Assembly: GCF_947648125.1 (NCBI RefSeq)
Contig: NZ_CANSMR010000001.1
Span: forward strand, 124,001-188,000
Reading direction: 5' to 3'
Length of the DNA stretch: 64,000 nucleotides
Origin: an uncultured Bradyrhizobium sp.
GTDB lineage: Bacteria > Pseudomonadota > Alphaproteobacteria > Rhizobiales > Xanthobacteraceae
Shown here piece after piece: positions 1 to 64,000 of this stretch. Each line of letters starts with the position of its first letter. Position 1 is the stretch's first letter. A program made the translations under genes and the position numbers. A model generated the notes under the pieces. It was not told where the DNA came from and ran no database searches. It saw only the letters and a list, made by a program, of their open reading frames with translations.

Positions 1-651
1 CCGTATCTGGCTTCCAAACGACGGCGCTTGCCGAGCCAGTCGCCGAGTTCGCCGCCGAGCAAGGCGGTTCTGACCTGCCAGCCACCGGGTAGCGGATGAC
101 CCATCGCCTCGATGGCTTCGGCGAGCGTGACAAAGAAGGTGGTCGAGGCGCAGATGCAGGTCACGCCAAGATCGATCACCAGCTTCGCCTGCAGTTCGCT
201 GCCGCCTGTGCCGGGCTGGAATCACCGTCGCACCGACGGAGCGCAGGCCTTCGTCGAGCAGAAGGCCGGCAGGCACGAGATGATAGGACCAGGTGTTGAG
301 CACGCGATCGCCGGGGCCGAGGCCGGCGGCGGCAAAGGCGGTGCCGAAGCCACAGCCGTCGCGATCGTGCCTGAAGTGGGGTTCGTTGATGGGGCCAGGA
401 GAGACGAAGATGCGGACGATTTCTTCATCCTTTGCTGCAAGTAATCCCCCGAATACCGGTCGCTGGCGTTGCAGCTCGACCAGCGACTCCTTTTTGAACA
501 CAGGCAGCCGCGACAGATCGTCCACGGTCTTGAGATCGGCTGGAGCGAGGCCTGCGCGATCGAACATCTCCCGAACGGAGGGTGCGAGCTGGTAGGCCGC
601 ATGCTGGATCTGCTACAGCAGTGTGAAGCGCGTCTCCCGGCTCATTACCAT
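1..651 (-). pseudogene. PaaK-type phenylacetate-CoA ligase family, decayed and cut by window edge
   Basis: This is the N-terminal part of an adenylate-forming aryl/acyl-CoA ligase of the PaaK family. Readable blocks include FVSPGPINEP and NTWSYHLVPAGLLLDEG, which resemble the SPG and HL/PAG regions of PaaK-like enzymes. Two lesions are visible. Codon 11, counted from the ATG at 645, is TAG (613-615). An extra G in the run at 213-215 shifts the frame in the middle of the conserved VIPAGTGG block, so the rest is read in another phase. The start ATGs at 651 and 645 follow GAGGAG. It lies about 35 bp after the enoyl-CoA hydratase on the same strand, so it probably once activated the substrate of this CoA module. 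The 3' part lies outside the window. Family is fairly sure; substrate unknown. Confidence 0.7.
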
Positions 652-685
652 CTCCTCTTTGCGTCCCCCGGCTTGCTTGCTTTTC

Positions 686-1465
686 CTATTTGCCGGTGAA
701 GCGTGGTTTGCGTTTTTCCTCGAATGCGGCAAGTCCCTCCTTCAAGTCGTGGCTGTGGGCGTGGACTTCGCTGGCGAGCAGTTCTTGTCGCAAGGCTATC
801 GCAGAAGGTTGCTCGAGGCCGTCATCGACCAGCGCCTTCATGCGCCGAAGCACGAGCAGACTCTTGTTGGCGAGCTTGGCGACCAGCGCCTCGGTCGCCG
901 GGGTCAGCATCTCGTCATCGACGACCTCGTTGACCAGTCCGGCGGCGACAAGCTGTTCGGCTGGCACGAACTCGCCGGTGTACAGCAGATATTTTGCGCG
1001 GGTCGGGCCGATCTTGCGCGGCAGTCGCACCGAGCTGCCGCCGCCAGGCAACAGCCCATAGTTTGCATGCGCGTCGCCGAGCTTGGCCGAGCGCGCCGCA
1101 ACAACGAGATCGCAGCACAGCGTCAGCTCCAGCCCGCCGGCCAGCGTCAATCCGTTCAGCGACGCAATGACTGGCATGGGAAACGTCTCGAGCCGGTTCA
1201 TGACGAGGAGAACGGTATCGAGAAAGCGGCTCAGCGCCGTTTCGTCGTTCCCCGCTTCGCCGCGTACGAATTTGAGGTCGGCGCCGGCGCAGAACGCGCG
1301 CCCCGTTCCGGTCAGCACCACCGCGCGGACGTCCGACAGCTGAGCCTTGTCGAGCGCCGCGTTGATGCCCGAAACCACTGCGGGAGTGATGGCATTGAGT
1401 GCATCCGGCCGGTTCAGCGTGATCCACATCGCGCCGCCCCGAATTTCAGAAATTACCGATTCCAC
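686..1465 (-). CDS. enoyl-CoA hydratase/isomerase (crotonase) family protein
   Basis: A crotonase-fold enzyme of 259 residues, a normal family length. It would hydrate or isomerise a 2-enoyl-CoA in the cytoplasm. The N-terminal block WITLNRPDALNAI, the oxyanion-hole block RAFCAGADLK and the later GLTLAGGLEL region are all present. The start chosen is GTG at 1465, because GGGAGAG lies just upstream; a TTG at 1480 would add five residues but has no better ribosome site. It is divergent from the CoA transferase at 1574, with about 110 bp between them. The downstream neighbour is the broken CoA ligase. The exact acyl substrate cannot be read from sequence. Confidence 0.88.
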   Translation of the reverse strand: MESVISEIRGGAMWITLNRPDALNAITPAVVSGINAALDKAQLSDVRAVVLTGTGRAFCAGADLKFVRGEAGNDETALSRFLDTVLLVMNRLETFPMPVIASLNGLTLAGGLELTLCCDLVVAARSAKLGDAHANYGLLPGGGSSVRLPRKIGPTRAKYLLYTGEFVPAEQLVAAGLVNEVVDDEMLTPATEALVAKLANKSLLVLRRMKALVDDGLEQPSAIALRQELLASEVHAHSHDLKEGLAAFEEKRKPRFTGK

Positions 1466-1573
1466 CGCTCTCTCCCGCAAAATTGACTTTCAAGTTAATT
1501 GATTATTTGCGCAGTTATGCTACAGACTTCGAGGACTAATACAAGTCAAGTGGCTGCCGGAAAGCGCATCGAG

Positions 1574-2683
1574 ATGAGTCTTCCCCTCGCTGGAATTCGG
1601 GTAATCAGTCTGGCCGAGCAGTATCCAGGACCCTACGCAACCTTGTTGCTGAGTGACCTTGGTGCTGAGGTGATCCTGGTGGAGCGCCCGGGAGCTGGCG
1701 ACCCGGCACGGCAGTTTCCGGGCTTTCATGGCGCGCTCAATCGCGGCAAGCAGTCGGTGGCGCTGGATCTCAAGAGCGTCGAAGGCAAGCTGAACCTGCG
1801 CAGGCTGGTCGCTTCTGCTGACGTCCTGATGGAAGGATTTCGTCCGGGCACCATGGCGCGCCTCGGTTTCGGTTATGAGGCGATGGCGGAGCTCAACCCG
1901 AGGCTGGTCTATGTCTCGATCTCCGGCTTCGGGCAGGACGGGCCATATCGCGATCGCCCGGCCCACGACATCTCCTATCAGGCGCTCGCCGGGTTTCTCT
2001 TTCGTCACGCCGGGCAGGGCTCAGTGGAAGATCCGGGAAGCATCGCGGTCGGAGACCTGTCTTCCGGCATGTTCGCTGCCGTCGGCGCGTTGGCGGCGCT
2101 GTTCGAGCGCGCACGCACGGGAAAAGGAAAATATGTCGACGTCTCGATGACGGATGGCCTAGTGTCCTGGATGTCGGTGATGCTGGGTCCGGTGATGAAC
2201 GGTGCGCCGCTTGCCGACATAGGCGCCGAGCCGGCCTATGGCATCTTCAAATGTGCGGACGGTCGTCTCCTCACTTTGTCGATCGCTCATGAAGACTGGT
2301 TCTGGCGGCCGCTGTGCGAGCTGCTTGGCATGCCTGATGCGGCTGGTTTCAATCGTGGCGAGCGGGTCGTGCGGAGCGATGCGTTGCAGGGAAAGATCGC
2401 TGCCCTGCTGGCGACGCGCGATCGGGCCGATTGGGCGGAGCAGCTGGACGTCGCGGGTATTCCGTGGGGGCCGGTAAACTCGTTGAGCGAAGTGACCGCC
2501 GATCCGCACTTCCGCGCGCGCGGGCTTTTTCGCGAGGTGGCGGATGGCAACGGCGAGCGGCGCCATCACGTGGCACAGCCGCTGATTTTCTCCGGCGAGC
2601 ATCCCGGGCCGCGCTCGGGCGTGCCTCGTCTTGGCGAGCATACCGAGCAGGTGCTGTGCGCGCTACCGGAGCTGAAAGACTAG
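1574..2683 (+). CDS. class III CoA transferase (CaiB/BaiF family)
   Basis: A 369-residue family III acyl-CoA:carboxylate CoA transferase. It opens with PLAGIRVISLAEQYPGPYA and has the LSDLGAEVILVE nucleotide-like block. The region RPAHDISYQALAG contains the aspartate that serves as the covalent acyl carrier in this family. The ATG at 1574 is preceded by GGAAAG; upstream extension to a TTG at 1499 is possible but lacks family similarity. The enzyme would load or exchange CoA on an organic acid, and could replace the broken ligase at the window edge as the activating step. It is followed by an IS200-like remnant that separates it from the thiolase. Confidence 0.9.
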   Translation: MSLPLAGIRVISLAEQYPGPYATLLLSDLGAEVILVERPGAGDPARQFPGFHGALNRGKQSVALDLKSVEGKLNLRRLVASADVLMEGFRPGTMARLGFGYEAMAELNPRLVYVSISGFGQDGPYRDRPAHDISYQALAGFLFRHAGQGSVEDPGSIAVGDLSSGMFAAVGALAALFERARTGKGKYVDVSMTDGLVSWMSVMLGPVMNGAPLADIGAEPAYGIFKCADGRLLTLSIAHEDWFWRPLCELLGMPDAAGFNRGERVVRSDALQGKIAALLATRDRADWAEQLDVAGIPWGPVNSLSEVTADPHFRARGLFREVADGNGERRHHVAQPLIFSGEHPGPRSGVPRLGEHTEQVLCALPELKD

Positions 2684-2804
2684 TCTACGAAGGGAGACCC
2701 CCGGCTCTGCCGGGGAGGCAGCATAAGTTTGACATTTCAGGCAGTTATACATCGACGAAACTCGCGACTCGTGAGCCACCACGCACACGAGAAGGAGTTT
2801 CGCG

Positions 2805-3236
2805 ATGGACGATTACGAGAGCCTAAGCCACAGCGAATGGGAGTGCAATTATCGTGTGGTCTTCATTCCCAAGTGCCGAAGGAAGGCGCTGCAGGGGAGT
2901 TGAGGCAACATCTCGGGGAAGTGTTCCGCAGATTGGCAATGCAGAAGGAGTGCAGGATAGAAGAGGGGGCATTTGATGCTCGATTATGTTCACATGATGA
3001 TTTCGATCCCGCCCAAATATGCGGTGTCGCAAATGATCGGGTACATCAAGGGGAAGAGCGCGATCCACTTGGCCCGCGTCTACGGCGAGTGAAAGCGCAA
3101 TTTCGTAGGGCAGCATTTCTGGGCCTGGGGACACTTCATCTCGACCGTCGGTCGAGACGAAGTGGTGATCAGGGAGTAAATCCGCAAGCAGGAGGCCGAG
3201 GATACCCGGCTCGACCAATTGAATATGTGGCGCTAA
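2805..3236 (+). pseudogene. IS200-family Y1 transposase, decayed
   Basis: Reading across frames from the ATG at 2805 gives a TnpA-like protein. Recognisable blocks are WECNYRVVFIPKCRRKAL, LDYVHMMISIPPKYAVSQM, YIKGKSAIHLARVYG and STVGRDEVVIREYIRKQE. The Y1 transposase HUH pair appears as the altered YVHM block, where the family has HVH, so one metal-ligand histidine is missing. A TGA follows the first 30 or so codons, another ends the IHLARVYGE block, and the phase changes between blocks. It cannot encode an active transposase. Confidence 0.7.
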
Positions 3237-3332
3237 GGCCGCCTTCAGGCGGCCAACAAAATCGGGGACGCGTTAGCGTCCCCACGGCCGCTTTGAGCGG
3301 CCAATTCCTAAAGCCCCCGGCTTTGCCGGGGG
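3237..3332. repeat. cluster of four GC-rich hairpins (REP-like) at the IS200-like right end
   Basis: Four perfect palindromes with 3-4 nt loops occur in 96 bp: GGCCGCC-TTCA-GGCGGCC (3237-3254), GGGGACGC-GTTA-GCGTCCCC (3264-3283), GGCCGCT-TTG-AGCGGCC (3286-3302) and CCCCCGGC-TTT-GCCGGGGG (3314-3332). Only the last one matches the left-end hairpin. They lie directly upstream of the thiolase ribosome site and could also attenuate read-through from the CoA transferase. That second role is an inference. Confidence 0.75.
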
Positions 3333-3385
3333 ATATTTACCAGGCAGCGACAAGAGAAGAGTTCCAATCCTTAAGGGAGGGCGCG

Positions 3386-4624
3386 GTGAGCGACATCTAT
3401 GTGGTCGGCGTTGGCATGACCCCGTTTGGGCGCATGCTAGATATCGATATGAAGACTCTGGCGCGCAGGGCGGTGGACGCGGCGCTTGGCGATGCGGGAT
3501 TGCGGAAGGCCGACATCGAGACGGCCTTTTTCGCCAATGCGTCGCAGGGTCATATGGAGCGCCAACACATGATCCGTGGCGAGATCCTTCTGCGCGAAAT
3601 GGGCATCGGCGGCATTCCCGTGGTCAATGTCGAGAACGCTTGCGCCAGCGGCAGCACGGCATTCAACCTCGCGGCGACTTTCCTCAAGGCGGGTGAGGGC
3701 GATGTCGCACTCGCGCTCGGTGCCGAGAAGATGTTCTCCACAGATCGCAAGCTGATGTTCGAGGCGTTCGACAGTGCCTGGGACGTCAGCCGCGATGGTG
3801 AAATTCGGGACAGGCTGCTGGCGCTCGGCGAGGGCGTTGAGGTGCCGGAAGGCTCGACTTCGGACAAGCCCTACAGCGTGTTCATGGATGTCTACGCGGC
3901 GTTCTCACGTCAGCACATGAAGCGGTTCGGCACCACGCAGCGCCAGCTTGCGGTGGTGGCGGCGAAGAACCATCGGCATTCCATGGAAAATTCGCTGGCG
4001 CAGTTCCGCAATGCCTACTCGGTTGACGAAGTGCTCAATGCCCCGCCGATCACCTATCCATTGACGTTGCCGATGTGCTCGCCGATATCCGACGGTGCGG
4101 CGGCAGCGATCCTTGTGACCAAGGCCGGGTTGAAGCGGCTTGGTCTCGGGAAGTCGCGGGCCATCCGCGTGCTGGCATCGGTGATCCAGACTGGCAGCGA
4201 TCGTGATCCGTCTGAAGTGGAGCGGCACTGTACCGCGCTCGCGGCTAAAAAGGCTTATGACAAGGCTGGCATCGGTCCGGATGACGTCTCCGTCGCCGAG
4301 GTGCATGACGCGACGGCCATGGGCGAGATCATCCAGATCGAGAATCTCGGATTCTGCGACTTCGGAGAAGGCGGCATCATTTCGGAGCGCGGCGACACCT
4401 CGCTCGGCGGACGCATACCGGTCAATCCGTCCGGTGGACTTGAATCCAAGGGACATCCTGTCGGCGCCACCGGGATCGGGCAGGTACATGAATTGGTGGC
4501 GCAACTGCGCAGCGAGGCGGGACCGCGGCAGGTCGAAGGGGCGCGGATCGCGCTCGCCGAAAACGGCGGCGGCCTTCAGGGTATCGAAGAGGCTGTAGCC
4601 TCCATCACCATCCTTGGCCGTTGA
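3386..4624 (+). CDS. thiolase family protein (SCP-x-like acetyl-CoA acyltransferase)
   Basis: A 412-residue thiolase of the SCP2/lipid-transfer type. The nucleophilic cysteine lies in VENACASGSTAFNLA, about residue 85. The later VAEVHDATAMGEI block and the C-terminal GLESKGHPVGATGIGQ block carry the other active-site histidines. The start is GTG at 3386 after GGGAGGG; the same frame is open upstream through the IS200 remnant, but that part is not thiolase-like. It would cleave a 3-ketoacyl-CoA with CoA. The SDR 27 bp downstream probably makes its 3-keto substrate, so the two form an operon. Confidence 0.88.
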   Translation: MSDIYVVGVGMTPFGRMLDIDMKTLARRAVDAALGDAGLRKADIETAFFANASQGHMERQHMIRGEILLREMGIGGIPVVNVENACASGSTAFNLAATFLKAGEGDVALALGAEKMFSTDRKLMFEAFDSAWDVSRDGEIRDRLLALGEGVEVPEGSTSDKPYSVFMDVYAAFSRQHMKRFGTTQRQLAVVAAKNHRHSMENSLAQFRNAYSVDEVLNAPPITYPLTLPMCSPISDGAAAAILVTKAGLKRLGLGKSRAIRVLASVIQTGSDRDPSEVERHCTALAAKKAYDKAGIGPDDVSVAEVHDATAMGEIIQIENLGFCDFGEGGIISERGDTSLGGRIPVNPSGGLESKGHPVGATGIGQVHELVAQLRSEAGPRQVEGARIALAENGGGLQGIEEAVASITILGR

Positions 4625-4651
4625 TACAGAAGATCGAGCAGGAGGGCGTTC

Positions 4652-5425
4652 ATGCAGTTGGATGGAAAAGTCGCGATCGTGACCGGCGCCGCGTCGGGGC
4701 TGGGGCGGGCATCGTGCGTGATATTGGCGAAGGCGGGCGTGCGCGTCGCCGCCCTTGATCGTGACGATGCGCGGCTCGCCGATCTTTGCCGGGAACTGGG
4801 GAGCGGCGCGTTCGGGCGCGTTGTCGATGTTGCCGACGAGACCAGCGTCCGATCCAGCGTCGATGCCGTGCTCGAAGTTTTCCATGCGGTTCATATCGCC
4901 GTCAATTGTGCGGGCGTCGCCGATGCAGCCAAGACTCTTTCGAAGGAGCAGCCGTTTCCGCTGGCGACCTGGAACAAGGTTATTGGCATCAACCTCACCG
5001 GAACCTTCAACGTCATCCGCTTTGCGGCGTTAGCTATGAGCCGCAACGAACCAGAGGACCCGAGCGGCGAACGTGGCGTTATCATCAACACCGCGTCCGG
5101 CGCAGCGTCGCAAGGGCAGGTGGGCCAAGCGGCCTACAGCGCCAGCAAGGCTGGCGTGGTCGGCCTCACGTTGCCTGTCGCGCGAGATCTCGCTGAATAT
5201 GGCATTCGCGTCGTCTCTATCGCGCCTGGGCTGTTCGACACCGGGATGGTCGCCGGCATGCCGCCGAAGGTTTCGCAGTCGATCGTCGACCGCATGATCC
5301 TCTATCCCAACAGGATGGGGCAACCCGACGAGTTTGCCAGCCTGGTCAAGCACATCGCCGAGAATGCCTATCTCAACGCCACGACGATCAGCATCGACGC
5401 AGGCGCACGAATGCAGCCCCGCTAG
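4652..5425 (+). CDS. SDR, 3-hydroxyacyl-CoA dehydrogenase type II-like (HSD17B10-like)
   Basis: A classical short-chain dehydrogenase of 257 residues. It has the cofactor motif TGAASGLG, the NCAGVA block, the active-site S-Y-K arrangement in NTASGAASQGQVGQAAYSASK, and an IAPGLFDTGM loop. The block YPNRMGQPDEFASLVKHI is typical of the HSD17B10/3-hydroxyacyl-CoA dehydrogenase subgroup. It likely oxidises a 3-hydroxyacyl-CoA with NAD+, feeding the thiolase 27 bp upstream. GGAGGG precedes the ATG. With the hydratase it gives the three central beta-oxidation steps. Confidence 0.87.
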   Translation: MQLDGKVAIVTGAASGLGRASCVILAKAGVRVAALDRDDARLADLCRELGSGAFGRVVDVADETSVRSSVDAVLEVFHAVHIAVNCAGVADAAKTLSKEQPFPLATWNKVIGINLTGTFNVIRFAALAMSRNEPEDPSGERGVIINTASGAASQGQVGQAAYSASKAGVVGLTLPVARDLAEYGIRVVSIAPGLFDTGMVAGMPPKVSQSIVDRMILYPNRMGQPDEFASLVKHIAENAYLNATTISIDAGARMQPR

Positions 5426-6008
5426 ATAGGCCAGGCTGCTTCTGGCCTTCACGAAAATTCCAACACTGGTTAAATGTTGCTTCCAATCAATTTTGGACGA
5501 GATGCGGAGAATATTTATATCGCAATTTCAATAGTCGTACGTGAAGAACTCTGGCTTCAGGCTGGAGCGGTCTGAAGTGCGGCAAGTGAGAGCGAGGGGA
5601 TTTGGCGCAGCAAAAGGCTGGGCCAGCCGGTGAGCAGCGGAAGTTGTAGCTAGCAGCGGCGAGGACGGCGTTGGCAGCGTCGCCCTGGGGAAACCACAGA
5701 TAATTTCGGCCCATGCGGTGCTCGGCCTTGAGATTGCCGATGACCGATCAAGCTGACACGCGCGTTGCTTGAGCCGATGATCGCCCGTCGCTCGGGCAAG
5801 ATCGTGGCGAACGCGTGGTGCTGCGAAGCGCAATGGACCGGCTACAAGCCAAGGCCGAAAGCCTGATCGAGCGCGGCTGAGCTACGCCACATTGCGACAT
5901 GCAAATCACGGGGGCACTTCGGAGATGAGCCGCCGCTTTCGCAACGCCGTGCTCGAACTTGCAGCCGAGCATGCCTTCGCCCGTCCATTGGTGAATTCCG
6001 GACGGCTG
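5426..6008. other. gene-poor decayed stretch between the CoA module and the trbI remnant
   Basis: No intact gene was found. A small hairpin AGGCCAG/CTGGCCT (5428-5448) follows the SDR but has no T-run. The minus strand carries the IS5-type transposase tail annotated separately. From about 5750 to 6000 I see only short open frames without family resemblance. Confidence 0.5.
5487..5750 (-). pseudogene. C-terminal tail of an IS5-family transposase
   Basis: The minus strand encodes KAEHRMGRNYL followed by GDAANAVLAAASYNFR. This is the characteristic end of IS5-type DDE transposases, which carry HRMGRNYL and INAVLAAAGYNF. The rest of the transposase is missing upstream, so this is a fragment of an element, probably left by deletion. 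No matching terminal inverted repeat was identified. Confidence 0.65.
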
Positions 6009-6531
6009 TCGACGCCAACTCCTTACCAGCTGTTATCACGGCGCAAGTGACAGAGGCGGTATTCGATACTCCGACCGGGCGTATCAGGCTAATTCCGCAA
6101 GGAGCGCGACTGATAGGGACCTACGATAGCCAGGTCGCATTTGGGCAGTCACGCGTGCTCCTAGTCTGGACCCGGCTCATCATGCCGAATGGGCGCTCGA
6201 TCGTGTTGGAGCGACAGCCCGGCGCGGGTGTCGCGGGATATTCCGGACTTGAGGACGAGGTCGATAACCACTGGAAAGAGTTACTCGGAGCACGGCGCTA
6301 TCGACGCTGCTCGCCGTCGAGACCGAGGTGAACTCTGGGACGGTCGTTAACAATACCAACAGCGCCATCATTCAGGCGCTACGGCGTGGGGCAGGGGATT
6401 CGCTCAATCAGACTGGTCAGCAGGTGGTGCGGCGCAATCTCAACATTCAGCCGACCTTGACCATTCGACCGGGATTTCCGGTGCGGGTTATCGTCAACCG
6501 CGATCTCGTGCTCGAAGCTTACAGGGGGTGA
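6009..6531 (+). pseudogene. trbI: TrbI/VirB10 conjugal transfer protein, 5'-truncated and frameshifted
   Basis: This is the C-terminal half of a TrbI-type (VirB10) type IV secretion core protein. It carries VFDTPTGRIRLIPQGARLIG, RLIMPNGRSIVLERQPGA and, in a second frame from about 6290, ALRRGAGDSLNQTGQQVVRR followed by RPGFPVRVIVNRDLVLE. The N-terminal cytoplasmic/TM part is absent and a frameshift lies after DEVDNHWKELL. It ends 5 bp before a DUF2274 gene, the usual neighbour of trbI in alpha-proteobacterial trb operons. It marks a former conjugative element. Confidence 0.85.
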
Positions 6532-6536
6532 TCAAC

Positions 6537-6683
6537 ATGACAAAACTCAAGCTCAGCACAATTGACGACGACAAGCCGGTCAAGATCACGCATGAAGTGC
6601 CTGCAAGCGTTTATCGTGATCTCTTCAGCTATGCCGATTATCGGAACAGCCAACTGTCTCAGTCACATTTATCGGAGGAATGA
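6537..6683 (+). pseudogene. DUF2274-like protein, N-terminal half only
   Basis: The 48-codon frame begins TKLKLSTIDDDKPVKI and continues EVPASVYRDLFSYADY, matching the start of DUF2274 proteins found after trbI. It stops after about half the usual length. Its TGA overlaps the ATG of a second DUF2274 gene. It was probably truncated when two trb-derived segments were joined, leaving two partial-to-complete copies in tandem. Confidence 0.55.
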
Positions 6684-6973
6684 GTGTGGCGGATCTGAAA
6701 CTTGGTCGACTGGCCAAGCAAGGTATGGTGCGGCTCACCATCGTGCTCTCCGAGCCCCTCAAGGAAGAGCTTGATGCGTATGCCGCGGAGCATGCCAAGC
6801 TCTACGAACCCATTGAAACCACAGCATTGATACCGCACATGCTGGAGGCCTTTATCCGCGCCGATCGCGGCTGGCGCAGCCGCCGAAAACGGTTGGAGCG
6901 GGTGCGAAGCGGTCAACGTCGAGCTGGTCCAGCCAGGGACACCACTCGCGCCGATCCAGAAAGTTCAAGCTGA
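6680..6973 (+). CDS. DUF2274 family protein
   Basis: A 97-residue protein. The core DLKLGRLAKQGMVRLTIVL followed by LKEELDAYAAEHAKLYE and LIPHMLEAFIRADRGW matches the DUF2274 family, which is encoded beside trbI in conjugation operons and has no established function. The last 25 residues are arginine-rich and differ from the family, so the gene may have acquired a new 3' end. The start overlaps the preceding stop (ATGA). With the trb operon destroyed, it is probably a relic. Confidence 0.6.
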   Translation: MSVADLKLGRLAKQGMVRLTIVLSEPLKEELDAYAAEHAKLYEPIETTALIPHMLEAFIRADRGWRSRRKRLERVRSGQRRAGPARDTTRADPESSS

Positions 6974-7351
6974 AGCTTTGCGATTTGTTGTTCCTGCTCG
7001 CGGACGAGCAGCCTGAGCTTGAATGTGTTGAGTCATGTTGCGATTGGCGGCTCGGAGTTCTCGCATCTCATCAGTCTCCCGACCGCGCAACATGGCAATC
7101 TCGGCTTCTAGTTCATCAATGCGATCGGTAACTGCAAGCGCAGTGGCGCAGTCAGCATTGCATTGCTTCAACGCGGCTTGAAATCTGCCGAGCAGCTCTG
7201 GTGCTCGATAGAGCGTTGTACGTGAGAGCAGCCCAGCTTCCGATGCAAGTCGGGCGATGGTAAGTGTTGCCCGATCGTCAGCTGTTGCGAGCAGCCGCGC
7301 CATTGCGGCGTCGATCGCAGCGTGCGCGGCCGCACTGATCGGTTTCGTCAT
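6965..7351 (-). CDS. Tn554-type transposon accessory protein (DUF6262/TnpC-like)
   Basis: A 128-residue soluble protein. The N-terminal half looks like a helix-turn-helix (TIARLASEAGLLSRTTLYR) and the C-terminal half like a coiled coil (DRIDELEAEIAMLRGRE). This layout matches small accessory proteins encoded after the tyrosine integrases of Tn554-like transposons. Its ATG overlaps the stop of the upstream integrase tail (ATGA), which supports the assignment. Its 3' end overlaps the DUF2274 gene on the other strand by 9 bp. It is orphaned, since the integrase is broken. Confidence 0.5.
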   Translation of the reverse strand: MTKPISAAAHAAIDAAMARLLATADDRATLTIARLASEAGLLSRTTLYRAPELLGRFQAALKQCNADCATALAVTDRIDELEAEIAMLRGRETDEMRELRAANRNMTQHIQAQAARPRAGTTNRKASA

Positions 7352-7690
7352 TCTGGCGGTCTCTCGAGAAGCGGCGCGATGAGCTGCCGCTTGCGTTCGT
7401 TATCGTCTGTGATGATTTCGCGTTGGAGCGATGAAAGACGCTTCGCGCGGAGCATCTCCTCACCGTCAGAGTTCGACACCTGCCAAGGTCCCAGATGACG
7501 TCGCGTTATGCAGGCATTGGGACAGCGATCCGGCCGGCAATGGGAAAGTGCGGGCGCGCTTCGGCCTGGGGTCTCTCCCTCGCGGTCGAGGTACCATGTC
7601 AGGATCGAAGAAGCAGTCGGCGAGGAGGCCCACGTGCAGTGTGCGGCCCAGATGGGCAAGCATTGTGCGCAGGCGCAGGGCATCGACCAC
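7348..7690 (-). pseudogene. Tn554-like integrase C-terminal remnant
   Basis: Two frames on the minus strand join into the end of a transposon integrase: LRTMLAHLGRTLHVGLLADC up to about 7545, then CRPDRCPNACITRRHLGPW and an EITDDNERKR-type tail in another frame. The cysteine-rich CRPDRCPNACIT block and the charged tail are typical of the large integrases of Tn554-like elements. The catalytic domain is absent. The stop overlaps the start of the accessory gene. Confidence 0.5.
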
Positions 7691-7870
7691 ATGGCCGGGA
7701 AAATTGTCAATCCGCGCAAATTTTGGACGCCGATCCCCCGGCTTAGGGGGTCAAATATTGCAGGCCGAATGACAGATTGACGGTGGGGATGCTCGATTGC
7801 CGCCTGAATAGTTGCCTTGTGATGATAATAATTGTCCTCGTGACGTGCTAGACTAAGACTAGGAGAAGCG
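7691..7870. other. intergenic stretch
   Basis: No coding frame with family resemblance was seen. A GGGAG-less, AT-richer patch precedes the ATG at 7871 and may hold the promoter of the decayed regulator there. Nothing else can be supported. Confidence 0.4.
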
Positions 7871-8230
7871 ATGCACAGACTGAAAGTCGGAATCGGAGAT
7901 GCTGACGACAGCCGCACGGCCATGCCCGGCGTTCCCGCCGTGTGCTTTCCGTCAACAGGGTCTTTTGCGCGCCTGCTGACGGCGGACAATCGCACGATGC
8001 TGCGCCTGATCGCGGAGCGCGCGCCTGAATCCCTAGATGAACTGGTCGAACTGACAGGCCAAACCCAATCTGTCGCGCACGCTTCACAGACTGGCGAGCT
8101 ACGGCATCGTCCGCATCGAGCGCCGTGGGCGAAAGATTGTCCCACGCTGCTCTGCGACCGAATCGAACTGGTCCTTCCCCTTACAGGACATAGATTGCCC
8201 GGCACGACCGCAAGAGGAGGCCGGGCATGA
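7871..8230 (+). pseudogene. winged-helix regulator (HVO_A0114-like family), frameshifted
   Basis: The first 65 codons carry PAVCFPSTGSFARLLTADNR followed by MLRLIAERAPESLDELVELT, the pattern of small winged-helix regulators of the HVO_A0114 type. An extra base near 8065 breaks the recognition helix. In the next frame the expected NLSRTLHRLASYGIVRIERR continues. The two parts together make a near-complete regulator; as written the gene is dead. Such regulators often sit beside recombinase genes in integrative elements, as here. Confidence 0.55.
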
Positions 8231-9815
8231 CCGCTGCCGCTTCCACAGTTCCCCCCTGCGCGCCGCCCTCTATCTTCGCGTCTCGACGGCGCGGCAGGCC
8301 GAGCACGATGTCTCCATTGCCGACCAGAAGCGGTAGGGCGAAGCCTATTGCGCCTCGCGCCGCTACCAGCTCGTCGAAATCTATGTGGAGCCGGGCGCGT
8401 CGGCGACCAATGACCGCCGCCCCGAGTTCCAGCGCATGATCGAAGCGGGCACGTCCAACCCTGCGCTCTTCGACGTGGTGATCGTCCGCTCGTTCAGCCG
8501 CTTCTTCCGCGATCACTTCGAGCTGGAATTCTACGTCAGGAAGCTGGCGAGGAATGGGGTGAAGCTCGTCTCCATCACCCAGGAGATGGGCGACGATCCC
8601 ATGCACGTCATGATGCGGCAGATCATGGCGCTGTTCGACGAATATCAGTCGAAGGAAAACGCCAAGCACGTCATGCGGGCTTTGAAGGAGAATGCGCTGC
8701 AAGGCTTCCGGAACGGCTCGCTGCCGCCCATCGGCTATCGCACGGTCGCTGCCGAGACGCGCGGTGCGAAGGTCAAGAAGAAGCTGGAGATCGACCCGCT
8801 CCACGCTGAGACGGTGCGGCTGATCCAACGGCTGGCGCCCCTTGGCGACGGTGCGCACGGCCTGATGGGCGTCAAGAACATCGTCAGCTATCTCAACCGC
8901 AACCGCATCTTCACCCGCGACGGCGGGCGCTGGGGCATCGGCCAGGTCCACCGCATCCTGACCCGCCGCACTCACATGGGCGAGCATGAATTCAACAAGC
9001 GGTCCAAGTCCAAGGAGCTGAAACCGACAACGGAGGTGGCGGTCGTGCCGGTGCCTCCGATCATCGCCCGCGAGACGTTTGATGCGGTGCAGGCGCAGCT
9101 AAAGGCTCGTCATCCCAAGGTGACGCCGGCTGCCGTCATCAGCGGCCCGACGATGCTTACCGGCCTGATCCATTGCGCCAAGTGTGGCGGCGCCATGACC
9201 ATCCGCACCGGCAAGGGTGGGCGTTATCGCTATTATGCTTGTTCGACCAAGGCCCGGCAGGGACCGGCCGCTTGTGAGGGCATGGCGGTGCCGATGGAGA
9301 ATCTGGACGATCTTGTCGCCAGCCATCTCGAAGACCGCCTGCTCCAGCCCGAGCGGCTGGAAACGATCCTCGCCACGGTCCTCGACCAGCGGTAGGAGCG
9401 ATCGGAGCGCCAGCGCGAGTACATTGCCGTGCGGCGGAGTCCGAAGCGCGCCTCAAGCGCCTCTACGACGCCATCGAGGCGGGCGTCGCCGACCAGGACG
9501 ACCCGGCGCTGAAGGATCGCATCGATGGCCTCATGGCCATTCGTGATCAGGCGAAGGCCGACGCCGAGCGCGCCCAGGCCATGCTTCAGCACTCAGGGAG
9601 CCAAGCGGTTACGCCGCAGATGCTCAGCAAGTTCGCCCGCGCCGCGCGCCAGCTATCCGTCTTGAAGGTGGTGGCTATTGCCGCGATCATCTTCGCGCGC
9701 TCGCCCAGAAGTCAAGGTCCGCCTCATGGGATCGAAGTCCCGGCTGCTCGAGGCGCTCGTAGCGAACGGCGGCGCAAACGCAGTGCCCACTCAGAGACTG
9801 AAATGGCGGAGGCAA
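8227..9815 (+). pseudogene. large serine recombinase with two amber codons and frameshifts
   Basis: The reading frame reconstructs a large serine recombinase. It has LRAALYLRVSTARQAEHD with the catalytic-serine block, then VVIVRSFSRFFRD, the recombinase domain from about 8700, a zinc-ribbon block CAKCGGAMTIRTGKGGRYRYYAC, and a C-terminal coiled coil. Lesions are an extra C in the run near 8250, TAG at 8334-8336, TAG at 9393-9395, and frameshifts near 9432 and 9650. Both ambers replace glutamine (CAG) positions by family expectation. The only long intact part is 8385-9395. The tail KVRLMGSKSRLLEALVA ends near 9815. Confidence 0.75.
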
Positions 9816-9865
9816 GCGGCAATATCTGCGTCGCCGTTTCCCGAGCGTGCCGCTCCAACTCTTGG

Positions 9866-10339
9866 TCAGGGAACGACCATAACGGGACAGGTCGAGAGAC
9901 TGACCAGTTTCTGCGAGACGCTTCCGAGCAGCAGCCCGGCAAGCCGACCACGGCCCCGCCGGCCAATTACGATGACGTCGACATTTTCCCGTTGCGCCGT
10001 CTCGATAATGGCTGTGGCCGCATCGCCCCATCCGGTTTGAATATGAATCTCCGGTAGGCCGACGCGCTGGGCTCTTTCCCGCGCGTGCGCCAGAATCTGG
10101 CCTGAAAGCGAATCGAGGACATCGCCTATGCTGCATCCCACATCATGCGCAAGCTGTCTCAGTTCCTCACCAGATAGATTTCCGCCGATCGTTATGATCG
10201 AAAGAGCACAGCCTGCGGCCTTCGCTAGCTCCGCCGCAAAATCTACCGCGCGATCTGCGCCGCCGGAGCCGTCAGTCGCCACCATAATCTGCCGCACGAC
10301 CGTGCCTGCCTGTTTCTTCAGTGAAAAATATTCGAGCAC
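9866..10339 (-). CDS. universal stress protein (UspA family)
   Basis: A single-domain UspA protein of 157 residues. It begins with IMVATDGSGGADRAVDFAAELA and ends with the ATP-binding-type loop GRRGRGRLAGLLLGSVSQKL, then TCPVMVV. It acts in the cytoplasm in stress adaptation. A perfect FixK/FNR-type box lies 17 bp upstream of the ATG, so low-oxygen induction is likely. The 3' end faces the decayed recombinase tail. A second, tandem-domain family member is at 40112. Confidence 0.87.
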   Translation of the reverse strand: MLEYFSLKKQAGTVVRQIMVATDGSGGADRAVDFAAELAKAAGCALSIITIGGNLSGEELRQLAHDVGCSIGDVLDSLSGQILAHARERAQRVGLPEIHIQTGWGDAATAIIETAQRENVDVIVIGRRGRGRLAGLLLGSVSQKLVSLSTCPVMVVP

Positions 10340-10356
10340 ATCAGCAGTGGGTCACC

Positions 10357-10370
10357 TTGATCCAGATCAA
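10357..10370 (-). promoter_or_regulatory. FixK/FNR-type binding box (TTGATCCAGATCAA)
   Basis: A perfect TTGAT-N4-ATCAA palindrome, the consensus bound by FNR, Anr and rhizobial FixK proteins. It lies 17 bp upstream of the universal stress gene start. That is close for a classical activator site at -41.5, so either the transcript start or the true translation start may lie further downstream, or the box serves a transcript in the other direction. Confidence 0.6.
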
Positions 10371-11094
10371 TTCGGACGGCGGATCTGCCGTGAGACAAGG
10401 TACGCTTTCGGCGCAAGGTCGGACGTTTCCGTGACAAACACGCGAGACAGGCCGCTAAGGCGCAAGGCTTGGACTACGCTATGACCTGGTGTGAAATCGG
10501 CGACGGTCGCCACGTGCAGGCATACGGGGCACATATGAGAGCGTTTGTGCCTGCGTCTGCGTGGAAAAATCTCACAGCCGCATGGAAGGAAGCTCCAGCA
10601 CCACCGAGTGTGGCGTAGCCCGCGGCAACTCCGACAATCACCGGGAACATTACCTGCAAAAGCACCTGCAACACCGTTAAAAAATCGCGCGCTCGCCTGA
10701 TTTATTGATGCTGCCGCTAACAACGGCCCACAACAAGGGATTCGAAAAGGATGACGACGTATCAGGACGGATTCCTCGCAGCTGAACCGGCGCTTCCTTG
10801 AAAGCGTCTTCCGACTGGCTCGCTTGCCCTGTGATCCGATCGTCTGTTTTCACGATATCAACCCGATCTGCAAATTTCCGCGCAGAGTTGGTCTTAAACC
10901 CCTTGCGCTCACTGATGTCCGAAGGATGCGACCTCAGTTCATATTGACGACCCGCTCCTCGACGTCGAAGACCATTGTGTCCATCCGTAAGTTTTCGATA
11001 CCGCTGCAGTCTCAAAGATCACCCCCAAAGAATTGCTGTAGATTGCTTCAAGTGATCTCGGACAGGACATCCTCGAGCCCCTTCCGCGCAAGGT
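10371..11094. other. about 720 bp without a supportable gene
   Basis: Several 60-120 codon frames are open on the minus strand. One carries a CPVCLHVA block and another a hydrophobic stretch (VLLQVMFPVIVGVAAGY), but neither continues in a recognisable family and they overlap each other in different frames. This is consistent with a decayed gene upstream of the stress protein. Nothing is assigned. Confidence 0.45.
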
Positions 11095-12222
11095 TTAGCT
11101 GACTTCCTGCGAGATTGACGCCCGGAAACGCGATAGCGCGAGGGCGAAGAGCAGGCCGCCGACCCCCACAATCACGCCCAGGTTCGGCCAGATGATGTCC
11201 AATCCCGCGCCTCGGAACAGGATCGCCTGCGCGATCTTGACGAAATGCGTCGAGGGTACCGCCTGCATGACGATTTGTAGGCTGTGCGGCATGCTTTCGA
11301 GCGGCGTGTAGCTCCCTGAGAGCATGATCATTGGCAGTACAACAAGGATGAAGAGCAACCCGAATTGCGGCATGGAGCGCGCGACCGTGCCGAGAAGGAG
11401 GCCCACGGCCGAGGCGAAGAAGAGGTAAAGCATCACGCTCGCCAAGAAGAGCGCGAATGATCCTGTCGTCGGCAGTCCAAGCACGCCATGCACGACGAAC
11501 CTAAGCGAGAGTCCGGCGGCGATCGTGATTACGAGCCCATTGGCCCAGACCTTCGCCATGGCGATCTCGAAGGGCGACAGCGGCATGACCAACAGATGGT
11601 CGAGCGTGCCATGTTCGCGCTCACGGATCACGGCTGCTCCCGACAGAACCATGGCAAGCATCGTCACGACATTGATGAGCCATGCAACGCCCATGAACCA
11701 CGAGGATTCCAGGTTATCGTTAAAGGCGATGCGTGTGCGCAACGCTACCGCCGGGTCCGGCTGGCTGTCGATGCCATAGTAAAATCTATCGACCTCGTCG
11801 GTTACGATCTGCTGGATATAATTGGCTCCGATGCCGGCCTGCACCACGGCCGTGGCGTCGGTATTGAGCTGGACCGTGGGCGCTCGGCCAGCCGAAACGT
11901 CGGCCTGGAACTTGGGCGGGATGTCGAGGACGAAGGTATCGCGTCCGTTATCTAGACGCCGAACAAGCTCGCCGGGGGCGATCTGTTCTGGCGGTTTGAA
12001 GTAGGGAGGCAGCAGGGCGGCCGCGATATTGTTCGACAGGCGCGAGTGGTCCTCGTCGACGATGGCGATCGAGGCATTCCGCAATTCGAAGGAAATGCCG
12101 GTCGCCAGGCTGTAGATCGCATAGGAGAAGGCAAAGACGATGAGCACAATCAGCACGGTGTCGTGGCCCAGGCTGCGCAGTTCCTTGATGCCGAGGTGCC
12201 AGATGTTGGACAGCGAGCTCAT
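11095..12222 (-). CDS. ABC-2 type exporter permease (YhhJ-like)
   Basis: A 375-residue ABC-2 membrane subunit. It has an N-terminal TM helix (about 20-40), a large periplasmic loop with IVDEDHSRLSNNIA, then five to six helices from about residue 175, including the VIREREHGTLDHLLVMPLSP block that follows TM2 in ABC-2 permeases. It is the last gene of a three-gene operon and starts 3 bp after the stop of the ATPase-permease fusion. With the HlyD protein and the fusion it would form an inner-membrane exporter similar to E. coli YhiI-RbbA-YhhJ. Substrate unknown. Confidence 0.87.
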   Translation of the reverse strand: MSSLSNIWHLGIKELRSLGHDTVLIVLIVFAFSYAIYSLATGISFELRNASIAIVDEDHSRLSNNIAAALLPPYFKPPEQIAPGELVRRLDNGRDTFVLDIPPKFQADVSAGRAPTVQLNTDATAVVQAGIGANYIQQIVTDEVDRFYYGIDSQPDPAVALRTRIAFNDNLESSWFMGVAWLINVVTMLAMVLSGAAVIREREHGTLDHLLVMPLSPFEIAMAKVWANGLVITIAAGLSLRFVVHGVLGLPTTGSFALFLASVMLYLFFASAVGLLLGTVARSMPQFGLLFILVVLPMIMLSGSYTPLESMPHSLQIVMQAVPSTHFVKIAQAILFRGAGLDIIWPNLGVIVGVGGLLFALALSRFRASISQEVS

Positions 12223-12225
12223 GAT

Positions 12226-15012
12226 TCAGCGGTCCTGCTTCGGCAGAAAAAGCAGGCTGAACCCAGTCAGCACCGGGACGAAGGCGGCGAGCGTGAGCAG
12301 ATTGCCGGCCAAGTCCGCAAAGCTCAGCGCCTTGGTGAAGGCGCCCACGCTGATTTTCAGGAAGTATGTCGTCGGAAAACCGTAGCCGATCGCCGCCTCG
12401 ATACCCGAGAGTGAGGAGACCGGCACGATCATGCCGGAGAATTGCAACGCGGGCATCAGGGTCAGGATCGCCGTGCCGGCCAGCGCGGCGACCTGAGTGG
12501 TGGTGAACGCGGAGATCAGAAGCCCGATGCCAGTGGTCGCGATGGAATAGATGAGTGCGGCGAGCGTCAGCGCCGATGCACTGCCCTTGACCGGCACCTG
12601 GAACACGAATACGGCGAGCGCCACCATTGAAGCGCAGTTCACCATCGCGAGGCCAACATAAGGTAGTTGCTTGCCCAGCAGGAATTCGAGCCGGCTGACC
12701 GGCGTCACGTAGAGGTTGACGATCGAGCCAAGCTCCTTCTCGCGCACAATGCTAAGTGCCATGAGGATCGCCGGGATGAAGAGCAGCAAAAGGCCGATCA
12801 CCGAGGGCACCATCGCGTAGATGCTTTTGAAGTCCTGGTTGTAGCGGGCGCGGGTCGCGATCTGGACCGGTTGCCACGGCGTCTGTGTCCCGGTCACGCG
12901 TAAATTAAGGCGCGTCAGGTAGCTTAAATGAACGCCGTTCAGGTAGCCCAGGATGGTTTCGGCGCGAAAAGGCATGGCGCCATCGATCCAGGCGGAGACC
13001 TCGGTCGCCGTGCCGCGCTTCACGTCGCGACCGAAGCCGGGCGGTATTTCGATCACGAAGGAGAGCCTGCCGCTCTTGAGCCCCCGATCGAGCTCAGCAT
13101 AGTCGGTAAGCCGCGCTTGCTGGTCGAAATAGCGCGTATCGGCGAATTCCTCAGTGTAGTTGCGGCTCTCCGGCGTCTGATCCCGGTCGAGCACAGCAAA
13201 GGTCAGATGCTCGACATCGAACGTGATGCCGTAGCCGAAGACCAGCATCAGGAGGGCGGTGCCGAAGAACGAGATCGCCAGCCGGATCGGGTCACGCAGG
13301 ATCTGCAGCATCTCGCAGCGGGCATAGGCGATGAGGCGCCGGGGGCTGAACCAGGTGGCCGGCGACGGCGTACGGTCGGTTCCGGCAGATGCGGCCGGAT
13401 GGGATCGCGACGAAGCGGTTCGCGGCATATCAATCCCTGGTCGTACCATGGCCCGCTCTGCGGTCGGCTGGGCTTGGTCGGTCGCTTCTTCGAGATAGGC
13501 GATAAAGGCCTCTTCCAGCGTGGCGGCGCCGCGCGCATCAATGAGCCCTGCCGGCGCCGCGGTCGCCAGGATGCGCCCGGCATGCATCAGCGCGACCCGG
13601 TCGCAGCGCGCCGCCTCGTTCATGAAATGGGTGGAGATGAAGATCGTGACGTCCTGGTTGCGCGAAAGATCGACCAACCGCGCCCAGAACTCGTCCCGCG
13701 CGATCGGGTCGACGCCGGAGGTCGGCTCATCTAGGATTAGCATCTCCGGCTCGTGGATGACGGCGGCCGCGAGCGAGAGCCGTTGACGAATACCGAGTGG
13801 CAGGTGATCTGACCTCTCGTCGAGATGCCCGGCCAGGTGAAAGCCCTCGACCAGCGACGCGATGCGCGTTTTTGCCCGGTCGGCCGGGATCTGAAACAGC
13901 CGCGCGTGCAGCTCTAGGTTCTGCCGGATAGTCAGCTCGCCATAGAGCGAGAAGGATTGCGACATGTACCCGACGCGCCGGCGCATATCGACATCGGTGG
14001 CGCCAACACTGCGGCCGAACAGCAGCGCCTCGCCCTGGGTCACCGGCAGCAGGCCGGTGAGCATCTTCATCGTGGTCGTCTTGCCGCAGCCGTTGGAGCC
14101 GACAAATCCGAAGATCTCGCCGCGCTCGATCGTGAGATCGACGTGATCGACGGCGGCGAAATCACCGAAACGCCGCGTTAGGCCGCGCGCCACGATGGCT
14201 GGTGGGCCGGGCTGCGTCTGGCGCGGTGGGATGTGAACGGCCCGGTAGCCATCGCGAGCCGTCTCGGGCACTAGTGCGATGAAGGCGGCCTCGAGTGTGG
14301 CCGCGCCCGCACGCGCCTTCAGCGCTGCAGCGCCGCCAGTCGCCAGTATACGCCCGCCGTCCATCGCGACCAGCCAGTCGAACCGCTCCGCTTCCTCCAT
14401 ATAGGCGGTCGCGACCAGCACGGTCATGCCCGGCCTCCTGGCACGCATGGTGTCGATCAACTCCCAAAATTGGCGGCGCGACAGCGGGTCGATGCCAGTC
14501 GTCGGCTCGTCGAGGATCAAAAGATCCGGGTCGTGGATCAACGCGCAGCATAGGCCGAGCTTCTGCTTCATCCCGCCAGACAGCTTGCGTACTGGCCGAT
14601 CGCGGAAGGCCGCCAAACCGGTGCTCCGTAACAGCTCGTCGATCCGAGCCGTGCGTTCTGCCGCGGCCTGGTCGAACAGGCGCGAGAAGAAATCGATATT
14701 TTCGGCGACGCTGAGTTCGGCATAGAGATTGCTGCCAAGTCCCTGGGGCATGTAGGCGACGCGCGGGCAGATGGCACGCCGGTGCCGCGCATCGGCGATA
14801 TCGCCGCCGAGCACTTGTGCCTGTCCCGACTGCAGCTTGCGCGCGCCGGCAATGAGGCCGAGCAGCGACGACTTGCCCACGCCATCCGGCCCGATCAGGC
14901 CGACCACGATTTCCGCGGGCAAATCGAGCGTTACGCCGGCGAGTGCCGATATGGCACCGTAACGATGGGCGACGTCGGTCAGCCGCGCGGCAAGGCCTTC
15001 CGGCTCATTCAT
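12226..15012 (-). CDS. rbbA: ABC exporter fusion: two ATPase domains plus ABC-2 permease (RbbA-like)
   Basis: A 928-residue fusion. The first ATPase domain (about 10-235) has [19 protein letters not shown] and [12 protein letters not shown]. The second (about 290-515) has GSNGCGKTT, a signature variant [12 protein letters not shown] and [12 protein letters not shown]. The C-terminal ABC-2 permease, from about 570, has one TM, a periplasmic loop and further helices. This domain order is that of RbbA/YhiH. The ATG at 15012 overlaps the stop of the HlyD gene (ATGA), so translation is coupled; a start 24 codons earlier would overlap hlyD more. The ribosome-associated role reported for E. coli RbbA should not be assumed here. 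Confidence 0.9.
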
Positions 15013-16181
15013 TTCGGCACCGCCCCGGTGCTGGCGCTCGACCCGGCACCGGCCGGCAGATTTGGCTGTAGATGCGCGGGCCATGTGACCTTGGGATCGA
15101 AGCGGATATAGGCGACACCCGGCAGACCGGTGCGCACGTCAGCGATATGGTTCGCGAGCAGGTCTGGGTCGACTCGCACCTTGATCCGAAACATCAGCTT
15201 GTCCCGTTCCGACTGTGTCTCGACGGTCTTCGGGGTGAACTGCGACGTCGGGGAGATGAAGGAGACGTTGCCCGGGATGACCAAGTCGGGCAGCGCATCG
15301 AGCACGATCCGCCCCTCCGCGCCGAGCGCGATCTTGCCGACATCCTTGGTCGGCAGGAACACCGTCATGTAGACTTTCGACAGGTCGAGCAGGGTAAAGA
15401 TCTTGACACCGGCGCCGATCACTTCGCCGGTATTGACGAACCGATACTGCACCCGTGCAGCGCGCGGAGCCACCAGCACGCCGTCGTCGACCACGATCTT
15501 GTTGTAGGCGACATCCTGCATCGCCGCAGCGAGCGCATGCTCCGTTTCACCGACCTTGGCAGTCGCTGCGTTCAAAGCGGCGTTGGCACCGTCCAATGCC
15601 TGCTGGCGCTGGTCGAGTAATTCATTGGTCGCATAGCCCTTCTCAAATAGAGTCTTGGTGCGATCAAACTGCTGCGCGGCGAACTTCTGCTGGGTCTCTT
15701 GCTGCACCACGTTGGCGGAGGCTTCCTCAAGCGTGCGCTTAGCCTGTTGGACCTGGGCTTCGGCTTTTTGCAGCGTCGCCTGCGCATCGCGTGTGTCCAT
15801 ACGGGCCACGACTTGCCCCGCCTTGACGAGATCACCCTCATCGACCAGCAGGGTGGCGACGCGCCCGGGGTACTTCGGCGTTATGTCGATATCATCGGCC
15901 TCGAGCCGACCATTACCCCAAACGATGCCATCGGGCAGCGCCGCCCGGTAGTGTTGCCACCAGTACCAGCCACTACCGGCGCCGCCAACGACGACGAGCA
16001 GTGCGGCGAGGACGAACCAAAGCCGAAATCTCGTTCGCGCCACAGGCTTGCTTGAAGGCGAGGGCGGCTGCGGAATCAACGCGAGCGGGTTGGCCACCAT
16101 AGCGTCAGGCGTCGCTGCATCCAGTGCGTTGGGCCGCACTCGCGCGCTCGTGCCGTTACCGTCGGGCTTGATGTCCTGCAT
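15009..16181 (-). CDS. HlyD-family periplasmic adaptor (YhiI-like)
   Basis: A 390-residue membrane-fusion protein. A proline-rich cytoplasmic leader of about 50 residues precedes one TM helix ([20 protein letters not shown]). The lipoyl half-motif [20 protein letters not shown] follows, then a coiled coil (about 130-225, with [14 protein letters not shown]) and the beta-barrel region. It bridges the inner-membrane ABC exporter to the outer membrane. It is the first gene of the operon, and its stop overlaps the start of the ATPase-permease fusion. The upstream 500 bp carry two long palindromes that may affect its transcription. Confidence 0.88.
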
Positions 16182-16289
16182 CAGGTCTTCTCGTCACAAA
16201 GAAGCACGATAGCATTCCCATATTCATTGCCGCTCTGGCGGCTGGTTTTGCCCAGCATGCACCGGTGCCTCACTCAGAGGCGCCGGCGA

Positions 16290-16368
16290 CTAGTGCGGCG
16301 AATTTGAAGTTCCTATCAATTTTGCCGCGAGTTCGTTATAGGAACTTCAAATTCAAGAGCCGCACTAG
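16290..16368. repeat. CTAG-ended imperfect palindrome 1
   Basis: A 79-bp element with outer arms CTAGTGCGGC (16290-16299) and GCCGCACTAG (16359-16368). The perfect 17-bp inner arms are GAATTTGAAGTTCCTAT (16300-16316) and its complement (16338-16354), around a 21-bp loop. It resembles an intergenic palindromic repeat or a small MITE. A second element of the same design follows after 13 bp. Confidence 0.7.
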
Positions 16369-16381
16369 CATCAATAAGTTG

Positions 16382-16457
16382 CTAGAGCTCCTTTGATTCC
16401 GAAGTTCGCATCAGAGGTCGCCGCGATAGGTTGCGAACTTCGGAATCGGAACTCTAG
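16382..16457. repeat. CTAG-ended imperfect palindrome 2
   Basis: A 76-bp element with outer arms CTAGAG/CTCTAG. Its perfect 16-bp inner arms are GATTCCGAAGTTCGCA (16395-16410) and the complement (16432-16447). It shares the GAAGTTC core and the CTAG ends with palindrome 1 but not the full sequence, so the two are family members and not a simple duplication. Confidence 0.68.
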
Positions 16458-16696
16458 TAGTTAGCATCTACTGAGGATTTCCTCACTTAACAACGGTGCC
16501 CACGAACTACCGTTCTTAAATCGAATGAATCCTCAAAGTTTAAAACGCCGCCGAATACCAGTTCAGCATCTTTCCGAAGAGATAGCCGCCGACTAGAACG
16601 GCCATCGCTCCAAATTAACTGGCCAAACAGCATCCTTTCATGGAAATCCCAGCTTTTTCAATATGAGGCCGACTTGGTGGTCAGCTTGATCTATGT

Positions 16697-17971
16697 CCAG
16701 GGCTCCGAATCCAGGTTAACGCGAAGGGTGTCCGAGGATTGTGGCGAGGTAGCCGGGCTGCCAGCCGGCGCGCTTGCGTCTGAGCTTGATACTTCGCTTG
16801 TCGTCGACAGCGCGGATAAGGTTGATGGCGAAGTGCCTGACGACGGCCATGTTTTTCGCACCATGTCCCGTTCTCAGGCGCGATTGGTCTTCGCTGAAGG
16901 TGACGTCGAGGACCCAGTGGAGGCTGTTCTCAATGGCCCAGTGGCCGCGAACGGCTTCTGCTGCGCGACAGGCCGACAGGGTCGCGGACGAGACGTAGTA
17001 TCGGGTCTCGAAGCGGCCGCGGTCTTTCAATTCGGCACGTGAAGCCACCCTGATGATCGTAGCGACGTCGGGCAGGCGCAGTTCGCCGGGAAAGCGGCGG
17101 TCGCCGTTGAGCCAGTCGACCTCGCGGGCGACGGTGACCGTTCGCTGCTCGATGCGGCCGTGGCCTTTATCCACGTCGGTGGTGCTCTGGAGGCTGGCCG
17201 CAGGAGCCTCGGCGAAGAGTGTCTCGATCTCGTCGCGTAAAGTCGGCTGGTTGGCCTTCACAGCCAGGAGATAGTCGGCCTGCGCGCGCCTGATCGTGGT
17301 GGCAACGGCGGGATTCGTGGCGATGGCGTCGATCGAGACCAGCGCACCCTTGAGACCATCATTGGCGGCGAGCCGCTCAACCAGGATCGGAATCGCCGTT
17401 GTTTCGTTGGTCTTGTCCGCGACAGCTTCCTGGCCGAGCACCAGGCGGCTGGTGGTTGCGAAGGCTGAGACGAGGTGAAGCGGCGCTTTGTCGGCGCTGC
17501 GATCGTGACTTCGACGCGAGGTTTTGCCGTCGATGGCGATAAGATCCAGACGATCGGGCCAAGTCTCCCGCACCCAGGCCGTAAAAGCAGCCGAGAAGAA
17601 TCCCGGATCGATGCGGTTCATGAGGATGTTGAGCCACCGCGCATCCGGACCCCCGTGATGATAAGGTAGGAAGCCACGCAGGAACGCCAGATGGGCCTCG
17701 CCCCATTCGGCGATCCCTTCGTAGTCGTCGCAATCGGCAATCGTGCCGCAGACAACCAGCAGCAGAACCTCCGGCAATGGATGTGCCACGCGCCACGGAT
17801 CGCGTGGGTCCTCGATTAAGGCAAAATGGTCAAGCAGCGCCCGAAGACGCGATTTCTCGGCAGGTATGAGAATGGTCAAACTCATGGCGGCGGCTCCGAA
17901 TCAGGGCCACGCAACGGAATCAGACTTCACCCAAGCCGAAAACCTCCGTTAACCTGAGTTCGGAGCCCTGG
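16697..17971 (-). mobile_element. complete ISAs1-family insertion sequence with 8-bp target duplication
   Basis: The 1275-bp element has near-perfect 24-bp terminal inverted repeats (16697-16720 and 17948-17971; both ends begin CCAGGGCTCCGAA or nearly so). It is flanked by the direct repeat ATCTATGT (16689-16696 and 17972-17979). It carries one intact transposase. The 8-bp duplication and the family agree. Intact repeats and target duplication indicate a recent insertion, placed just upstream of a TetR-like remnant. Confidence 0.88.
16716..17885 (-). CDS. ISAs1-family DDE transposase
   Basis: A 389-residue transposase. Family blocks are LIEDPRDPWRVAHPLPEVL, IADCDDYEGIAEWGE, LIAIDGKTSRRS (first Asp), VSIDAIATNPAVA (second Asp), YLLAVKANQPTL and the C-terminal HWAIENSLHWVLDVTFSED (Glu). 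All three DDE residues are visible and the frame is open, so it should be active. It fills almost the whole element between the inverted repeats. Confidence 0.92.
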   Translation of the reverse strand: MSLTILIPAEKSRLRALLDHFALIEDPRDPWRVAHPLPEVLLLVVCGTIADCDDYEGIAEWGEAHLAFLRGFLPYHHGGPDARWLNILMNRIDPGFFSAAFTAWVRETWPDRLDLIAIDGKTSRRSHDRSADKAPLHLVSAFATTSRLVLGQEAVADKTNETTAIPILVERLAANDGLKGALVSIDAIATNPAVATTIRRAQADYLLAVKANQPTLRDEIETLFAEAPAASLQSTTDVDKGHGRIEQRTVTVAREVDWLNGDRRFPGELRLPDVATIIRVASRAELKDRGRFETRYYVSSATLSACRAAEAVRGHWAIENSLHWVLDVTFSEDQSRLRTGHGAKNMAVVRHFAINLIRAVDDKRSIKLRRKRAGWQPGYLATILGHPSR

Positions 17972-18560
17972 ATCTATGTGAACAGCGATTGAGCGAGGTT
18001 GAGCAAACCGCTAAAGGCGCCCAAGAAGCGGTCCGGAAGCCTTACGCGCCAGCGCATTCTAAAGGCGGCGTTGGCTCGCTTTGCGCAGATTTCCTACGAG
18101 GAGGTCGGTCTACGTGACATCGCGCTGTTCCGTTACGGAGCCCATCTCATCAGGATATCCGCGGCGCGTGGTGAGCACGACGGCAGGACCGTCTATACCT
18201 GCACGATCAATCTGCAGGGGCCGGGAGAAACCGTGTTTCTTCGACGTCTGATTCCTCGCCGCGCGCTGCTGTGAATTCATGCACGAAAGGCGGGCCGTGG
18301 CATTCGTGTTGTGGCGACGCAAAGGCGGCTGGCTCGTTTGCCGGAGGCGAGGGGCAGCCTTGGGGTACCGCCGCTTGACCGGGTCAATGTTACGGCGGCG
18401 ATGCCGAAGCGGGCAAAGAGAGCGCGAGGAAATGACCGCGGCGGCCGGCAGAGAACCCCGCCGCTAGCTTTATCGTCCGGCTCCGAACGGCGATGCAGTT
18501 CCGGATCATCGCCGTGCTTTCCGGCGTGAAATTTCGTTCCCCGTCCAGAACTTGAACAAA
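17972..18560 (+). pseudogene. TetR-type regulator N-terminal remnant and unassigned sequence
   Basis: From the TTG at 17999 the frame gives LTRQRILKAALARFAQISYEEVGLRDIA without its first residues; this is the start of a TetR helix-turn-helix. After about 42 codons the similarity stops abruptly and an unrelated sequence follows to 18274. The regulator is therefore truncated, with no ligand domain. The ISAs1-type element inserted about 25 bp upstream of this start. From 18275 to 18560 I see nothing that can be supported. Confidence 0.5.
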
Positions 18561-19268
18561 TCACCTCGAAGTGTCCCATGCCCCTGGCTCACGCAGGGAC
18601 AGACCGAAACCGGCGATGGAGAGGCCGTAAAGCACGACATCGACGCAGACGACGAGGTCGGGATCGATTGCTATCGCTGTAAGCCACATGACGATGGTCC
18701 AGAAGGAGCAGAACAAACCGGTCAGGCCGCCGGCCATGAGCCATGCCGTCCTGTCGTCCTTGGCGCCGAGCGTCGCGGCGATCCAGATCCGCAGGGCGGC
18801 CGAGGCAAGGAAGAGGGTGCAGAACAGCACGAAGATCTCATTCGAGATTGCGGTCGAGTTCCTGTAAAGGATGGCTCCGAGGCCGATATACAGTAGTCCG
18901 CTCGCGATCCAATCGAGATAGAGAGCCGGCCAACCGATTCGGATGATGGCGATGCAGAGCATCACGCCGCCGAAGATTGCCGAAATGCCGGGGACGTAGT
19001 CGGGGAGTTTCCTTCCGGAAATCGGGTCCATTAAAGCCAGTGTTGCCAGGCTCATCAGAACCACGCCGAGCACCGCGAGCCGAAGCCCGTCGGCAGGCCC
19101 CTTGAAGCGTTTTGCCGTGCGCTCGCGCCGTGCAAGCACCGCCGCGCGCACGGCGACGAGGTGCTTGACGCCGAATGGAGGGGATAATGGCTTCGACTCG
19201 GTCGGATTCGGTCGCCGCCGGCAGCTTTTGCGATTGACCCGATGTTTATTGTGCAGGCGAACCCTCAT
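18561..19268 (-). CDS. HdeD/DUF308-like multi-pass membrane protein
   Basis: A 235-residue inner-membrane protein with about six TM helices from residue 62 onward. Landmarks are GISAIFGGVMLCIAIIRIGW, ALYLDWIASGLLYIG and SIAGFGLSLREP. The arrangement suggests the DUF308/HdeD-like group, small membrane proteins tied to acid or envelope stress; the exact family is uncertain. The basic N-terminus of about 50 residues may be overcalled, because internal GTG codons exist. A clear paralogue, sharing the SAIFGG, ALYLDW and GFG-SL landmarks, is at 39398. It ends a leftward cluster with coiled-coil and small membrane proteins. Confidence 0.7.
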   Translation of the reverse strand: MRVRLHNKHRVNRKSCRRRPNPTESKPLSPPFGVKHLVAVRAAVLARRERTAKRFKGPADGLRLAVLGVVLMSLATLALMDPISGRKLPDYVPGISAIFGGVMLCIAIIRIGWPALYLDWIASGLLYIGLGAILYRNSTAISNEIFVLFCTLFLASAALRIWIAATLGAKDDRTAWLMAGGLTGLFCSFWTIVMWLTAIAIDPDLVVCVDVVLYGLSIAGFGLSLREPGAWDTSR

Positions 19269-19369
19269 TCGCGGCCCCTCGATCGCCGCCTTGTTCGTCG
19301 ACGTCTGGCGGCAGTTCTCCGTCGGTCAATATCGTCATCTTTGAACGGACGGTTCCTCCAACGGCTTGT

Positions 19370-19819
19370 TCAAGATTTGCGGGACGCCAGCAGTTTGCGC
19401 AGCGCAGACAAGATACCGAAACCAAGTGTGAGGCTATCGCCAAGGCTCTCGATGCGATGCCCTGCGGCTGTCAACATCTCTACCACCCCCTGTGAGTCAG
19501 CCATCGCGGTCTCGAGTGCGGCCGCCTCCATTTCCGCGAGCGCTTCAAGCTCGGGCGAGGCTGGCTCCCGCAGAGCGTAGACCAGCAAACTGAACGCTGC
19601 TGCAAGATAGATCGCAGCAATCGCCAAGGTAGCTCCGAGGTCGCCGAACGGAACCCGGATCGTCAGGAACAGAGCGTAGGTCGCAAGACCGGCGGCGACG
19701 ATGATCGCGGCGACCGCCAACGCGCCCGCCATCGTGCGTCGGATCAGTTGCCGGAGGAGAACTTGGCGGCGAAGCAGCGCCATCCGGGCATAGAGTTTTG
19801 CCGAGCTGAGAGTGGACAT
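19370..19819 (-). CDS. small membrane protein, phage-holin-like (DUF1469-like)
   Basis: A 149-residue protein. A basic N-terminus (residues 1-28) is followed by two TM helices (about 30-55 and 62-85, with ATLAIAAIYLAAAFSLLVYA) and a C-terminal amphipathic tail that ends with a basic patch. Such layouts are seen in the Actinobacterial/YqjE-type holin-like family often found beside ElaB/DUF883 proteins, as is the case here. GAAAGG precedes the ATG. A role at the membrane under stress is inferred from context only. Confidence 0.55.
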   Translation of the reverse strand: MSTLSSAKLYARMALLRRQVLLRQLIRRTMAGALAVAAIIVAAGLATYALFLTIRVPFGDLGATLAIAAIYLAAAFSLLVYALREPASPELEALAEMEAAALETAMADSQGVVEMLTAAGHRIESLGDSLTLGFGILSALRKLLASRKS

Positions 19820-19850
19820 GGTTTGGCCTTTCGATCGGAGCGGGAAACGG

Positions 19851-20132
19851 TCAGCGGAGCCGGCGACCGATAACGACGCCGAGCACAAGGCCGACGCAGA
19901 GCACACTGAGCGCGGTCAATCTGGGGTACTTGTCCAGCTCTTCACCGAACTCGTCGAGCATGTCGTTCAGCATCTTCAGGAGCGTCTCGACGTCATGCGG
20001 GTCATGCGTGCCGCCTGCCTGCTGCTCCTCCACGCGAGGCGACGGGCTCGGGCTTCTCTGCTCGGTCGCTGTTCCGTGGGCTCGGGCGTCTAGCTCCGCC
20101 CGTAGGGCCGCGATTTCACTCTTAAGGCTCAT
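19851..20132 (-). CDS. DUF883/ElaB-YqjD-like membrane-anchored protein
   Basis: A 93-residue protein with an N-terminal charged coil (SLKSEIAALRAELDARAHG), a low-complexity linker, a second helix and one C-terminal TM helix (LTALSVLCVGLVLGVVIGRR) ending in basic residues. Length and topology match ElaB/YqjD proteins, which in E. coli anchor inactive ribosomes to the membrane in stationary phase. Sequence similarity is mostly topological, so the assignment is moderate. It lies 31 bp before the holin-like gene and probably shares its transcript. Confidence 0.55.
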   Translation of the reverse strand: MSLKSEIAALRAELDARAHGTATEQRSPSPSPRVEEQQAGGTHDPHDVETLLKMLNDMLDEFGEELDKYPRLTALSVLCVGLVLGVVIGRRLR

Positions 20133-20227
20133 CGTCTTCTCCGCGATTCTTGCGCAAGAGGAGAGCCTATCCGCCCGGACAGGAGAGGATCGAAACGAGT
20201 CCTCCCCCCGGGTCCGAGCGTATAGGA

Positions 20228-20947
20228 CTACTGGATCGCGTCCTTGATGGACTTGCGGATCGAGTTGTATGTGTCGGCGAAGCGCTGCTGGGCGTCGGCA
20301 TAGTTTCGCATCACGGCGTCCCATGCTTCGCGCGAGGCCGTCTGAAGGCGTCCGACCCGTACCTTTGCCTCATCGACCTGGGCCTTGAGGCCGTCGATGC
20401 GGGCGTCAATGCCCGCTCTCTGCTTGGCGGCGAGCTTGTCGGCTTCAGTGCGCAGCTCATCGATCGATTTCTGCCATGCCTTCTGGCGAGCCTCGAATTC
20501 AGCCTCCAGTACGGCCTGACGGGTAGCGAGATCGGCCTTTACCGTATCGAGATACTCACCCACCTTGGCCTGGAACGCGCTCGAGCGTTCGTCGAGCGCT
20601 TTGCGTGCATCGGCGACCTGAGTATCCGTCCAGGTCCGCGCGTTGGCTGCGGCTTCTTCGGCCTTGACGCGATAAGCCTCTCGCGTGTCCCGAAGTTCCT
20701 TGAGCGCGGCGTCGGCCTTTGCACGGACATCCGCCTGGCGCTTGGCGAGGTCCTGCTCCAAATTGGCGATGGCGGCGTCGAATTCGGAGAGCCGGTCCTG
20801 CGACCACTGTATCGCCTGCCGGGCCGATGACGGCTGGTTCTGATTGGACCGAGCGGCGTGCGGGGCCTGGTCCTGCGCAAAGCCGGCTGCGCAAACCGTG
20901 ACCTCGGCAAGGATTGCAAGGCAAAAAGCCCAGGAACGTGATTTCAT
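20228..20947 (-). CDS. exported coiled-coil protein of unknown function
   Basis: A 239-residue protein with a clear signal peptide (SWAFCLAILAEVTVCAAG, cleavage after AGFAQ). The rest is almost wholly helical, with repeated 11-residue-like Ala/Lys/Glu/Arg patterns such as DLAKRQADVRAKADAALKEL. The mature form should be a long periplasmic coiled coil of the apolipoprotein- or phasin-like kind. Its tail region (VGRLQTASREAWDAVMRNYA) parallels that of the next gene upstream (SRIGEVKDAGDQSWNAVKSG), so the two are paralogues, one exported and one cytosolic. Function is not known. Confidence 0.7.
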   Translation of the reverse strand: MKSRSWAFCLAILAEVTVCAAGFAQDQAPHAARSNQNQPSSARQAIQWSQDRLSEFDAAIANLEQDLAKRQADVRAKADAALKELRDTREAYRVKAEEAAANARTWTDTQVADARKALDERSSAFQAKVGEYLDTVKADLATRQAVLEAEFEARQKAWQKSIDELRTEADKLAAKQRAGIDARIDGLKAQVDEAKVRVGRLQTASREAWDAVMRNYADAQQRFADTYNSIRKSIKDAIQ

Positions 20948-21001
20948 GTCATTTCTCTCTTGGAGATTGAACTGGGACAGTCGCAAGTCGAAGGGACCGC
21001 A

Positions 21002-21610
21002 TTACAGCAGCTTCGAGAGTGCCTCTTTGATCTTCTGGATTGTACGGTCATGAACGGCCCTGGCCTCGGCAAGTCCGCTCTTCACGGCGTTCCAGGACTG
21101 GTCGCCGGCATCCTTGACCTCACCGATCCGGCTCTGAAATTTCTCGGTCTCGTCCGATAGGCGCTTGATCGCGGCGTCGAACTCGCCGCGCGCCTTGTCC
21201 ACGATCTCAGTCGCCTGTTTGCGCAGGGCTGTCAGGGACGCCTCCCACGACCGGCGCTGGGCTTGCGCGCGCGCGGCAACGACATCGCGCACCGTATCCG
21301 CCTGATCCCCGGCAGCCGACAGGAAAGACTGGAACGCCGATTCCACATTGACCCACTCGGCCTCGATCGCACTCTGAACTTCCTGGGTACTGCGCTTGAC
21401 GGCGTCGGCCTCCGTGCGCAGGCCGTCGTAAAATCTCCGCAGATTGACCTGGGATTCTTGCAAGCGTGCCAGCGCGCGGTCGGCCTCCTTACGTGCGCTC
21501 TCCTTCAAGTTGGCGGAGGATTTCTCCACCTCCGATATGATCGTGTCCAAGTCATCGAGCCGCTGCTTTGCCCAAGCGACGCTCTCATGCGCATAAGATT
21601 GTTCGGTCAT
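21002..21610 (-). CDS. cytosolic coiled-coil protein, paralogue of the exported one
   Basis: A 202-residue protein without a signal peptide or TM helix. It is helical throughout, with long Ala/Glu/Lys heptads (LKESARKEADRALARLQESQ), and its end resembles the downstream exported protein. Phasin-like granule proteins and apolipoprotein-like proteins share this character, but no specific family is recognised. The start ATG at 21610 follows a short AAGGAAAC-type ribosome site. It lies 54 bp upstream of its paralogue and follows the TetR gene. Confidence 0.65.
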   Translation of the reverse strand: MTEQSYAHESVAWAKQRLDDLDTIISEVEKSSANLKESARKEADRALARLQESQVNLRRFYDGLRTEADAVKRSTQEVQSAIEAEWVNVESAFQSFLSAAGDQADTVRDVVAARAQAQRRSWEASLTALRKQATEIVDKARGEFDAAIKRLSDETEKFQSRIGEVKDAGDQSWNAVKSGLAEARAVHDRTIQKIKEALSKLL

Positions 21611-21683
21611 TGCTTGTTTCCTTGCTTGTTTGGGGATAGAAAACGATGAAATGCTCCGAACCGGCCGCCTTTCCGCTCACCTG

Positions 21684-22355
21684 TCATTGGGAAAGCCGGA
21701 CTTCCAGGAAGTCACTGCGACAGAGGTCGCGGATCATCTCTTCGATCTGGCGCACGCCGCTGTCCTGAATTGTCTTCCAGCCCATGCCGCGAAGCAGGAT
21801 GCCGCGAAGGAGCCTGAAGCTGATGATCGCGGTGACGATCGCGCTTACGCGCAGCCGTAGCGCCTCACCTTTCGGGGCGCCTTTGTAAAAATCGCCCGCG
21901 AACTCGACGAGATGCTCCAATAAGGGCACGATCGCCCGCTCATGGATCAGGGCGAAGGCCTCGTCATTGTCATAGGCACACCGCGCCACAAACATCGTCC
22001 ACGTGTGCGGCTCGGCATCCCTCAAGAGGAATTGCAGGAGACTTACCAGTGCTTCCTCGAAGCGCGCAGCTTTGTCGCCTGTTTGCGGCCCTTCCAGGAT
22101 GCTGCCTATTTCCCCGAAACGGGCATGGGCATACTCCGCAATCGTCTCTGCGGCCGCCAAATACAATTCCTTCTTCCCTCCGAAATGGTAAGGAATGGCC
22201 GAGAGATTGGCTTTCGCGGCTTTCGCCAGCGTGCGTGTGCTCGCTCCTTCATATCCGACAGCACCGATCACCTCGATCGCAGCCTCAATCAACCGAGAGC
22301 GCGTTTTCGCGCTCCGCATTTCGTGTCCGCTGGGTGTCGCTTCGTCTGTTTTCAT
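21684..22355 (-). CDS. TetR-family regulator, CecR-like
   Basis: A 223-residue regulator. The helix-turn-helix (about 12-60) contains EAAIEVIGAVGYEGASTRTLA and AKANLSAIPYHFGGKKELYL, followed by the C-terminal helical domain of the CecR/DUF1956 subgroup. Members of that group control RND or ABC exporters near their gene. Here the regulator is divergent from an RND adaptor-pump pair. The ATG at 22355 is preceded by GGGAAGAG; another ATG at 22376 has no ribosome site. A perfect 12-bp palindrome lies in the divergent region and is a likely operator. Confidence 0.83.
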   Translation of the reverse strand: MKTDEATPSGHEMRSAKTRSRLIEAAIEVIGAVGYEGASTRTLAKAAKANLSAIPYHFGGKKELYLAAAETIAEYAHARFGEIGSILEGPQTGDKAARFEEALVSLLQFLLRDAEPHTWTMFVARCAYDNDEAFALIHERAIVPLLEHLVEFAGDFYKGAPKGEALRLRVSAIVTAIISFRLLRGILLRGMGWKTIQDSGVRQIEEMIRDLCRSDFLEVRLSQ

Positions 22356-22376
22356 CAGAGGCTCTTCCCTTTTCAT

Positions 22377-22839
22377 GCGATAGAAGTTAACTCATTCGAA
22401 TGAACTTTTCAAGGATCAACATCGCACAGATGCGCCAGTCGCGCCGCGCCGGGATCAATGCGGATCAATTTCTTAGGTCAGTTCAATAGGATGGGCCGCT
22501 CTCAATCGCCGGGCTCGTGCTTGTTTTTGCCGAGGAGAGCGCCCCGTGACGGCGCTTGCGGGTGGGGCGGGCGTGTGCAGCGAACCCTCAGAGGCTTGCT
22601 TATTCGGAGCCGGAGCGTCCGCTCCGTCCTGCAAACGACCTTGCCGGTCCCCCGGGATTGGTCGCTCGAACGATTCCCCACAGTCGTGTCGACCGCCAGC
22701 GTTACGCTCGACGACGTGCAACCCCGCGGCCTTCTGCTCGACGAGCGGGCGGACGGTCGATGCATCCGAACCGTCCGTCACCGCCCGGAACGACCTTGTG
22801 CCCTACCTTTCCAGATATAGCAGCAAAGGACGACTAAGA
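22377..22839. other. divergent intergenic region between the TetR and RND genes
   Basis: About 460 bp. The candidate operator at 22392-22403 is near the regulator start. Open frames from 22458 to 22820 on the plus strand do not resemble a known protein; they may be a remnant or simply GC-rich noncoding sequence. The RND adaptor start is set at 22840 by AAAGGA and a lipobox, so the 98-codon extension upstream is rejected. Confidence 0.5.
22392..22403. promoter_or_regulatory. candidate TetR operator TCATTCGAATGA
   Basis: A perfect 12-bp palindrome, TCATTCGAATGA, flanked by partly symmetric AAGTTAAC/AACTTTT arms. It lies 37 bp upstream of the TetR start. The position and symmetry fit autoregulation by the CecR-like protein and perhaps control of the divergent efflux genes. 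Confidence 0.5.
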
Positions 22840-23916
22840 ATGCTCAGCGCTTTCCGCGGCGCCGCCCTTCTGGCTCTGCTCATGCTTCTTACGACCTGCA
22901 ACGAAAAGGTTGCGAACGAGCAGCGTGCAGTCAAGCCGATTGCCTCGCCTGTGACCAGAGTCGATGTTGTTGATATTCCCATCACCTACACGGTCCCAGG
23001 CTCCGTCGTCTCCGACGGACGTGTCGACGTGTCCTCGCGTGTGGTGGGTTTCATCGAACAGCTTGACGTCCGGGAGGGGAATAAGGTCTCTCGCGGCGAA
23101 CTGCTCGTGCGCATCGACCAGACCGACATCGACGAGGCGATCCGCCAGGCGCAGGCCGCCGTTCGCGCGAGCCAGGAGGATTTGGACGATGCCGAACGGG
23201 ACGTCGAGAAATACGGCAAGCTCATCCAGACCGGCGCGGTGGCGACCGAAACGCTGCGCAAGGCGAAGGTGAGGCTCGACATCGCCGGCGCGACGCTCGA
23301 CAAGGCGCGATCGGCTCTCGCCGCCGCCGAGGCGCAAAAGGGCTATGCCACGATCACGAGCCCCGTCGATGGCGTCATCGTCTCCGTCGCCAAGCGCCGC
23401 GGCGAGATGGCGATGGCGGGATCCACCATCCTGACTGTGGAATCCCACGAGGTCCTGTTGTTCAAGGCGTTCGTCTCCGAAAGCAGCCTTGCTCTGATCG
23501 GCCCTAAGACGCCGGTCACGGTCCGGATCGATACACTGAAGGACATCCCGTTCCGCGGCAAAATCCGAGGCATTGTACCTTCGGGCGATGACGTCACCCG
23601 CCGCTACGAGATCAACGTCATTCTCCCCAATGACCCGTCTCTGGTGCCGGGCATGTTCGGCCGCGCGCAAATCCTCCTTGGCATGCGGAAGGCGCCGGCT
23701 GTCCCGCGCAACGCCGTAGTCCGTCGCGGTGGCCTCGACGGCGTGTTCGTGCTCGACGGCAAGGTGGCGCGGTTCCGTTGGCTGCGCACCGGGCGGGAGC
23801 TCGCCGACTCCGTGGAGGTTGTCGCTGGGCTGTCGGGTGAGGAGACCATCCTGGCCGCCGCCAATGATGCGGTGCGCGATGGCTCGGTGATTGAGGCGGC
23901 GGAGAGCGCACGATGA
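22840..23916 (+). CDS. RND efflux periplasmic adaptor lipoprotein
   Basis: A 358-residue membrane-fusion protein. The signal ends in a lipobox (LLMLLTTC, Cys about 20), so it is a lipoprotein of the inner membrane. The lipoyl half-motifs are VGFIEQLDVREGNKVSRGEL and YATITSPVDGVIVSVAKRRG, flanking an alpha-hairpin (IDEAIRQAQAAVRASQEDLD), and a beta-barrel domain follows. It couples the RND pump to an outer-membrane channel, for which no gene is present here. The stop overlaps the pump start (ATGA), so translation is coupled. Confidence 0.9.
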   Translation: MLSAFRGAALLALLMLLTTCNEKVANEQRAVKPIASPVTRVDVVDIPITYTVPGSVVSDGRVDVSSRVVGFIEQLDVREGNKVSRGELLVRIDQTDIDEAIRQAQAAVRASQEDLDDAERDVEKYGKLIQTGAVATETLRKAKVRLDIAGATLDKARSALAAAEAQKGYATITSPVDGVIVSVAKRRGEMAMAGSTILTVESHEVLLFKAFVSESSLALIGPKTPVTVRIDTLKDIPFRGKIRGIVPSGDDVTRRYEINVILPNDPSLVPGMFGRAQILLGMRKAPAVPRNAVVRRGGLDGVFVLDGKVARFRWLRTGRELADSVEVVAGLSGEETILAAANDAVRDGSVIEAAESAR

Positions 23917-26900
23917 ACGAGCGTCACCTGAACTTCACCGGGCGTCTTGCCCAGACCTTCATCACCTCGAAGCTGACCATCGTCTTCATCATCGCAGTGG
24001 CGCTGATGGGCGTGCTGGCGGTTCTGCGGACGCCGCGCGAAGAAAACCCGCAGATCGTGGTGCCCGCCGCACTGATCACCGTCAGCCTGCCGGGAGCCTC
24101 GGCCGCTGAGGTCGAGGATCTGGTCGTTACGCCCCTCGAAGGAATCCTGAGCGAAATAAGCGGCGTCGATCACATCGAGAGCACGGCACAAAACTCCCTT
24201 GGCACGGTTCAGGTGCAGTTCAAGGTCGGCCAGCCGAAGGAGGAGTCGCTGGTCAAGCTCTACGACCGCGTGCTTGCGAGCCGCAGCCGCCTGCCGACCG
24301 ATGCGGGGACTCCGTTTGTGCGCAGCATCGACGCCGACGATGTGCCCATTCTGACCTTCACGTTGGCCTCGTCCCAATACGACGACTATGCTTTGAGGCG
24401 GGTCGCCGAGCGCATGGCCGAGCGGCTGCGCAGCACCGATAATGTCTCGGTGGTCAGTATCCAGGGCGGCCGGAGGCGGGAAATCGCGATCGAACTCGAT
24501 CCGAATCGCCTGCAGGCTTTCGGCGTGACGCTCAGCCAGGCCTACGCCGCATTCTTTGCGAGCAATCTGTCAGCGCCCCTGGAGCCGACGGTGCGCGATG
24601 GCAAGGTCGAGGCCATCAAGCTTTCCGCTTCCTTCGCATCGGTGGAAGATGTCCTGAATCAGGTCGTCGGCGTTTACAATGGCCGCCCGGTCTATGTGCG
24701 CGACGTGGCGACCGCAACCGACGGCCCGCCCTCCGAGATCACTACCTTCAGCCGGTTCTCGTTCGGACCCGGAGATCCGCGCTTTGGCCAGGCAGACTCG
24801 GCGGATCTGCCGGCGGTGACCATCGCCGTCTCCAAGAAGAAGGGCGCCAATGCGGTGGTGGTGGCCAATGCCGTGATCGACCGCGTCGAGCGCATGCAGG
24901 CATCCTTGGTGCCCAAGGACGTTCAGGTGATCGTCACACGCAATGACGGTGAAAAGGCGAATGCCGCCGTGAACCTCCTTCTAGAGCATCTTCTCATTGC
25001 GCTGGCGACAGTCGGCCTGGTGCTGATCTTCTTCCTCGGCTGGCGCGAGGCGTCGATCGTCATGGTGACGGTGCCGCTCATTCTATCGATCACGCTCGCT
25101 GCCGACCTGCTCGGAGGCGTCACCATCAACCGGGTGACCCTGTTCGCGCTCATCCTGTCCCTGGGCCTCCTCGTGGACGCAGCCATCGTGGTCATCGAGA
25201 ACATCCATCGCCACTACGGCTCCAAGCGGTCGCGCATCGGCAAGGAAGCGATCACGGTTCAGGCGACCAACGAGATCGGCAACGCCACCAACCTTGCAAC
25301 CGTTGCGGTCATGCTGGTGTTCAGTGCTCTGTTCTTGATCACCGACATGGCGGGACAATACTTCTATCCGGTCGCCTACAACGTACCGATCGCCATGGCG
25401 GCATCCCTGCTGGTGGCCTATGTCGTCACTCCCTGGGCGGCCAATCGCTGGCTCCATCGCCACGCCGTACAGGAGGAGGATGCACATATGCAGGAGGCGA
25501 CCCATGGAGAGCCGGGAAAGATGGAGCGTCTTTACCTGCGCCTCATCACGCCCTTGCAGCAGCGCCGGTTGATGCGGCTTACCTTCGGGGTCGTCATCCT
25601 CCTCCTGATGGGGGCCTCCATCATGCAGGGGGCCTGGCAGTTTGTCCGTCCCGCCGGGGTGGGGGGGACGGTCTCGGCGCTGGGCGTCCCCTTCGGCTTC
25701 CTGCCGAAGGACAACAAGAACACCTTCAACATCGTGATCTCTATGCCGGAAACCGCCCCGGTTGAAGTCACCGACGGGTTTGTGCGCGAGGTCGCGACGC
25801 TGCTCGCAAGGGAAAAGAGCGTCCTCAACTACCAGACCTGGATCGGGCAGGCAGGCGTTGAGGACTTCAATGGCTTGTTCAAGGGAACGGCCGGGCGCAC
25901 AGGCAACTACGTCGCCGAACTCCGCGTGAACTTGATCGACAAGCATCACCGCTGGGAGAGTTCGATCGACATCGTCCGCGAGCTGCGGCCGAAGGTTGAC
26001 GCCATCCGCGTGTCCTATCCCGGAGCAAAGGTCGCGCTCGTCGAGGATCCACCGGGTCCTCCCTTGCGCGCCACAGTCCTCGCTGAACTGTACGGCCCGG
26101 ATTCGGAGGGGCTGCGGACATTATCGGCCGAGGTTCTCAAAGCGTTCGCTACGACCTACGATATCGTCGACCTCACCAATACCGAGCCGTTCGACATCGT
26201 CGAACACCGCATGGTGCCGGACAAGGAGAAGGCGGCACTATCAAGGGTTTCCACGGCCCAGATTGCCGAGGCGCTGTCGCTTGTTTACGGCGGAAAAATC
26301 CTCAGTCGCGTCCATCTGCCTGACGAGAAGAATCCGGTCGACGTCAGGGCCTTCGTGCCGCGCCGCTTTGCGGTGGACCCGACCCGCCTCGACCGGATAT
26401 TCGTCGGCAATGCTGACGGCAAACCGGTGCCGCTCTCCGAACTGGTTGAGGTGCGGCCCGCGTCGGCGGACCGGCCGATCCTGCATCGCGACAACGAGAA
26501 GGTCACCTTCGTTGGCGCGGAACTGTCGAAATCCGTGCCGCTCTACGCCGTGCTCGACCTTCAGCGGCGGCTCGACAGCATTACCGCGCCGGACGGCCGG
26601 CCGTTGAAGACCGGCAATCTCGGTCTCAACCGCGACGCGCCCGACACCATCGACGGCTACCGGCTTTTGTGGGGCGGCGAGATGCGAATGACCCTCGACA
26701 TCTACCGCGATATGGGGAACGCCCTCGGCGGCGCCTTGATGCTGGTCTACCTGCTTCTCGTCGCCTACTACCGCTCCTTCCTGATCCCGATGATCGCCAT
26801 GTCGTCGGTGCCGCTCGGCATCATCGGCATCTTTCCGGGGCACTGGCTGGTTGGGGCCGACTTCTCGGCAACCTCGATGGTGGGCATCATTGCACTGTCC

Positions 26901-27245
26901 GGCGTGGTAATCCGCAATTCACTGCTGATCATCGACTTTATCCAGGACAACCTCAAGTACGGGATGCCGCTCGATGTGGCGGTCCGGCAGGCCGGCGCCG
27001 TGCGCCTTCGTCCGATCCTGCTGACGACGCTCGCCATCGTCCTCGGCTCGGCGATCATGGTCGGCGATCCGGTTTTCGGCGGGCTCGCCATCTCACTGAT
27101 CTTCGGAACGGTGGTCTCGACCGCGCTTGCGGTTTTTGTCGTGCCGATCCTTTACGGTCTCAATGCGCAGCGACGCTCCCCGAGCGGGAGGGGAGGAGGC
27201 CCCAATGTTGCGATCCTTGGGTCGGAGACCAACCGTCACGAATGA
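23913..27245 (+). CDS. RND efflux pump (AcrB/Cus-type superfamily)
   Basis: A 1110-residue inner-membrane pump with the usual twelve TM helices and two large periplasmic loops. The N-terminal TM1 region is followed by FGDPR-type porter sequence. TM4 carries LGLLVDAAIVVIENIHRHYG, with one proton-relay Asp and Ala at the second position, as in several metal- or small-molecule pumps and unlike the Asp-Asp pair of AcrB. The C-terminal half has the matching GVVIRNSLLIIDFI helix. Substrate is unknown. A CecR-like regulator is divergent from the adaptor gene. Confidence 0.9.
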   Translation: MNERHLNFTGRLAQTFITSKLTIVFIIAVALMGVLAVLRTPREENPQIVVPAALITVSLPGASAAEVEDLVVTPLEGILSEISGVDHIESTAQNSLGTVQVQFKVGQPKEESLVKLYDRVLASRSRLPTDAGTPFVRSIDADDVPILTFTLASSQYDDYALRRVAERMAERLRSTDNVSVVSIQGGRRREIAIELDPNRLQAFGVTLSQAYAAFFASNLSAPLEPTVRDGKVEAIKLSASFASVEDVLNQVVGVYNGRPVYVRDVATATDGPPSEITTFSRFSFGPGDPRFGQADSADLPAVTIAVSKKKGANAVVVANAVIDRVERMQASLVPKDVQVIVTRNDGEKANAAVNLLLEHLLIALATVGLVLIFFLGWREASIVMVTVPLILSITLAADLLGGVTINRVTLFALILSLGLLVDAAIVVIENIHRHYGSKRSRIGKEAITVQATNEIGNATNLATVAVMLVFSALFLITDMAGQYFYPVAYNVPIAMAASLLVAYVVTPWAANRWLHRHAVQEEDAHMQEATHGEPGKMERLYLRLITPLQQRRLMRLTFGVVILLLMGASIMQGAWQFVRPAGVGGTVSALGVPFGFLPKDNKNTFNIVISMPETAPVEVTDGFVREVATLLAREKSVLNYQTWIGQAGVEDFNGLFKGTAGRTGNYVAELRVNLIDKHHRWESSIDIVRELRPKVDAIRVSYPGAKVALVEDPPGPPLRATVLAELYGPDSEGLRTLSAEVLKAFATTYDIVDLTNTEPFDIVEHRMVPDKEKAALSRVSTAQIAEALSLVYGGKILSRVHLPDEKNPVDVRAFVPRRFAVDPTRLDRIFVGNADGKPVPLSELVEVRPASADRPILHRDNEKVTFVGAELSKSVPLYAVLDLQRRLDSITAPDGRPLKTGNLGLNRDAPDTIDGYRLLWGGEMRMTLDIYRDMGNALGGALMLVYLLLVAYYRSFLIPMIAMSSVPLGIIGIFPGHWLVGADFSATSMVGIIALSGVVIRNSLLIIDFIQDNLKYGMPLDVAVRQAGAVRLRPILLTTLAIVLGSAIMVGDPVFGGLAISLIFGTVVSTALAVFVVPILYGLNAQRRSPSGRGGGPNVAILGSETNRHE

Positions 27246-27376
27246 CCGAATTTGGCGGCGTCCCGAGGCTCTCAACCTTGACCGCGATTTCATCTCGAAG
27301 AAGGGGAGGGGCTTGGATCGCAGACGGCCGGAAGCGGCGTTTGCGACACCAGGGGAGGTGGCTGATCCCAAACGGG

Positions 27377-28078
27377 ATGATCTTTGCAATGGTCGCACTT
27401 GAGTTGACGATGCTCACACCTTCGGATGTGGCTGCTCATGCTGCTCTCACACCCTCACTTCAGGACGAGCAGCGTGGCGATGACTCTGCGATCGACCACA
27501 GGATCACTGAGCGCGAGCTCGAACTGTTCCGGTCGGTGCAGGTGCCGCTGCGCAGAGCCATGGAGATTGCTGAAGGATTGCATGCTGGTTCGAGGACCGT
27601 AGACATCAGCTTCGATGGCGGGAAGGATACGTCTGTCCTTTGTGTCAAGACTATAAAGGACTCCCTGGGAAAACGCGATCGATGCGCAGTCGGGAGCGGT
27701 AAGGGGCGACGAGGTCGCTTCATCCACCTCATCGGGAACGATCGCGTCGACTTCGCTGCCCTAAAAGGCATACGGCAGAGCGTGTCGGACGCGGTGTTCA
27801 TCGCTGAGAAAGCGACCTCGGGAAAGGCCATCAGTGGAAGCTTGACACGTGAGAACGGTAGACTGAACTTCGTCATCATCGTCCTCAGCGGCGACGACCT
27901 GAAGCGGGTCGTTCTCGAACCGCCGAGGCCCAATCTCTGGAAGCCGGTTTTCCATCGTTCAAGACAGCGGGAGCTGCGCAAGACCCATCGCACGAGAAAC
28001 AGGGCAAGGGCTGATATGTTTAGCCACATAAGTGGCTCCATGATGTTACCTGACGATCGGCTAGCTTTGTTCAGTTGA
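27377..28078 (+). CDS. PepSY-like secreted protein with an out-of-register centre
   Basis: The 233-codon frame starts with a weak signal-like leader (FAMVALELTMLTPSDVAAHA). It contains PepSY-type blocks: AMEIAEGLHAGSRTVDISFD before the middle, then SDAVFIAEKATSGKAISGSL and LNFVIIVLSGDDLKRVVLEP. Between them, about 27670-27745, the frame gives a poor sequence, but the neighbouring frame reads WENAIDAQSGAVRGDEVA, the expected family sequence. Two compensating indels are therefore likely. The protein may be mis-folded or the sequence may contain errors. It follows the RND pump, where periplasmic PepSY proteins are plausible partners. Confidence 0.5.
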   Translation: MIFAMVALELTMLTPSDVAAHAALTPSLQDEQRGDDSAIDHRITERELELFRSVQVPLRRAMEIAEGLHAGSRTVDISFDGGKDTSVLCVKTIKDSLGKRDRCAVGSGKGRRGRFIHLIGNDRVDFAALKGIRQSVSDAVFIAEKATSGKAISGSLTRENGRLNFVIIVLSGDDLKRVVLEPPRPNLWKPVFHRSRQRELRKTHRTRNRARADMFSHISGSMMLPDDRLALFS

Positions 28079-28336
28079 TTCCGGACGCAAGGAGGATTGG
28101 CTCGGCCGAGTGTCCATCAAACCGACGCCGCTCCGCGTTCCGGCACTGCCCGCCCGCGTGACGGTGATCGTGTCATGTAGCACGGCGGAACAAAAGAACG
28201 CGCTTTATGGCCGAGCATCCAGGCAGACGTTTCTTGCTGGCATCGCCGCAGGCCAGATCTGCTGTCCGTTCGCGAACAACCTCGCGCATCGGATTGGTGA
28301 AGTCGGCGCGTCCGGCTTTTCCGCAGCGGCTCTTTC
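28079..28336. other. intergenic stretch before the IS701-type element
   Basis: An open plus-strand frame (28110-28484) overlaps the transposase antisense and has no family resemblance. No promoter, repeat or RNA gene can be supported. Confidence 0.4.
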
Positions 28337-28346
28337 TCACCTAGCA

Positions 28347-29689
28347 CTACTTTGGCACTTTAGGCTTGGCGATATCTGCAAGGAACCTGTTACAGTGAGG
28401 ACATTGTCGGGGTGGAGGTCGCGCGAAGAGGTCGAGGATCGCTTGCCTGATGGCCGGCATGCTTGGTTGTGGTGGCGGTCCTGAGATTCTTTTTTTCCGT
28501 CCCGCTGCTTTGAGGCGGCGGGATTGGCGTAGGCGATCATCGTCATCAACGCGTGTCGATGTAATCCCGTCCAGGATCTACCTTCGAAGTGGTCGAGCCC
28601 AAGCTCCTCCTTGAGCTGCTGGTGGGCCTGTTCACAGACCCACCTGGCCTTGATCGTGGCAGCGAGCGTCTTGATGGTGGCATCGGCCGGCAGGTTCGAC
28701 ACATAGTATTTTTGCTCCCCGGTCGACCGCCGCTCGCCGGCGAGCCAGACCTCGTCGCCAGGCATGCGCTGCATGCGGTTATCGAGCATCCGGTGCTTAT
28801 GGCCATCCGCAACGCGGACACGGCAGGCAGTGAAGAGACATGTCAACTGACCTTTGGTGCCCCGCCGCCAACTGATTCTTTGCCATTTGCCTTCGGCCAA
28901 TAACGCTTCAGCAGAGACCGGTGGCTGATCAGGGATGTGGTATTTTCGGGGCTTTCCGGTCTTCGCGATTGGGAAGATCAGGGCAATATCGGCGGGATAG
29001 ACGTTCTGGCGCCGCGACAGACCCACCGCCCACAGCAGACCGCGCTCGCTCAAAGCCTGACGGAAAGGCCCGCTGGAGCCGTACCCTGAATCGGCAAGCA
29101 CACAGCCGAAACGCACACCGGAGGCGATGACGCGGTCGATCTCCGCCAAGGCGATCTCTGGCTTGGTCCGCGCTGCGCGGTGCTCGACTGGAACACCCGC
29201 ACGCTTTAAACGCACCGGATTACTCGTCCAACTCTCGGGAACGAAGAGACGTAATGCCACCATGACTGGCACTTCACCCCGCGCAAGCGTCAGCGACACC
29301 AATGTTTGGCAATTGGCCGTCTTGCCGAGAGACGAGGCATATTGTGGAGCGACACCAACCGAACGATCGCCCTTCTTCGGCATTGCCGTGTCGTCAATGA
29401 CCAGCACCGCATCCCTGCCGCCGACCAGGCGATCGGCCTGAACCAGCAATTCCGCCTTCAATGGCGCTGCATCCCAAACGCCATCAGCAATGAAATGGTG
29501 CAACTGGTCATACTCGCCCGGTGCCAGCCGCGCCGCCATCGGCTGGACGCTCTTGCGATCACCCGGTCCAATCAATCCCGAGATAGAAAGCGGACACATC
29601 CGCCGCCGCGCCTTGTGGCCTAAACGATCCAGGAATGGCTCGAGCCAGCGCCCAAGCTCGTCTTCCCAATTCGACTTCGTGCCCACCAT
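28347..29689 (-). pseudogene. IS701-family transposase, 3' frameshift
   Basis: From the ATG at 29689 the frame gives an IS701-type DDE transposase. It has NWEDELGRWLEPFLDRLGHK, VLVIDDTAMPKKGDRSVGV with a catalytic Asp, CVLADSGYGSSGPFRQAL with the second Asp, and AHQQLKEELGLDHFEGRSW with the Glu. Near 28530 the frame shifts: the main frame runs on as an unrelated tail to 28337. The neighbouring frame gives RRLKAAGRKKRISGPPPQPS and ends at a TAG about 28347 in DIAKPKVPK. The catalytic triad is intact but the tail is not, so activity is doubtful. Confidence 0.75.
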
Positions 29690-30225
29690 GGTCGGCCCTC
29701 CAAAAGCCGACCATCCATGAATCATTGAAAATCCGATTCGGGAATCTTGAGGGTTCTGTGAGGTCGCGAGGCAAAGGCCAGCCGCGCGCTCCGTCGTAGC
29801 GTGCGACCTCATAGAAGCCGGTTTGAACGAGCCGCTGCCCCGCCCGAACAACACGCGAGATTCAAGGCCGATGATCGTCGACGATCGCCAGACGCATCCA
29901 CAACTTGGGCGGTATGGCATGGATGTTGCTAATAGGGGAAAGTAGGTTGTTGACCGCCAGTGCTGTCAATGGGTTAGGCGTGGCGGAAAAGTCACGCGTG
30001 ACAACCGTGCCGCGAAACGTCCGGTAACGGCCTTCAACGAGCGCGACGGAATTACAGAAAGTCGCTACGGCATCGTCCCTGGGATGTGTCGAGATGTTGT
30101 TGGTCGCTGCCATTGTTGATCCGACCGTACCAGCCTATTGGTTCGAAGCATTGCCTGCCCACGGCAGCAAGCTTGTTGGTACTCCCACTCCAGCAACAAA
30201 TTCAATGCCGCGCAGCGGCTTCGTT
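29690..30225. other. stretch between the IS701-type element and the group II intron
   Basis: About 535 bp. An 83-codon minus-strand frame (29862-30113) starts MAATNNISTHPRDDAVATF and is not recognised. The bases just left of 30226 form the 5' exon of the group II intron. The interrupted reading frame could not be identified. Confidence 0.4.
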
Positions 30226-30702
30226 GTGTGCCGGGCATGTTCAATAGCTCGGAAGTGAAAGTCTTCCACCCAACCTGATGGAGGTGAGGGGATAGAGAAA
30301 CGCAAGGGCTGCCGCCGCGAGGCGGGGTCTGAAGGAAGCGTGGATCAAAGATGCGGGCCGATGAACAAGAACCGTTAAGAGGCGCCAGTGTCGGACGAGC
30401 GGGCAACACATCGCAAAGTCCATATCCATCAAAGACGCGAAGCGTAGATCCGGCGGTCGTGCATCGAAGGCGATTGAACTTACCCCGGGAGATCTGCCCG
30501 GCGTCGCTGCACGGCGACTGAGACGAACCGTGAGGTCGTCTGACCACCTGGCAGAAGTCAGCAGAGGGCGTAAAATAGGTCATGCTGTCGGCGAAGCTAT
30601 TGAGGCACTCCAAAGCTGAAAAGCGGAGCAACGGATAGGCAAAGTCGGAAACGATGGCTGAAGGCCCGAACGAGTGAGAAAGGCAAGTAGGACCGGAACC
30701 TC

Positions 30703-31265
30703 ATGAACGGAAAGCGGCAGACAAACCAGCGACGACTGGCCTCAGGCACGGATGGTCGGGGTGAAACCCCTGCTGCCGCGACCGGAGGAGCCGAACCGTC
30801 TGTGGCGATGACGGCGACCGAAAGTCCGGCTTTCCCAGAACATCTGATGGAGGAGGTGTGTAGCCGCGAGAACCTTCAAAGAGCGTGGAAACGCGTTCAA
30901 GGAAACAAGGGAGGCCCTGGTGTCGATGGAATGACCATCGGCGTCGCCAAGGCATTCCTGCGGGAGCACTGGCCAGCAATTCGGCTCCAATTGCTCAACG
31001 GGAACTATCAGCCACGGCCGGTTAAGCGGGTGGAAATCCCAAAACCGGATGGTGGAGTCAGAAAGCTCGGCGTTCCCTGTGTCGTCGACCGCCTGATTCA
31101 GCAAGCCGTGTTGCAGGTTCTTCAAGAACAATGGGATTCGACGTTCTCCGAGCACAGCTACGGGTTCCGGCCGGGACGGTCGGCGCATCAGGCCGTAGCC
31201 CAGGCACAACGCTACATCGCCGAGGGCTACGACGTCGTGGTGGATCTCGATCTGGAAAGATTTTT
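30703..31265 (+). pseudogene. ltrA: group II intron reverse transcriptase/maturase, N-terminal part
   Basis: It encodes RENLQRAWKRVQGNKGGPGV, the RT-0/1 region YQPRPVKRVEIPKPDGGVRK, HSYGFRPGRSAHQAV and VVVDLDLERF, then is cut by element A within the T-run at 31261-31265. The frame beyond is noise, ending at 31437. Joining 31265 to 36580 gives VDLDLERFFDNIEHELL and a single 461-codon frame with stop, so the protein was interrupted precisely. It would reverse-transcribe and splice its own intron. Confidence 0.87.
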
Positions 31266-31275
31266 GGATGTTGCG

Positions 31276-33087
31276 TCATACTACACCTTCAGTTTTTTTG
31301 AGAGGGTCGAAGAGGTCTGGAGCAGCTGCAGGTACTTGAATTCGTATGCCTTTTGCCCGTCCGCGATAGACGTGAACGGCCTTAAGCTCGCCGCGCTTTA
31401 CACGTTGCAAGATGGTTTGCCGCGAGACGCCGAGTAGATTCATGGCCTTGAACATCTTCACGTAACCTTCGGGCGCGCTCTCCACAAAGCGCGACCGCAA
31501 CTCGTCATTGATACGGATGCGCCACGGCGCGCCAGGTGTGATCTGCTCTCCGGCAATGAAGCCATCGTTGAGGCAGCGATGCAAAGTAGAGGGTGCGATC
31601 CCGAGAGCGCGTGCTGCTTTCTCGATCGTCATGCACTCGCCGTCCTGCACTTGCTGTTTCGGCTCGAAGCACGGGATCTCCCAGTGCGTCCGCAGGCTCG
31701 ACACACGATTTGCCGTAAACGACAGTCCTGTGGCCGTTGTACGGCCTTGGCGATTGAGGATGCCGGCGATCTTGGTGTCGGGATAATGTGCAGCCAGTCG
31801 CCGCAGCAGATCAATCGTATCGTCGGCGGTGCGGATCGGCGATGGATGCGAGTGCGGCAATGGGACATTAACTTCACTGAAGAGACCGCCGCGCCAACGC
31901 AGCGTCAGGTGAGCGTTGTATTTATCGCGCTCGACTCTCAAGGTGACATCGTCGAGCAGCGTGCGGAGCAACTCCTTGCGATCGCGATCGCTCGTCGTGG
32001 GAGCGAACCAGATACGCTTGAGGTCTTTACCGAGTGCAAGGACCGCGTCGCGTTCTTCGTGCGTAAGCGAGCGCGGTCGGGCATGTTCGCGGTCCGAGAG
32101 TTCGGATTCGGCAGTCTTGAGTTCCAGCAGAGCGCTTTCCCATTCTGCTTCGAGTCCTCGCGCGACGAGTCTATTCTCCGGGTCCACGGCGCGATAGCGT
32201 CGCTCGGCGCGCTGCGCGTTGTAGCGCGCACGCTCGACGTCGCGACGGAACTGCGCGAGAGCCGTCTCGTGATCGGCGCCGAATTGCTCGATCGCCTGGA
32301 GCGAGGCTTCCAGGCCTGCGGGCGCGAGAGCCGCAAGGAACGCTTCGGCGACAGCCGCATCGATCTGCACACCGCCGATGTTGAGGCAGTACTCGCCCCG
32401 GCCGTTGACGATGTTCTTGCCGGCGCAGTGATATCCGGGCGCCGAGAACCGGCCGCTGTAGTGTACGGCCAGGCGCCGACCGCAGTGTCCACATACGGCG
32501 AGGCCTTGCAGGAGTGCTGCGCCTTCTCTCACGGCACCCCCGCTCTGGTGCGGTCGAGGACGGATGTTCTGCGCCAGGCGCTTCTGGTTCGCCTCGAAGG
32601 TATTCCAATCGATGTATCCGGCATGATGGTCACGAATGAACACCGGCCACTGCTCGCGGTCGCGTTGTCTGATGCGCTTTCGGATTCGACCGCCCGCATC
32701 GAGATAGCATGTCTGCTGGGTGCGGCCATACACATAAACGCCGGCATAGAACGGGTTGGTGAGGACCTGGTGGATCTTTGTGTAAGTGGGGACGACCCAG
32801 CGGAGATCGACAAGGCTGTTGGAGTGCAGCGGAAAGCGCAGGCCTTGCGAGCGGAACCACAGCCACACGCGTCGTGCCGAGCCGAATTCGGCAAAGCGGT
32901 CGAAGACAGCATGGATCGCGGCTTGCACCGACTCGTCAGGATGCAACAGCACCTCCCCGTCGGCGTCGCCCCGTACCAGACCCACCGGCAGCCCGCGGTG
33001 CAGTTCTCCGCGTGCGGCCTTGTTGCGGATGCCACCGAGCAGCCGCGCACGCAGCACATGCAGCTCTGCCTCTGACATCGTACCTTT
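31276..33087 (-). pseudogene. element A large serine recombinase, C-terminal part
   Basis: It covers 604 codons. It opens with KGTMSEAELHVLRARLLGGI, the end of the catalytic domain and its long helix. The recombinase domain follows, then a zinc ribbon (VCGHCGRRLAVHYSGR ... YHCAG), a coiled coil (about 280-340 of this part) and a C-terminal helix-turn-helix pair (SRQTILQRVKRGELK). The catalytic serine is on the other part at 35650-36066. Joining the two at the TT core gives 743 codons with stop, a normal length. An internal ATG allows a 600-codon protein that cannot recombine. Confidence 0.85.
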
Positions 33088-33569
33088 CGAGACGGCGACA
33101 TACTGCCCAGAAACATCTGTTTGATGTTCTGATCCAATACCCGCATCACCCGCATGCAGGCGAGCGCGTTGCTGTTGTACGTCGGTTAAAGCATGGCGGC
33201 AGCACTCATTTTGTCATTGAGCAACGCGATGGCACCGCGCTGTTGCCGGCGTGGATGACGGAGCCCTGGGCGGCGCAGCTTGCAATAGTCGAACGACCGC
33301 GCCTGCCTCTTGAGGCACTCTACGCGCTGCGCAGCATGATCGATAGTGCTGTTCTATCCTTATCACCCGCGACTCGGATGAGGGAGGAGAACGATGATCG
33401 ATCGACTAGGCGGCAATCGACAACCCGATCTGTTTGTGCGCACGACAAACATACTCGGTCCGAACCGAATACCCGCGCGGATTCGGACAGAAGTAGCATC
33501 TCTGCTAAAGCTGCTCATGGCACCGCACATAGCGGCCGACATGGCGCAGCGGCGCGAGGCCGCCGATGA
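33088..33569 (+). CDS. Y4bD/Y4pK-like (DUF5372-like) protein of element B, no canonical start
   Basis: The frame carries QYPHHPHAGERVAVVRRLKH, then VIEQRDGTALLPAWMTEPWA and LEALYALRSMIDSAV. The HP-x-HP-x-G opening and the LPAWMTEPWA block resemble the small Y4bD/Y4pK proteins found next to rhizobial recombinase genes. No ATG, GTG or TTG occurs between the element end and the conserved opening, so it would need a rare start or fusion to flanking sequence. Element A shows the same feature. Its end overlaps the 59-codon gene. Confidence 0.5.
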
Positions 33570-33573
33570 ATAA
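33394..33573 (+). CDS. 59-residue element B accessory protein
   Basis: A 59-residue protein with a QPDLFV motif near the start and a helical end (VASLLKLLMAPHIAADM). The ATG follows GGGAGGAGAA, a strong ribosome site. Its stop lies 3 bp inside the recombinase gene (8-bp overlap), so translation is probably coupled. It has the same position and style as the 58-residue gene of element A. Function not known; a recombination-directionality or DNA-binding role is possible but unproven. Confidence 0.6.
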   Translation: MIDRLGGNRQPDLFVRTTNILGPNRIPARIRTEVASLLKLLMAPHIAADMAQRREAADE

Positions 33574-35614
33574 GATCACCCCTGAGCATCTGTCGCGCGA
33601 TGCATACGTCTACGTCCGGCAATCAACGCCGGACCAACTGCTCAACAACCCCGAGAGCCGACGCCGGCAATATGCTCTGGAGACGCGAGCGCGCGCTCTC
33701 GGCTGGGAGAACGTGATCGTCATCGACGAGGATCTCGGTCGTTCGGGCGGCGGCGCCGCCCGGCCCGGCTTCGAGCGTCTGCTTGCGGCAATCTGCGCCG
33801 GTACCGCGGGCGCGGTGTTTGCGATCGAGGCTTCGCGGTTGGCTTGCAACGGCCGCGATTGGCATACGCTGCTGGAATTCTGTGTCGTTGTGAACAGCCT
33901 GATCATCGATGAGGATGGGATCTACGATCCCCGATCGGTCAATGATCGGATGCTTTTGGGTTTGAAGGGAACATTCAGCGAGCTCGAGCTGTCGATGTTT
34001 CGGCAGCGTTCACAGCAGGCGCTGCGTCTGAAAGCAGCGCGCGGCGAGCTGAACACGACGGTGGCAATCGGCTATCGACGCGGTGCTGATGATCGCCTGG
34101 AACAGGACCCGGACAAACGGATCCGCGAGGCACTGTCGCTCGTGTTCCGCAAGTTCGCTGAGATTGGCAGCGTGCGCCAGCTTGTCTTGTGGCTGCGGCA
34201 GGAACGAATCGATCTGCCAATTGCTGTCCATGGTGCTCAGGGACGGAGCGTGCAATGGCGCTTGCCGCGCTACAATACTGTGCACCGGCTGCTCACCAAT
34301 CCGGTCTATGCTGGAGCGTACGTCTACGGTCGCACCTTCACCCGAGTTCGGTTCGAGGGAGGACGCAAGGTCGCCACACACGGTATAGTGCGTCGGCCGG
34401 AGGAGTGGGATGTGGTGATTCGCAACCACCATGATGGCTACATCACGTGGGAGGAGTATGATCGGAACCAGAAGGTCATCGCAGGGAACGCAAACATGAA
34501 AGGGGCGATGGTGCGAGGTTCTGTGCGTAACGGCAGTGGGCTGCTGGTTGGATTGCTGCGATGCGGACACTGCGGACGCAAGCTGAAGGTGCATCACAAT
34601 GAACGTAAGGGTGCGCGCTATGTTTGCACGACCGACATCGCGAACCTTAGCAACAAGAACTGCATTGCGTTTAGCAATATGCGCATCGACACGGCGGTGT
34701 CGGCAGAAGTGCTGCGCGCGGTATCACCGCTGGCCTTGGAAGCCGCACTCCAATTGATCGCCGACCATGAGCAGGCTGGCGTAGAGCGGTTGCGACAGTG
34801 CGAGCTGGCATTGGAACAAGCATGCTACGAAGCGACGCATGCGCGTCGGCAATACGATGCGGTTGATCCCGACAACCGGCTGGTCGCCGGCGAGCTCGAA
34901 CGGCGATGGAATGAATGCCTCGCAGCGCAGGTACGACTCGAGGAGCAGATGGAGAACCTGCGCCACGAACAGCCACGGATGCTGAGTGAAGATGATCGCG
35001 CGATGCTGCTGGCACTCGCTGATGACCTGCCGCGAGTTTGGAACCATCCCGATGCTTCCATCGAAATCCGCAAGCGGATCTTGCGGGCGGTTCTCACGGA
35101 GATCGTTGTCACGATCGAGGGCGATCGACTGTGCCTCGTCGTGCATTGGCAGGGCGGGGATCACACCCGACTTGAAGTGGTGAAGAACCGCATCGGCCAA
35201 AATCGCTTCAAGACCGACAAGGAGACCGTGCAGCTCGTCGGCGAACTCGCTCGCGTGTTGCCCGACCATAGCATCGCTCCTGTCCTCAATCGGCTCAGAA
35301 TACGTTCGGCCAGAGGCAACAGCTGGAACGAGCTGCGCGTCCGCAACTTCCGCGGCACACACCAGATCGCAGTCTATCGCGAGGGCGAACGGGCAGAGCG
35401 ACGTGAGCTAATACTGCATGAAGCCGCGAGTCGTCTTGGCATCAACAAAATGACGGTTATTCGCCTGATCCGGGACGGGATACTGCCCGGCAGACAGATC
35501 TGTGCTGGCGTGATCCGCGAAGAAGATCTCGATCGGCCGACGGTGCGTCGTGCAATCCGAAACGGCCGTGCAGTATCACCAGACGCACGGCAGCAAAAGC
35601 TGCCTTTTCAATAA
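33566..35614 (+). CDS. element B large serine recombinase
   Basis: An intact 682-residue enzyme. The catalytic domain starts SRDAYVYVRQSTPDQLLNNP, with the nucleophile Ser in VRQST, then DEDLGRSGGGAARPGFERLL and LMFRQR-like ELSMFRQRSQQALRLKAARG. The recombinase domain (RLLTNPVYAGAYVYGR), a zinc ribbon (CGHCGRKLKVHHNERKGARY) and a coiled coil follow. The C-terminus has a helix-turn-helix (ASRLGINKMTVIRLIRDG). It is the only uninterrupted recombinase in the nest and so the likely last mover. The stop is 35 bp from the element's right end. Confidence 0.9.
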   Translation: MNKITPEHLSRDAYVYVRQSTPDQLLNNPESRRRQYALETRARALGWENVIVIDEDLGRSGGGAARPGFERLLAAICAGTAGAVFAIEASRLACNGRDWHTLLEFCVVVNSLIIDEDGIYDPRSVNDRMLLGLKGTFSELELSMFRQRSQQALRLKAARGELNTTVAIGYRRGADDRLEQDPDKRIREALSLVFRKFAEIGSVRQLVLWLRQERIDLPIAVHGAQGRSVQWRLPRYNTVHRLLTNPVYAGAYVYGRTFTRVRFEGGRKVATHGIVRRPEEWDVVIRNHHDGYITWEEYDRNQKVIAGNANMKGAMVRGSVRNGSGLLVGLLRCGHCGRKLKVHHNERKGARYVCTTDIANLSNKNCIAFSNMRIDTAVSAEVLRAVSPLALEAALQLIADHEQAGVERLRQCELALEQACYEATHARRQYDAVDPDNRLVAGELERRWNECLAAQVRLEEQMENLRHEQPRMLSEDDRAMLLALADDLPRVWNHPDASIEIRKRILRAVLTEIVVTIEGDRLCLVVHWQGGDHTRLEVVKNRIGQNRFKTDKETVQLVGELARVLPDHSIAPVLNRLRIRSARGNSWNELRVRNFRGTHQIAVYREGERAERRELILHEAASRLGINKMTVIRLIRDGILPGRQICAGVIREEDLDRPTVRRAIRNGRAVSPDARQQKLPFQ

Positions 35615-35649
35615 CATCATGAGGTAGTGCATCATGTCACGAGCCTGTT

Positions 35650-36066
35650 GAGCCCGAGCACCAGGCGGTCATTGAACAAGCCCGGATGATAAATCCCATC
35701 TCCATCACCGATGAGCGTGTGGGTCAGGCCACATAGATCGAGCAGACGGTACCAATCAGCATTATTGCGCGCTAGTCGCGAGACTTCCAAGCCGAGCACG
35801 ATGCCCACCTGGCCGAGGCCGACCTCCGCGGTCATACGCGCGAAGCCGATGCGCTCGGAAAGGCCGGAACCGGAAATACCGAGGTCCTCATCGATGATTT
35901 TTACCTGATCGCGTCGCCAACCGAGCCGCGCGGCGCGTTCGGCTAACTCGTACTGACGGGCAGTGGACTCGCGATTATGCTCGACCTGCGTCGTACTGGA
36001 CTGACGCACGTAGACGATTGCGCATCGGCGTAGGTGCTCAGCGGTGATCTTGCTCAGTTCGTTCAT
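35650..36066 (-). pseudogene. element A large serine recombinase, N-terminal catalytic part
   Basis: It begins with ITAEHLRRCAIVYVRQSSTT, with the catalytic Ser in VRQSS, then DEDLGISGSGLSERIGFARM and VLGLEVSRLARNNADWYRLL, and ends NDRLVLGL at the TT junction with element B. Past the junction the frame reads only five more residues. Together with 31276-33087 it makes 743 codons with stop. The ATG at 36066 lies within the preceding 58-codon gene, overlapping it by 29 bp. Confidence 0.85.
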
Positions 36067-36214
36067 CGTTGTGATCTCCGGCAGTGGCGATTGCTCGGGC
36101 GACTAGTCGGGCGAGTCGCAGCACGAGATGTGCGCGCTGCTCTTTATCGAGGGCCTCCCATACGGGTACGGCCCCGCGCTGAGGTGGTGGGTCGAGAAAG
36201 CTTAGCTGCTGCAT
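36038..36214 (-). CDS. 58-residue element A accessory protein
   Basis: A 58-residue protein. It opens QQLSFLDPPPQRGAVPVWEA and continues LDKEQRAHLVLRLARLVARA, a helical pattern (W..L....R..LV..LARLV) typical of small proteins encoded before such recombinases. The start at 36214 has GGAGG upstream. It overlaps the recombinase start by 29 bp. It corresponds in position to the 59-residue gene of element B, though the sequences are hardly alike. Function unknown. Confidence 0.65.
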   Translation of the reverse strand: MQQLSFLDPPPQRGAVPVWEALDKEQRAHLVLRLARLVARAIATAGDHNDERTEQDHR

Positions 36215-36577
36215 GGCTGTCCTCCGATTCCGGTGGCAGGACAGTATGCGCGGCATCCAATTGCCGCAGCAAAGCGTCGACGATCGTCCGGGCGTGCAGC
36301 AGCTCGGCGTGGGAAGCCAGGAATGCCGCTCGAGCGCACTGCGGGCTTGCACGCGGTAAATGTTGTGCGATAGGCAGATCTGTCCACGCGGCCGGTACAA
36401 GGGCACGGGTACCATCGGGCAGTACAAGCGTCAGATGAAGTTCGCCGCGTCGATGACACCAGCCAAGCACATTAAGCGCGGATCCCTCAAAAGGATGGTG
36501 CGACCGAACGATGGTTACCTGATCGGGATAGTCGTCGAGATGATGAGCGCGGTGGTGGGTAGTCTGTCGAGTAGTCT
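36144..36577 (-). CDS. Y4bD/Y4pK-like (DUF5372-like) protein of element A, no canonical start
   Basis: The frame has VTIVRSHHPFEGSALNVLGW followed by LTLVLPDGTRALVPAAWTDL, then LHARTIVDALLRQLD. The HHPFEG opening and the VPAAWTD block match the Y4bD/Y4pK-like protein of element B. No ATG, GTG or TTG lies between the element's right end and that opening. The open frame runs on into the intron sequence to 36674, so it could be expressed only from a non-standard or host-supplied start. Confidence 0.5.
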
Positions 36578-36579
36578 TT

Positions 36580-37399
36580 CGACAACATCGAGCACGAGCT
36601 CTTGCTACGGGCTGTCCGGAAGCACGTGACGTGCAAGTGGGCGCTGCTCTACATCGAACGATGGCTGACGGCACCTATGGACAAGGACGGAATAATTATC
36701 GAGCGAACCCGCGGCACCCCTCAGGGTGGCGTGATCAGCCCGATTTTATCCAACCTTTTCTTGCACTACACTTTCGACCTCTGGATGGGGCGGGCGCACC
36801 CTGACCTCCCATGGTGTAGGTATGCAGACGATGGTCTAGTGCACTGCCGGAGCGAGCAAGAAGCGGAAGCCGTAAAGGCCGAGCTACAAACTCGCTTGGT
36901 GGAATGCGGACTTGAGATGCACCCCACCAAAACCAGGATTGTCTACTGCAAGGACAGCCGGCGGAAGGGGAGCTATTCGAACGTCAAGTTTGACTTTCTT
37001 GGCTACTGCTTCCGGCCCCGACGGGCAAAGAACTCGCAAGACGCCTCGGTGTTCTGCAGTTTCTTACCTGGGGTCAGCGCTTCGGCGCTGAAGTCCATGC
37101 GGGCGGCAATCCGGGATTTGAACCTCCGAAGACGGACCCATGTGTCAATGGCTGACATCGCTCGGCAGCTTAATCCACTCCTGCGGGGGTGGATTGAGTA
37201 TTACGGTCGTTTCACGCAGGCGGCTCTGGGGCCAATCCTTCGATACGTCAATCAGACAATCGAGGCTTGGATGATGCGGAAGTTCAAACGCTTTATGGGT
37301 CGCAAGGCCAAGGCCGGCCGCGTCCTCGAACGATTATCTCGAGAACGTCCCGGGTCGTTCGCACACTGGAAGATCGGCATACGCGGCTCGTTCGCCTGA
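36580..37399 (+). pseudogene. ltrA: group II intron reverse transcriptase/maturase, C-terminal part
   Basis: It continues the reverse transcriptase as FDNIEHELLLRAVRKHVTCK, then RGTPQGGVISPILSNLFLHY and the catalytic CRYADDGLVHC motif, and ends with the maturase (X) domain (LLRGWIEYYGRF). It has no endonuclease domain, as in many bacterial introns of this type. A local ATG at 36602 opens a 265-codon frame, but the natural protein starts at 30703. The end is 4 bp before the domain V hairpin region. Confidence 0.87.
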
Positions 37400-37945
37400 T
37401 GGGAGCCCAGTGAGGCGAGAGTCTCACGCTGGGATCTATGAGAGGCCGGCGGTGAGATTCCGCCGGCCTACTCGCCAAAGCCGCCCGCCCGGATCTGTGA
37501 GGGCAAAGCCGAATGGCCGAGCTACTCGACCACGACCCCGTCACGCAAGACGGCCCTCGTCGGAGCCGTACTTCAAAGCTTGGTTCGCTTTCATTCAAAT
37601 CGTAGAGTATCGAGGCCGCAGTCCCAGCGAATCGTTGTCAGGATGGCAAAAGCGCCAAGATGCGATTGTGCCGGCTTTCGAGCTGGCCGGACTTGGACAC
37701 GTAGAAACTCGACGGTGGCTTCACACCGCACACAGCGGTATAGGGGCCTCCTGAGGCGGATTTGAAAAATCACCCTCCTTTTATGTACACTCCTAAGATT
37801 GCGTGAGAGGGAGCCATGGTCATGAAAGACGAGGTCCCTCCAGGGCGTCGGGAGCGGCTGTTGCAGCACAAATATTGCGGCCTTCCCGAAATTCTTTCCA
37901 AGAATTGAAAGGGAACGATTTTTGCGCTCGCGGAATGGTATGTGT
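37400..37945. other. intron 3' structures and unassigned sequence
   Basis: The first 70 bp form the domain V- and VI-like hairpins of the group II intron. From about 37472 to 37945 I see no supportable gene; frames on both strands are short and unrelated. A short minus-strand frame near 37770 is antisense noise. Confidence 0.45.
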
Positions 37946-38581
37946 TCAGGTTGTAGACGATGGGACCGATTTTGCGAGCATGTTCCACGCGTCCAGGACC
38001 GATCGCACGATGACTGTGCCGTCGGGCACAAGTTCGAAATCGGTTTTTCCCCGCGCCCATTCGTTGATCAAACCGTTCACGAGGGCGCTAAATGCGATCG
38101 CGGCGGTCTGGGGCGTCCAGGGCGCGGGTAGCACCTTATTTCTCTTCGCAGCCGCGAATACCTTGACCAGTGAATCCCGGAACTGTTGCTGAAAATCATT
38201 TCCGTCGCCGGATTCGTCCTCTGAAGACGACCAGTCGAATTGCAGAAGCACCCTGAGCATGCGCCTTTGTCGCGGGTCCGTCTGCAGATGGGCGAACGTG
38301 CTTGATATCACATCGCCAAGGGCTCCGAGAGGGGAGAGGGTGGTGTCCGCCGCCAATCGCTCGGCCAAATATTGCGTAGGCTGGCGCATCTCGTCACGGA
38401 TCGCAAACAGCAGCCCCGGCTTGTTGCGGAAATGCCAGTGTACGGCTCCGCGCGTGACGCCGGATGCCGAAGCGATCTCGTCAAGAGAGACGTTCTCGTA
38501 ACCGTTCTCGAGAAAAAGCATTTCGGCGGCTTTTAGAATGGTGCGCCGAGTCTCCTCGGCTTGTTCCTTTGTCCGTCGCAT
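37946..38581 (-). CDS. TetR-family efflux repressor (AcrR/TtgR-like)
   Basis: A 211-residue regulator of the AcrR type. The helix-turn-helix is RTKEQAEETRRTILKAAEML plus DEIASASGVTRGAVHWHFRN, with RG-AVHWHF as in AcrR/TtgR. The C-terminal domain (about 75-200) matches the multidrug-binding region. The start is ATG at 38581; an upstream extension runs through the promoter region and is rejected. It is divergent from the remnant of an RND efflux operon, its likely former target. Confidence 0.85.
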   Translation of the reverse strand: MRRTKEQAEETRRTILKAAEMLFLENGYENVSLDEIASASGVTRGAVHWHFRNKPGLLFAIRDEMRQPTQYLAERLAADTTLSPLGALGDVISSTFAHLQTDPRQRRMLRVLLQFDWSSSEDESGDGNDFQQQFRDSLVKVFAAAKRNKVLPAPWTPQTAAIAFSALVNGLINEWARGKTDFELVPDGTVIVRSVLDAWNMLAKSVPSSTT

Positions 38582-38606
38582 AGCTGGCTTTCGCAGTTGC
38601 AGGTGT

Positions 38607-38632
38607 TTACAAACATTCGGTACGTATGTATA
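38607..38632. promoter_or_regulatory. candidate AcrR-type operator
   Basis: The 26 bp carry ACAAACATTCGG and TACGTATGTAT, an imperfect palindrome of the AcrR/TtgR operator kind (ACAT...ATGT arms). It lies between the repressor start (38581) and the efflux remnant (38646). It would serve both directions. Confidence 0.4.
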
Positions 38633-38645
38633 TAACGAATAACGA

Positions 38646-39373
38646 TTGGGCTGTAGAGCCCACGGAGTTGGCCGCATGACAATGGTCTTCCAAGCCGCTG
38701 TGCCATTCGGCGCAGCTGTCGCTGTTGCTTCGTCTGCACTCGCCCCGATCGGCAGCGGCGCGTCTCCGACCGTTGCCATTGTTCAGGCCGGAACGACGGC
38801 CGTCACCAAGACGACCGAGATCATTGGGCGCATACAATTCATCGGATGCGTCGATCAGTTGGCCGGCGTCACGGGCTTTCTCGAAGAACGCTCTTTTGTC
38901 GAGGGAGCTGATATCAAGAAGGGCGATCTTCTGTTTCGTCTTGATGGGGTGGCCACCTTCACGGGACTCGGTCTGGCCCATGTCATCCTCGACCTCTACA
39001 CCCAGATCATGGTGTTGTCCGCACGGGCGGCCAGGAACGGCACCCTCAACGTCGAATTCGCCAAAGAGCAGCGAGCATCGGTCTTGGCATCAGGCAGGCG
39101 GCCATGCTTGGCGTCAAACTGCGCTTCCGTGCCGTGATGATCACTTCGGTCGCCTTCATTCTCGGTCTGGTGCCGCCCGTCTGGGCAGATGGTGCATCGA
39201 TGACCGCGCGGCATAACATTAGCACGCCGGTGCTCGTCGGGATGATCGCCGCCAGCACGCTTGGGATTTTCCTGATCCCCATGCTGTACGTCACCTTCCA
39301 GACCCTACGCGCAAAACTCAAAGCCAGGGTTCGGGAAGATCGAAATCGCGCATCAGTTCGATATCGCCGTTAG
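38646..39373 (+). pseudogene. collapsed RND efflux operon: adaptor start fused to pump end
   Basis: The first 95 codons are an AcrA-like adaptor start, with a signal-like leader, VAIVQAGTTAVTKTTEIIGR and GADIKKGDLLFRLD. At about 38960 the sequence jumps to the C-terminal part of an AcrB-like pump (IMVLSARAARNGTLNVEFAK). A second frame, from 39104, gives RAVMITSVAFILGLVPPVWA, HNISTPVLVGMIAASTLGIF and FLIPMLYVTFQ, the last two TM helices. About 1.3 kb of adaptor and 2.5 kb of pump are missing. It was left by an internal deletion, next to its repressor. Confidence 0.8.
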
Positions 39374-39397
39374 CTCGTGAGGCAAAGATATTCCGTC

Positions 39398-40063
39398 ATG
39401 GAGCCGAATGGTCAGATGAAGTTCAGGCGACTTGTCAGTCATGGGCGATATCGAATGAGAGAGAGCGGAACAGAAAATGCAATTGTACGGTATCGGCGGC
39501 TGCTTAAGGGCAGGTTTCGCGGCGGCCGCGATTGGCTGAGGCTTGTATTTCTCGGTGTAATTCTTGTCGCGCTCAGTACCGTGTTCCTCGCCGATGCACT
39601 CGCAGTTCAACGTCTTCCAGGTCACTTAAGCGGTGGTTCGGCCATATTCGGCGGAATTGCAATCGTGCTGTTCGTCACAAAAATTGCGAGAGGCGCGCTT
39701 TATCTGGACTGGTTGCTGGGCGCTGTATCCTGTCTCCTCGCGGGCCTACTGCTCTCTCGGGATGAGGATTTCACGTATCCTCTATCGCTGCTCTATGTTG
39801 TCTCTCTCATGTTCGCAAGCGGCGCGGCCCGAATCTGGATTGGTTTGACAGCGTCTCCCGAGGAGGGAGCAAGTTGGATTTTGTGCTCTGGATTGGTTGC
39901 CATGCTCTGCGGGCTCTGGATCGCCTTCGCATCGCTCTTGGCCATGCCGACGACGCTCGCGCCACTGATATTCGTTTTCGATGCGCTGTTTGGGGGCATT
40001 GCAATCGTTGGGTTCGGCATGTCGCTGAAGGAGGATGAACGCGACGGTGTCGATCTGTTTTGA
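39398..40063 (+). CDS. HdeD/DUF308-like multi-pass membrane protein
   Basis: A protein of about 221 residues with six TM helices. Its landmarks match the gene at 18561: GGSAIFGGIAIVLFVTK, ALYLDWLLGAVSCLLA, ARIWIGLTASPEEGASW and GIAIVGFGMSLKEDE. It is therefore a clear paralogue. The start is uncertain (GTG 39377, ATG 39398 or ATG 39416). It lies after the efflux remnant and before a stress protein, a similar setting to its paralogue, which is beside a TetR/RND pair. An envelope-stress role is inferred. Confidence 0.7.
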   Translation: MEPNGQMKFRRLVSHGRYRMRESGTENAIVRYRRLLKGRFRGGRDWLRLVFLGVILVALSTVFLADALAVQRLPGHLSGGSAIFGGIAIVLFVTKIARGALYLDWLLGAVSCLLAGLLLSRDEDFTYPLSLLYVVSLMFASGAARIWIGLTASPEEGASWILCSGLVAMLCGLWIAFASLLAMPTTLAPLIFVFDALFGGIAIVGFGMSLKEDERDGVDLF

Positions 40064-40111
40064 GAACGTCTCTTCACTCGTTCTTTTCGAGGCTCCAGAG
40101 GATTACTAGCG

Positions 40112-40951
40112 ATGGCCATCAAGAACATTGCAGTTTTCGTGGAGCCATCACGAACTGGAGCGGCTCGCGCTCGCTACGCGGTGGAGTTGGCTCGTCGACA
40201 TGGCGCACACCTCATTGGGATCTTTGCGGCGCCGCCCGGCTGGAATGCAGACCCTACAGAGTCTTTTGTTAGAGGAACCGAAGCCATACCACGACTTATA
40301 GAACGTCATAAGGCGGCAGAGATTGCGATATCCAGTGCTGCAAACCAAAGCTTTGAGGCCGCCACTAAACGGGCGGACATCAGTTTTGAGTTCCGTATCA
40401 TTCGTGAAAAAGATGTCGATGACGCCAAGCTGCATTCTCTTTATACCGATCTGATCATCGTGGGAGCTCCACGACCGGGCGGGCTGCCCAACTACTGGTC
40501 GGTGGAGACATTGCTGCTTACGACAGGCGTTCCGTTTCTGATGCTGCCTGATGCGTGGAAGGCCGGGACCATCGCCGAACGTGTGCTTGTTGCTTGGAAC
40601 GCCAGCCGCGAAGCCCGACGTGCGGTCTCGGATTCGTTGTCGCTGCTGATGGCAGCGCAATCGGTCTCGGTCGTTGTTGTTGATCCGTGGGCGGACCCGC
40701 GGCACGGAGAGGAGCCCGGTGCAGATATTGCGCTCTATCTCAGCCGCCATGGTGTGAATGTTGATGTCGTTCAGCTCAAATCCCAAGGTCAGCCGATCGA
40801 GGCCGTTATTTTAGGTCATGCGTTACGTATTGATGCCGATCTCATCGTGCTGGGTGCGTATAGTCACAGTCGAACGCGAGAGTTCATTTTTGGCGGCGTA
40901 ACACGATTCCTGCTTCAGGACTCTCCCCTGCCACTCTTGATCGCCCACTGA
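40112..40951 (+). CDS. tandem universal stress protein (UspA family)
   Basis: A 279-residue protein with two Usp domains. The first (1-150) begins KNIAVFVEPSRTGAARARYA and ends LIIVGAPRPGG. The second (155-279) begins ERVLVAWNASREARRAVSDS and ends LIVLGAYSHSRTREFIFGGV followed by LLLIAH-like residues. Only the second domain keeps a G-x-GG/T-type end, so nucleotide binding may be limited to it. GAGGATT precedes the ATG. It is followed by a strong hairpin terminator at 41075. Confidence 0.88.
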   Translation: MAIKNIAVFVEPSRTGAARARYAVELARRHGAHLIGIFAAPPGWNADPTESFVRGTEAIPRLIERHKAAEIAISSAANQSFEAATKRADISFEFRIIREKDVDDAKLHSLYTDLIIVGAPRPGGLPNYWSVETLLLTTGVPFLMLPDAWKAGTIAERVLVAWNASREARRAVSDSLSLLMAAQSVSVVVVDPWADPRHGEEPGADIALYLSRHGVNVDVVQLKSQGQPIEAVILGHALRIDADLIVLGAYSHSRTREFIFGGVTRFLLQDSPLPLLIAH

Positions 40952-41074
40952 TAGGCTCAGGCGGTGCAATTTATCCCGTCAAATCTTAGCGCTTGTCCGA
41001 TTGCAGCGCGGCGGATCGACTGGAACGCTCGCTGCCTCCAAGACAAGGGCGAGTTCTCATGTCGTGAAACGAAG

Positions 41075-41122
41075 GCAGCCCAAGCACTGTGTTGCTAGGC
41101 AACGCAGTGCTTGGCTGCTTTT
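41075..41122 (+). terminator. strong rho-independent terminator
   Basis: A long stem, GCAGCCCAAGCACTGTGTTG pairing with its near-complement around CTAG, is followed by TTTT. It lies 120 bp after the stress protein and immediately before the IS66-type left end (GTAAGCGG at 41125). It would end transcription from the stress gene. Confidence 0.7.
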
Positions 41123-41200
41123 CTGTAAGCGGTGTTCTGGCCCCACCTTTTCGGGCGCTGGGTGAACGAAGATATTCGGAGCGTTTGGAGGCTCCGATAC

Positions 41201-41638
41201 GTGTCGATCACAGAGCATAATAACGTGTCCAAGGACGAGCCCCCGGCGCGGCGGCTGGAGATTTTCACCGGCGCGGGACGGCGGCGGATATGGACCGCGG
41301 AAGATAAGGCGTCGATTGTCGCGGCGAGCTATGAGCACGGGGCGCGAGTGAGTCATGTCGCGCGCCGCCATGGCCTGACGCCGCAGCAGTTGTTCGGCTG
41401 GCGTCGCGAGGCGCGTCGAAGGGGCGACGACAACGTCGCGACGCCGGCGTTTGCGCCGATCATTTTCGACGTCACGAATGGAGCTTCGTTTCCCGACGTC
41501 GGCGGCAAAACGCCGGAGGTCGTGGCGAGCCCGCATTCGATCGAGTTGGACGTCAAAGGATCGCGGGTTTGGATATGGCTTGGCGCCGACCCGACGATGG
41601 TGGCGACGATCATCGGCGCGTTGAAGGCCAGCAAATGA
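41201..41638 (+). CDS. tnpA: IS66-family TnpA accessory protein
   Basis: The protein has RRRIWTAEDKASIVAASYEH, then VARRHGLTPQQLFGWRREAR, the HTH typical of IS66 orf1. A GTG at 41201 starts the 145-residue frame; upstream extension is possible. The stop overlaps the tnpB start (ATGA). Without TnpC it is not expected to be functional in transposition. Confidence 0.7.
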   Translation: MSITEHNNVSKDEPPARRLEIFTGAGRRRIWTAEDKASIVAASYEHGARVSHVARRHGLTPQQLFGWRREARRRGDDNVATPAFAPIIFDVTNGASFPDVGGKTPEVVASPHSIELDVKGSRVWIWLGADPTMVATIIGALKASK

Positions 41639-41871
41639 TCGGCGCGACGGGCGCCACGCGCGTGTTTGTGGCGACGCTGTCGATCGACTTCCGTAAAGGC
41701 GTGGACGGCTTGGCGGCGCTGGTCCGCGACATGGTGGGCGGCGATCCATTCGACGGCGCGATTTACGTCTTCTGGTCTTGGCCGAAAATCGAGAACGGCG
41801 TGATGCGTCTGTCAGCTGCGCAACTCTCAGCCTTTGACCTGCTCCCCAACTTCCCTCCAGTCATAAGTTGA
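41635..41871 (+). pseudogene. tnpB: IS66-family TnpB, truncated
   Basis: The start IGATGATRVFVATLSIDFRK and GLAALVRDMVGGDPFDGAIY are typical IS66 orf2. The conserved part stops after about 55 residues, near YVFWSWPKI, and the remaining codons are not family-like. The usual length is about 115 residues. Its ATG overlaps the tnpA stop. Confidence 0.7.
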
Positions 41872-42074
41872 GTCTGTCCTCGATTCGAAATCGACGCTCC
41901 CGCCATTCAGTCACTTCCGCGCAGATGTGACATTGAACGAGCGTGTCCATTACTCCAATCCGGATTGCCTACGGCCCAACGCCGCCGTCGGTAGCCCTCT
42001 CGATATCGATCATTACGTGTCGGGAACAGGTGCAGCGGACACTGCTGTTCCTGACCGAAGTTCTCGGTTTAAGA
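41872..42074. other. short intergenic stretch
   Basis: About 200 bp between the IS66 remnant and the regulator gene. No gene or clear signal was seen; a short plus-strand frame (41927-42121) has no resemblance. Confidence 0.4.
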
Positions 42075-42782
42075 TCAGCCGATATTGCGACGCGCATTTA
42101 CGCCGGTTAACTGGCGCATAGATACTCCAGTGTTGGCACCGTATTGTGCGCACAGGAGTTCGATCATCTGTTTCCACATGGAAACCATGCGCTTGTAGCG
42201 TTCGCTGTCCTCGTCCCAGAGGGTGCGCATCGCGTAGCCGCGGATCATGTTGAGGGTCATGAACACGATGTCGTCGGCCAGGGCTTGGGGTACTGAGGCG
42301 GACAGTCGCTCGCGCCACGCCTGTTCGATCGGCAGGCGCGCATTGCGGCTGATGTTGAGGATTTCGTCGCGCAGGTCGGGGTCAGTGGAAGCCGACAGCA
42401 CGACATCGAGAACACTGAAGAAATGGCCGCCGAGAAAGAAGGCTTCGCCATCGGCGATCATTGCGTCTAGGTCATTTGCCTTGGCGTTCTTCTTCATGAC
42501 CCTGAGGCTTTCCTCCAGGGCGCGCTTGTAGAGTTCCTTGTGGGTCGCGATCAGGAGATCGTTCTTGCGCGGAAAATGGTGAAGCATCGCGCCGCGTGAC
42601 AATCCCGCCTCCTGCGCGACAACCTCCGTACGAAAACCTGCATAGCCGTGTTCGCGCAGAACCGTGGCCGCCGCCTGGAGGATCCGTTTCTTGGTGGTCT
42701 CGCTACGCTCGCGCTGGGTGCGCCTTTGCGGCTGCTTAGGAACCTTGCCTTCGATCGCGACTGTTGCGTCACGCTTCGACAT
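42075..42782 (-). CDS. cymR: TetR-family regulator, CymR-like
   Basis: A 235-residue regulator. The N-terminal part (RRTQRERSETTKKRILQAAA, then VLREHGYAGFRTEVVAQEAG and LSRGAMLHHFPRKNDLLIAT) has the same pattern as CymR, the repressor of p-cymene/p-cumate genes (RRTQAER...REKGYAGFR...SHHFPTKLELLLAT from memory). It is the last gene of the leftward dioxygenase operon and overlaps the ferredoxin end by 14 bp. It would sense an early pathway substrate. The gene symbol is by analogy. Confidence 0.75.
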   Translation of the reverse strand: MSKRDATVAIEGKVPKQPQRRTQRERSETTKKRILQAAATVLREHGYAGFRTEVVAQEAGLSRGAMLHHFPRKNDLLIATHKELYKRALEESLRVMKKNAKANDLDAMIADGEAFFLGGHFFSVLDVVLSASTDPDLRDEILNISRNARLPIEQAWRERLSASVPQALADDIVFMTLNMIRGYAMRTLWDEDSERYKRMVSMWKQMIELLCAQYGANTGVSMRQLTGVNARRNIG

Positions 42783-43098
42783 GGACGATTCCGTTTTCTA
42801 TCTTGGTGGGGTAGGTACAAAGTGCTATCTCGCACGGCGTGAGCCCCGGCTCGCCGGTGATCACGTCGAACGTTCCGAAATGCCAGGAGCACTCGACGAA
42901 ATGGTCGCAAAGGACGCCGTCTTCGGAGAGCGAAGCCTCGCCATGGGTGCAGCGGTCCTGGGTGGCGTAGAAAACGCCATCGACATTGTATATGGCGATT
43001 CGGGTTCCGTCGGGCAGATCGACGCCGCGGATTTCGCCGGGCGGCAATTCACTTTCCGGAAATAACGGGTGCCAGGCCAAGGTTTCGGCACCCATCAT
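42769..43098 (-). CDS. cmtAd: Rieske [2Fe-2S] ferredoxin of the aromatic dioxygenase
   Basis: A 109-residue protein. It carries DRCTHGEASL and ECSWHFGTFD, the C-x-H and C-x2-H cluster ligands, and PCEIALCTYPTKIENG near the end. It carries electrons from the FAD reductase to the oxygenase alpha subunit. The ATG at 43098 overlaps the SDR stop. The place in a p-cumate-like operon suggests the CmtAd role; the symbol is by position and type. Confidence 0.83.
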   Translation of the reverse strand: MMGAETLAWHPLFPESELPPGEIRGVDLPDGTRIAIYNVDGVFYATQDRCTHGEASLSEDGVLCDHFVECSWHFGTFDVITGEPGLTPCEIALCTYPTKIENGIVHVEA

Positions 43099-43859
43099 AG
43101 CATGGTGCTCCCGCCATTGATGCTGATCACCTGGCCGGTGGTGAAGGCAGCTTCGCGGCTGGCGAGGTAACACACAAGCGCCGCGATTTCTTCCATTTCC
43201 GCAGGCCTTCCCATGGGGATGACCGAAAGGAACTTGTTCGCGAGCTCCGGATCGCGCGCGCTGATCTCGGCCATTTGCGGTGTGTTCGTCGCGCAGGGCG
43301 CGACCGTGTTGACGGTGATACCGTCCATTGCGAACTCCCGCGCAAGGCCGGTGGTCATGCCGTGCACGCCGCCCTTGGCCGCATTGTAGGCGGCATGCGC
43401 CCACAGCCCGTTTCGCACCGAATCTGCCCCGACGTTGATGATGCGACCGAAGCCCTGTTCGCGCATGACTGGCAGGGTGTAATAACAGCACCAGATTGCC
43501 GTCCACAAGTTCCGGTCGATCGTCGTTCGTATCGTTTGCGGTGTGTGCTCGGCGAATGGAAGGATGATCCCGCCGCCGGCATTGTTGACGAGGATGTCCA
43601 GCCGACCATGCGCATCGATTGCCGTGTTTACCGCGGCTTTCGCGACCGTCTCGTCCGAGAGATCGCCGATGGCGATGGGAACCTCCTGACCGCCCTGAAG
43701 GACGGAGAGTTCCCTAGCCGCCGCGCGCGCCTCGTCCTCATCCAGATTGCAGAGCACGATACGAGCCCCGTCGCGGGCCAGCCGCTCGGCGATGGCGAGG
43801 CCGATGCCGCGCCCGGCACCGGTCACCAGCGCCACCATTCCCTCCAGCCGTTTCGTCAT
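43095..43859 (-). CDS. cmtB: cis-dihydrodiol dehydrogenase, SDR family (CmtB-like)
   Basis: A 254-residue short-chain dehydrogenase. It has the TGAGRGIGLA cofactor loop, NNAGGG, the YNAAK active-site Tyr-Lys, an APCATNTPQMAEI loop and a TTGQVISINGGS end. It would oxidise the dihydrodiol from the oxygenase to a catechol. The start at 43859 is preceded by a weak ribosome site; the 18-codon upstream extension is not family-like. It is fourth in the operon (reductase, alpha, beta, dehydrogenase, ferredoxin, regulator). Confidence 0.85.
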   Translation of the reverse strand: MTKRLEGMVALVTGAGRGIGLAIAERLARDGARIVLCNLDEDEARAAARELSVLQGGQEVPIAIGDLSDETVAKAAVNTAIDAHGRLDILVNNAGGGIILPFAEHTPQTIRTTIDRNLWTAIWCCYYTLPVMREQGFGRIINVGADSVRNGLWAHAAYNAAKGGVHGMTTGLAREFAMDGITVNTVAPCATNTPQMAEISARDPELANKFLSVIPMGRPAEMEEIAALVCYLASREAAFTTGQVISINGGSTML

Positions 43860-43909
43860 CCGTCCGTCCGTTTCTTGCGTTTTGCGAGCGACACCATCCT
43901 TCGACCCTC

Positions 43910-44437
43910 TCAAAGGATGATGCTTAGGCGGCCCTGCTCGCGTAGCCCGGGTGTATCGAGGACGATGCGCTTGTTGTCGATGAGCAGGGAACCTTGGCGG
44001 ATTACCAGCCGGTAGATCGCCTGACCGAAAAAGGTCACCGATGCGCCGTCCTTGGTACGGAAGACGGCGAAGTTGCAGGTCACTCCGAGCCCGTCTGCGC
44101 CGCGATCGGTGATCATGACGTTGGTTATGAGGCGTCGCGTGCGCGAGTGTGGGTACTCGGCGTGAGCGGTGCGCTTCATCAGGCGCTTGACCCGTTCGCC
44201 TAGCCTGAACCGGTCGTCAGCGATGTAGAACAGGTTGGTATCCGGAGATGCTTCTGCCGGTATGTCGGTCGGCGGGACATGGTAGACGGCGGTCTCGGTA
44301 AACAGATCAAGCCATTCCGGCAGCCGCCACCGGTCTAGCAGGTCGGCTTCGTGGAAAAGAAAGTCCTCAATCTGCAAACGCTCGATGTCCGCGGCCGGGC
44401 CGAAGCCCGCGTTCGGTTTCATGGCCAGCTGGCTCAT
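43910..44437 (-). CDS. cmtAc: aromatic-ring-hydroxylating dioxygenase beta subunit (CmtAc-like)
   Basis: A 175-residue small subunit of the alpha3-beta3 class. It has DFLFHEADLLDRWRLPEWLD, DTNLFYIADDRFRLGERVKR and TRRLITNVMI. It has a structural role beside the alpha subunit. The start at 44437 overlaps the alpha stop (ATGA), so the two are translated together. Its gap to the SDR is about 50 bp. Confidence 0.87.
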   Translation of the reverse strand: MSQLAMKPNAGFGPAADIERLQIEDFLFHEADLLDRWRLPEWLDLFTETAVYHVPPTDIPAEASPDTNLFYIADDRFRLGERVKRLMKRTAHAEYPHSRTRRLITNVMITDRGADGLGVTCNFAVFRTKDGASVTFFGQAIYRLVIRQGSLLIDNKRIVLDTPGLREQGRLSIIL

Positions 44438-45711
44438 GCTGCTGCTCCTTGCGTGACGTTGGCGCTGATGAGACTGTTCCAGTGACGCCAGAAGGCGCGC
44501 ATCTGCTCCTCGTCGTCCATCGCCGGAATTTCGCGATTCATTCCCTTGGAAATGTCGTTCCATCGCAACTCATTGGCTGTCGAATAACCGCGCTGGCAGT
44601 GTTCAAGGGCCTCCACGTCGTCGGGCGTGGCGAAGCCGCCCGGCCCGAGGAACTCGAGGAAGTTGAACAGCCGGTACTTTCGCGCCCATTCGGATTCCTC
44701 GCGCGGGCCCGCCGCCCAGGCGTTAACATGCATGCGGCTCTCCGTGATCGGGTAAAAGGTCCGGATAGTCAGCGCCATGATGTCGTTGACGATCAGATTG
44801 GGGAAGATCAGCAGATTGCGGTTTTTGATGGCGATGCGCTCCGCTCGTTCCGAACCGTATTGCGCCTCGAGTTTTTGGCGGATGACGGCGAGTTCGCGCT
44901 TCCCATCCTCGCCCCACATCGGAATGTGCTGGGCAACCGGACGACCCCACGGCGCGGTGTATTCGATGACGGCATGTCCGCCGCCGAGGTCGCGTCCGAC
45001 GCCGACCAGACCCATGTTGGCCAAGCCGCCGGTCGTACCCTTCAGATAGTCGAGATAGGTCGCATGCGTGCTCATCGCATGGTAGCCGTCGATGCTGTTC
45101 TCGACGAGAAGCTTCCAGTTGGCGTTGATGGCGTATTCCTGCATGCCGCCGATGACTGTAAGTCCCTCGATCGACTGATCGCATATCAGGTCCAGGTATT
45201 CGCGGGCATTGCCGAGATAGTCGACCAGAGGCACGACATCGGGATCGAAGCAGATGAAATTGAAGCCGCGATAGCTCTCGAAGCGGGGAACTTGATGCAT
45301 ATTGGAATCGGAATCGGACTTAAATTTCTTCCCGTAGCTGTCTTCGCCCGGCTGGTTGCGCAATTGCCCGTCCACTCCGAAGACCCAGCCGTGATAGAAG
45401 CATTGGAAAGACTTGGCGTTGCCTGAGCGCTCGCGGCATACCTGCGCGCCGCGATGCGGACAGGAATTAAGTAGAGCACGCGCCTTGCCCTCCCGGTCGC
45501 GCGCGAAAATGATGCTGCGCCCTCCGACCGAGCGGGTGACGAAATCACCGGGCTTCTCGATCTCGCTGTCGTGACCGAGATAGAGCCAGCAGGCGGCGAA
45601 GATCCGTTCGCGCTCGCGCTTCAGGATGGACGGGTCGATGAACGCCTGACGCGACACCTTGAACGTATTGGTACTCGGTTCGCTACGTAGCAGCGGTTCG
45701 TTGTGTGTCAT
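44434..45711 (-). CDS. cmtAb: aromatic-ring-hydroxylating dioxygenase alpha subunit (p-cumate dioxygenase-like)
   Basis: A 425-residue catalytic subunit. The Rieske cluster is C84-P-H86...C104-F-Y-H107 (CPHRGAQVC and CFYHGW). The mononuclear iron block is ENSIDGYHAMSTH with D-x2-H-x4-H. The likely substrate is a p-cumate-like or other alkylbenzoate compound, based on the operon partners and the CymR-like regulator. The start at 45711 sits 4-5 bp after GGAGGAGG; an ATG at 45723 would add four residues. It is coupled to the beta gene. Confidence 0.87.
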   Translation of the reverse strand: MTHNEPLLRSEPSTNTFKVSRQAFIDPSILKRERERIFAACWLYLGHDSEIEKPGDFVTRSVGGRSIIFARDREGKARALLNSCPHRGAQVCRERSGNAKSFQCFYHGWVFGVDGQLRNQPGEDSYGKKFKSDSDSNMHQVPRFESYRGFNFICFDPDVVPLVDYLGNAREYLDLICDQSIEGLTVIGGMQEYAINANWKLLVENSIDGYHAMSTHATYLDYLKGTTGGLANMGLVGVGRDLGGGHAVIEYTAPWGRPVAQHIPMWGEDGKRELAVIRQKLEAQYGSERAERIAIKNRNLLIFPNLIVNDIMALTIRTFYPITESRMHVNAWAAGPREESEWARKYRLFNFLEFLGPGGFATPDDVEALEHCQRGYSTANELRWNDISKGMNREIPAMDDEEQMRAFWRHWNSLISANVTQGAAA

Positions 45712-45739
45712 TTCCTCCTCCATGTGCTGTCTGGCGTTT

Positions 45740-46954
45740 TCATGCAACCAGTTTCCTGAGATCAGTCGTGGGGTCGGCGAGAACCTCGGGGGCGAGGTGC
45801 GGACGGCTGCGGACCAGGCGGCGCAAACCGGCCATTTCGCGCGGTGCATTCAGTGTCACGCCGCCGACCACGCGGCCTTCGCGCAGCGCCACCATCACCG
45901 CCTTGTGCGGTTCGGGATCGCCGCGCAGGACGGTTTCGCTCCCGAGCGCATCGCCGACCACCTGCAGGTTCAAATCGTGCTGGTCCGACCAGAACCATGG
46001 CGCTTGATTATGGCTGGCTTCGCCCCCGGCAATCACGCGTGCAGCGACTTCTGCCTGCGCGTTCGCGTTCGCCCATGTTTCGATCCGCATCCAGCGTCCG
46101 TGCCATGGGCTGTACTGCACCGCTACGTCGCCAGCGGCGAACGCGAAGGGTAGGGCGGTGCGTCCCTGAGGGTCGACCCGGATCCCATCGGCATCTGCGA
46201 TCCCGAGGCCACAGACCGCCTCGACTTCAGGTTCGACACCGATCCCGACGACCACTGCGTCGGCGGCAAGCGTGTTTCCGTTCGAAAGGCATACAGCGCC
46301 TTGCTGCGTCCCGGTCACGGTCGTGCCGTACACAAAGGCAACACCCGCTGCCCTGTGCCGGGCTTCGACCAATTCTGCAATGGGGCAGGGAAGAGCGCGA
46401 GCAAGCAGGCTTGATGCAGCTTCGACCACGGTGACCATGGCGCCACGTTGCGCGGCGGCTGCGGCGACCTCGAGCCCGATGACGCCGCCGCCGACGATGG
46501 CGATGCGAGCGTCCTTGCGAAGACTGCGGCGTAGCGCAAGCGAGTCGGCCGCCGTGCGCAGATAGTGGACCGGGATATCGGTCGTCTCAAGTGCGGCGAG
46601 CCGGCGCGGCTTTGTGCCGGTGGCGATCAGTACCTGGTCGAAGCCGATGGTCTTACCGTTTGCCAGAACGAGTTGGCGCGTATCGGCCTCGACGCGCCTA
46701 ACCGCGATAGAAAGGCTAACGGCAATATCGAGATCGCGCCATTCCTGCCGTTTCTTGATGAGGGCAGGTTCGGTGGCGTCGGCCAGCAGGAATTCCTTGG
46801 AAAGCTGCGGGCGTTCGTAGGGCAGCAGGTCTTCGTCGCCGAACAAGCCGATCGAGGTCTCGAAACCGGCGTTGCGCATTGCGATCGCGGCTCGAGCCCC
46901 GGCCTGGCCGGCGCCCACAATTGCGCATGAGACTCGATCGATCGCATCCGCCAT
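45740..46954 (-). CDS. cmtAa: FAD-dependent ferredoxin reductase of the dioxygenase (CmtAa-like)
   Basis: A 404-residue reductase of the BphA4/CmtAa type. The FAD loop is IVGAGQAGARAA, and YERPQLSKEFL follows. The NADH-binding loop is IVGGGVIGLEVAAAAA, the FAD loop AAGDVAVQYSPWHGRWMRI. It moves electrons from NADH to the ferredoxin. The ATG at 46954 has GGGAGGAA upstream. It is the first gene of the leftward operon, 215 bp from the divergent rightward genes. Confidence 0.9.
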   Translation of the reverse strand: MADAIDRVSCAIVGAGQAGARAAIAMRNAGFETSIGLFGDEDLLPYERPQLSKEFLLADATEPALIKKRQEWRDLDIAVSLSIAVRRVEADTRQLVLANGKTIGFDQVLIATGTKPRRLAALETTDIPVHYLRTAADSLALRRSLRKDARIAIVGGGVIGLEVAAAAAQRGAMVTVVEAASSLLARALPCPIAELVEARHRAAGVAFVYGTTVTGTQQGAVCLSNGNTLAADAVVVGIGVEPEVEAVCGLGIADADGIRVDPQGRTALPFAFAAGDVAVQYSPWHGRWMRIETWANANAQAEVAARVIAGGEASHNQAPWFWSDQHDLNLQVVGDALGSETVLRGDPEPHKAVMVALREGRVVGGVTLNAPREMAGLRRLVRSRPHLAPEVLADPTTDLRKLVA

Positions 46955-47170
46955 CTGTCCGATGTTCCTCCCGTTCGCGGTCGCCATGCTTGGAAATGAC
47001 GGCATCGCGTAGTTCTTTGTTTTTCGCCTCCCGCTGCGCTGGTCCATCAGCCGGTCGGCTGACGATTAAATAAAACAGTCCATCCTGCTTGTAAATGTTT
47101 TTTTATCTGGTAGTTTCTCGCGACATCATGGAGCGCGGACCAATCCGCGAGCATTGGGAGGAATGGCGCG
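46955..47170. promoter_or_regulatory. divergent promoter region of the p-cumate-like module
   Basis: The 216-bp region separates the leftward reductase and the rightward genes. It is AT-rich around 47065-47110 (the TTAAATAAAAC and ATGTTTTTTTATC patches), as expected of promoters. The candidate CymR operator is at 47074-47100. GGGAGGAA at 47156-47163 serves the GTG at 47171. Confidence 0.5.
47074..47100. promoter_or_regulatory. candidate CymR-type operator
   Basis: The 27 bp begin AACAGTCCATCCTG and end ATGTTT, an imperfect palindrome of AAACA...TGTTT type. The first half resembles the CymR operator half-site (AACAGACAATCTG, recalled from knowledge) at most positions. The match is partial, so this is only a candidate. 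Confidence 0.35.
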
Positions 47171-47662
47171 GTGAACTGCTTTTCTTATGCGCAGGGGTGT
47201 CTGCTCGCCCCATTGCCGCCGCGCACACCCGAGCGCGCGGATCCCCAAGTCCCCGAGGACCATCGTCTCGGAGCCGTGAAATACGGCCGGGTAGGAGCGT
47301 TCTATTTTTATGAATTGGGAACTGGGGACGCCGCCTTCGGCATATTTGACATCGAAATGTCGGTGCAGAAGCTAGGTCGCGGTCGCGTGCGCGTCGAGGC
47401 CTATGCGATTGGCGACGGGCTTCAGAGCTGTGCCGGCACCAGTTCGAGTTCTCCCCTCGCGCTGCAGCTTCGCGCCGGAACGGAGATCCTCGCCGAGGTG
47501 GAATGGCGCTACGGCGCCGTCCTGTGCGGTTGCAATGATCCGCTGAGTCTGATGGCCGACATCCAGATGAGCGACGAGGATTTTGAACGAATTGACATGA
47601 TCGTCCTGCCGGCCGTGGATGGTAACGCCGAGCCCTGTAACCTGGTCGGAGGAGGCGTGTGA
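47171..47662 (+). CDS. conserved-looking protein of unknown function in the dioxygenase module
   Basis: A 163-residue soluble protein with no recognisable domain. It is rich in beta-type sequence (RVGAFYFYELGTGDAAFGIF, RAGTEILAEVEWRYGAVLCG). The GTG at 47171 follows GGGAGGAA, and its TGA overlaps the next start (GTGTGATG), so it is translated with the VOC genes. It may be an accessory to ring cleavage or a sensor of the substrate; this is not known. Its place as first gene of the rightward unit is what makes it worth study. Confidence 0.55.
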   Translation: MNCFSYAQGCLLAPLPPRTPERADPQVPEDHRLGAVKYGRVGAFYFYELGTGDAAFGIFDIEMSVQKLGRGRVRVEAYAIGDGLQSCAGTSSSSPLALQLRAGTEILAEVEWRYGAVLCGCNDPLSLMADIQMSDEDFERIDMIVLPAVDGNAEPCNLVGGGV

Positions 47663-48555
47663 TGGGCAATTACGCCGCAGGCGTCTCCGTCAACGACATC
47701 GCCGAGATCGGCTACATCCGGGTGGCAACCGGAGTGCCGGCGGCCCATGCAGCATTTGCCCGCGATATCGTTGGGCTGCCGTCACTTCCTGACAGCAATG
47801 GCGAAGCTTGGTTCCGCACTGACATCCGCCGCCGCACGCTCGTTTTCTCGCCGCATCCGGGAGAGGAGACGGCCATCGGCATCGCCTACCGCAAACCGGA
47901 AGATCTGGAGGCGGTGGCCGAGCGGCTGGCGCAGGCGGGAACGCAGACCGAGAAGCTCGACCGCGTAGCCTGCGACCTCCTTTGGGTGCGCGCGGCCTAT
48001 CGGCTGCGCGATCCTTCCGGCAATCTCCTGCACCTCATCTCATCTCCGCAGCACAGCGGCGTCCGCTTCTTTCCGGTGCGCGACAACGGAGTCACCGGGC
48101 TGGCGGGGGTTGCCCTGTGCAGTCTCGACACGCGGCGCGACGTGCATTTCTGGACGGCGCTGCTCGGCTTCGAATTGCGCGACTGGCTGGGCGATGTCGC
48201 CTGTATCGGGACGGATACATTGCATCACCGGATCACCCTTTATCCGTCGGACCGGCCGGGGCTGCGGGGCTTCGACCTGACGGTGGAGGATATCGATCTA
48301 ATCATGCAGAACTGGTACTTCCTGCAGCAGCACCAGGTTCGCATCATGCACGGTCCCGGCCGCGAACCGGCCTCGCGATCCATCTTCATCCGGTTCGAAG
48401 GAGCGGAAGGACTGCACTGGGGGCTCGTCACCGATACTGCCCGCATCGATCCCGCGAACCATCATGCCCGCCAGTTCGCCCCCGACATGACATCACTTTG
48501 CAACTGGGGATCCGAGCCTTCGGAAACGGCTGAGCTCAAGATCAAGCAATCCTGA
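47662..48555 (+). CDS. VOC-superfamily extradiol-dioxygenase paralogue lacking metal ligands
   Basis: A 297-residue two-domain VOC protein with the same frame and length as the next gene. Alignment with that gene shows the usual ligand positions changed. The first His (SHVGL) is GVAL, the later His (GRHP) is GREP, and the Glu (VFEYS) is HWG. Only the middle His (LHHRITL) remains. It is thus unlikely to bind iron or to cleave a ring alone. The ATG at 47662 follows GGAGG. It probably acts as a partner or a ligand-binding protein. Confidence 0.72.
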   Translation: MGNYAAGVSVNDIAEIGYIRVATGVPAAHAAFARDIVGLPSLPDSNGEAWFRTDIRRRTLVFSPHPGEETAIGIAYRKPEDLEAVAERLAQAGTQTEKLDRVACDLLWVRAAYRLRDPSGNLLHLISSPQHSGVRFFPVRDNGVTGLAGVALCSLDTRRDVHFWTALLGFELRDWLGDVACIGTDTLHHRITLYPSDRPGLRGFDLTVEDIDLIMQNWYFLQQHQVRIMHGPGREPASRSIFIRFEGAEGLHWGLVTDTARIDPANHHARQFAPDMTSLCNWGSEPSETAELKIKQS

Positions 48556-48595
48556 CCGCCGCGCGATACCAGCGAAAGACAAGGAGAATCGGGCC

Positions 48596-49450
48596 ATGAT
48601 CAAACTCAAGGATGTGAGTTACGTGCGTCTGGGAACGCGTGACCTGGAGGATGCGCAGACCTTCGCCACCGATTGTCTTGGGCTTGAGGTCGGCGAACAG
48701 GCGCGCCACGCCACCTATTTCCGTTCCGACGATCGCGGACACACATTGTGCTACTTTGACGGGGACCCGTCCGATCAGGCGGTCGGATTTGAGGTCACCG
48801 ATCTCGACGAGCTTCGCCGGGCCGCCGGCACGCTGTCGGACATGGGCTATGCCGTGCATTCGGGCACGGCGTCGGAGTGTCAGCTCAGACGGGTGAACGC
48901 GTTCATCGGCTTCAAAGACCCGACCGGGAATCGCATCGAACTCGTGGTCGGCCCGGAGCGTAGCGGAAAACGCTATTTCGCGGCCCGCGACGCCGGAATA
49001 ACCGGCTTCAGCCATGTCGGACTCTATTCGACCGATCCGGTGCGCGACGAGACATTCTGGACGCAAGTCTGCAATGCCCGCGTCTCGGATCGCATCGGCG
49101 ACATTCCGCTGATGCGGGTGAACGAGATTCATCACACGATCGCATTGCTGGCTTCCGACACGGCGGGCATTCAGCACATCAACCACCAGGTGGAGGAAAG
49201 CGATGACGTGCTTCGCTCCTATTATTTCCTTTCAGGGCGAAACGTCGACATCGTCTTCGGCCCAGGCAGGCATCCCACTTCCGGCGCCCGGTTCCTCTAT
49301 TTCCGCGGGCCTGACGGAATGGTGTTCGAATATTCCGTCGGCGTCGATGCGATCGAGAACGAGGACGTCTATGAGCCGCGCAGTTTCGGTTTCGAGCCGA
49401 CCAGTCTCTGCAAATGGGGCTCGCGCCCCGCGCCAGCGTTTCGGCGCTGA
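48596..49450 (+). CDS. cmtC: VOC extradiol ring-cleavage dioxygenase (CmtC-like)
   Basis: A 284-residue type I extradiol dioxygenase. The metal ligands are visible: His in GFSHVGLYS, His in EIHHTIALL and Glu in VFEYSVG. The helper His lies in QHINHQV and GPGRHPTSG, and the Tyr in FLYF. By context it would cleave a 2,3-dihydroxy-alkylbenzoate, as CmtC does for dihydroxy-p-cumate. The ATG has AAGGAGAA upstream. It lies 40 bp after its non-catalytic paralogue. Confidence 0.82.
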   Translation: MIKLKDVSYVRLGTRDLEDAQTFATDCLGLEVGEQARHATYFRSDDRGHTLCYFDGDPSDQAVGFEVTDLDELRRAAGTLSDMGYAVHSGTASECQLRRVNAFIGFKDPTGNRIELVVGPERSGKRYFAARDAGITGFSHVGLYSTDPVRDETFWTQVCNARVSDRIGDIPLMRVNEIHHTIALLASDTAGIQHINHQVEESDDVLRSYYFLSGRNVDIVFGPGRHPTSGARFLYFRGPDGMVFEYSVGVDAIENEDVYEPRSFGFEPTSLCKWGSRPAPAFRR

Positions 49451-49465
49451 AAGTTGCTCTGTACC

Positions 49466-50494
49466 ATGAGGACGCGTTCCGTAGCCAGGGTCGTCGATTT
49501 CCACACACATGTCGTTCCGCCGGCGCTTCCCGCTGCGCCCGGCGACGAACCGCGCTGGCCCGCCATCGAGCGGACGGCGGAGGACGTCGCCGATGTGACC
49601 CTTGCCGGCAAGCAGTTTCGCCGGATCGACAGCCGGAGCTGGGATGCGGCGCGGCGTATTGCGGACATGGATGCCGTCGGCATCGACATCCAGGTTCTAT
49701 CGCCGATGCCCGAACTGCTGTCCTACTGGTTCGCACCGGATAATGGAGGCCGGTTCTGCGACGCGGTCAACGCGGACACGCAGAAGCTCGTCGAGGCAGT
49801 GCCGGACCGCTTCCTGGCCCTCGGCATGGCGCCCTTGCAAGAACCGGAGCTGGCCGCGGAGATGGTGCACGACCTGGCAGCACGCGGTTTCATCGGTGTC
49901 GAGATCGGAACGCATGTGAACGGTCGCCCGCTGGGCGACCCGGCTTTCGATCCTTTCTGGGTCGCCTGCCGCGACAGGGGAATGATGGTCATGGTCCACG
50001 CCCTGCACCCTGCGGGGCTAGAGCGTATCGGGGGCGCAGCGGATGCCGCCGTCACGGTGTTTCCGGTCGAAACCTCGTTCGCCGCCCTCTCGCTGCTTCT
50101 TGCTGGCGTGCCGGAGCGTTTCGAGGGGCTCGATATTCTGTTGAGTCATGGCGGTGGTGCCTTGCCGCTGCTACTCCCGCGCTTGGAACGGGCGAGGGAG
50201 ATGGGCCTGAAACACACTGAGCATCTGTCTAGTTCGGCCTTGCACATGGCTCGGGCGTTCCTCATGGATTCTATCGTCTACGATCACCGCACATTGCGAT
50301 ACGTCGCGGACATGATGGGACCGCACTCGCTGGTGATGGGTTCGGATTACCCCTTCGCCGTCATGCAGCCGGATCCTGCCGGTTTCGTGCGCCAGGCGCT
50401 CGCCGAACAGGCATCTTCGGTGCTTTCGGGATCCGGGCGGATCGCGGCCCTTCGCCGACTTTCCAACTCCAGCAATCAGGCCGTGAATCAATGA
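49466..50494 (+). CDS. cmtD: amidohydrolase-2 (ACMSD-type) decarboxylase (CmtD-like)
   Basis: A 342-residue amidohydrolase-related protein. It has the first metal motif VDFHTHVVPPA, a second His block (MVHALHPAG), a third (LLSHGGGALPLLLPRLERA) and an Asp block (LVMGSDYPFAV), the ACMSD pattern. It would decarboxylate the ring-cleavage product, as CmtD does for the p-cumate cleavage product. The ATG is at 49466; a TTG 12 bp earlier is possible. It is the last intact gene of the rightward unit, before an aldolase remnant. Confidence 0.8.
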   Translation: MRTRSVARVVDFHTHVVPPALPAAPGDEPRWPAIERTAEDVADVTLAGKQFRRIDSRSWDAARRIADMDAVGIDIQVLSPMPELLSYWFAPDNGGRFCDAVNADTQKLVEAVPDRFLALGMAPLQEPELAAEMVHDLAARGFIGVEIGTHVNGRPLGDPAFDPFWVACRDRGMMVMVHALHPAGLERIGGAADAAVTVFPVETSFAALSLLLAGVPERFEGLDILLSHGGGALPLLLPRLERAREMGLKHTEHLSSSALHMARAFLMDSIVYDHRTLRYVADMMGPHSLVMGSDYPFAVMQPDPAGFVRQALAEQASSVLSGSGRIAALRRLSNSSNQAVNQ

Positions 50495-50528
50495 CTTCAG
50501 AGGCTTCGTCCGCTGACGCGGCCGACGA

Positions 50529-50816
50529 TTTTACATCACGGATTCCGCCGGCGCACTGCTGCCCTCGCAATGCAGCGAGCGGGTGAAGACATTCGGTGCG
50601 CCGAGACGGAGGTCGGCGTCCATACGTACCATAACCTTATGCTCGGTGTCGCCAATGCGGTCGCGGGCATCAAGGCTGGCGCCGTGCGCGTCGATGCGCC
50701 GCTCGCCGGTGAGGGGGCGGGCGCCGGCAATGCGCCGATCAAGGCGCTGATGACGGTGCTCGACCGGATCGGTTCGATACCGGTTGCAATCTGCACATGC
50801 TGATGGACGCGGCCTT
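50529..50816 (+). pseudogene. 4-hydroxy-2-oxovalerate aldolase remnant
   Basis: Frames give [20 protein letters not shown], then ETEVGVHTYHNLMLGVANAV and [20 protein letters not shown], and finally GCNLHMLMDAA, all parts of the aldolase family. These match the central blocks of the intact aldolase at 59199, but in three phases, so two frameshifts are needed. Both ends are missing. It suggests that this unit once had its own lower pathway. Confidence 0.75.
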
Positions 50817-51116
50817 ACGTACGTAGTAGCCGCCACCGACTCTTGACATCGAGCGCCGGGCCCGACAGCGGTGGTGGATGCTACATACATGAGGCCGGAG
50901 ACACTCCGATCGACCGAATGTGCCAGCGGACCGATAAAACACTGCAATGGGCAGCCGTCGGTGATGCTTACGACGCCACGAACGAGCGGATCCAAGTCCG
51001 GCGTTAGGCCGTTGACATAGCGTCACGGGCGTTGAAATGATGTCTATGGACGGCACATTGTTGGCGATCATTGACCCGGACGCGGGCCAGAAGCAGTGCC
51101 GGCATCGTTCCCCCCT
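50817..51116. other. intergenic stretch between the two aromatic modules
   Basis: About 300 bp. No coding frame with resemblance was seen, and no terminator hairpin with a T-run. It is the seam between the rightward and leftward units. Confidence 0.4.
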
Positions 51117-51887
51117 TCAGTTCGCCACAACTAGGCCGCCGTCGTACAGGATCTGCTGGCCGGAGACGTAGTCGTTCTCTTCCGACAGCAGGAAGGCTGC
51201 AAGCCGCGCATAGCCCTCAGGCGTGCCGTAGCGGCGCAGCGGGATCGTCGCCAGCGTGCGGGCTCGAATTTCCTCCACCCCCACATTCTCCTGCCGGGCA
51301 TAGGAGTCGTTCCAGTCGCGGATGCGGTCGGTCTCGACATAGCCGGGCGCCAGCGCGTTCACCAGGATTCCCCCCTCGGGCCCCAGTTCCAGCGCTGCGG
51401 TCTTGAGGGCGTTGACCAGCGCCGCGCGCAGCGCGTTCGACAGGCCGATGCCCGCCCAGGGGGCCTTGACCGTGAAGGACGAGATCGCCAGCACCCGTCC
51501 GCCGGCGGCAGCCTGCATCTGCGGCACGAGCGCCCGCATCACCCGCAGCGGCCCCACGACCATGGTCTCGAAGGCGCCCGACCAGTCCTCGTCCGTCAAT
51601 GCCATCATCGGCTTGACGGGTGGGCCACCGTGGTTGAGCAAAAGGGCCCGCGCTCCGCCCATCTCCTGCGCCGCCGCCGCGAGGCGCGCGGCCAGGTCAG
51701 GCTCGGCGATGCTGCCCGCCACTGCTTCGACCCGCACTCCGAAGGCGCTGCGGATCTCATCCGCCGCGACTTCGGGCCGGCGCGAGGACAGCACCAGATC
51801 ATGGCCGCGCCGCGCCATTTCGCGCGCCGTGGCGAGACCCATCCCCGAGCTTGCCCCGGTCACGACGGCAACTTTCCGGTCCGACAT
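51117..51887 (-). CDS. atypical SDR lacking the Tyr-Lys motif
   Basis: A 256-residue SDR-fold protein. It has the TGASSGMGLATA loop and a NHGGPP block instead of NNAG. The active-site position reads GIGLSNALRAALVNALK, where Y-x3-K is expected, so the catalytic Tyr and Lys are missing. The C-terminal SGQQILYDGG is normal. It may bind a cofactor without SDR chemistry, or act by another mechanism. It is the last gene of the leftward meta-cleavage unit, 11 bp after a hydrolase. Confidence 0.78.
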   Translation of the reverse strand: MSDRKVAVVTGASSGMGLATAREMARRGHDLVLSSRRPEVAADEIRSAFGVRVEAVAGSIAEPDLAARLAAAAQEMGGARALLLNHGGPPVKPMMALTDEDWSGAFETMVVGPLRVMRALVPQMQAAAGGRVLAISSFTVKAPWAGIGLSNALRAALVNALKTAALELGPEGGILVNALAPGYVETDRIRDWNDSYARQENVGVEEIRARTLATIPLRRYGTPEGYARLAAFLLSEENDYVSGQQILYDGGLVVAN

Positions 51888-51898
51888 CGCAGCCGCCC

Positions 51899-52771
51899 TC
51901 AGATCCGGCCGTCGAAGAATTCGGCGATCAGGGTGTTGAAACTGTCCTTGTGCTCGACCTGGGTCCAGTGACTGCTGCGGTTGTAGAAATGTGCCTGCAC
52001 CGGCCCGCCCAGTCGCTGCATCAGCGTCAGGCTGGTCTCGAGCGGCACGATGGCATCCTCGATCCCATGGATCAACAGCACCGGATGGCGGATCATCCGC
52101 AAGCCGGCATCGGGCACTTCCAATGCCTCAAGCGCCTTCTCACGCGGTGCGGGGAACATGCTGGAAAAGGCAGCGCGGATCTCGGGCTGCATCGCCGCCT
52201 TGAAGCGGGCGGCGGCGATCTCGCCCAGCCGGTCGCCGAGGAAGGCGGGATCATAGGCGAACCATTGCATGGCGAGGCGCATCAGATCTTCCGAAGGACT
52301 GTCGTAGAAGCCCCAGATCAGATCAAGCTCGCGGGTCAGACGGCAGGGCACGCCGACCGGACCCATCAGGGCGATGCGGTCGAACAGATCCGGCGCGCGC
52401 AGCGCGGCATGAAGCGCAAGGGCACCGCCCAGCGAGTTGCCGACGAGATGCACCCGGCCGAGGCCCAGCTTCCGCACCAGCGTGACGATTTGCGCAACCC
52501 AGACCTCCAGCCATTCGGCGGTTTTCTTCGGCATGGCGTCCGGCACCGGGCTGCCGCCGTAGCCGCACAGATCCATAGCGAGACAATGAAACCGCCCGCC
52601 CAATTCGGGCATCAGATATTGCCAATTCGACCAGCCCGTCGCCCCCGGGCCGGAGCCGTGGATCAGAAGCATCGCCGGCAGGGTGGGGGAGCCCGAGCGG
52701 CGCAGGAACGTCGTGAAAGCGTCGTGGACAATACCCTCTTCGGTAGTGTCTGTCCGCGTCTGCATATTCAT
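51899..52771 (-). CDS. alpha/beta hydrolase, meta-cleavage product hydrolase family
   Basis: A 290-residue alpha/beta hydrolase of the BphD/DmpD/XylF/CmtE family. It has HGSGPGATGWSNW (oxyanion hole), the nucleophile GNSLGG, Asp in HGIEDAIVPLE and His in SSHWTQVEH. It splits the meta-cleavage product into a 2-hydroxypentadienoate and an acid. AGGAG precedes the ATG. Three members of this family occur in this region, so substrates may differ. Confidence 0.85.
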   Translation of the reverse strand: MNMQTRTDTTEEGIVHDAFTTFLRRSGSPTLPAMLLIHGSGPGATGWSNWQYLMPELGGRFHCLAMDLCGYGGSPVPDAMPKKTAEWLEVWVAQIVTLVRKLGLGRVHLVGNSLGGALALHAALRAPDLFDRIALMGPVGVPCRLTRELDLIWGFYDSPSEDLMRLAMQWFAYDPAFLGDRLGEIAAARFKAAMQPEIRAAFSSMFPAPREKALEALEVPDAGLRMIRHPVLLIHGIEDAIVPLETSLTLMQRLGGPVQAHFYNRSSHWTQVEHKDSFNTLIAEFFDGRI

Positions 52772-52968
52772 GTTTTGCTCCTGTCAACGCTGCCAACGAT
52801 AAATAAATTGCTTTTCATCAGATCAAGACGACTGTTGCATTGTCTCTCGGCGCCTGCTGCATGTCGATTCCCTGCGGCGCGAGTTCGACGTCAGCATCTC
52901 GACGGTGCGCGAGGCGCTGTCGCGGCTACTCGCCTGTTCGCGATCTGCCGCAGCCCCGCAGCGCAGGT

Positions 52969-53305
52969 TCAGGTCTGCGCAAGCTTCTCGAGAAAATCCT
53001 CGCGCACCGGGTGGAAGACATCCGCGATCACCGCATCCTCGAGCGCGACCGCGCCGTGCTCCACCCCGCCGGGGATGTGCACCACCTCGCCCGGCCCGAG
53101 GATCGCGGTCTCGTCGCCCAGCGACATCCTCCACCCGGCCCGAAAAGACGATGGTCAACTGTTCGTGCGGATGCGAATGGCGCGGGGCGACCGACCCACC
53201 GGGAAGTTCGGCGCGCACGATCATCAGCTTGTCTCCGGCAAAGGGCCGCATCGTGATCGGGCCCATGGAAAAGCTGGCAAGCGTTTCGAGCGATGCATGC
53301 TTCAC
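52969..53305 (-). pseudogene. small cupin-domain protein, one frameshift
   Basis: The GTG at 53305 overlaps the stop of the hydrolase upstream (GTGA). The frame gives HASLETLASFSMGPITMRPF, then GGSVAPRHSHPHEQLTIVFS, a cupin HxH motif. Near 53125 a base is lost or gained: the following sequence in the neighbouring frame is MSLGDETAILGPGEVVHIPG and GVEHGAVAL. The 337-bp span is one base more than a multiple of three, in line with one indel. Either a real pseudogene or a sequencing error. Confidence 0.65.
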
Positions 53306-54148
53306 CTCGTCGTCTCCTGTGAAAGAAACCGCGCGACCTCGGCATGGAACAGATCCGCACATTCGATCTGCACCCAATGGCTGCATTTCGGCACGGCCAA
53401 GAGCGTCGCGTCGGGTAGGTGGTCGATCAGGTGGACCGAACCGGACAGCGGCACGACGCGATCCTGGATCCCGTGCAGGATCAGGATCTTGTGTGCGATC
53501 CGTTCGAGCAGCGTCGGGGGCAGGATCAGCTCGAGGACCGCCACGTCGAAGGGTTCGGGGAACATGGCCGCAAAGGTGCGTGCCACCTCGAGCCGGGTGG
53601 CTGCGGCGACCCGCGATTCGGTGATGCCGTCGAGCCGGTCGGCAATGAAGCCCTCGTCATAGGCTAACATGCGGATCGCCGACTTCATCGCCGCCGCCGT
53701 GGGATCACGATAGAAGCCCCAGATGCGTGCCAGTTCCGGCGTGGCCGGCATCGGCGCGCCCGCGGGGCCCATCAGCACCGCCCGGCCGAAGCCGTTCGGG
53801 CCGCTCGCCCAGAAGGTTCAGCGCGATCGCCCCGCCCAGCGAATTGCCCACCAGATGCGCCTTGTCGATGTTCAGCGCATCCAGAAGGCCGATCAGCTGA
53901 TCGACCCAGAGCCGCATCCATTCCCGTGGGCCGCGAGGCGCCGGATCGGGATGGGTACTCTGATCGTAGCCTACCAGATCGGGTGCAAGGCACAGGAAAC
54001 GGTCGCCGAGCGGCGGCAGAGCCAGCTGCCAGTTGGAATGGCCCCCGGCGCCCGGCCCGGAGCCATGAATGAACAACACTGCCTCGCCTGTGCCTTGACG
54101 GCACAGGCTGGTTTGGACGGCGCCTGTCTTGAGACGGGTACGCTCCAT
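53302..54148 (-). pseudogene. alpha/beta hydrolase, meta-cleavage product hydrolase, frameshifted
   Basis: The N-terminal frame (54148 to about 53800) gives FIHGSGPGAGGHSNWQLALP and the nucleophile block HLVGNSLGG. The C-terminal frame (53778-53302) gives GPAGAPMPATPELARIWGFY, HGIQDRVVPL and KCSHWVQIE. An extra C near 53800 separates them. The span of 847 bp is one over a multiple of three, so a single indel explains it. The family is that of the two intact hydrolases. Its start follows GGGAGTA, 2 bp after the catechol dioxygenase gene. Confidence 0.75.
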
Positions 54149-54150
54149 GG

Positions 54151-55137
54151 TTACTCCCTTCCGCGTACGCCGATGGTCGGCATGAAGGGGTGCTCGGGCT
54201 CTTTCGTCGGATCCATGCTGTCCCCATACCAGAACAGGCCGCGCTCAATCTCTTGCGCGTCCCATTTGATCGGCTCCCAGGCCGGATCGAAGATCAGGTA
54301 ACCGCCGGCGAAGATTTCCAGGCGGATGCCGCTGGCCGGGTCGCGCAGATAGGTGTAGAATGCTTGGCTGATCCCGTGCTTGCCCGGCCCGAGATCGACC
54401 TTGATGCCATGTTCGGCGAAATGCTCCTGCGCGTTCAGGATCTCGGTCGGCTCTTCCAGCCAATAGGCGATGTGGTGATGGCGTGCGCCCTGGCTGTTGC
54501 CATCGAACATGAAGGCGGCATCGTGCACCAGCGGTGTCACACTCATCCAGGCGCCTAGCTTGAACTCGGGCAGCTGGATGAATTCGCGGACCTTGAAGCC
54601 GAGGTTGTCGCACATCCAGGCGATGGTCTCGTCGGGCGGGAAGCCGCCGCACCACAGGTTGATGTGGTCGATCCGCCGTGGCGAGATTCCGATCCCCTTG
54701 CGCGCGGTCTGGCTCTTTAGCGCCGAGCGAACTTCCTTGGGCGAAAGCGGGCGGGCCATGTTGTAATAGATCTCGATCGGATGGCCCGAGGTCGGCACGA
54801 AAAAGCGGATCGCCGCACCCTGCCCCGCCTCGGTGCCCGCCGGCACCTCCTCGACCGCGACGCCGAGGCCACGAAGATGGGCGGCGAAGGCATCCACGTC
54901 CTCGGGCCGCTTGGCCTTGAAGGCGACATGGTGCAGATGCGCTTCCTCACCCTGCTTGCCCCGTATCAGAACAAGGCTATGATGCTCGAACTCTTGGAAG
55001 GCGCGCAGATAGACGGCATCCGCGGTCCGTTCGGTTTCGATCAGACCGACGACGTCCTTCCAGAACCAGAGCGATTTCTCCAGATCAGGCACGACATAGG
55101 CTGCGTGACCAAACATAGCCACTTCGAGTTTCGACAT
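54151..55137 (-). CDS. catechol 2,3-dioxygenase family extradiol dioxygenase
   Basis: A 328-residue two-domain VOC extradiol dioxygenase. Metal-ligand blocks are RRIDHINLWCGG (His), QGARHHHIAYWLEE (His) and IRLEIFAGGYL (Glu). It would cleave catechol or a methylcatechol from the BenABCD/XylXYZL reaction between C2 and C3. The start is ATG at 55137 after GGGAGATA; a 28-codon extension upstream is rejected. A hydrolase gene starts 2 bp after it, as in meta operons. Confidence 0.85.
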   Translation of the reverse strand: MSKLEVAMFGHAAYVVPDLEKSLWFWKDVVGLIETERTADAVYLRAFQEFEHHSLVLIRGKQGEEAHLHHVAFKAKRPEDVDAFAAHLRGLGVAVEEVPAGTEAGQGAAIRFFVPTSGHPIEIYYNMARPLSPKEVRSALKSQTARKGIGISPRRIDHINLWCGGFPPDETIAWMCDNLGFKVREFIQLPEFKLGAWMSVTPLVHDAAFMFDGNSQGARHHHIAYWLEEPTEILNAQEHFAEHGIKVDLGPGKHGISQAFYTYLRDPASGIRLEIFAGGYLIFDPAWEPIKWDAQEIERGLFWYGDSMDPTKEPEHPFMPTIGVRGRE

Positions 55138-55365
55138 TTGAGCGTATCTCCCTTGGTTTATATTGAACATGCATGCAACCTCTGGTAAGAAGCAACGGGC
55201 ACTCGCGGCACTTCGCTCCATAATGCTCTGTCATTCCGATCAACATGGTCGAGCCTCTTAGGCCCCGCTATCGATCAAAGACACGCGGATCCGCAAATCT
55301 CCGCTTACCCGTTGCGCGACAGAACCCGTCCACACAGCCTCGTAGGCACAGCGGTTCGAGTGAGG
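55138..55365. other. gap inside the meta-cleavage operon
   Basis: About 230 bp between the catechol dioxygenase and the BenD-like gene. No gene or hairpin terminator was seen. It may hold an internal promoter or be the trace of a lost gene. Confidence 0.4.
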
Positions 55366-56142
55366 TCAAGAAGGATGCCCCCCAGCCACTGGCAGCGTGA
55401 CGCCGGTGATGTAGGAAGCGTCATCGGAGGCCAGAAATAGAATCGCGCCAGCTTGCTCATCAAGCGTTCCGAGACGCTTCATCATGCTCATCTCGACAGC
55501 TTCCTTGTAAATGTCCTGCAACCAAATCCTCTCTTGCTCAGTCGACTCGGCTTTATTCCGGGGAATCACCCTTTCCGGCGCACTGATCCCGCCTGGCGCA
55601 ACAGCGACGACTCGCACGCCCTGCTCAGCCACTTCGAGCGCGAGGCAGGTGGTGATTGCATTCACTCCACCTTTTGCGGCTCCGTAAGGGACTCGCTTCG
55701 TCGCTCGCGTTGCGCAAGAAGAGACATTCACGATGACGCCGCTCTTACGTTCGATCATGCTTGGAACCGCTGCACGACAGCACCAAAGCGTGGGGAAGAG
55801 GGAACGTCGGATCTCAGCCTCGATCTCATCGGGCTCGTAATAGACGTAGGGTTTCGCCCAAATCGTCCCGCCGACGTTGTTTACGAGAACATCGATGCGA
55901 CCATAACGCTTCAGTGCCTCAGCCATGACCTGCTCGCTACCGTCCCAGGTTTCGAGATCAGCCAGGAAATGCATTGCCTCTCCCCCGGTGCTTCTGATCG
56001 ATTTGGCAACGCTGCTCACATGTTCAGAACGATCGACCAGCAGCACCTTGGCTCCTTCGCTGGCAGCGCGCTCTGCAACGCGCCGCCCAACCCCTTGTGC
56101 TGCGCCGGTGACGACAAAAATCTTGTTGAGGAACCTGTTCAT
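55366..56142 (-). CDS. benD: 1,6-dihydroxycyclohexa-2,4-diene-1-carboxylate dehydrogenase, SDR (BenD/XylL)
   Basis: A 258-residue SDR of the BenD/XylL type. It has FVVTGAAQGVGRRVAERAAS, NNVGGTIWAKP and the active-site YGAAKGG, with PGGISAPERV following. It turns the benzoate cis-diol into catechol and CO2 with NAD+. The ATG at 56142 shares its A with the BenC stop (TGATG), so translation is coupled. Confidence 0.88.
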   Translation of the reverse strand: MNRFLNKIFVVTGAAQGVGRRVAERAASEGAKVLLVDRSEHVSSVAKSIRSTGGEAMHFLADLETWDGSEQVMAEALKRYGRIDVLVNNVGGTIWAKPYVYYEPDEIEAEIRRSLFPTLWCCRAAVPSMIERKSGVIVNVSSCATRATKRVPYGAAKGGVNAITTCLALEVAEQGVRVVAVAPGGISAPERVIPRNKAESTEQERIWLQDIYKEAVEMSMMKRLGTLDEQAGAILFLASDDASYITGVTLPVAGGHPS

Positions 56143-57170
56143 CACGCAACTTTCTCGGCTGTTCTAGCTGCGTCGGCCGGGTTGAACTTTTCAAAGTAGA
56201 AGTTGCTAGGACTGATCCCGAGCTTAGCTATGTGATCGCGCACGGCCTCGACCATCGGCGGTGGACCGCAGAGGTACACATCCACGTCGCCCAAGTTTAA
56301 ATCATCCGCTACGACGTGGTCGGTGACAAAGCCCCTACGCGGGTGAGAGCTGGATGGATCCGCCACAATCGTCTCAAAGCTGAACCTCGGAAGCCGCTGC
56401 CTGAGCGCCTCCAGTCGCGACAGTTCCACAAGATCGCTGTCGCGCGTGACAGCGTAGTACATGCGAACAGACTGCTCGATGCCCTTTTCCGCAAGCTCCT
56501 CTAGGATCGAAAGAAACGGGGCAAGCCCTGTTCCTCCTGCGAGAAAAAGTAGGGGGCGCACGACCGGGCGCAGATAAAAGGCTCCCATCGGCCCGGTCAG
56601 TTCCATCGTGTCGCCGGGGACGGCGCGCTCCGCCAGATAGGTGCTCATGACACCACCGGGGAGATTGCGGATCAGGAAACTGACGGTCTCCGCTCCCGAC
56701 GGCGAGGAAAACGAATAGGGTCGCTTATGCTCCGTTCCGGGAACGGAAACATTCACATATTGGCCCGACAAAAATTCGATCCTTTGCCGTAAGGCAAGAT
56801 ACAAGCTGAATGTCGTTTCCGACGCTGGCCTGACCTCTAAAACTTCGGCCTTGTAGACCTCCGCCGCCGTCTTGCAGGCAAGCGAGGTAGTCGGAACCTT
56901 TAGGACGCAGTCGGACGCAAGGGTCATCTGACAGGTCAGCACATATCTTTGTTGCTCTTCCTCGCAGGTCAACGCCTCATCGAGATGCGCACCTAGCTCG
57001 TAGTTGCCTTCCTCGCAAAAACACTTGCAGGTACCGCAAACGCCGTCTCTGCAGTCCATCGGAAGGTTGATCTTTTGCCGGAAAGCAGCGTCTGCCACGC
57101 ATTCACCCGCGTAGCAGTCGATGACGCGCGTTATGCCATCCTCAAAATTGAGCGCTATCTTGTAAGACAT
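56142..57170 (-). CDS. benC: benzoate/toluate 1,2-dioxygenase electron transfer component (BenC/XylZ)
   Basis: A 342-residue reductase. The N-terminal plant-type [2Fe-2S] ferredoxin has MDCRDGVCGTCKCFCEEGNY and a fourth Cys in YVLTCQM. The FAD-binding block is KRPYSFSSPSGAE, and the NADH-binding domain has FLAGGTGLAPFLSILEE and YLCGPPPMVEAV. It supplies electrons directly to the BenA Rieske centre, so no separate ferredoxin is needed. It lies 50 bp after benB. Confidence 0.92.
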   Translation of the reverse strand: MSYKIALNFEDGITRVIDCYAGECVADAAFRQKINLPMDCRDGVCGTCKCFCEEGNYELGAHLDEALTCEEEQQRYVLTCQMTLASDCVLKVPTTSLACKTAAEVYKAEVLEVRPASETTFSLYLALRQRIEFLSGQYVNVSVPGTEHKRPYSFSSPSGAETVSFLIRNLPGGVMSTYLAERAVPGDTMELTGPMGAFYLRPVVRPLLFLAGGTGLAPFLSILEELAEKGIEQSVRMYYAVTRDSDLVELSRLEALRQRLPRFSFETIVADPSSSHPRRGFVTDHVVADDLNLGDVDVYLCGPPPMVEAVRDHIAKLGISPSNFYFEKFNPADAARTAEKVA

Positions 57171-57220
57171 GGTCTTCTCTGCAACGCGGCGAGTTCACGC
57201 GCTTGAATTTTCCGAGGGGA

Positions 57221-57748
57221 CTACACGTGATAGACGTCGATCACGTGATGGATCTGATCGTTCTTGAGAATCACTTTCTTGTTGGTGATCAAAGGACGAC
57301 CAGTTGCCATATCGATCGTGTAGAACGAAGTGCCCCAGAACGTGTCGGTCGTATTGTAACGGTAGCTGCAGGTGCACCAGTTGAAACGCACCTTAACCTC
57401 GCTACCTTGCCTCTCCACAACCTCAATATTGGAGATGTTATGCGAAGTTCGCGGCTCGGGCATGCTGGTGGCCGACGAACGGTCGGTCTTTATACGAAAC
57501 ACTCGATCTTCCAGACCCGAACGGGTCGGGTAATAGACCAGAGACATTTCCGTCTGTGGGTTTTCCGTCGGCTGGTCAAAGTCGTCCCAGGTCGGCATCC
57601 AGAACACTGCGTTTTGGTCATAGTAGGTCAGCCAGGTATCCCAGTCGCGGTCATCGAGGGCGCGCGCTTCCTTGAACAGGAAGGCTTGAATTTCCTCGTA
57701 GGTCATTGCGGCTTGCACAGGCGCAGTCTTCTCTTTGAGTGCGGTCAT
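57221..57748 (-). CDS. benB: benzoate/toluate 1,2-dioxygenase beta subunit (BenB/XylY)
   Basis: A 175-residue small subunit with AFLFKEARALDDRDWDTWLT, TEMSLVYYPTRSGLEDRVFR and RPLITNKKVILKNDQIHHVI, all in the BenB pattern. The ATG at 57748 lies 5 bp after the BenA stop, so expression is coupled. It supports the alpha3-beta3 assembly. Length and order are normal. Confidence 0.92.
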   Translation of the reverse strand: MTALKEKTAPVQAAMTYEEIQAFLFKEARALDDRDWDTWLTYYDQNAVFWMPTWDDFDQPTENPQTEMSLVYYPTRSGLEDRVFRIKTDRSSATSMPEPRTSHNISNIEVVERQGSEVKVRFNWCTCSYRYNTTDTFWGTSFYTIDMATGRPLITNKKVILKNDQIHHVIDVYHV

Positions 57749-57753
57749 CGGCG

Positions 57754-59142
57754 TTACTCCCCAGCCGCGCGCAGCGGTTCGGCTTGCGCCAGCTCCTGAT
57801 TGACGGCGGCATTCATGCGATGCAGCCAATCAGTATGCTGATCGACGAACAGACCTTCGTCTTCGACGCGCATGCCGCTCGACAGTGGGCGGATACCCAT
57901 TTCCCGGGCTTCTTCATCTTGCCCTTCGATGCGGTGTTTCGCACCACGGCTGAGGTCGTTCCAAACCAGATCGCGCGCCTGATAGGCGATTTGGCACGAG
58001 CGGAATTCTTCCAGGTCGTCCGGCGTGGCCATGCCGGATGCGTTGAAAAAATCTTCATACTGGCGGATCCGCCGTGCGCGGGCTTCGGGACTTTCGCCTT
58101 TAGGCGCAACGCAGTAGATCGTGACTTCAGTCTTGTTCACCGCTACGGGGCGGAACACCCGGATCTGCGTGCTCATCTGATCCATGAGGAATACGTTGGG
58201 ATAGATACAGAGGTTGCGGAAGACGCCGATCATCCAGTCGGCCCTCTTCTCACCAAACTTTTGCACAAGGTCGTCGCGTCGGTTGTAGAGCGGCCGGTTC
58301 TCGGGGGTTGAGGAATAAGTCCAAAGCAGGACGTGCCCGTTGTCGAAGCTCCAGTAGGAGCCCTTTTGCTTGGCCCAAGTACCGACGTTCACAGCCTTAA
58401 TCTTGTCATCGGCCCTCTGCTGAACACGGCGACCAGTCGTAGCAACGTAGTTCCAGTGTACGGTGCTGACATGATAGCCGTCTGCGCCGTTCTCTGCTTG
58501 AAGCTTCCAGTTGCCGTCGTAAGTGTAGCTCGAAACGCCGCGCAACACTTCGAGCCCTTCTTCGGACTGGTTCACCATTAAGTCGATTATCTTGGCTGCA
58601 TCGCCAAGATATTCTATCAAAGGTGGTACGCCAGGATTCAAGCTTCCGAATAGAAAACCGCGGTAACTTTCAAATCGGGCTACGCGCTTTAGGTCGTGAC
58701 TGCCGCTATTGTTAAACTGATCAGGGTAGCCGGCTCCGTCAGCATCCTTTACTTTCAGCAGCTTGCCAGTGTTGGAGAAGCTCCAGCCATGAAAGGGGCA
58801 AGTGAAGGTCGAGCGATTCGCTCGCTTGAAGCGGCACAGTTGCGCGCCACGATGGCTGCATGAGTTGATCAGGCAGTGCAGCTGACCTTCCTTGTCGCGT
58901 GTGATGACGATCGGCTGTCGGCCGATATAGGTCGTGAAGTAATCATTCGCCTTCGGAATCTGGCTTTCGTGGGCAAGGAACACCCAATTCCCTTCGAAGA
59001 TGTATTTCATCTCTAGTTCGAAGATTTCCGGGTCAGTAAATGCATCGCGGTGAATGCGAGACGTCCCTTTTTCCCGATCATGCTGCAACAGTCCGTCCAG
59101 GCGATGCGACAATGCGGCAAGCGCTGAATAATCGAGCATCAT
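57754..59142 (-). CDS. benA: benzoate/toluate 1,2-dioxygenase alpha subunit (BenA/XylX)
   Basis: A 462-residue catalytic subunit. The Rieske site is C95-S-H97...C115-P-F-H118 ([11 protein letters not shown] and CPFHGWSF). The mononuclear iron block is [15 protein letters not shown], with D-x2-H-x4-H. It adds O2 to benzoate or an alkylbenzoate at C1 and C2. The ATG at 59142 or 59139 follows GGAGGAG; the longer frame from a GTG at 59154 has no ribosome site. It lies 56 bp after the aldolase gene, whose transcript it probably shares. Confidence 0.93.
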
Positions 59143-59198
59143 TATCTCCTCCACACGTTGCTTGTATTAGTTGTCAACCTAACAATCGACAGTGCGGG

Positions 59199-60227
59199 TC
59201 ATTGGCTTGCGCGTGCCTGCATATCCAGCGCTACGTCGATAATCATGTCCTCTTGACCACCCACCATGCGACGACGGCCGAGCTCGGCGAGGATCTCGCG
59301 CGTGTCTACCCCGTAGATCTTCGAGGCGTTCTCCGCATGGCGCAGGAAGCTCGAATAGACTCCGGCGTAGCCTAGCGAGAGGCTCTCGCGGTCTACCCGC
59401 ACTGGACGGTCCTGCAACGGGCGCACCAAGTCGTCGGCCGCGTCCATCAAGGCATAGAGGTCGCAGCCGGTGTCGATGCCCTTGCGGTTGAGCACGGCGA
59501 TGAGCGCTTCCAGTGGCGCATTGCCGGCGCCGGCGCCCATGCCGGCAAGGGAGGCATCCACACGGACGGCGCCGGCCTCGATGCCGGCTATGGCGTTGGC
59601 CACGCCCATGGTGAGGTTGTGGTGGGTATGGACGCCGATCTCCGTCTCGGGCCGGAGCTCATCTCGGAGCATCTTGACGCGCAGCGTATAGTCCTCCGGC
59701 AAGAGGGCCCCGGCGGAATCCGTCACATAGATGCATTCAGAGCCGTAGCTCTCCATGAGTTTCGCCTGCTCGGCAAGGACCTCGGCCGGAATCATGTGGG
59801 CCATCATCAGGAAGCTCGCCGTGTCCATGCCCATCTTTCGGGCTACCTCGATGTGTTGGCGCGACACGTCGGCCTCCGTGCAATGCGTGCACACGCGCAC
59901 CGAGCGGGCACCGGCTTCGTAGGCGTGCTTCAGGTCATGCACCGTGCCGATGCCCGGAATGAGCAACACCGTGACCACCGCATGCGTGCATTCCTCGGCC
60001 ACCGCGGCGATCCATTCGGCGTCGTCGTGGGCGCCGAAGCCGTAGTTGAAGGTGGAGCCGCTGAGGCCGTCGCCGTGGCTGATCTCAATGGCGTCGACCA
60101 TCGCCCGGTCGAGAGCACGGGCGATGGCCCGCGTCGTCTCCAGATCATACTGGTGGCGGATGGCGTGCATGCCGTCGCGCAGCGTGACGTCCTGGATATA
60201 GAGCTTGTCGGGATCGGTACGGGCCAT
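59199..60227 (-). CDS. 4-hydroxy-2-oxovalerate aldolase (DmpG/BphI/XylK)
   Basis: A 342-residue pyruvate-class aldolase. It has [13 protein letters not shown] (metal-ligand Asp), [22 protein letters not shown] and the metal-ligand block [31 protein letters not shown] follows. It cleaves 4-hydroxy-2-oxovalerate to pyruvate and acetaldehyde, which its complex partner, encoded upstream, turns into acetyl-CoA. The ATG at 60227 shares a base with that gene's stop (TGATG), so the two proteins are made together. Confidence 0.93.
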
Positions 60228-61174
60228 CACGCGGCCTCCCTGGCGAGCACGCGGCCTACCCACCGATCGGCGGTGACGAGCGCGGCGGATGTCATGATGT
60301 CGAGGTTGCCGGCATAGGCCGGCAGATAATGGGCCGCGCCTTCGACCTCCAGCATGATGGTGGTTTTGAGTCCTTCGCACGGACCGATGCCGGGAATGCG
60401 CAGCGGCGCGTTGCCGCCGATGGATTCGAACTGCACCTTTTGCTTCAGCCGATAGCCGGGTACGTATTTCTGTACCGCCGCGGCCATCTCCGCAATGGAC
60501 TCAGCGATGGCCTCGCGATCCCCGCCTTGAGAGAGGGTGAAGATTGTGTCGCGCATGATCAGCGGCGGCTCGGCAGGATTGAGGATGATCACCGCCTTGC
60601 CGCGCTCGGCCCCACCTAACACCTCGATGGCATTGGAAGTGGTCTCGGTGAACTCGTCGATGTTGGCGCGGGTCCCCGGACCGGCGGACTTCGAGGAGAT
60701 GGAGGCGACGATCTCCGCATAGACGAGGCGCTTCGTTACCCGCTTCACCGCATAGACCATGGGGATGGTCGCCTGGCCACCGCAGGTGACCATGTTGACG
60801 TTCGGCTCGTCGAGATTGGCCTCCCCATTTATCACCGGGATGGTGAAGGGGCCGATGGCCGCCGGCGTCAGGTCGATGACCTTCTTGCCGTCCTTCTGAA
60901 GTAGCGCGTTGTTGTTCACATGCGCCTTGGCGGAGGTAGCGTCGAAGACGACCCGGATGTCCTTGTAGTTGGGCAGGTTTAGCAGCCCCTCAACGCCCTC
61001 GTGGGTAACCGGCACGTTGAGCCGCGCGGCGCGGGCGAGGCCGTCCGACTCGGGGTCGATGCCCACCATGGCGCCCATTTCGAGGTGTCGGGACGTGCGC
61101 ATGATCTTGATCATGAGGTCCGTGCCGATATTGCCTGACCCGATTATCGCGCACTGAACTTTGGCATCTCGCAT
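60227..61174 (-). CDS. acetaldehyde dehydrogenase, acylating (DmpF/BphJ/XylQ)
   Basis: A 315-residue enzyme. It has the NAD-binding [15 protein letters not shown], the active Cys in [13 protein letters not shown] (about 130) and [13 protein letters not shown], typical of the DmpF family. It oxidises acetaldehyde to acetyl-CoA in a channelling complex with the aldolase. GAAGGAGTA precedes the ATG. It lies 3 bp after the hydratase gene, and its stop overlaps the aldolase start. Confidence 0.94.
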
Positions 61175-61177
61175 AAC

Positions 61178-61990
61178 CTACTCCTTCGAGAAAGAAGCCC
61201 GTACGCCCCCGATTCCGTCGATTTGCACGTCGAACACATCGCCTGGCGTCACCGGAACCATGGGCCCGAGCGCGCCCGAGAGAACAGTGTCCCCCGCACG
61301 TAGTGGACGGCCCGTACGCGCCATGATCCGAGCCAGCCATAAGGCGGCATTCAGGGGGGATCCGAGACACGCGGCACCCGTGCCGGTACTTACCTTTAGC
61401 CCGGCCTTTTCCATCATCATTTCGCAACTGCGCAGGTCAAAGCCTCCTGCATCCAACCGCCGCGGCATCGAGCCCAGCACGTAAAGTCCGGAGGATGCAT
61501 TGTCTGCTATCGTATCGCTGATCTTGATGTCCCAGTTGGCGATGCGCGAACCCACGATTTCTACAGCGGGCACGGCGTAAGCGATGGCCAGAAATAGATC
61601 CGCAAATGTAGGCTGATCACTCTCGATATCCCGTTCCAGCACGAACGCGATTTCGGCTTCCACCTTCGGCTGCATCAAATCCTTCAGAGAAATCTCTTCC
61701 CCATCGCTACGGGCCATATCGGCGAAAAGCATCCCATAATCGGGTTGATCCACGCCCAGCTGCTTTTGCACGGCCAGAGACGTTAAGCCGATCTTGCGAC
61801 CCACCAAGCGACGACCAGCTTCCAGGGCCCGTTTTGTGTTGAGCTCTTGAACCTGGTACGCGACGTCAACATCGCAAGGGCCGATCATCTCACGCACAGG
61901 CGAAGCTGGGATACCTGTCCGCCCCGCCTCGAAAAGGCGATCGGCTGCCTGCCTAACCGCCTCCGAGGTCACTGTCGTCACAGTGTTCAT
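61178..61990 (-). CDS. 2-oxopent-4-enoate (2-hydroxypenta-2,4-dienoate) hydratase
   Basis: A 270-residue hydratase of the BphH/DmpE/XylJ family. Blocks are AGRRLVGRKIGLTSLAVQKQ, QPKVEAEIAFVLERDIESD (metal-ligand Glu) and AYAVPAVEIVGSRIANWDIK. It hydrates the dienoate made by the hydrolase to 4-hydroxy-2-oxovalerate. GGGAGTG is upstream. It lies 122 bp after the hydrolase gene and 3 bp before the dehydrogenase. Confidence 0.92.
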   Translation of the reverse strand: MNTVTTVTSEAVRQAADRLFEAGRTGIPASPVREMIGPCDVDVAYQVQELNTKRALEAGRRLVGRKIGLTSLAVQKQLGVDQPDYGMLFADMARSDGEEISLKDLMQPKVEAEIAFVLERDIESDQPTFADLFLAIAYAVPAVEIVGSRIANWDIKISDTIADNASSGLYVLGSMPRRLDAGGFDLRSCEMMMEKAGLKVSTGTGAACLGSPLNAALWLARIMARTGRPLRAGDTVLSGALGPMVPVTPGDVFDVQIDGIGGVRASFSKE

Positions 61991-62111
61991 TGGGGATCAC
62001 TCCCGGCAGACACGTCCGTTACTTCGAAGCCCAAGTATCCGAGACGCTGAACGCTCACTCTTTCCTCCTTACTATTCGAAATGTCGGACCGCCTATCCAG
62101 AGGCGGGCACA

Positions 62112-62939
62112 TCAGGACTCGGCGAGAAAATCCTCAACGAGTCGAATGAAACGTGCCGCCTGCTCGATTTGTACCCAATGCCCGCATCGGCCGAAGACAT
62201 GCAGCTGAGAGGCCACAATGAGCTGATTCAGCCGAAGGGAGGTCTCCAGTGGCACGACATTGTCATCGCGGCCGTGCAAGATAAGCGCTTCTTGGGAAAT
62301 GGCGCGAATATCGTCCTCGTTGCTGGCGAGTGCGCTGACCCAACGCTGCCTCGGCGCAGGAAACATTGCGGAGAACGATTCCTGAAAGCCCGGCCCGATG
62401 CTCGCCTTGTATCGTAATTCCGCGAGTTCATCGCTCACGAGGCTTCGGTCGTAGGCGAAATAGTCCATTACCTTGCGCATATTCTGCACGGATGGCTCAT
62501 ATCCCCACACGGCGTTGAGACCCTCGGTGAGATCGAAATTGACTCCCGCCGAACCCATGAGAACGAGGCGCCGAACTCGCTTCGGAAATTTTATAGTGAA
62601 GGCCAGCGACAGCGCGCCACCGAATGAATTCCCGACGAGGTCGACAACCTCGAGATTCAGAGCATCCAAAATACCCGTGAGGTGCTTGATCCAAAGATCG
62701 AGATTGTATTCAGCGGCGTGTGGCCGCTCGGTAAAGCCGAAGCCAACCATGTCGGGTGCGATGACGCGCCTATCTCGAGACAACGCGGGGATCACCGCTC
62801 TCCAGTTCGCCCAAGCCGTGACGCCCGGTCCCGAGCCATGAATAAGCACGACAGGCGCACCCGATCCGACGTCATGAAGGTTCGTCGCGATCCCGTTTGC
62901 GTCGATTGTTCGGGCAATGTCCGGATAGGCTTCCTGCAC
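62112..62939 (-). CDS. 2-hydroxymuconic semialdehyde-type hydrolase (DmpD/XylF family)
   Basis: A 275-residue alpha/beta hydrolase. It has VLIHGSGPGVTAWANWRAVI, the nucleophile GNSFGGALSLAF, Asp in LHGRDDNVVPLE and His in GRCGHWVQIEQ. It cleaves the ring-fission product of catechol 2,3-dioxygenase. The start is GTG at 62939 after GGGAGGGA. It is the first gene of the leftward operon, divergent from the GntR-type regulator. The likely substrate is a methyl- or alkyl-substituted semialdehyde or ketone. Confidence 0.88.
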   Translation of the reverse strand: MQEAYPDIARTIDANGIATNLHDVGSGAPVVLIHGSGPGVTAWANWRAVIPALSRDRRVIAPDMVGFGFTERPHAAEYNLDLWIKHLTGILDALNLEVVDLVGNSFGGALSLAFTIKFPKRVRRLVLMGSAGVNFDLTEGLNAVWGYEPSVQNMRKVMDYFAYDRSLVSDELAELRYKASIGPGFQESFSAMFPAPRQRWVSALASNEDDIRAISQEALILHGRDDNVVPLETSLRLNQLIVASQLHVFGRCGHWVQIEQAARFIRLVEDFLAES

Positions 62940-63285
62940 GATATCCCTCCCAGGGTCTTGGGACGTTCCTCACAACTGCTTTCCGCGGGTTCCACCGCGG
63001 AATGGCGGGCGCACGAACCAAGGGATCGAGACGTTAGGGCAGGCGCAAGGCCCTCCACCAACGGTCGCTCTTCTCAATCCGAGCGCTCTGCATCCCCTCA
63101 TATATCGACTTTTAGTAATAAAAACGATATTATTATTGTTCGTCAAGTGATTTTATGGCGTGAAACCGGTGGGCAGGCTATATCATCGCTTTCGAGACCG
63201 GATCGCGTCGTCGCGGACGGTCCTCCAGTCCAGTAGGGTCATGCGCCAACGTTGGTCGGGCAGATTTGGAGCTAAGGAGAGATGG
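62940..63285. promoter_or_regulatory. divergent region upstream of the meta operon and regulator
   Basis: About 345 bp. An AT-rich patch at 63100-63150 (ATTATTATTG and neighbouring A/T runs) is the best promoter candidate in the window. The inverted repeat ATATCG-N17-CGATAT lies at 63102-63130. GGAGG-type sites are annotated with their genes. The open frame from 63160 is not coding before 63286. Confidence 0.45.
63102..63130. promoter_or_regulatory. candidate operator of the GntR-type regulator
   Basis: ATATCG (63102-63107) and CGATAT (63125-63130) form a perfect inverted repeat with a 17-bp A/T-rich spacer. The position between the hydrolase operon and the regulator suits autoregulation and pathway control. 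FadR-type regulators usually prefer shorter spacers, so the assignment is tentative. Confidence 0.3.
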
Positions 63286-63999
63286 TTGACCGCGGAACCA
63301 TTAAGAACGGGTCTCGGTGGCGCGAGGTTTACAGAGAAGAAACCAACGGCCATTGAGTTTACGTATGCAGTAGTTAGAAGCCGGATCATTGAAGGAGTGT
63401 ATCCACCAGGTTCCAAGCTTCATCTCGAAACGCTAAAGTCGTCGTTCGGTATTAGCGGTAGCACCCTCCGCGAAGCGTTGACGCGATTGATGGCGGATCG
63501 GCTTGTAATCACCGAAGGCCAAAAAGGGTTTCGCGTGACGCCGATGTCGCTATCGGACCTTGAGGATCTGACAGATGCGCGTATAAAGTTGGAGACAAGC
63601 GCGTTAGCTGAGAGCATCAAGCTGGGCGATGACGCTTGGGAAGATAACCTCGTCACTTGCTTTCACCGTCTTGCTCGGGCGCAGGAAAGACTCGAGGTTG
63701 ATCCCGCCATTGCCTTCGATGCGTGGGAAGTTCGGAACAAGGAGTTTCACGAGGCGCTTGCGGCGGCGTCGCCTTCAGCTTGGCTTGCTCGGTTTAGACA
63801 GGTTTTGTTTCAAAGTTCCGAACGCTACCGTCGACTTTCTGGCACGAGGGGACCGGTTCCTTTTGAAGTGCACAATGAGCATGAGGAAATATTCAAAGCT
63901 ACGATGGCGCGGGACACGGATAAGGCGGTATCCGCACTCGCTGCGCATATTCGACGATCCGTGAACGTTATACGTGCAAAAGCATTGCTCCCTGACTGA
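63286..63999 (+). CDS. GntR-family regulator with FCD ligand domain
   Basis: A 237-residue regulator. The N-terminal winged helix has YAVVRSRIIEGVYPPGSKLH and FGISGSTLREALTRLMADRL, then VTPMSLSDLEDLTDARIKLE. The C-terminal FCD domain (about 85-230) has the metal/ligand residues in NKEFHEALA and VHNEHEEIFKA plus AHIRRS. The start is TTG at 63286 after AAGGAGA; the 42 codons before it lack homology. It is divergent from the meta-cleavage operon and probably senses an aromatic acid or pathway product. Confidence 0.83.
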   Translation: MTAEPLRTGLGGARFTEKKPTAIEFTYAVVRSRIIEGVYPPGSKLHLETLKSSFGISGSTLREALTRLMADRLVITEGQKGFRVTPMSLSDLEDLTDARIKLETSALAESIKLGDDAWEDNLVTCFHRLARAQERLEVDPAIAFDAWEVRNKEFHEALAAASPSAWLARFRQVLFQSSERYRRLSGTRGPVPFEVHNEHEEIFKATMARDTDKAVSALAAHIRRSVNVIRAKALLPD

Positions 64000-64000
64000 G

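Follow-up and report, generated by a model that had tools for sequence, protein, structure and literature searches.

Two small serine-recombinase elements, A and B, lie one inside the other in the window (the whole 64,000-nucleotide stretch of DNA analysed, from an uncultured Bradyrhizobium sp.), and very probably they belong to one family of large serine recombinase (LSR) elements whose lineages prefer attachment sites in enzyme motif codons of other mobile elements. The recurrence across relatives, with A and B each having a specific target motif in mobile-element genes, is a larger finding than the nest itself; in other bacteria, relatives of both are often located in conserved regions of enzyme genes that belong to other mobile elements and, judged from sequence, A and B look like specialised parasites of jumping genes. 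A literature search found no description of these elements. In the window B is located inside the LSR gene of A, and A is flanked on either side by a fragment of a reverse transcriptase (RT) gene from a group II intron:

30226..31265, + strand: 5′ part of group II intron 1 (RNA domains and RT codons up to the F-F site; Rfam RF02001 at 30311-30479, RVT_1); the start is the figure of the original prediction; two other Bradyrhizobium genomes match 30226-31264 at 95% (DNA)
31264..31265: TT core, attL of element A (ends common to 12 A copies)
31266..36577, - strand: element A, interrupted by B, about 2.75 kb without it (end motifs in 12 of 20 sequences searched)
31276..33087, - strand: C-terminal part of the A recombinase (Pfam Recombinase, Zn_ribbon_recom, HTH_17)
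33088..35649, + strand: element B, 2562 bp, in the recombinase gene of A, with TT at 33086-33087 and 35648-35649 (absent from L049-L052)
33105..33479, + strand: B ORF1, DUF5372-like (PF17342, E 0.005, under the curated cut-off)
33393..33569, + strand: small ORF upstream of the B recombinase, an open frame of 58 aa with no Pfam match
33566..35614, + strand: B large serine recombinase, 682 aa, intact (Resolvase, Recombinase, Zn_ribbon_recom, weak HTH_17)
35650..36066, - strand: N-terminal part of the A recombinase (Pfam Resolvase domain)
36038..36211, - strand: small ORF upstream of the A recombinase, an open frame of 57 aa with no Pfam match
36144..36577, - strand: A ORF1, DUF5372-like (PF17342, E 0.004, under the curated cut-off)
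36578..36579: TT core, attR of element A (shared ends of A copies)
36580..37476, + strand: 3′ part of a different group II intron 2 (RT from the D of F-F-D, maturase domain, domain V; RVT_1, GIIM, RF00029)

On the two sides of A, RVT_1 was matched on the + strand at 30703-31437 (profile 1-78) and at 36602-37399 (profile 95-203, plus GIIM), and Rfam group II intron domains at 30311-30479 and 37401-37476; the flanks thus contain both the RNA domains and the RT with maturase domain of group II introns. Transposase genes and gene remnants are found near the nest. The accessory ORFs of A and B score 17.6 and 17.3 bits against DUF5372, below the Pfam cut-off of 25; an ORF adjoining the recombinase of a relative (L128) carries a DUF5372 annotation.

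The coordinates and joined lengths of the original prediction, that an intron was split by A and A by B, are consistent with the sequence, and the predicted intact recombinase of B was recovered. The A recombinase was predicted to measure 2229 bp once its parts are joined, which is the length annotated for the uninterrupted gene in B. septentrionale pBs28S5b. Four plasmid copies of A without B (L049-L052) run from 33087 to 35648 with an overlap of TT; from end motif to end motif, six A copies without B measure 2749 bp versus 5311 bp in the window, the difference of 2562 bp being B. TT are the sole bases common to both junctions, and for A as well as for B a two-base core was found with no other target duplication. 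These uninterrupted copies support the view that B entered after A. Its site, as comparison indicates, is the NDRL.LGL-KGT motif of serine recombinases such as that of A, with codon-exact recurrence: two B-like copies (75%) in LSR genes have the codons of the window and TT.

The first 1001 bp of A gave matches, some of them short stretches only, in 27 of 265 Bradyrhizobium genomes (its own included). Among the 35 matches listed outside its own genome, 10 span the full query at 97-99% identity; they come from eight genomes, with two copies each in two of these. Near-identical copies occur in different genomes and genes. The end motifs of A were sought in 20 sequences, eight of which (L051, L144-L149, L151) did not have the two together and were set aside, being truncated or 60-70% relatives with different ends. 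All 12 both-ended copies interrupt RTs at the same F-F codons with a TT core, that is, at one codon and not with relaxed targeting of many genes. The joined 62-bp empty sites have pairwise identities of 0.40-0.94 (median 0.56), a comparison in which conservation of the protein is confounded with recognition of the DNA. Comparison of the copies thus places the attachment site of A in the F-F-D motif of group II intron RTs, with codon-exact recurrence.

Quite different is the outcome for the intron. The nest is real, but the single intron cut in two that was part of the prediction is not: sequence comparison assigns the left and right RT pieces to separate introns. At ten RT loci whose gene is free of A (L156-L165, of which L156 and L157 have a broken frame), the left part is 71-96% identical to the left piece of the window and the right part 27-33% identical to the right piece. 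Conversely, L186-L188 are 97-99% identical to the right piece, and L189 is 96% identical over residues 1-158, while the left parts of L186-L189 and of the partial L191 are 35% identical to the left piece of the window; likewise, the RT of L053 matches the right piece at 98.5% (amino acids) and is 35% identical in its left half. Each of these groups of RT loci matches one piece well and the other poorly. Uninterrupted relatives of the target introns are found for other A copies: L178 matches the two sides of L137 at 98.7% and 98.9%, and L206 those of L139 at 96.3% and 89.0%. Chimaerism as a general feature of A copies was considered and rejected, since among the 12 both-ended copies only the window is clearly mixed; both flanks of L052, L137, L139 and L140 match one intact RT at 87-99%, the matching stretches of L052 and L140 being short, those of L138 do so at 87/79, L049 and L136 give no sign of chimaerism at moderate identity, and L050, L141, L142 and L143 are uninformative.

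A history of just two insertions, A into a single group II intron and then B into A, is scarcely credible on these data. The RT pieces do join in one frame at the motif, and the boundaries of A and B are as claimed; however, the pieces match two intron RTs, each with relatives of its own, and, since A cuts RTs at one and the same codon, any two such pieces would join in frame. Two introns require at least one exchange of flanks, and the proposed order (intron, A, B) is too simple a history. The flanks of the window may have been swapped by recombination between two A copies in two RT genes. Chimaerism could also have arisen if A sat in one intron and a later deletion or IS-driven rearrangement brought in the 3′ part of another, for which the nearby transposase genes and gene remnants might speak; this is improbable, as the right piece starts exactly at the A-site codon with a normal attR, which chance would not give. 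Recombination between A copies is the reading we prefer for the flanks.

Beyond A and B, two sets of loci were surveyed, 46 from one GTDB genome scan and 16 plasmid loci taken later. In the scan, 28 of 46 loci have both halves of a split mobile-element enzyme (tblastn), 13 have weaker evidence, one-sided or by eye (L001, L005, L007, L018, L019, L021, L024, L026, L030, L031, L043, L045, L046), and five (L004, L010, L023, L037, L040) are in neither class. The plasmid loci are a hand-picked 16 of 40 listed rows (left out were H31, H33, H35, H38, H40, H44, H46-H48, H50, H52, H53, H55, H57, H58, H60-H62, H64 and H66-H70), of which 12 are two-sided (nine by the automatic split test, two by complementary Pfam halves, one other) and L120, L121, L129 and L131 are not counted so. 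Some two-sided calls are modest: L124 and L127 have left halves of 21.8 and 27 bits (cut-off 26.5), and the second piece of L130 has E 0.003. L041 is weakly split (41 and 45 bits) with a recombinase without a start; the recombinase of L025 is in two pieces. Among 20 same-genus regions, an A-like copy interrupts an RT in 12 cases and a B-like copy an LSR gene in two, and a single relative was located in IstB; no split was found in five (L141, L144, L150, L151, L154). The targets of the family comprise IstB, IstA, IS4, IS3, IS66 and IS110 proteins, LSRs and, at two motifs, intron RTs; recurrence exact to the codon pertains to A and B, the sites of other lineages being known to within a few residues. 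On a quick recombinase tree, with labels partly by eye, weak deep splits and near-copies that inflate clustering, target class was clustered (20 changes versus a shuffled mean of 48.8; none of 200 shuffles as low).

The automatic split test, which took the ORFs of the same loci as reference proteins, was passed by 37 of 66 family loci (for L051 by pairing separate RT genes that are not at the A site), by five of 16 other mobile genes treated as pseudo-elements and by two of 66 random intervals. Nesting is common in these islands. Because controls also pass, a split mobile gene says little by itself, and it is recurrence at one site that counts; near-copies (L032/L044, L012/L015, L005/L010) make the counts non-independent. 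The control passes and the abundance of nested insertions would suit loose insertion anywhere with survival only in dispensable mobile genes, such that targets reflect selection rather than site choice. This is very improbable and already contradicted for A, as survival would neither put 12 of 12 A copies at one codon (median site identity 56%) nor cluster the seven IstB insertions within a few residues of one loop. Equally hard to credit as the single-intron history is that the recombinases of A and B simply belong to the known multi-targeting DUF4368 clade and recognise a short AT-rich target, their insertion into mobile genes being incidental. In Durrant et al. 2022 (PMC10083194), one multi-targeting recombinase is reported to have a TT core in AT-rich surroundings, and DUF4368 to be present in 63% of the multi-targeting clade; the Pfam tables of B and 10 further recombinases, 11 in all, do not contain DUF4368, the targets are a few enzyme motifs, and one IstB junction (L005) reads GG by eye. 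Related recombinases in many genes and the TT core are features shared with the clade as described there; unlike its relaxed AT-rich DNA, the many genes of A share one protein motif.

Site choice by lineage thus remains the preferred account. An element of about 2.6-2.8 kb, containing a DUF5372-like ORF, a small ORF and an LSR, would move by means of this recombinase, which presumably makes the insertion itself; each lineage would have its preferred attachment site at conserved motif codons of another mobile element's enzyme, and insertion at the two-base core would interrupt that enzyme. The advantage may be a conserved site in dispensable, multi-copy genes. A bolder version, for which the case is evenly balanced, is that widespread small elements of this kind hunt mobile elements via motif-codon attachment sites (group II intron RT at two motifs, IstB, IstA, IS4, IS3, IS66 TnpB/TnpC, IS110, tyrosine recombinases and serine recombinases of their own kind), suppress transposons and may ride disabled hosts moved in trans. 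In Variovorax, the same interrupted IS4-type element is present at two sites (L012 and L015), with a separate 9-bp direct repeat at each (by eye); either the IS moved after its interruption, with the inserted element hitchhiking, or two copies of the IS were interrupted separately.

Should the pattern hold, there are specialised parasites of mobile elements, aimed at the DNA that their hosts can least change, the motif codons; it would provide a testable account of the inactivation of some transposons and group II introns, and a set of recombinases with natural attachment sites coded by protein motifs. For annotation, an in-frame join across such an insertion is not proof that the halves were ever one gene.

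With known LSR elements (phage integrases, TnpX/TndX transposons) A and B share the two-base core and the domains Resolvase (PF00239), Recombinase (PF07508) and zinc ribbon (PF13408), found in intact B, in A in two pieces, whole in L049 and in nine further relatives, with a zinc ribbon slightly below the cut-off in L119 and L013. Among solved structures, those that match best by sequence are TnpX (2mhc, E 4e-4) and a second recombinase of the resolvase family (3guv). Unlike those elements, A and B are very small, with no phage or conjugation genes seen, have a C-terminal HTH_17 (A, B and six of 10 further proteins scanned, several under the curated cut-off) and attach at motif codons within the enzyme genes of other mobile elements. 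Inteins and homing endonuclease elements find a durable target in active-site codons, which stay conserved between diverged homologues, and A and B likewise use conserved motif codons; in contrast to inteins no splicing is apparent and the target gene is interrupted, which would be tolerable because it is a dispensable mobile gene. The group II intron RmInt1 resides in the insertion sequence ISRm2011-2 (PMC4496777), and is thus also a mobile element with another as its site; there the process is RNA-based retrohoming, whereas here it would be DNA recombination, with the intron as the victim.

In the window, two reverse transcriptase (RT) pieces of group II intron type lie on either side of an insert of about 5.3 kb, element A, whose large serine recombinase (LSR) gene is itself split by the 2562-bp element B; the recombinase of B is intact. 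The window features referred to here are:

8385-9395: a serine recombinase fragment, distant from A and B
28337-29920: DDE_5 transposase gene, close upstream of the nest
31266-36577: A
33088-35649: B, within the recombinase gene of A
37477-37538: stretch of about 60 bp directly 3′ of intron domain V, which occurs alone in many same-genus genomes (84-100% identity)
37946-38779: TetR-type regulator, beside the remnants on the next line
38646-39373: adjoining remnants, one from the start of an efflux adaptor and one from the end of an RND permease, as if the middle were deleted

The boundaries of both elements agree with the original prediction. On four plasmids (L049-L052) copies of A without B are joined across the B site as predicted, TT being the only bases shared there, and in one of them the recombinase is annotated as a CDS of exactly the 2229 bp expected for the joined gene. 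Both end motifs of A were present in 12 of 20 sequences searched, at a distance of 2749 bp in six copies, 2747 bp in two, and 2735, 2430 and 3865 bp in one copy each; the 5311 bp in the window correspond to 2749 bp plus B, and the 3865-bp copy contains ISRj1. The recombinase gene of A is hit by ISRj1 in L050 (6008-7072; B. japonicum pS11L-2). In its own genome B was found once, as was the left intron half (5′ of A).

Judged from its insertion sites, A parasitises RT genes in a site-specific manner. Its first 1001 bp gave matches in 27 of 265 same-genus genomes (its own included; some are short stretches); among 35 matches listed outside its own genome, 10 covered the whole query at 97-99% and were spread over eight genomes, two of which carry two copies each. 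In one of the latter (L138 and L139) the tree described below shows the two recombinases as identical, and the hosts are two different RTs. Among 20 same-genus regions fetched, 12 contained an RT split by an A-like copy (L136-L140, L142, L143, L145-L149; about 66-70% identity in L145-L149, the junctions of L148 and L149 being looser), two an LSR gene split by a B-like copy (L152, L153) and one a split IstB gene (L155); no split gene was found in L141, L144, L150, L151 and L154. The empty sites of the 12 copies with both end motifs have the core TT, followed by CGAC in ten, TGAC in L139 and CGGG in L141, and the 62-bp sites in diverse RTs share 40-94% identity (median 56%). On a Cupriavidus necator plasmid (L041, 1763 and 5155) about 3.4 kb separate the parts of a group II RT split close to this FF-D site; the interval overlaps a further split gene.

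The initial scenario was that A had cut a single intron RT. This proved incorrect. The RTs of L156-L165 match the left piece at 71-96% and the right piece at 27-33% only, while those of L186-L189 match the right piece at 96-99% (L189 over partial length) and the left at 35%; likewise, the reference closest to the left piece shares 76% with it and 28% with the right, and the one closest to the right piece shares 99% with it and 35% with the left. Because RT relatives match one piece well and the other poorly, the two flanks of A in the window are parts of different introns, a 5′ part on its left and a 3′ part on its right. The open frame across the junction is automatic, since A copies interrupt RT genes at one codon. 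For two other A copies there is an uninterrupted intron whose DNA is 89-99% identical on either side. As five other A copies (L052, L137-L140) have matching RT halves, the mixed pair is most simply explained if two A copies underwent an exchange later on.

B stands to serine recombinase genes as A does to RT genes. Two B-like elements of a single same-genus genome (L152, L153; recombinases 75% identical to that of B) lie in two LSR genes, with the same insertion codons and TT core as in the window. An LSR gene is also split by a family element in L027, and the pieces in L011 are consistent with such a target. In L011 (Mesorhizobium sp. AR07 plasmid, 1423-8131) three recombinase genes are apparently nested, the third interrupting the B-like one near residue 120, all within an A-like one.

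A single scan of 84,980 species genomes with the recombinase of B gave 46 loci, which are not independent events because some are near-copies of each other; each was checked for halves of one protein on both sides. Such halves were found by tblastn in 28 of 46; 13 more had one side, or both by reading only (partly confirmed by Pfam), and no target was assigned in five (L004, L010, L023, L037, L040). A second set consisted of 16 loci on plasmids, picked out of a spread list with 40 entries before the flanks were read, although the list named some annotated genes; 12 were two-sided and four one-sided (L120, L121, L129, L131).

Targets (two-sided unless stated) and cut positions (^, cut)
IstB: census, 9 (L002, L003, L006, L008, L009, L020, L025, L035, L039); plasmids, L116; around GP.G.GK loop
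IstA: census, 1 (L041, weak); plasmids, L126, L128; around DKAK-VE
IS4-type transposase: census, 5 (L012, L014-L017); around R-W-.-.-E-..-F
Group II RT: census, 9 (L028, L029, L032-L034, L036, L038, L042, L044); GIP...DR and FF^D
LSR: census, 2 (L011, L027); NDR(L)LLGL^KGT
IS3: census, 1 (L022); plasmids (IS3-type, complementary rve_3 halves), L124, L127; F^NTDQGSQF and YN..RPH
IS66: census, 1 (L013)
IS66 TnpC: plasmids, L118, L119, L122, L123, L125; between ERA(I/M)RP and just after LFAG
IS66 TnpB: plasmids, L130
IS110: plasmids, L117; around PGIG
Tyrosine recombinase: upstream halves only; near LLGH

The site recurs exactly in 12 copies of A and 3 of B; elsewhere cut positions are precise to a few residues only. 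The cut stretches are assumed to be among the most conserved of each enzyme. RT-inserting members from Bacillota, Lentisphaerota and Planctomycetota use another motif, around LGIP...DR. L012 and L015 (5252-9131) hold, as read by eye, the same interrupted IS4-type element at two sites, with terminal inverted repeats and with 9-bp direct repeats that differ. In L120 later IS66 TnpB parts lie on both flanks (1803-2028 and 4575-4769), each pointing outward, as would result from recombination between two insertions.

Of 66 family loci, 37 passed an automatic split test whose references were ORFs from the same locus set but never from the tested locus; the pass of L051 pairs two RT genes that lie elsewhere than at the A site. 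Among the controls, 5 of 16 other mobile genes, treated as pseudo-elements, passed, as did random intervals in 2 of 66 cases. The control passes mean that nested insertion is common here and that a split mobile gene alone is weak proof; the evidence is recurrence at one site. A quick tree was built from 70 recombinases, 64 of them different, with labels partly by eye and 12 rows unlabeled. On it, target classes required 20 changes versus 48.8 with shuffled labels, none of 200 shuffles giving so low a value, although near-copies increase the clustering and the tree is weak at its deepest forks. The RT-at-GIP and IS4 classes each form one side of a branch, IstB is scattered, and the RT clade of A is separate from the GIP one.

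In full-text literature searches (judged by the entries and abstract starts listed, several of the lists giving only part of the matching papers; subscription papers and preprints being outside their scope) we found no description of the family or its targets and no mention of DUF5372; an earlier description elsewhere is possible. At the level of sequence, the comparisons establish insertion of A and B at a two-base core in a specific motif, repeated across the family, and near-identical A copies in different genomes. Autonomy of the host element should be lost, because the insertion interrupts its RT or transposase gene. The recombinases have the three LSR domains, and those of A and B, together with 6 of the 10 further ones scanned, also carry a C-terminal HTH_17, several below the cut-off; our guess would be that it serves as a built-in directionality factor. 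The comparison with the literature drew on parts of PMC10083194, PMC4853749, PMC4496777 and PMC8989519. By analogy to the LSR family, the elements would move through a circular intermediate, with an attP x attB exchange presumably made by the recombinase.
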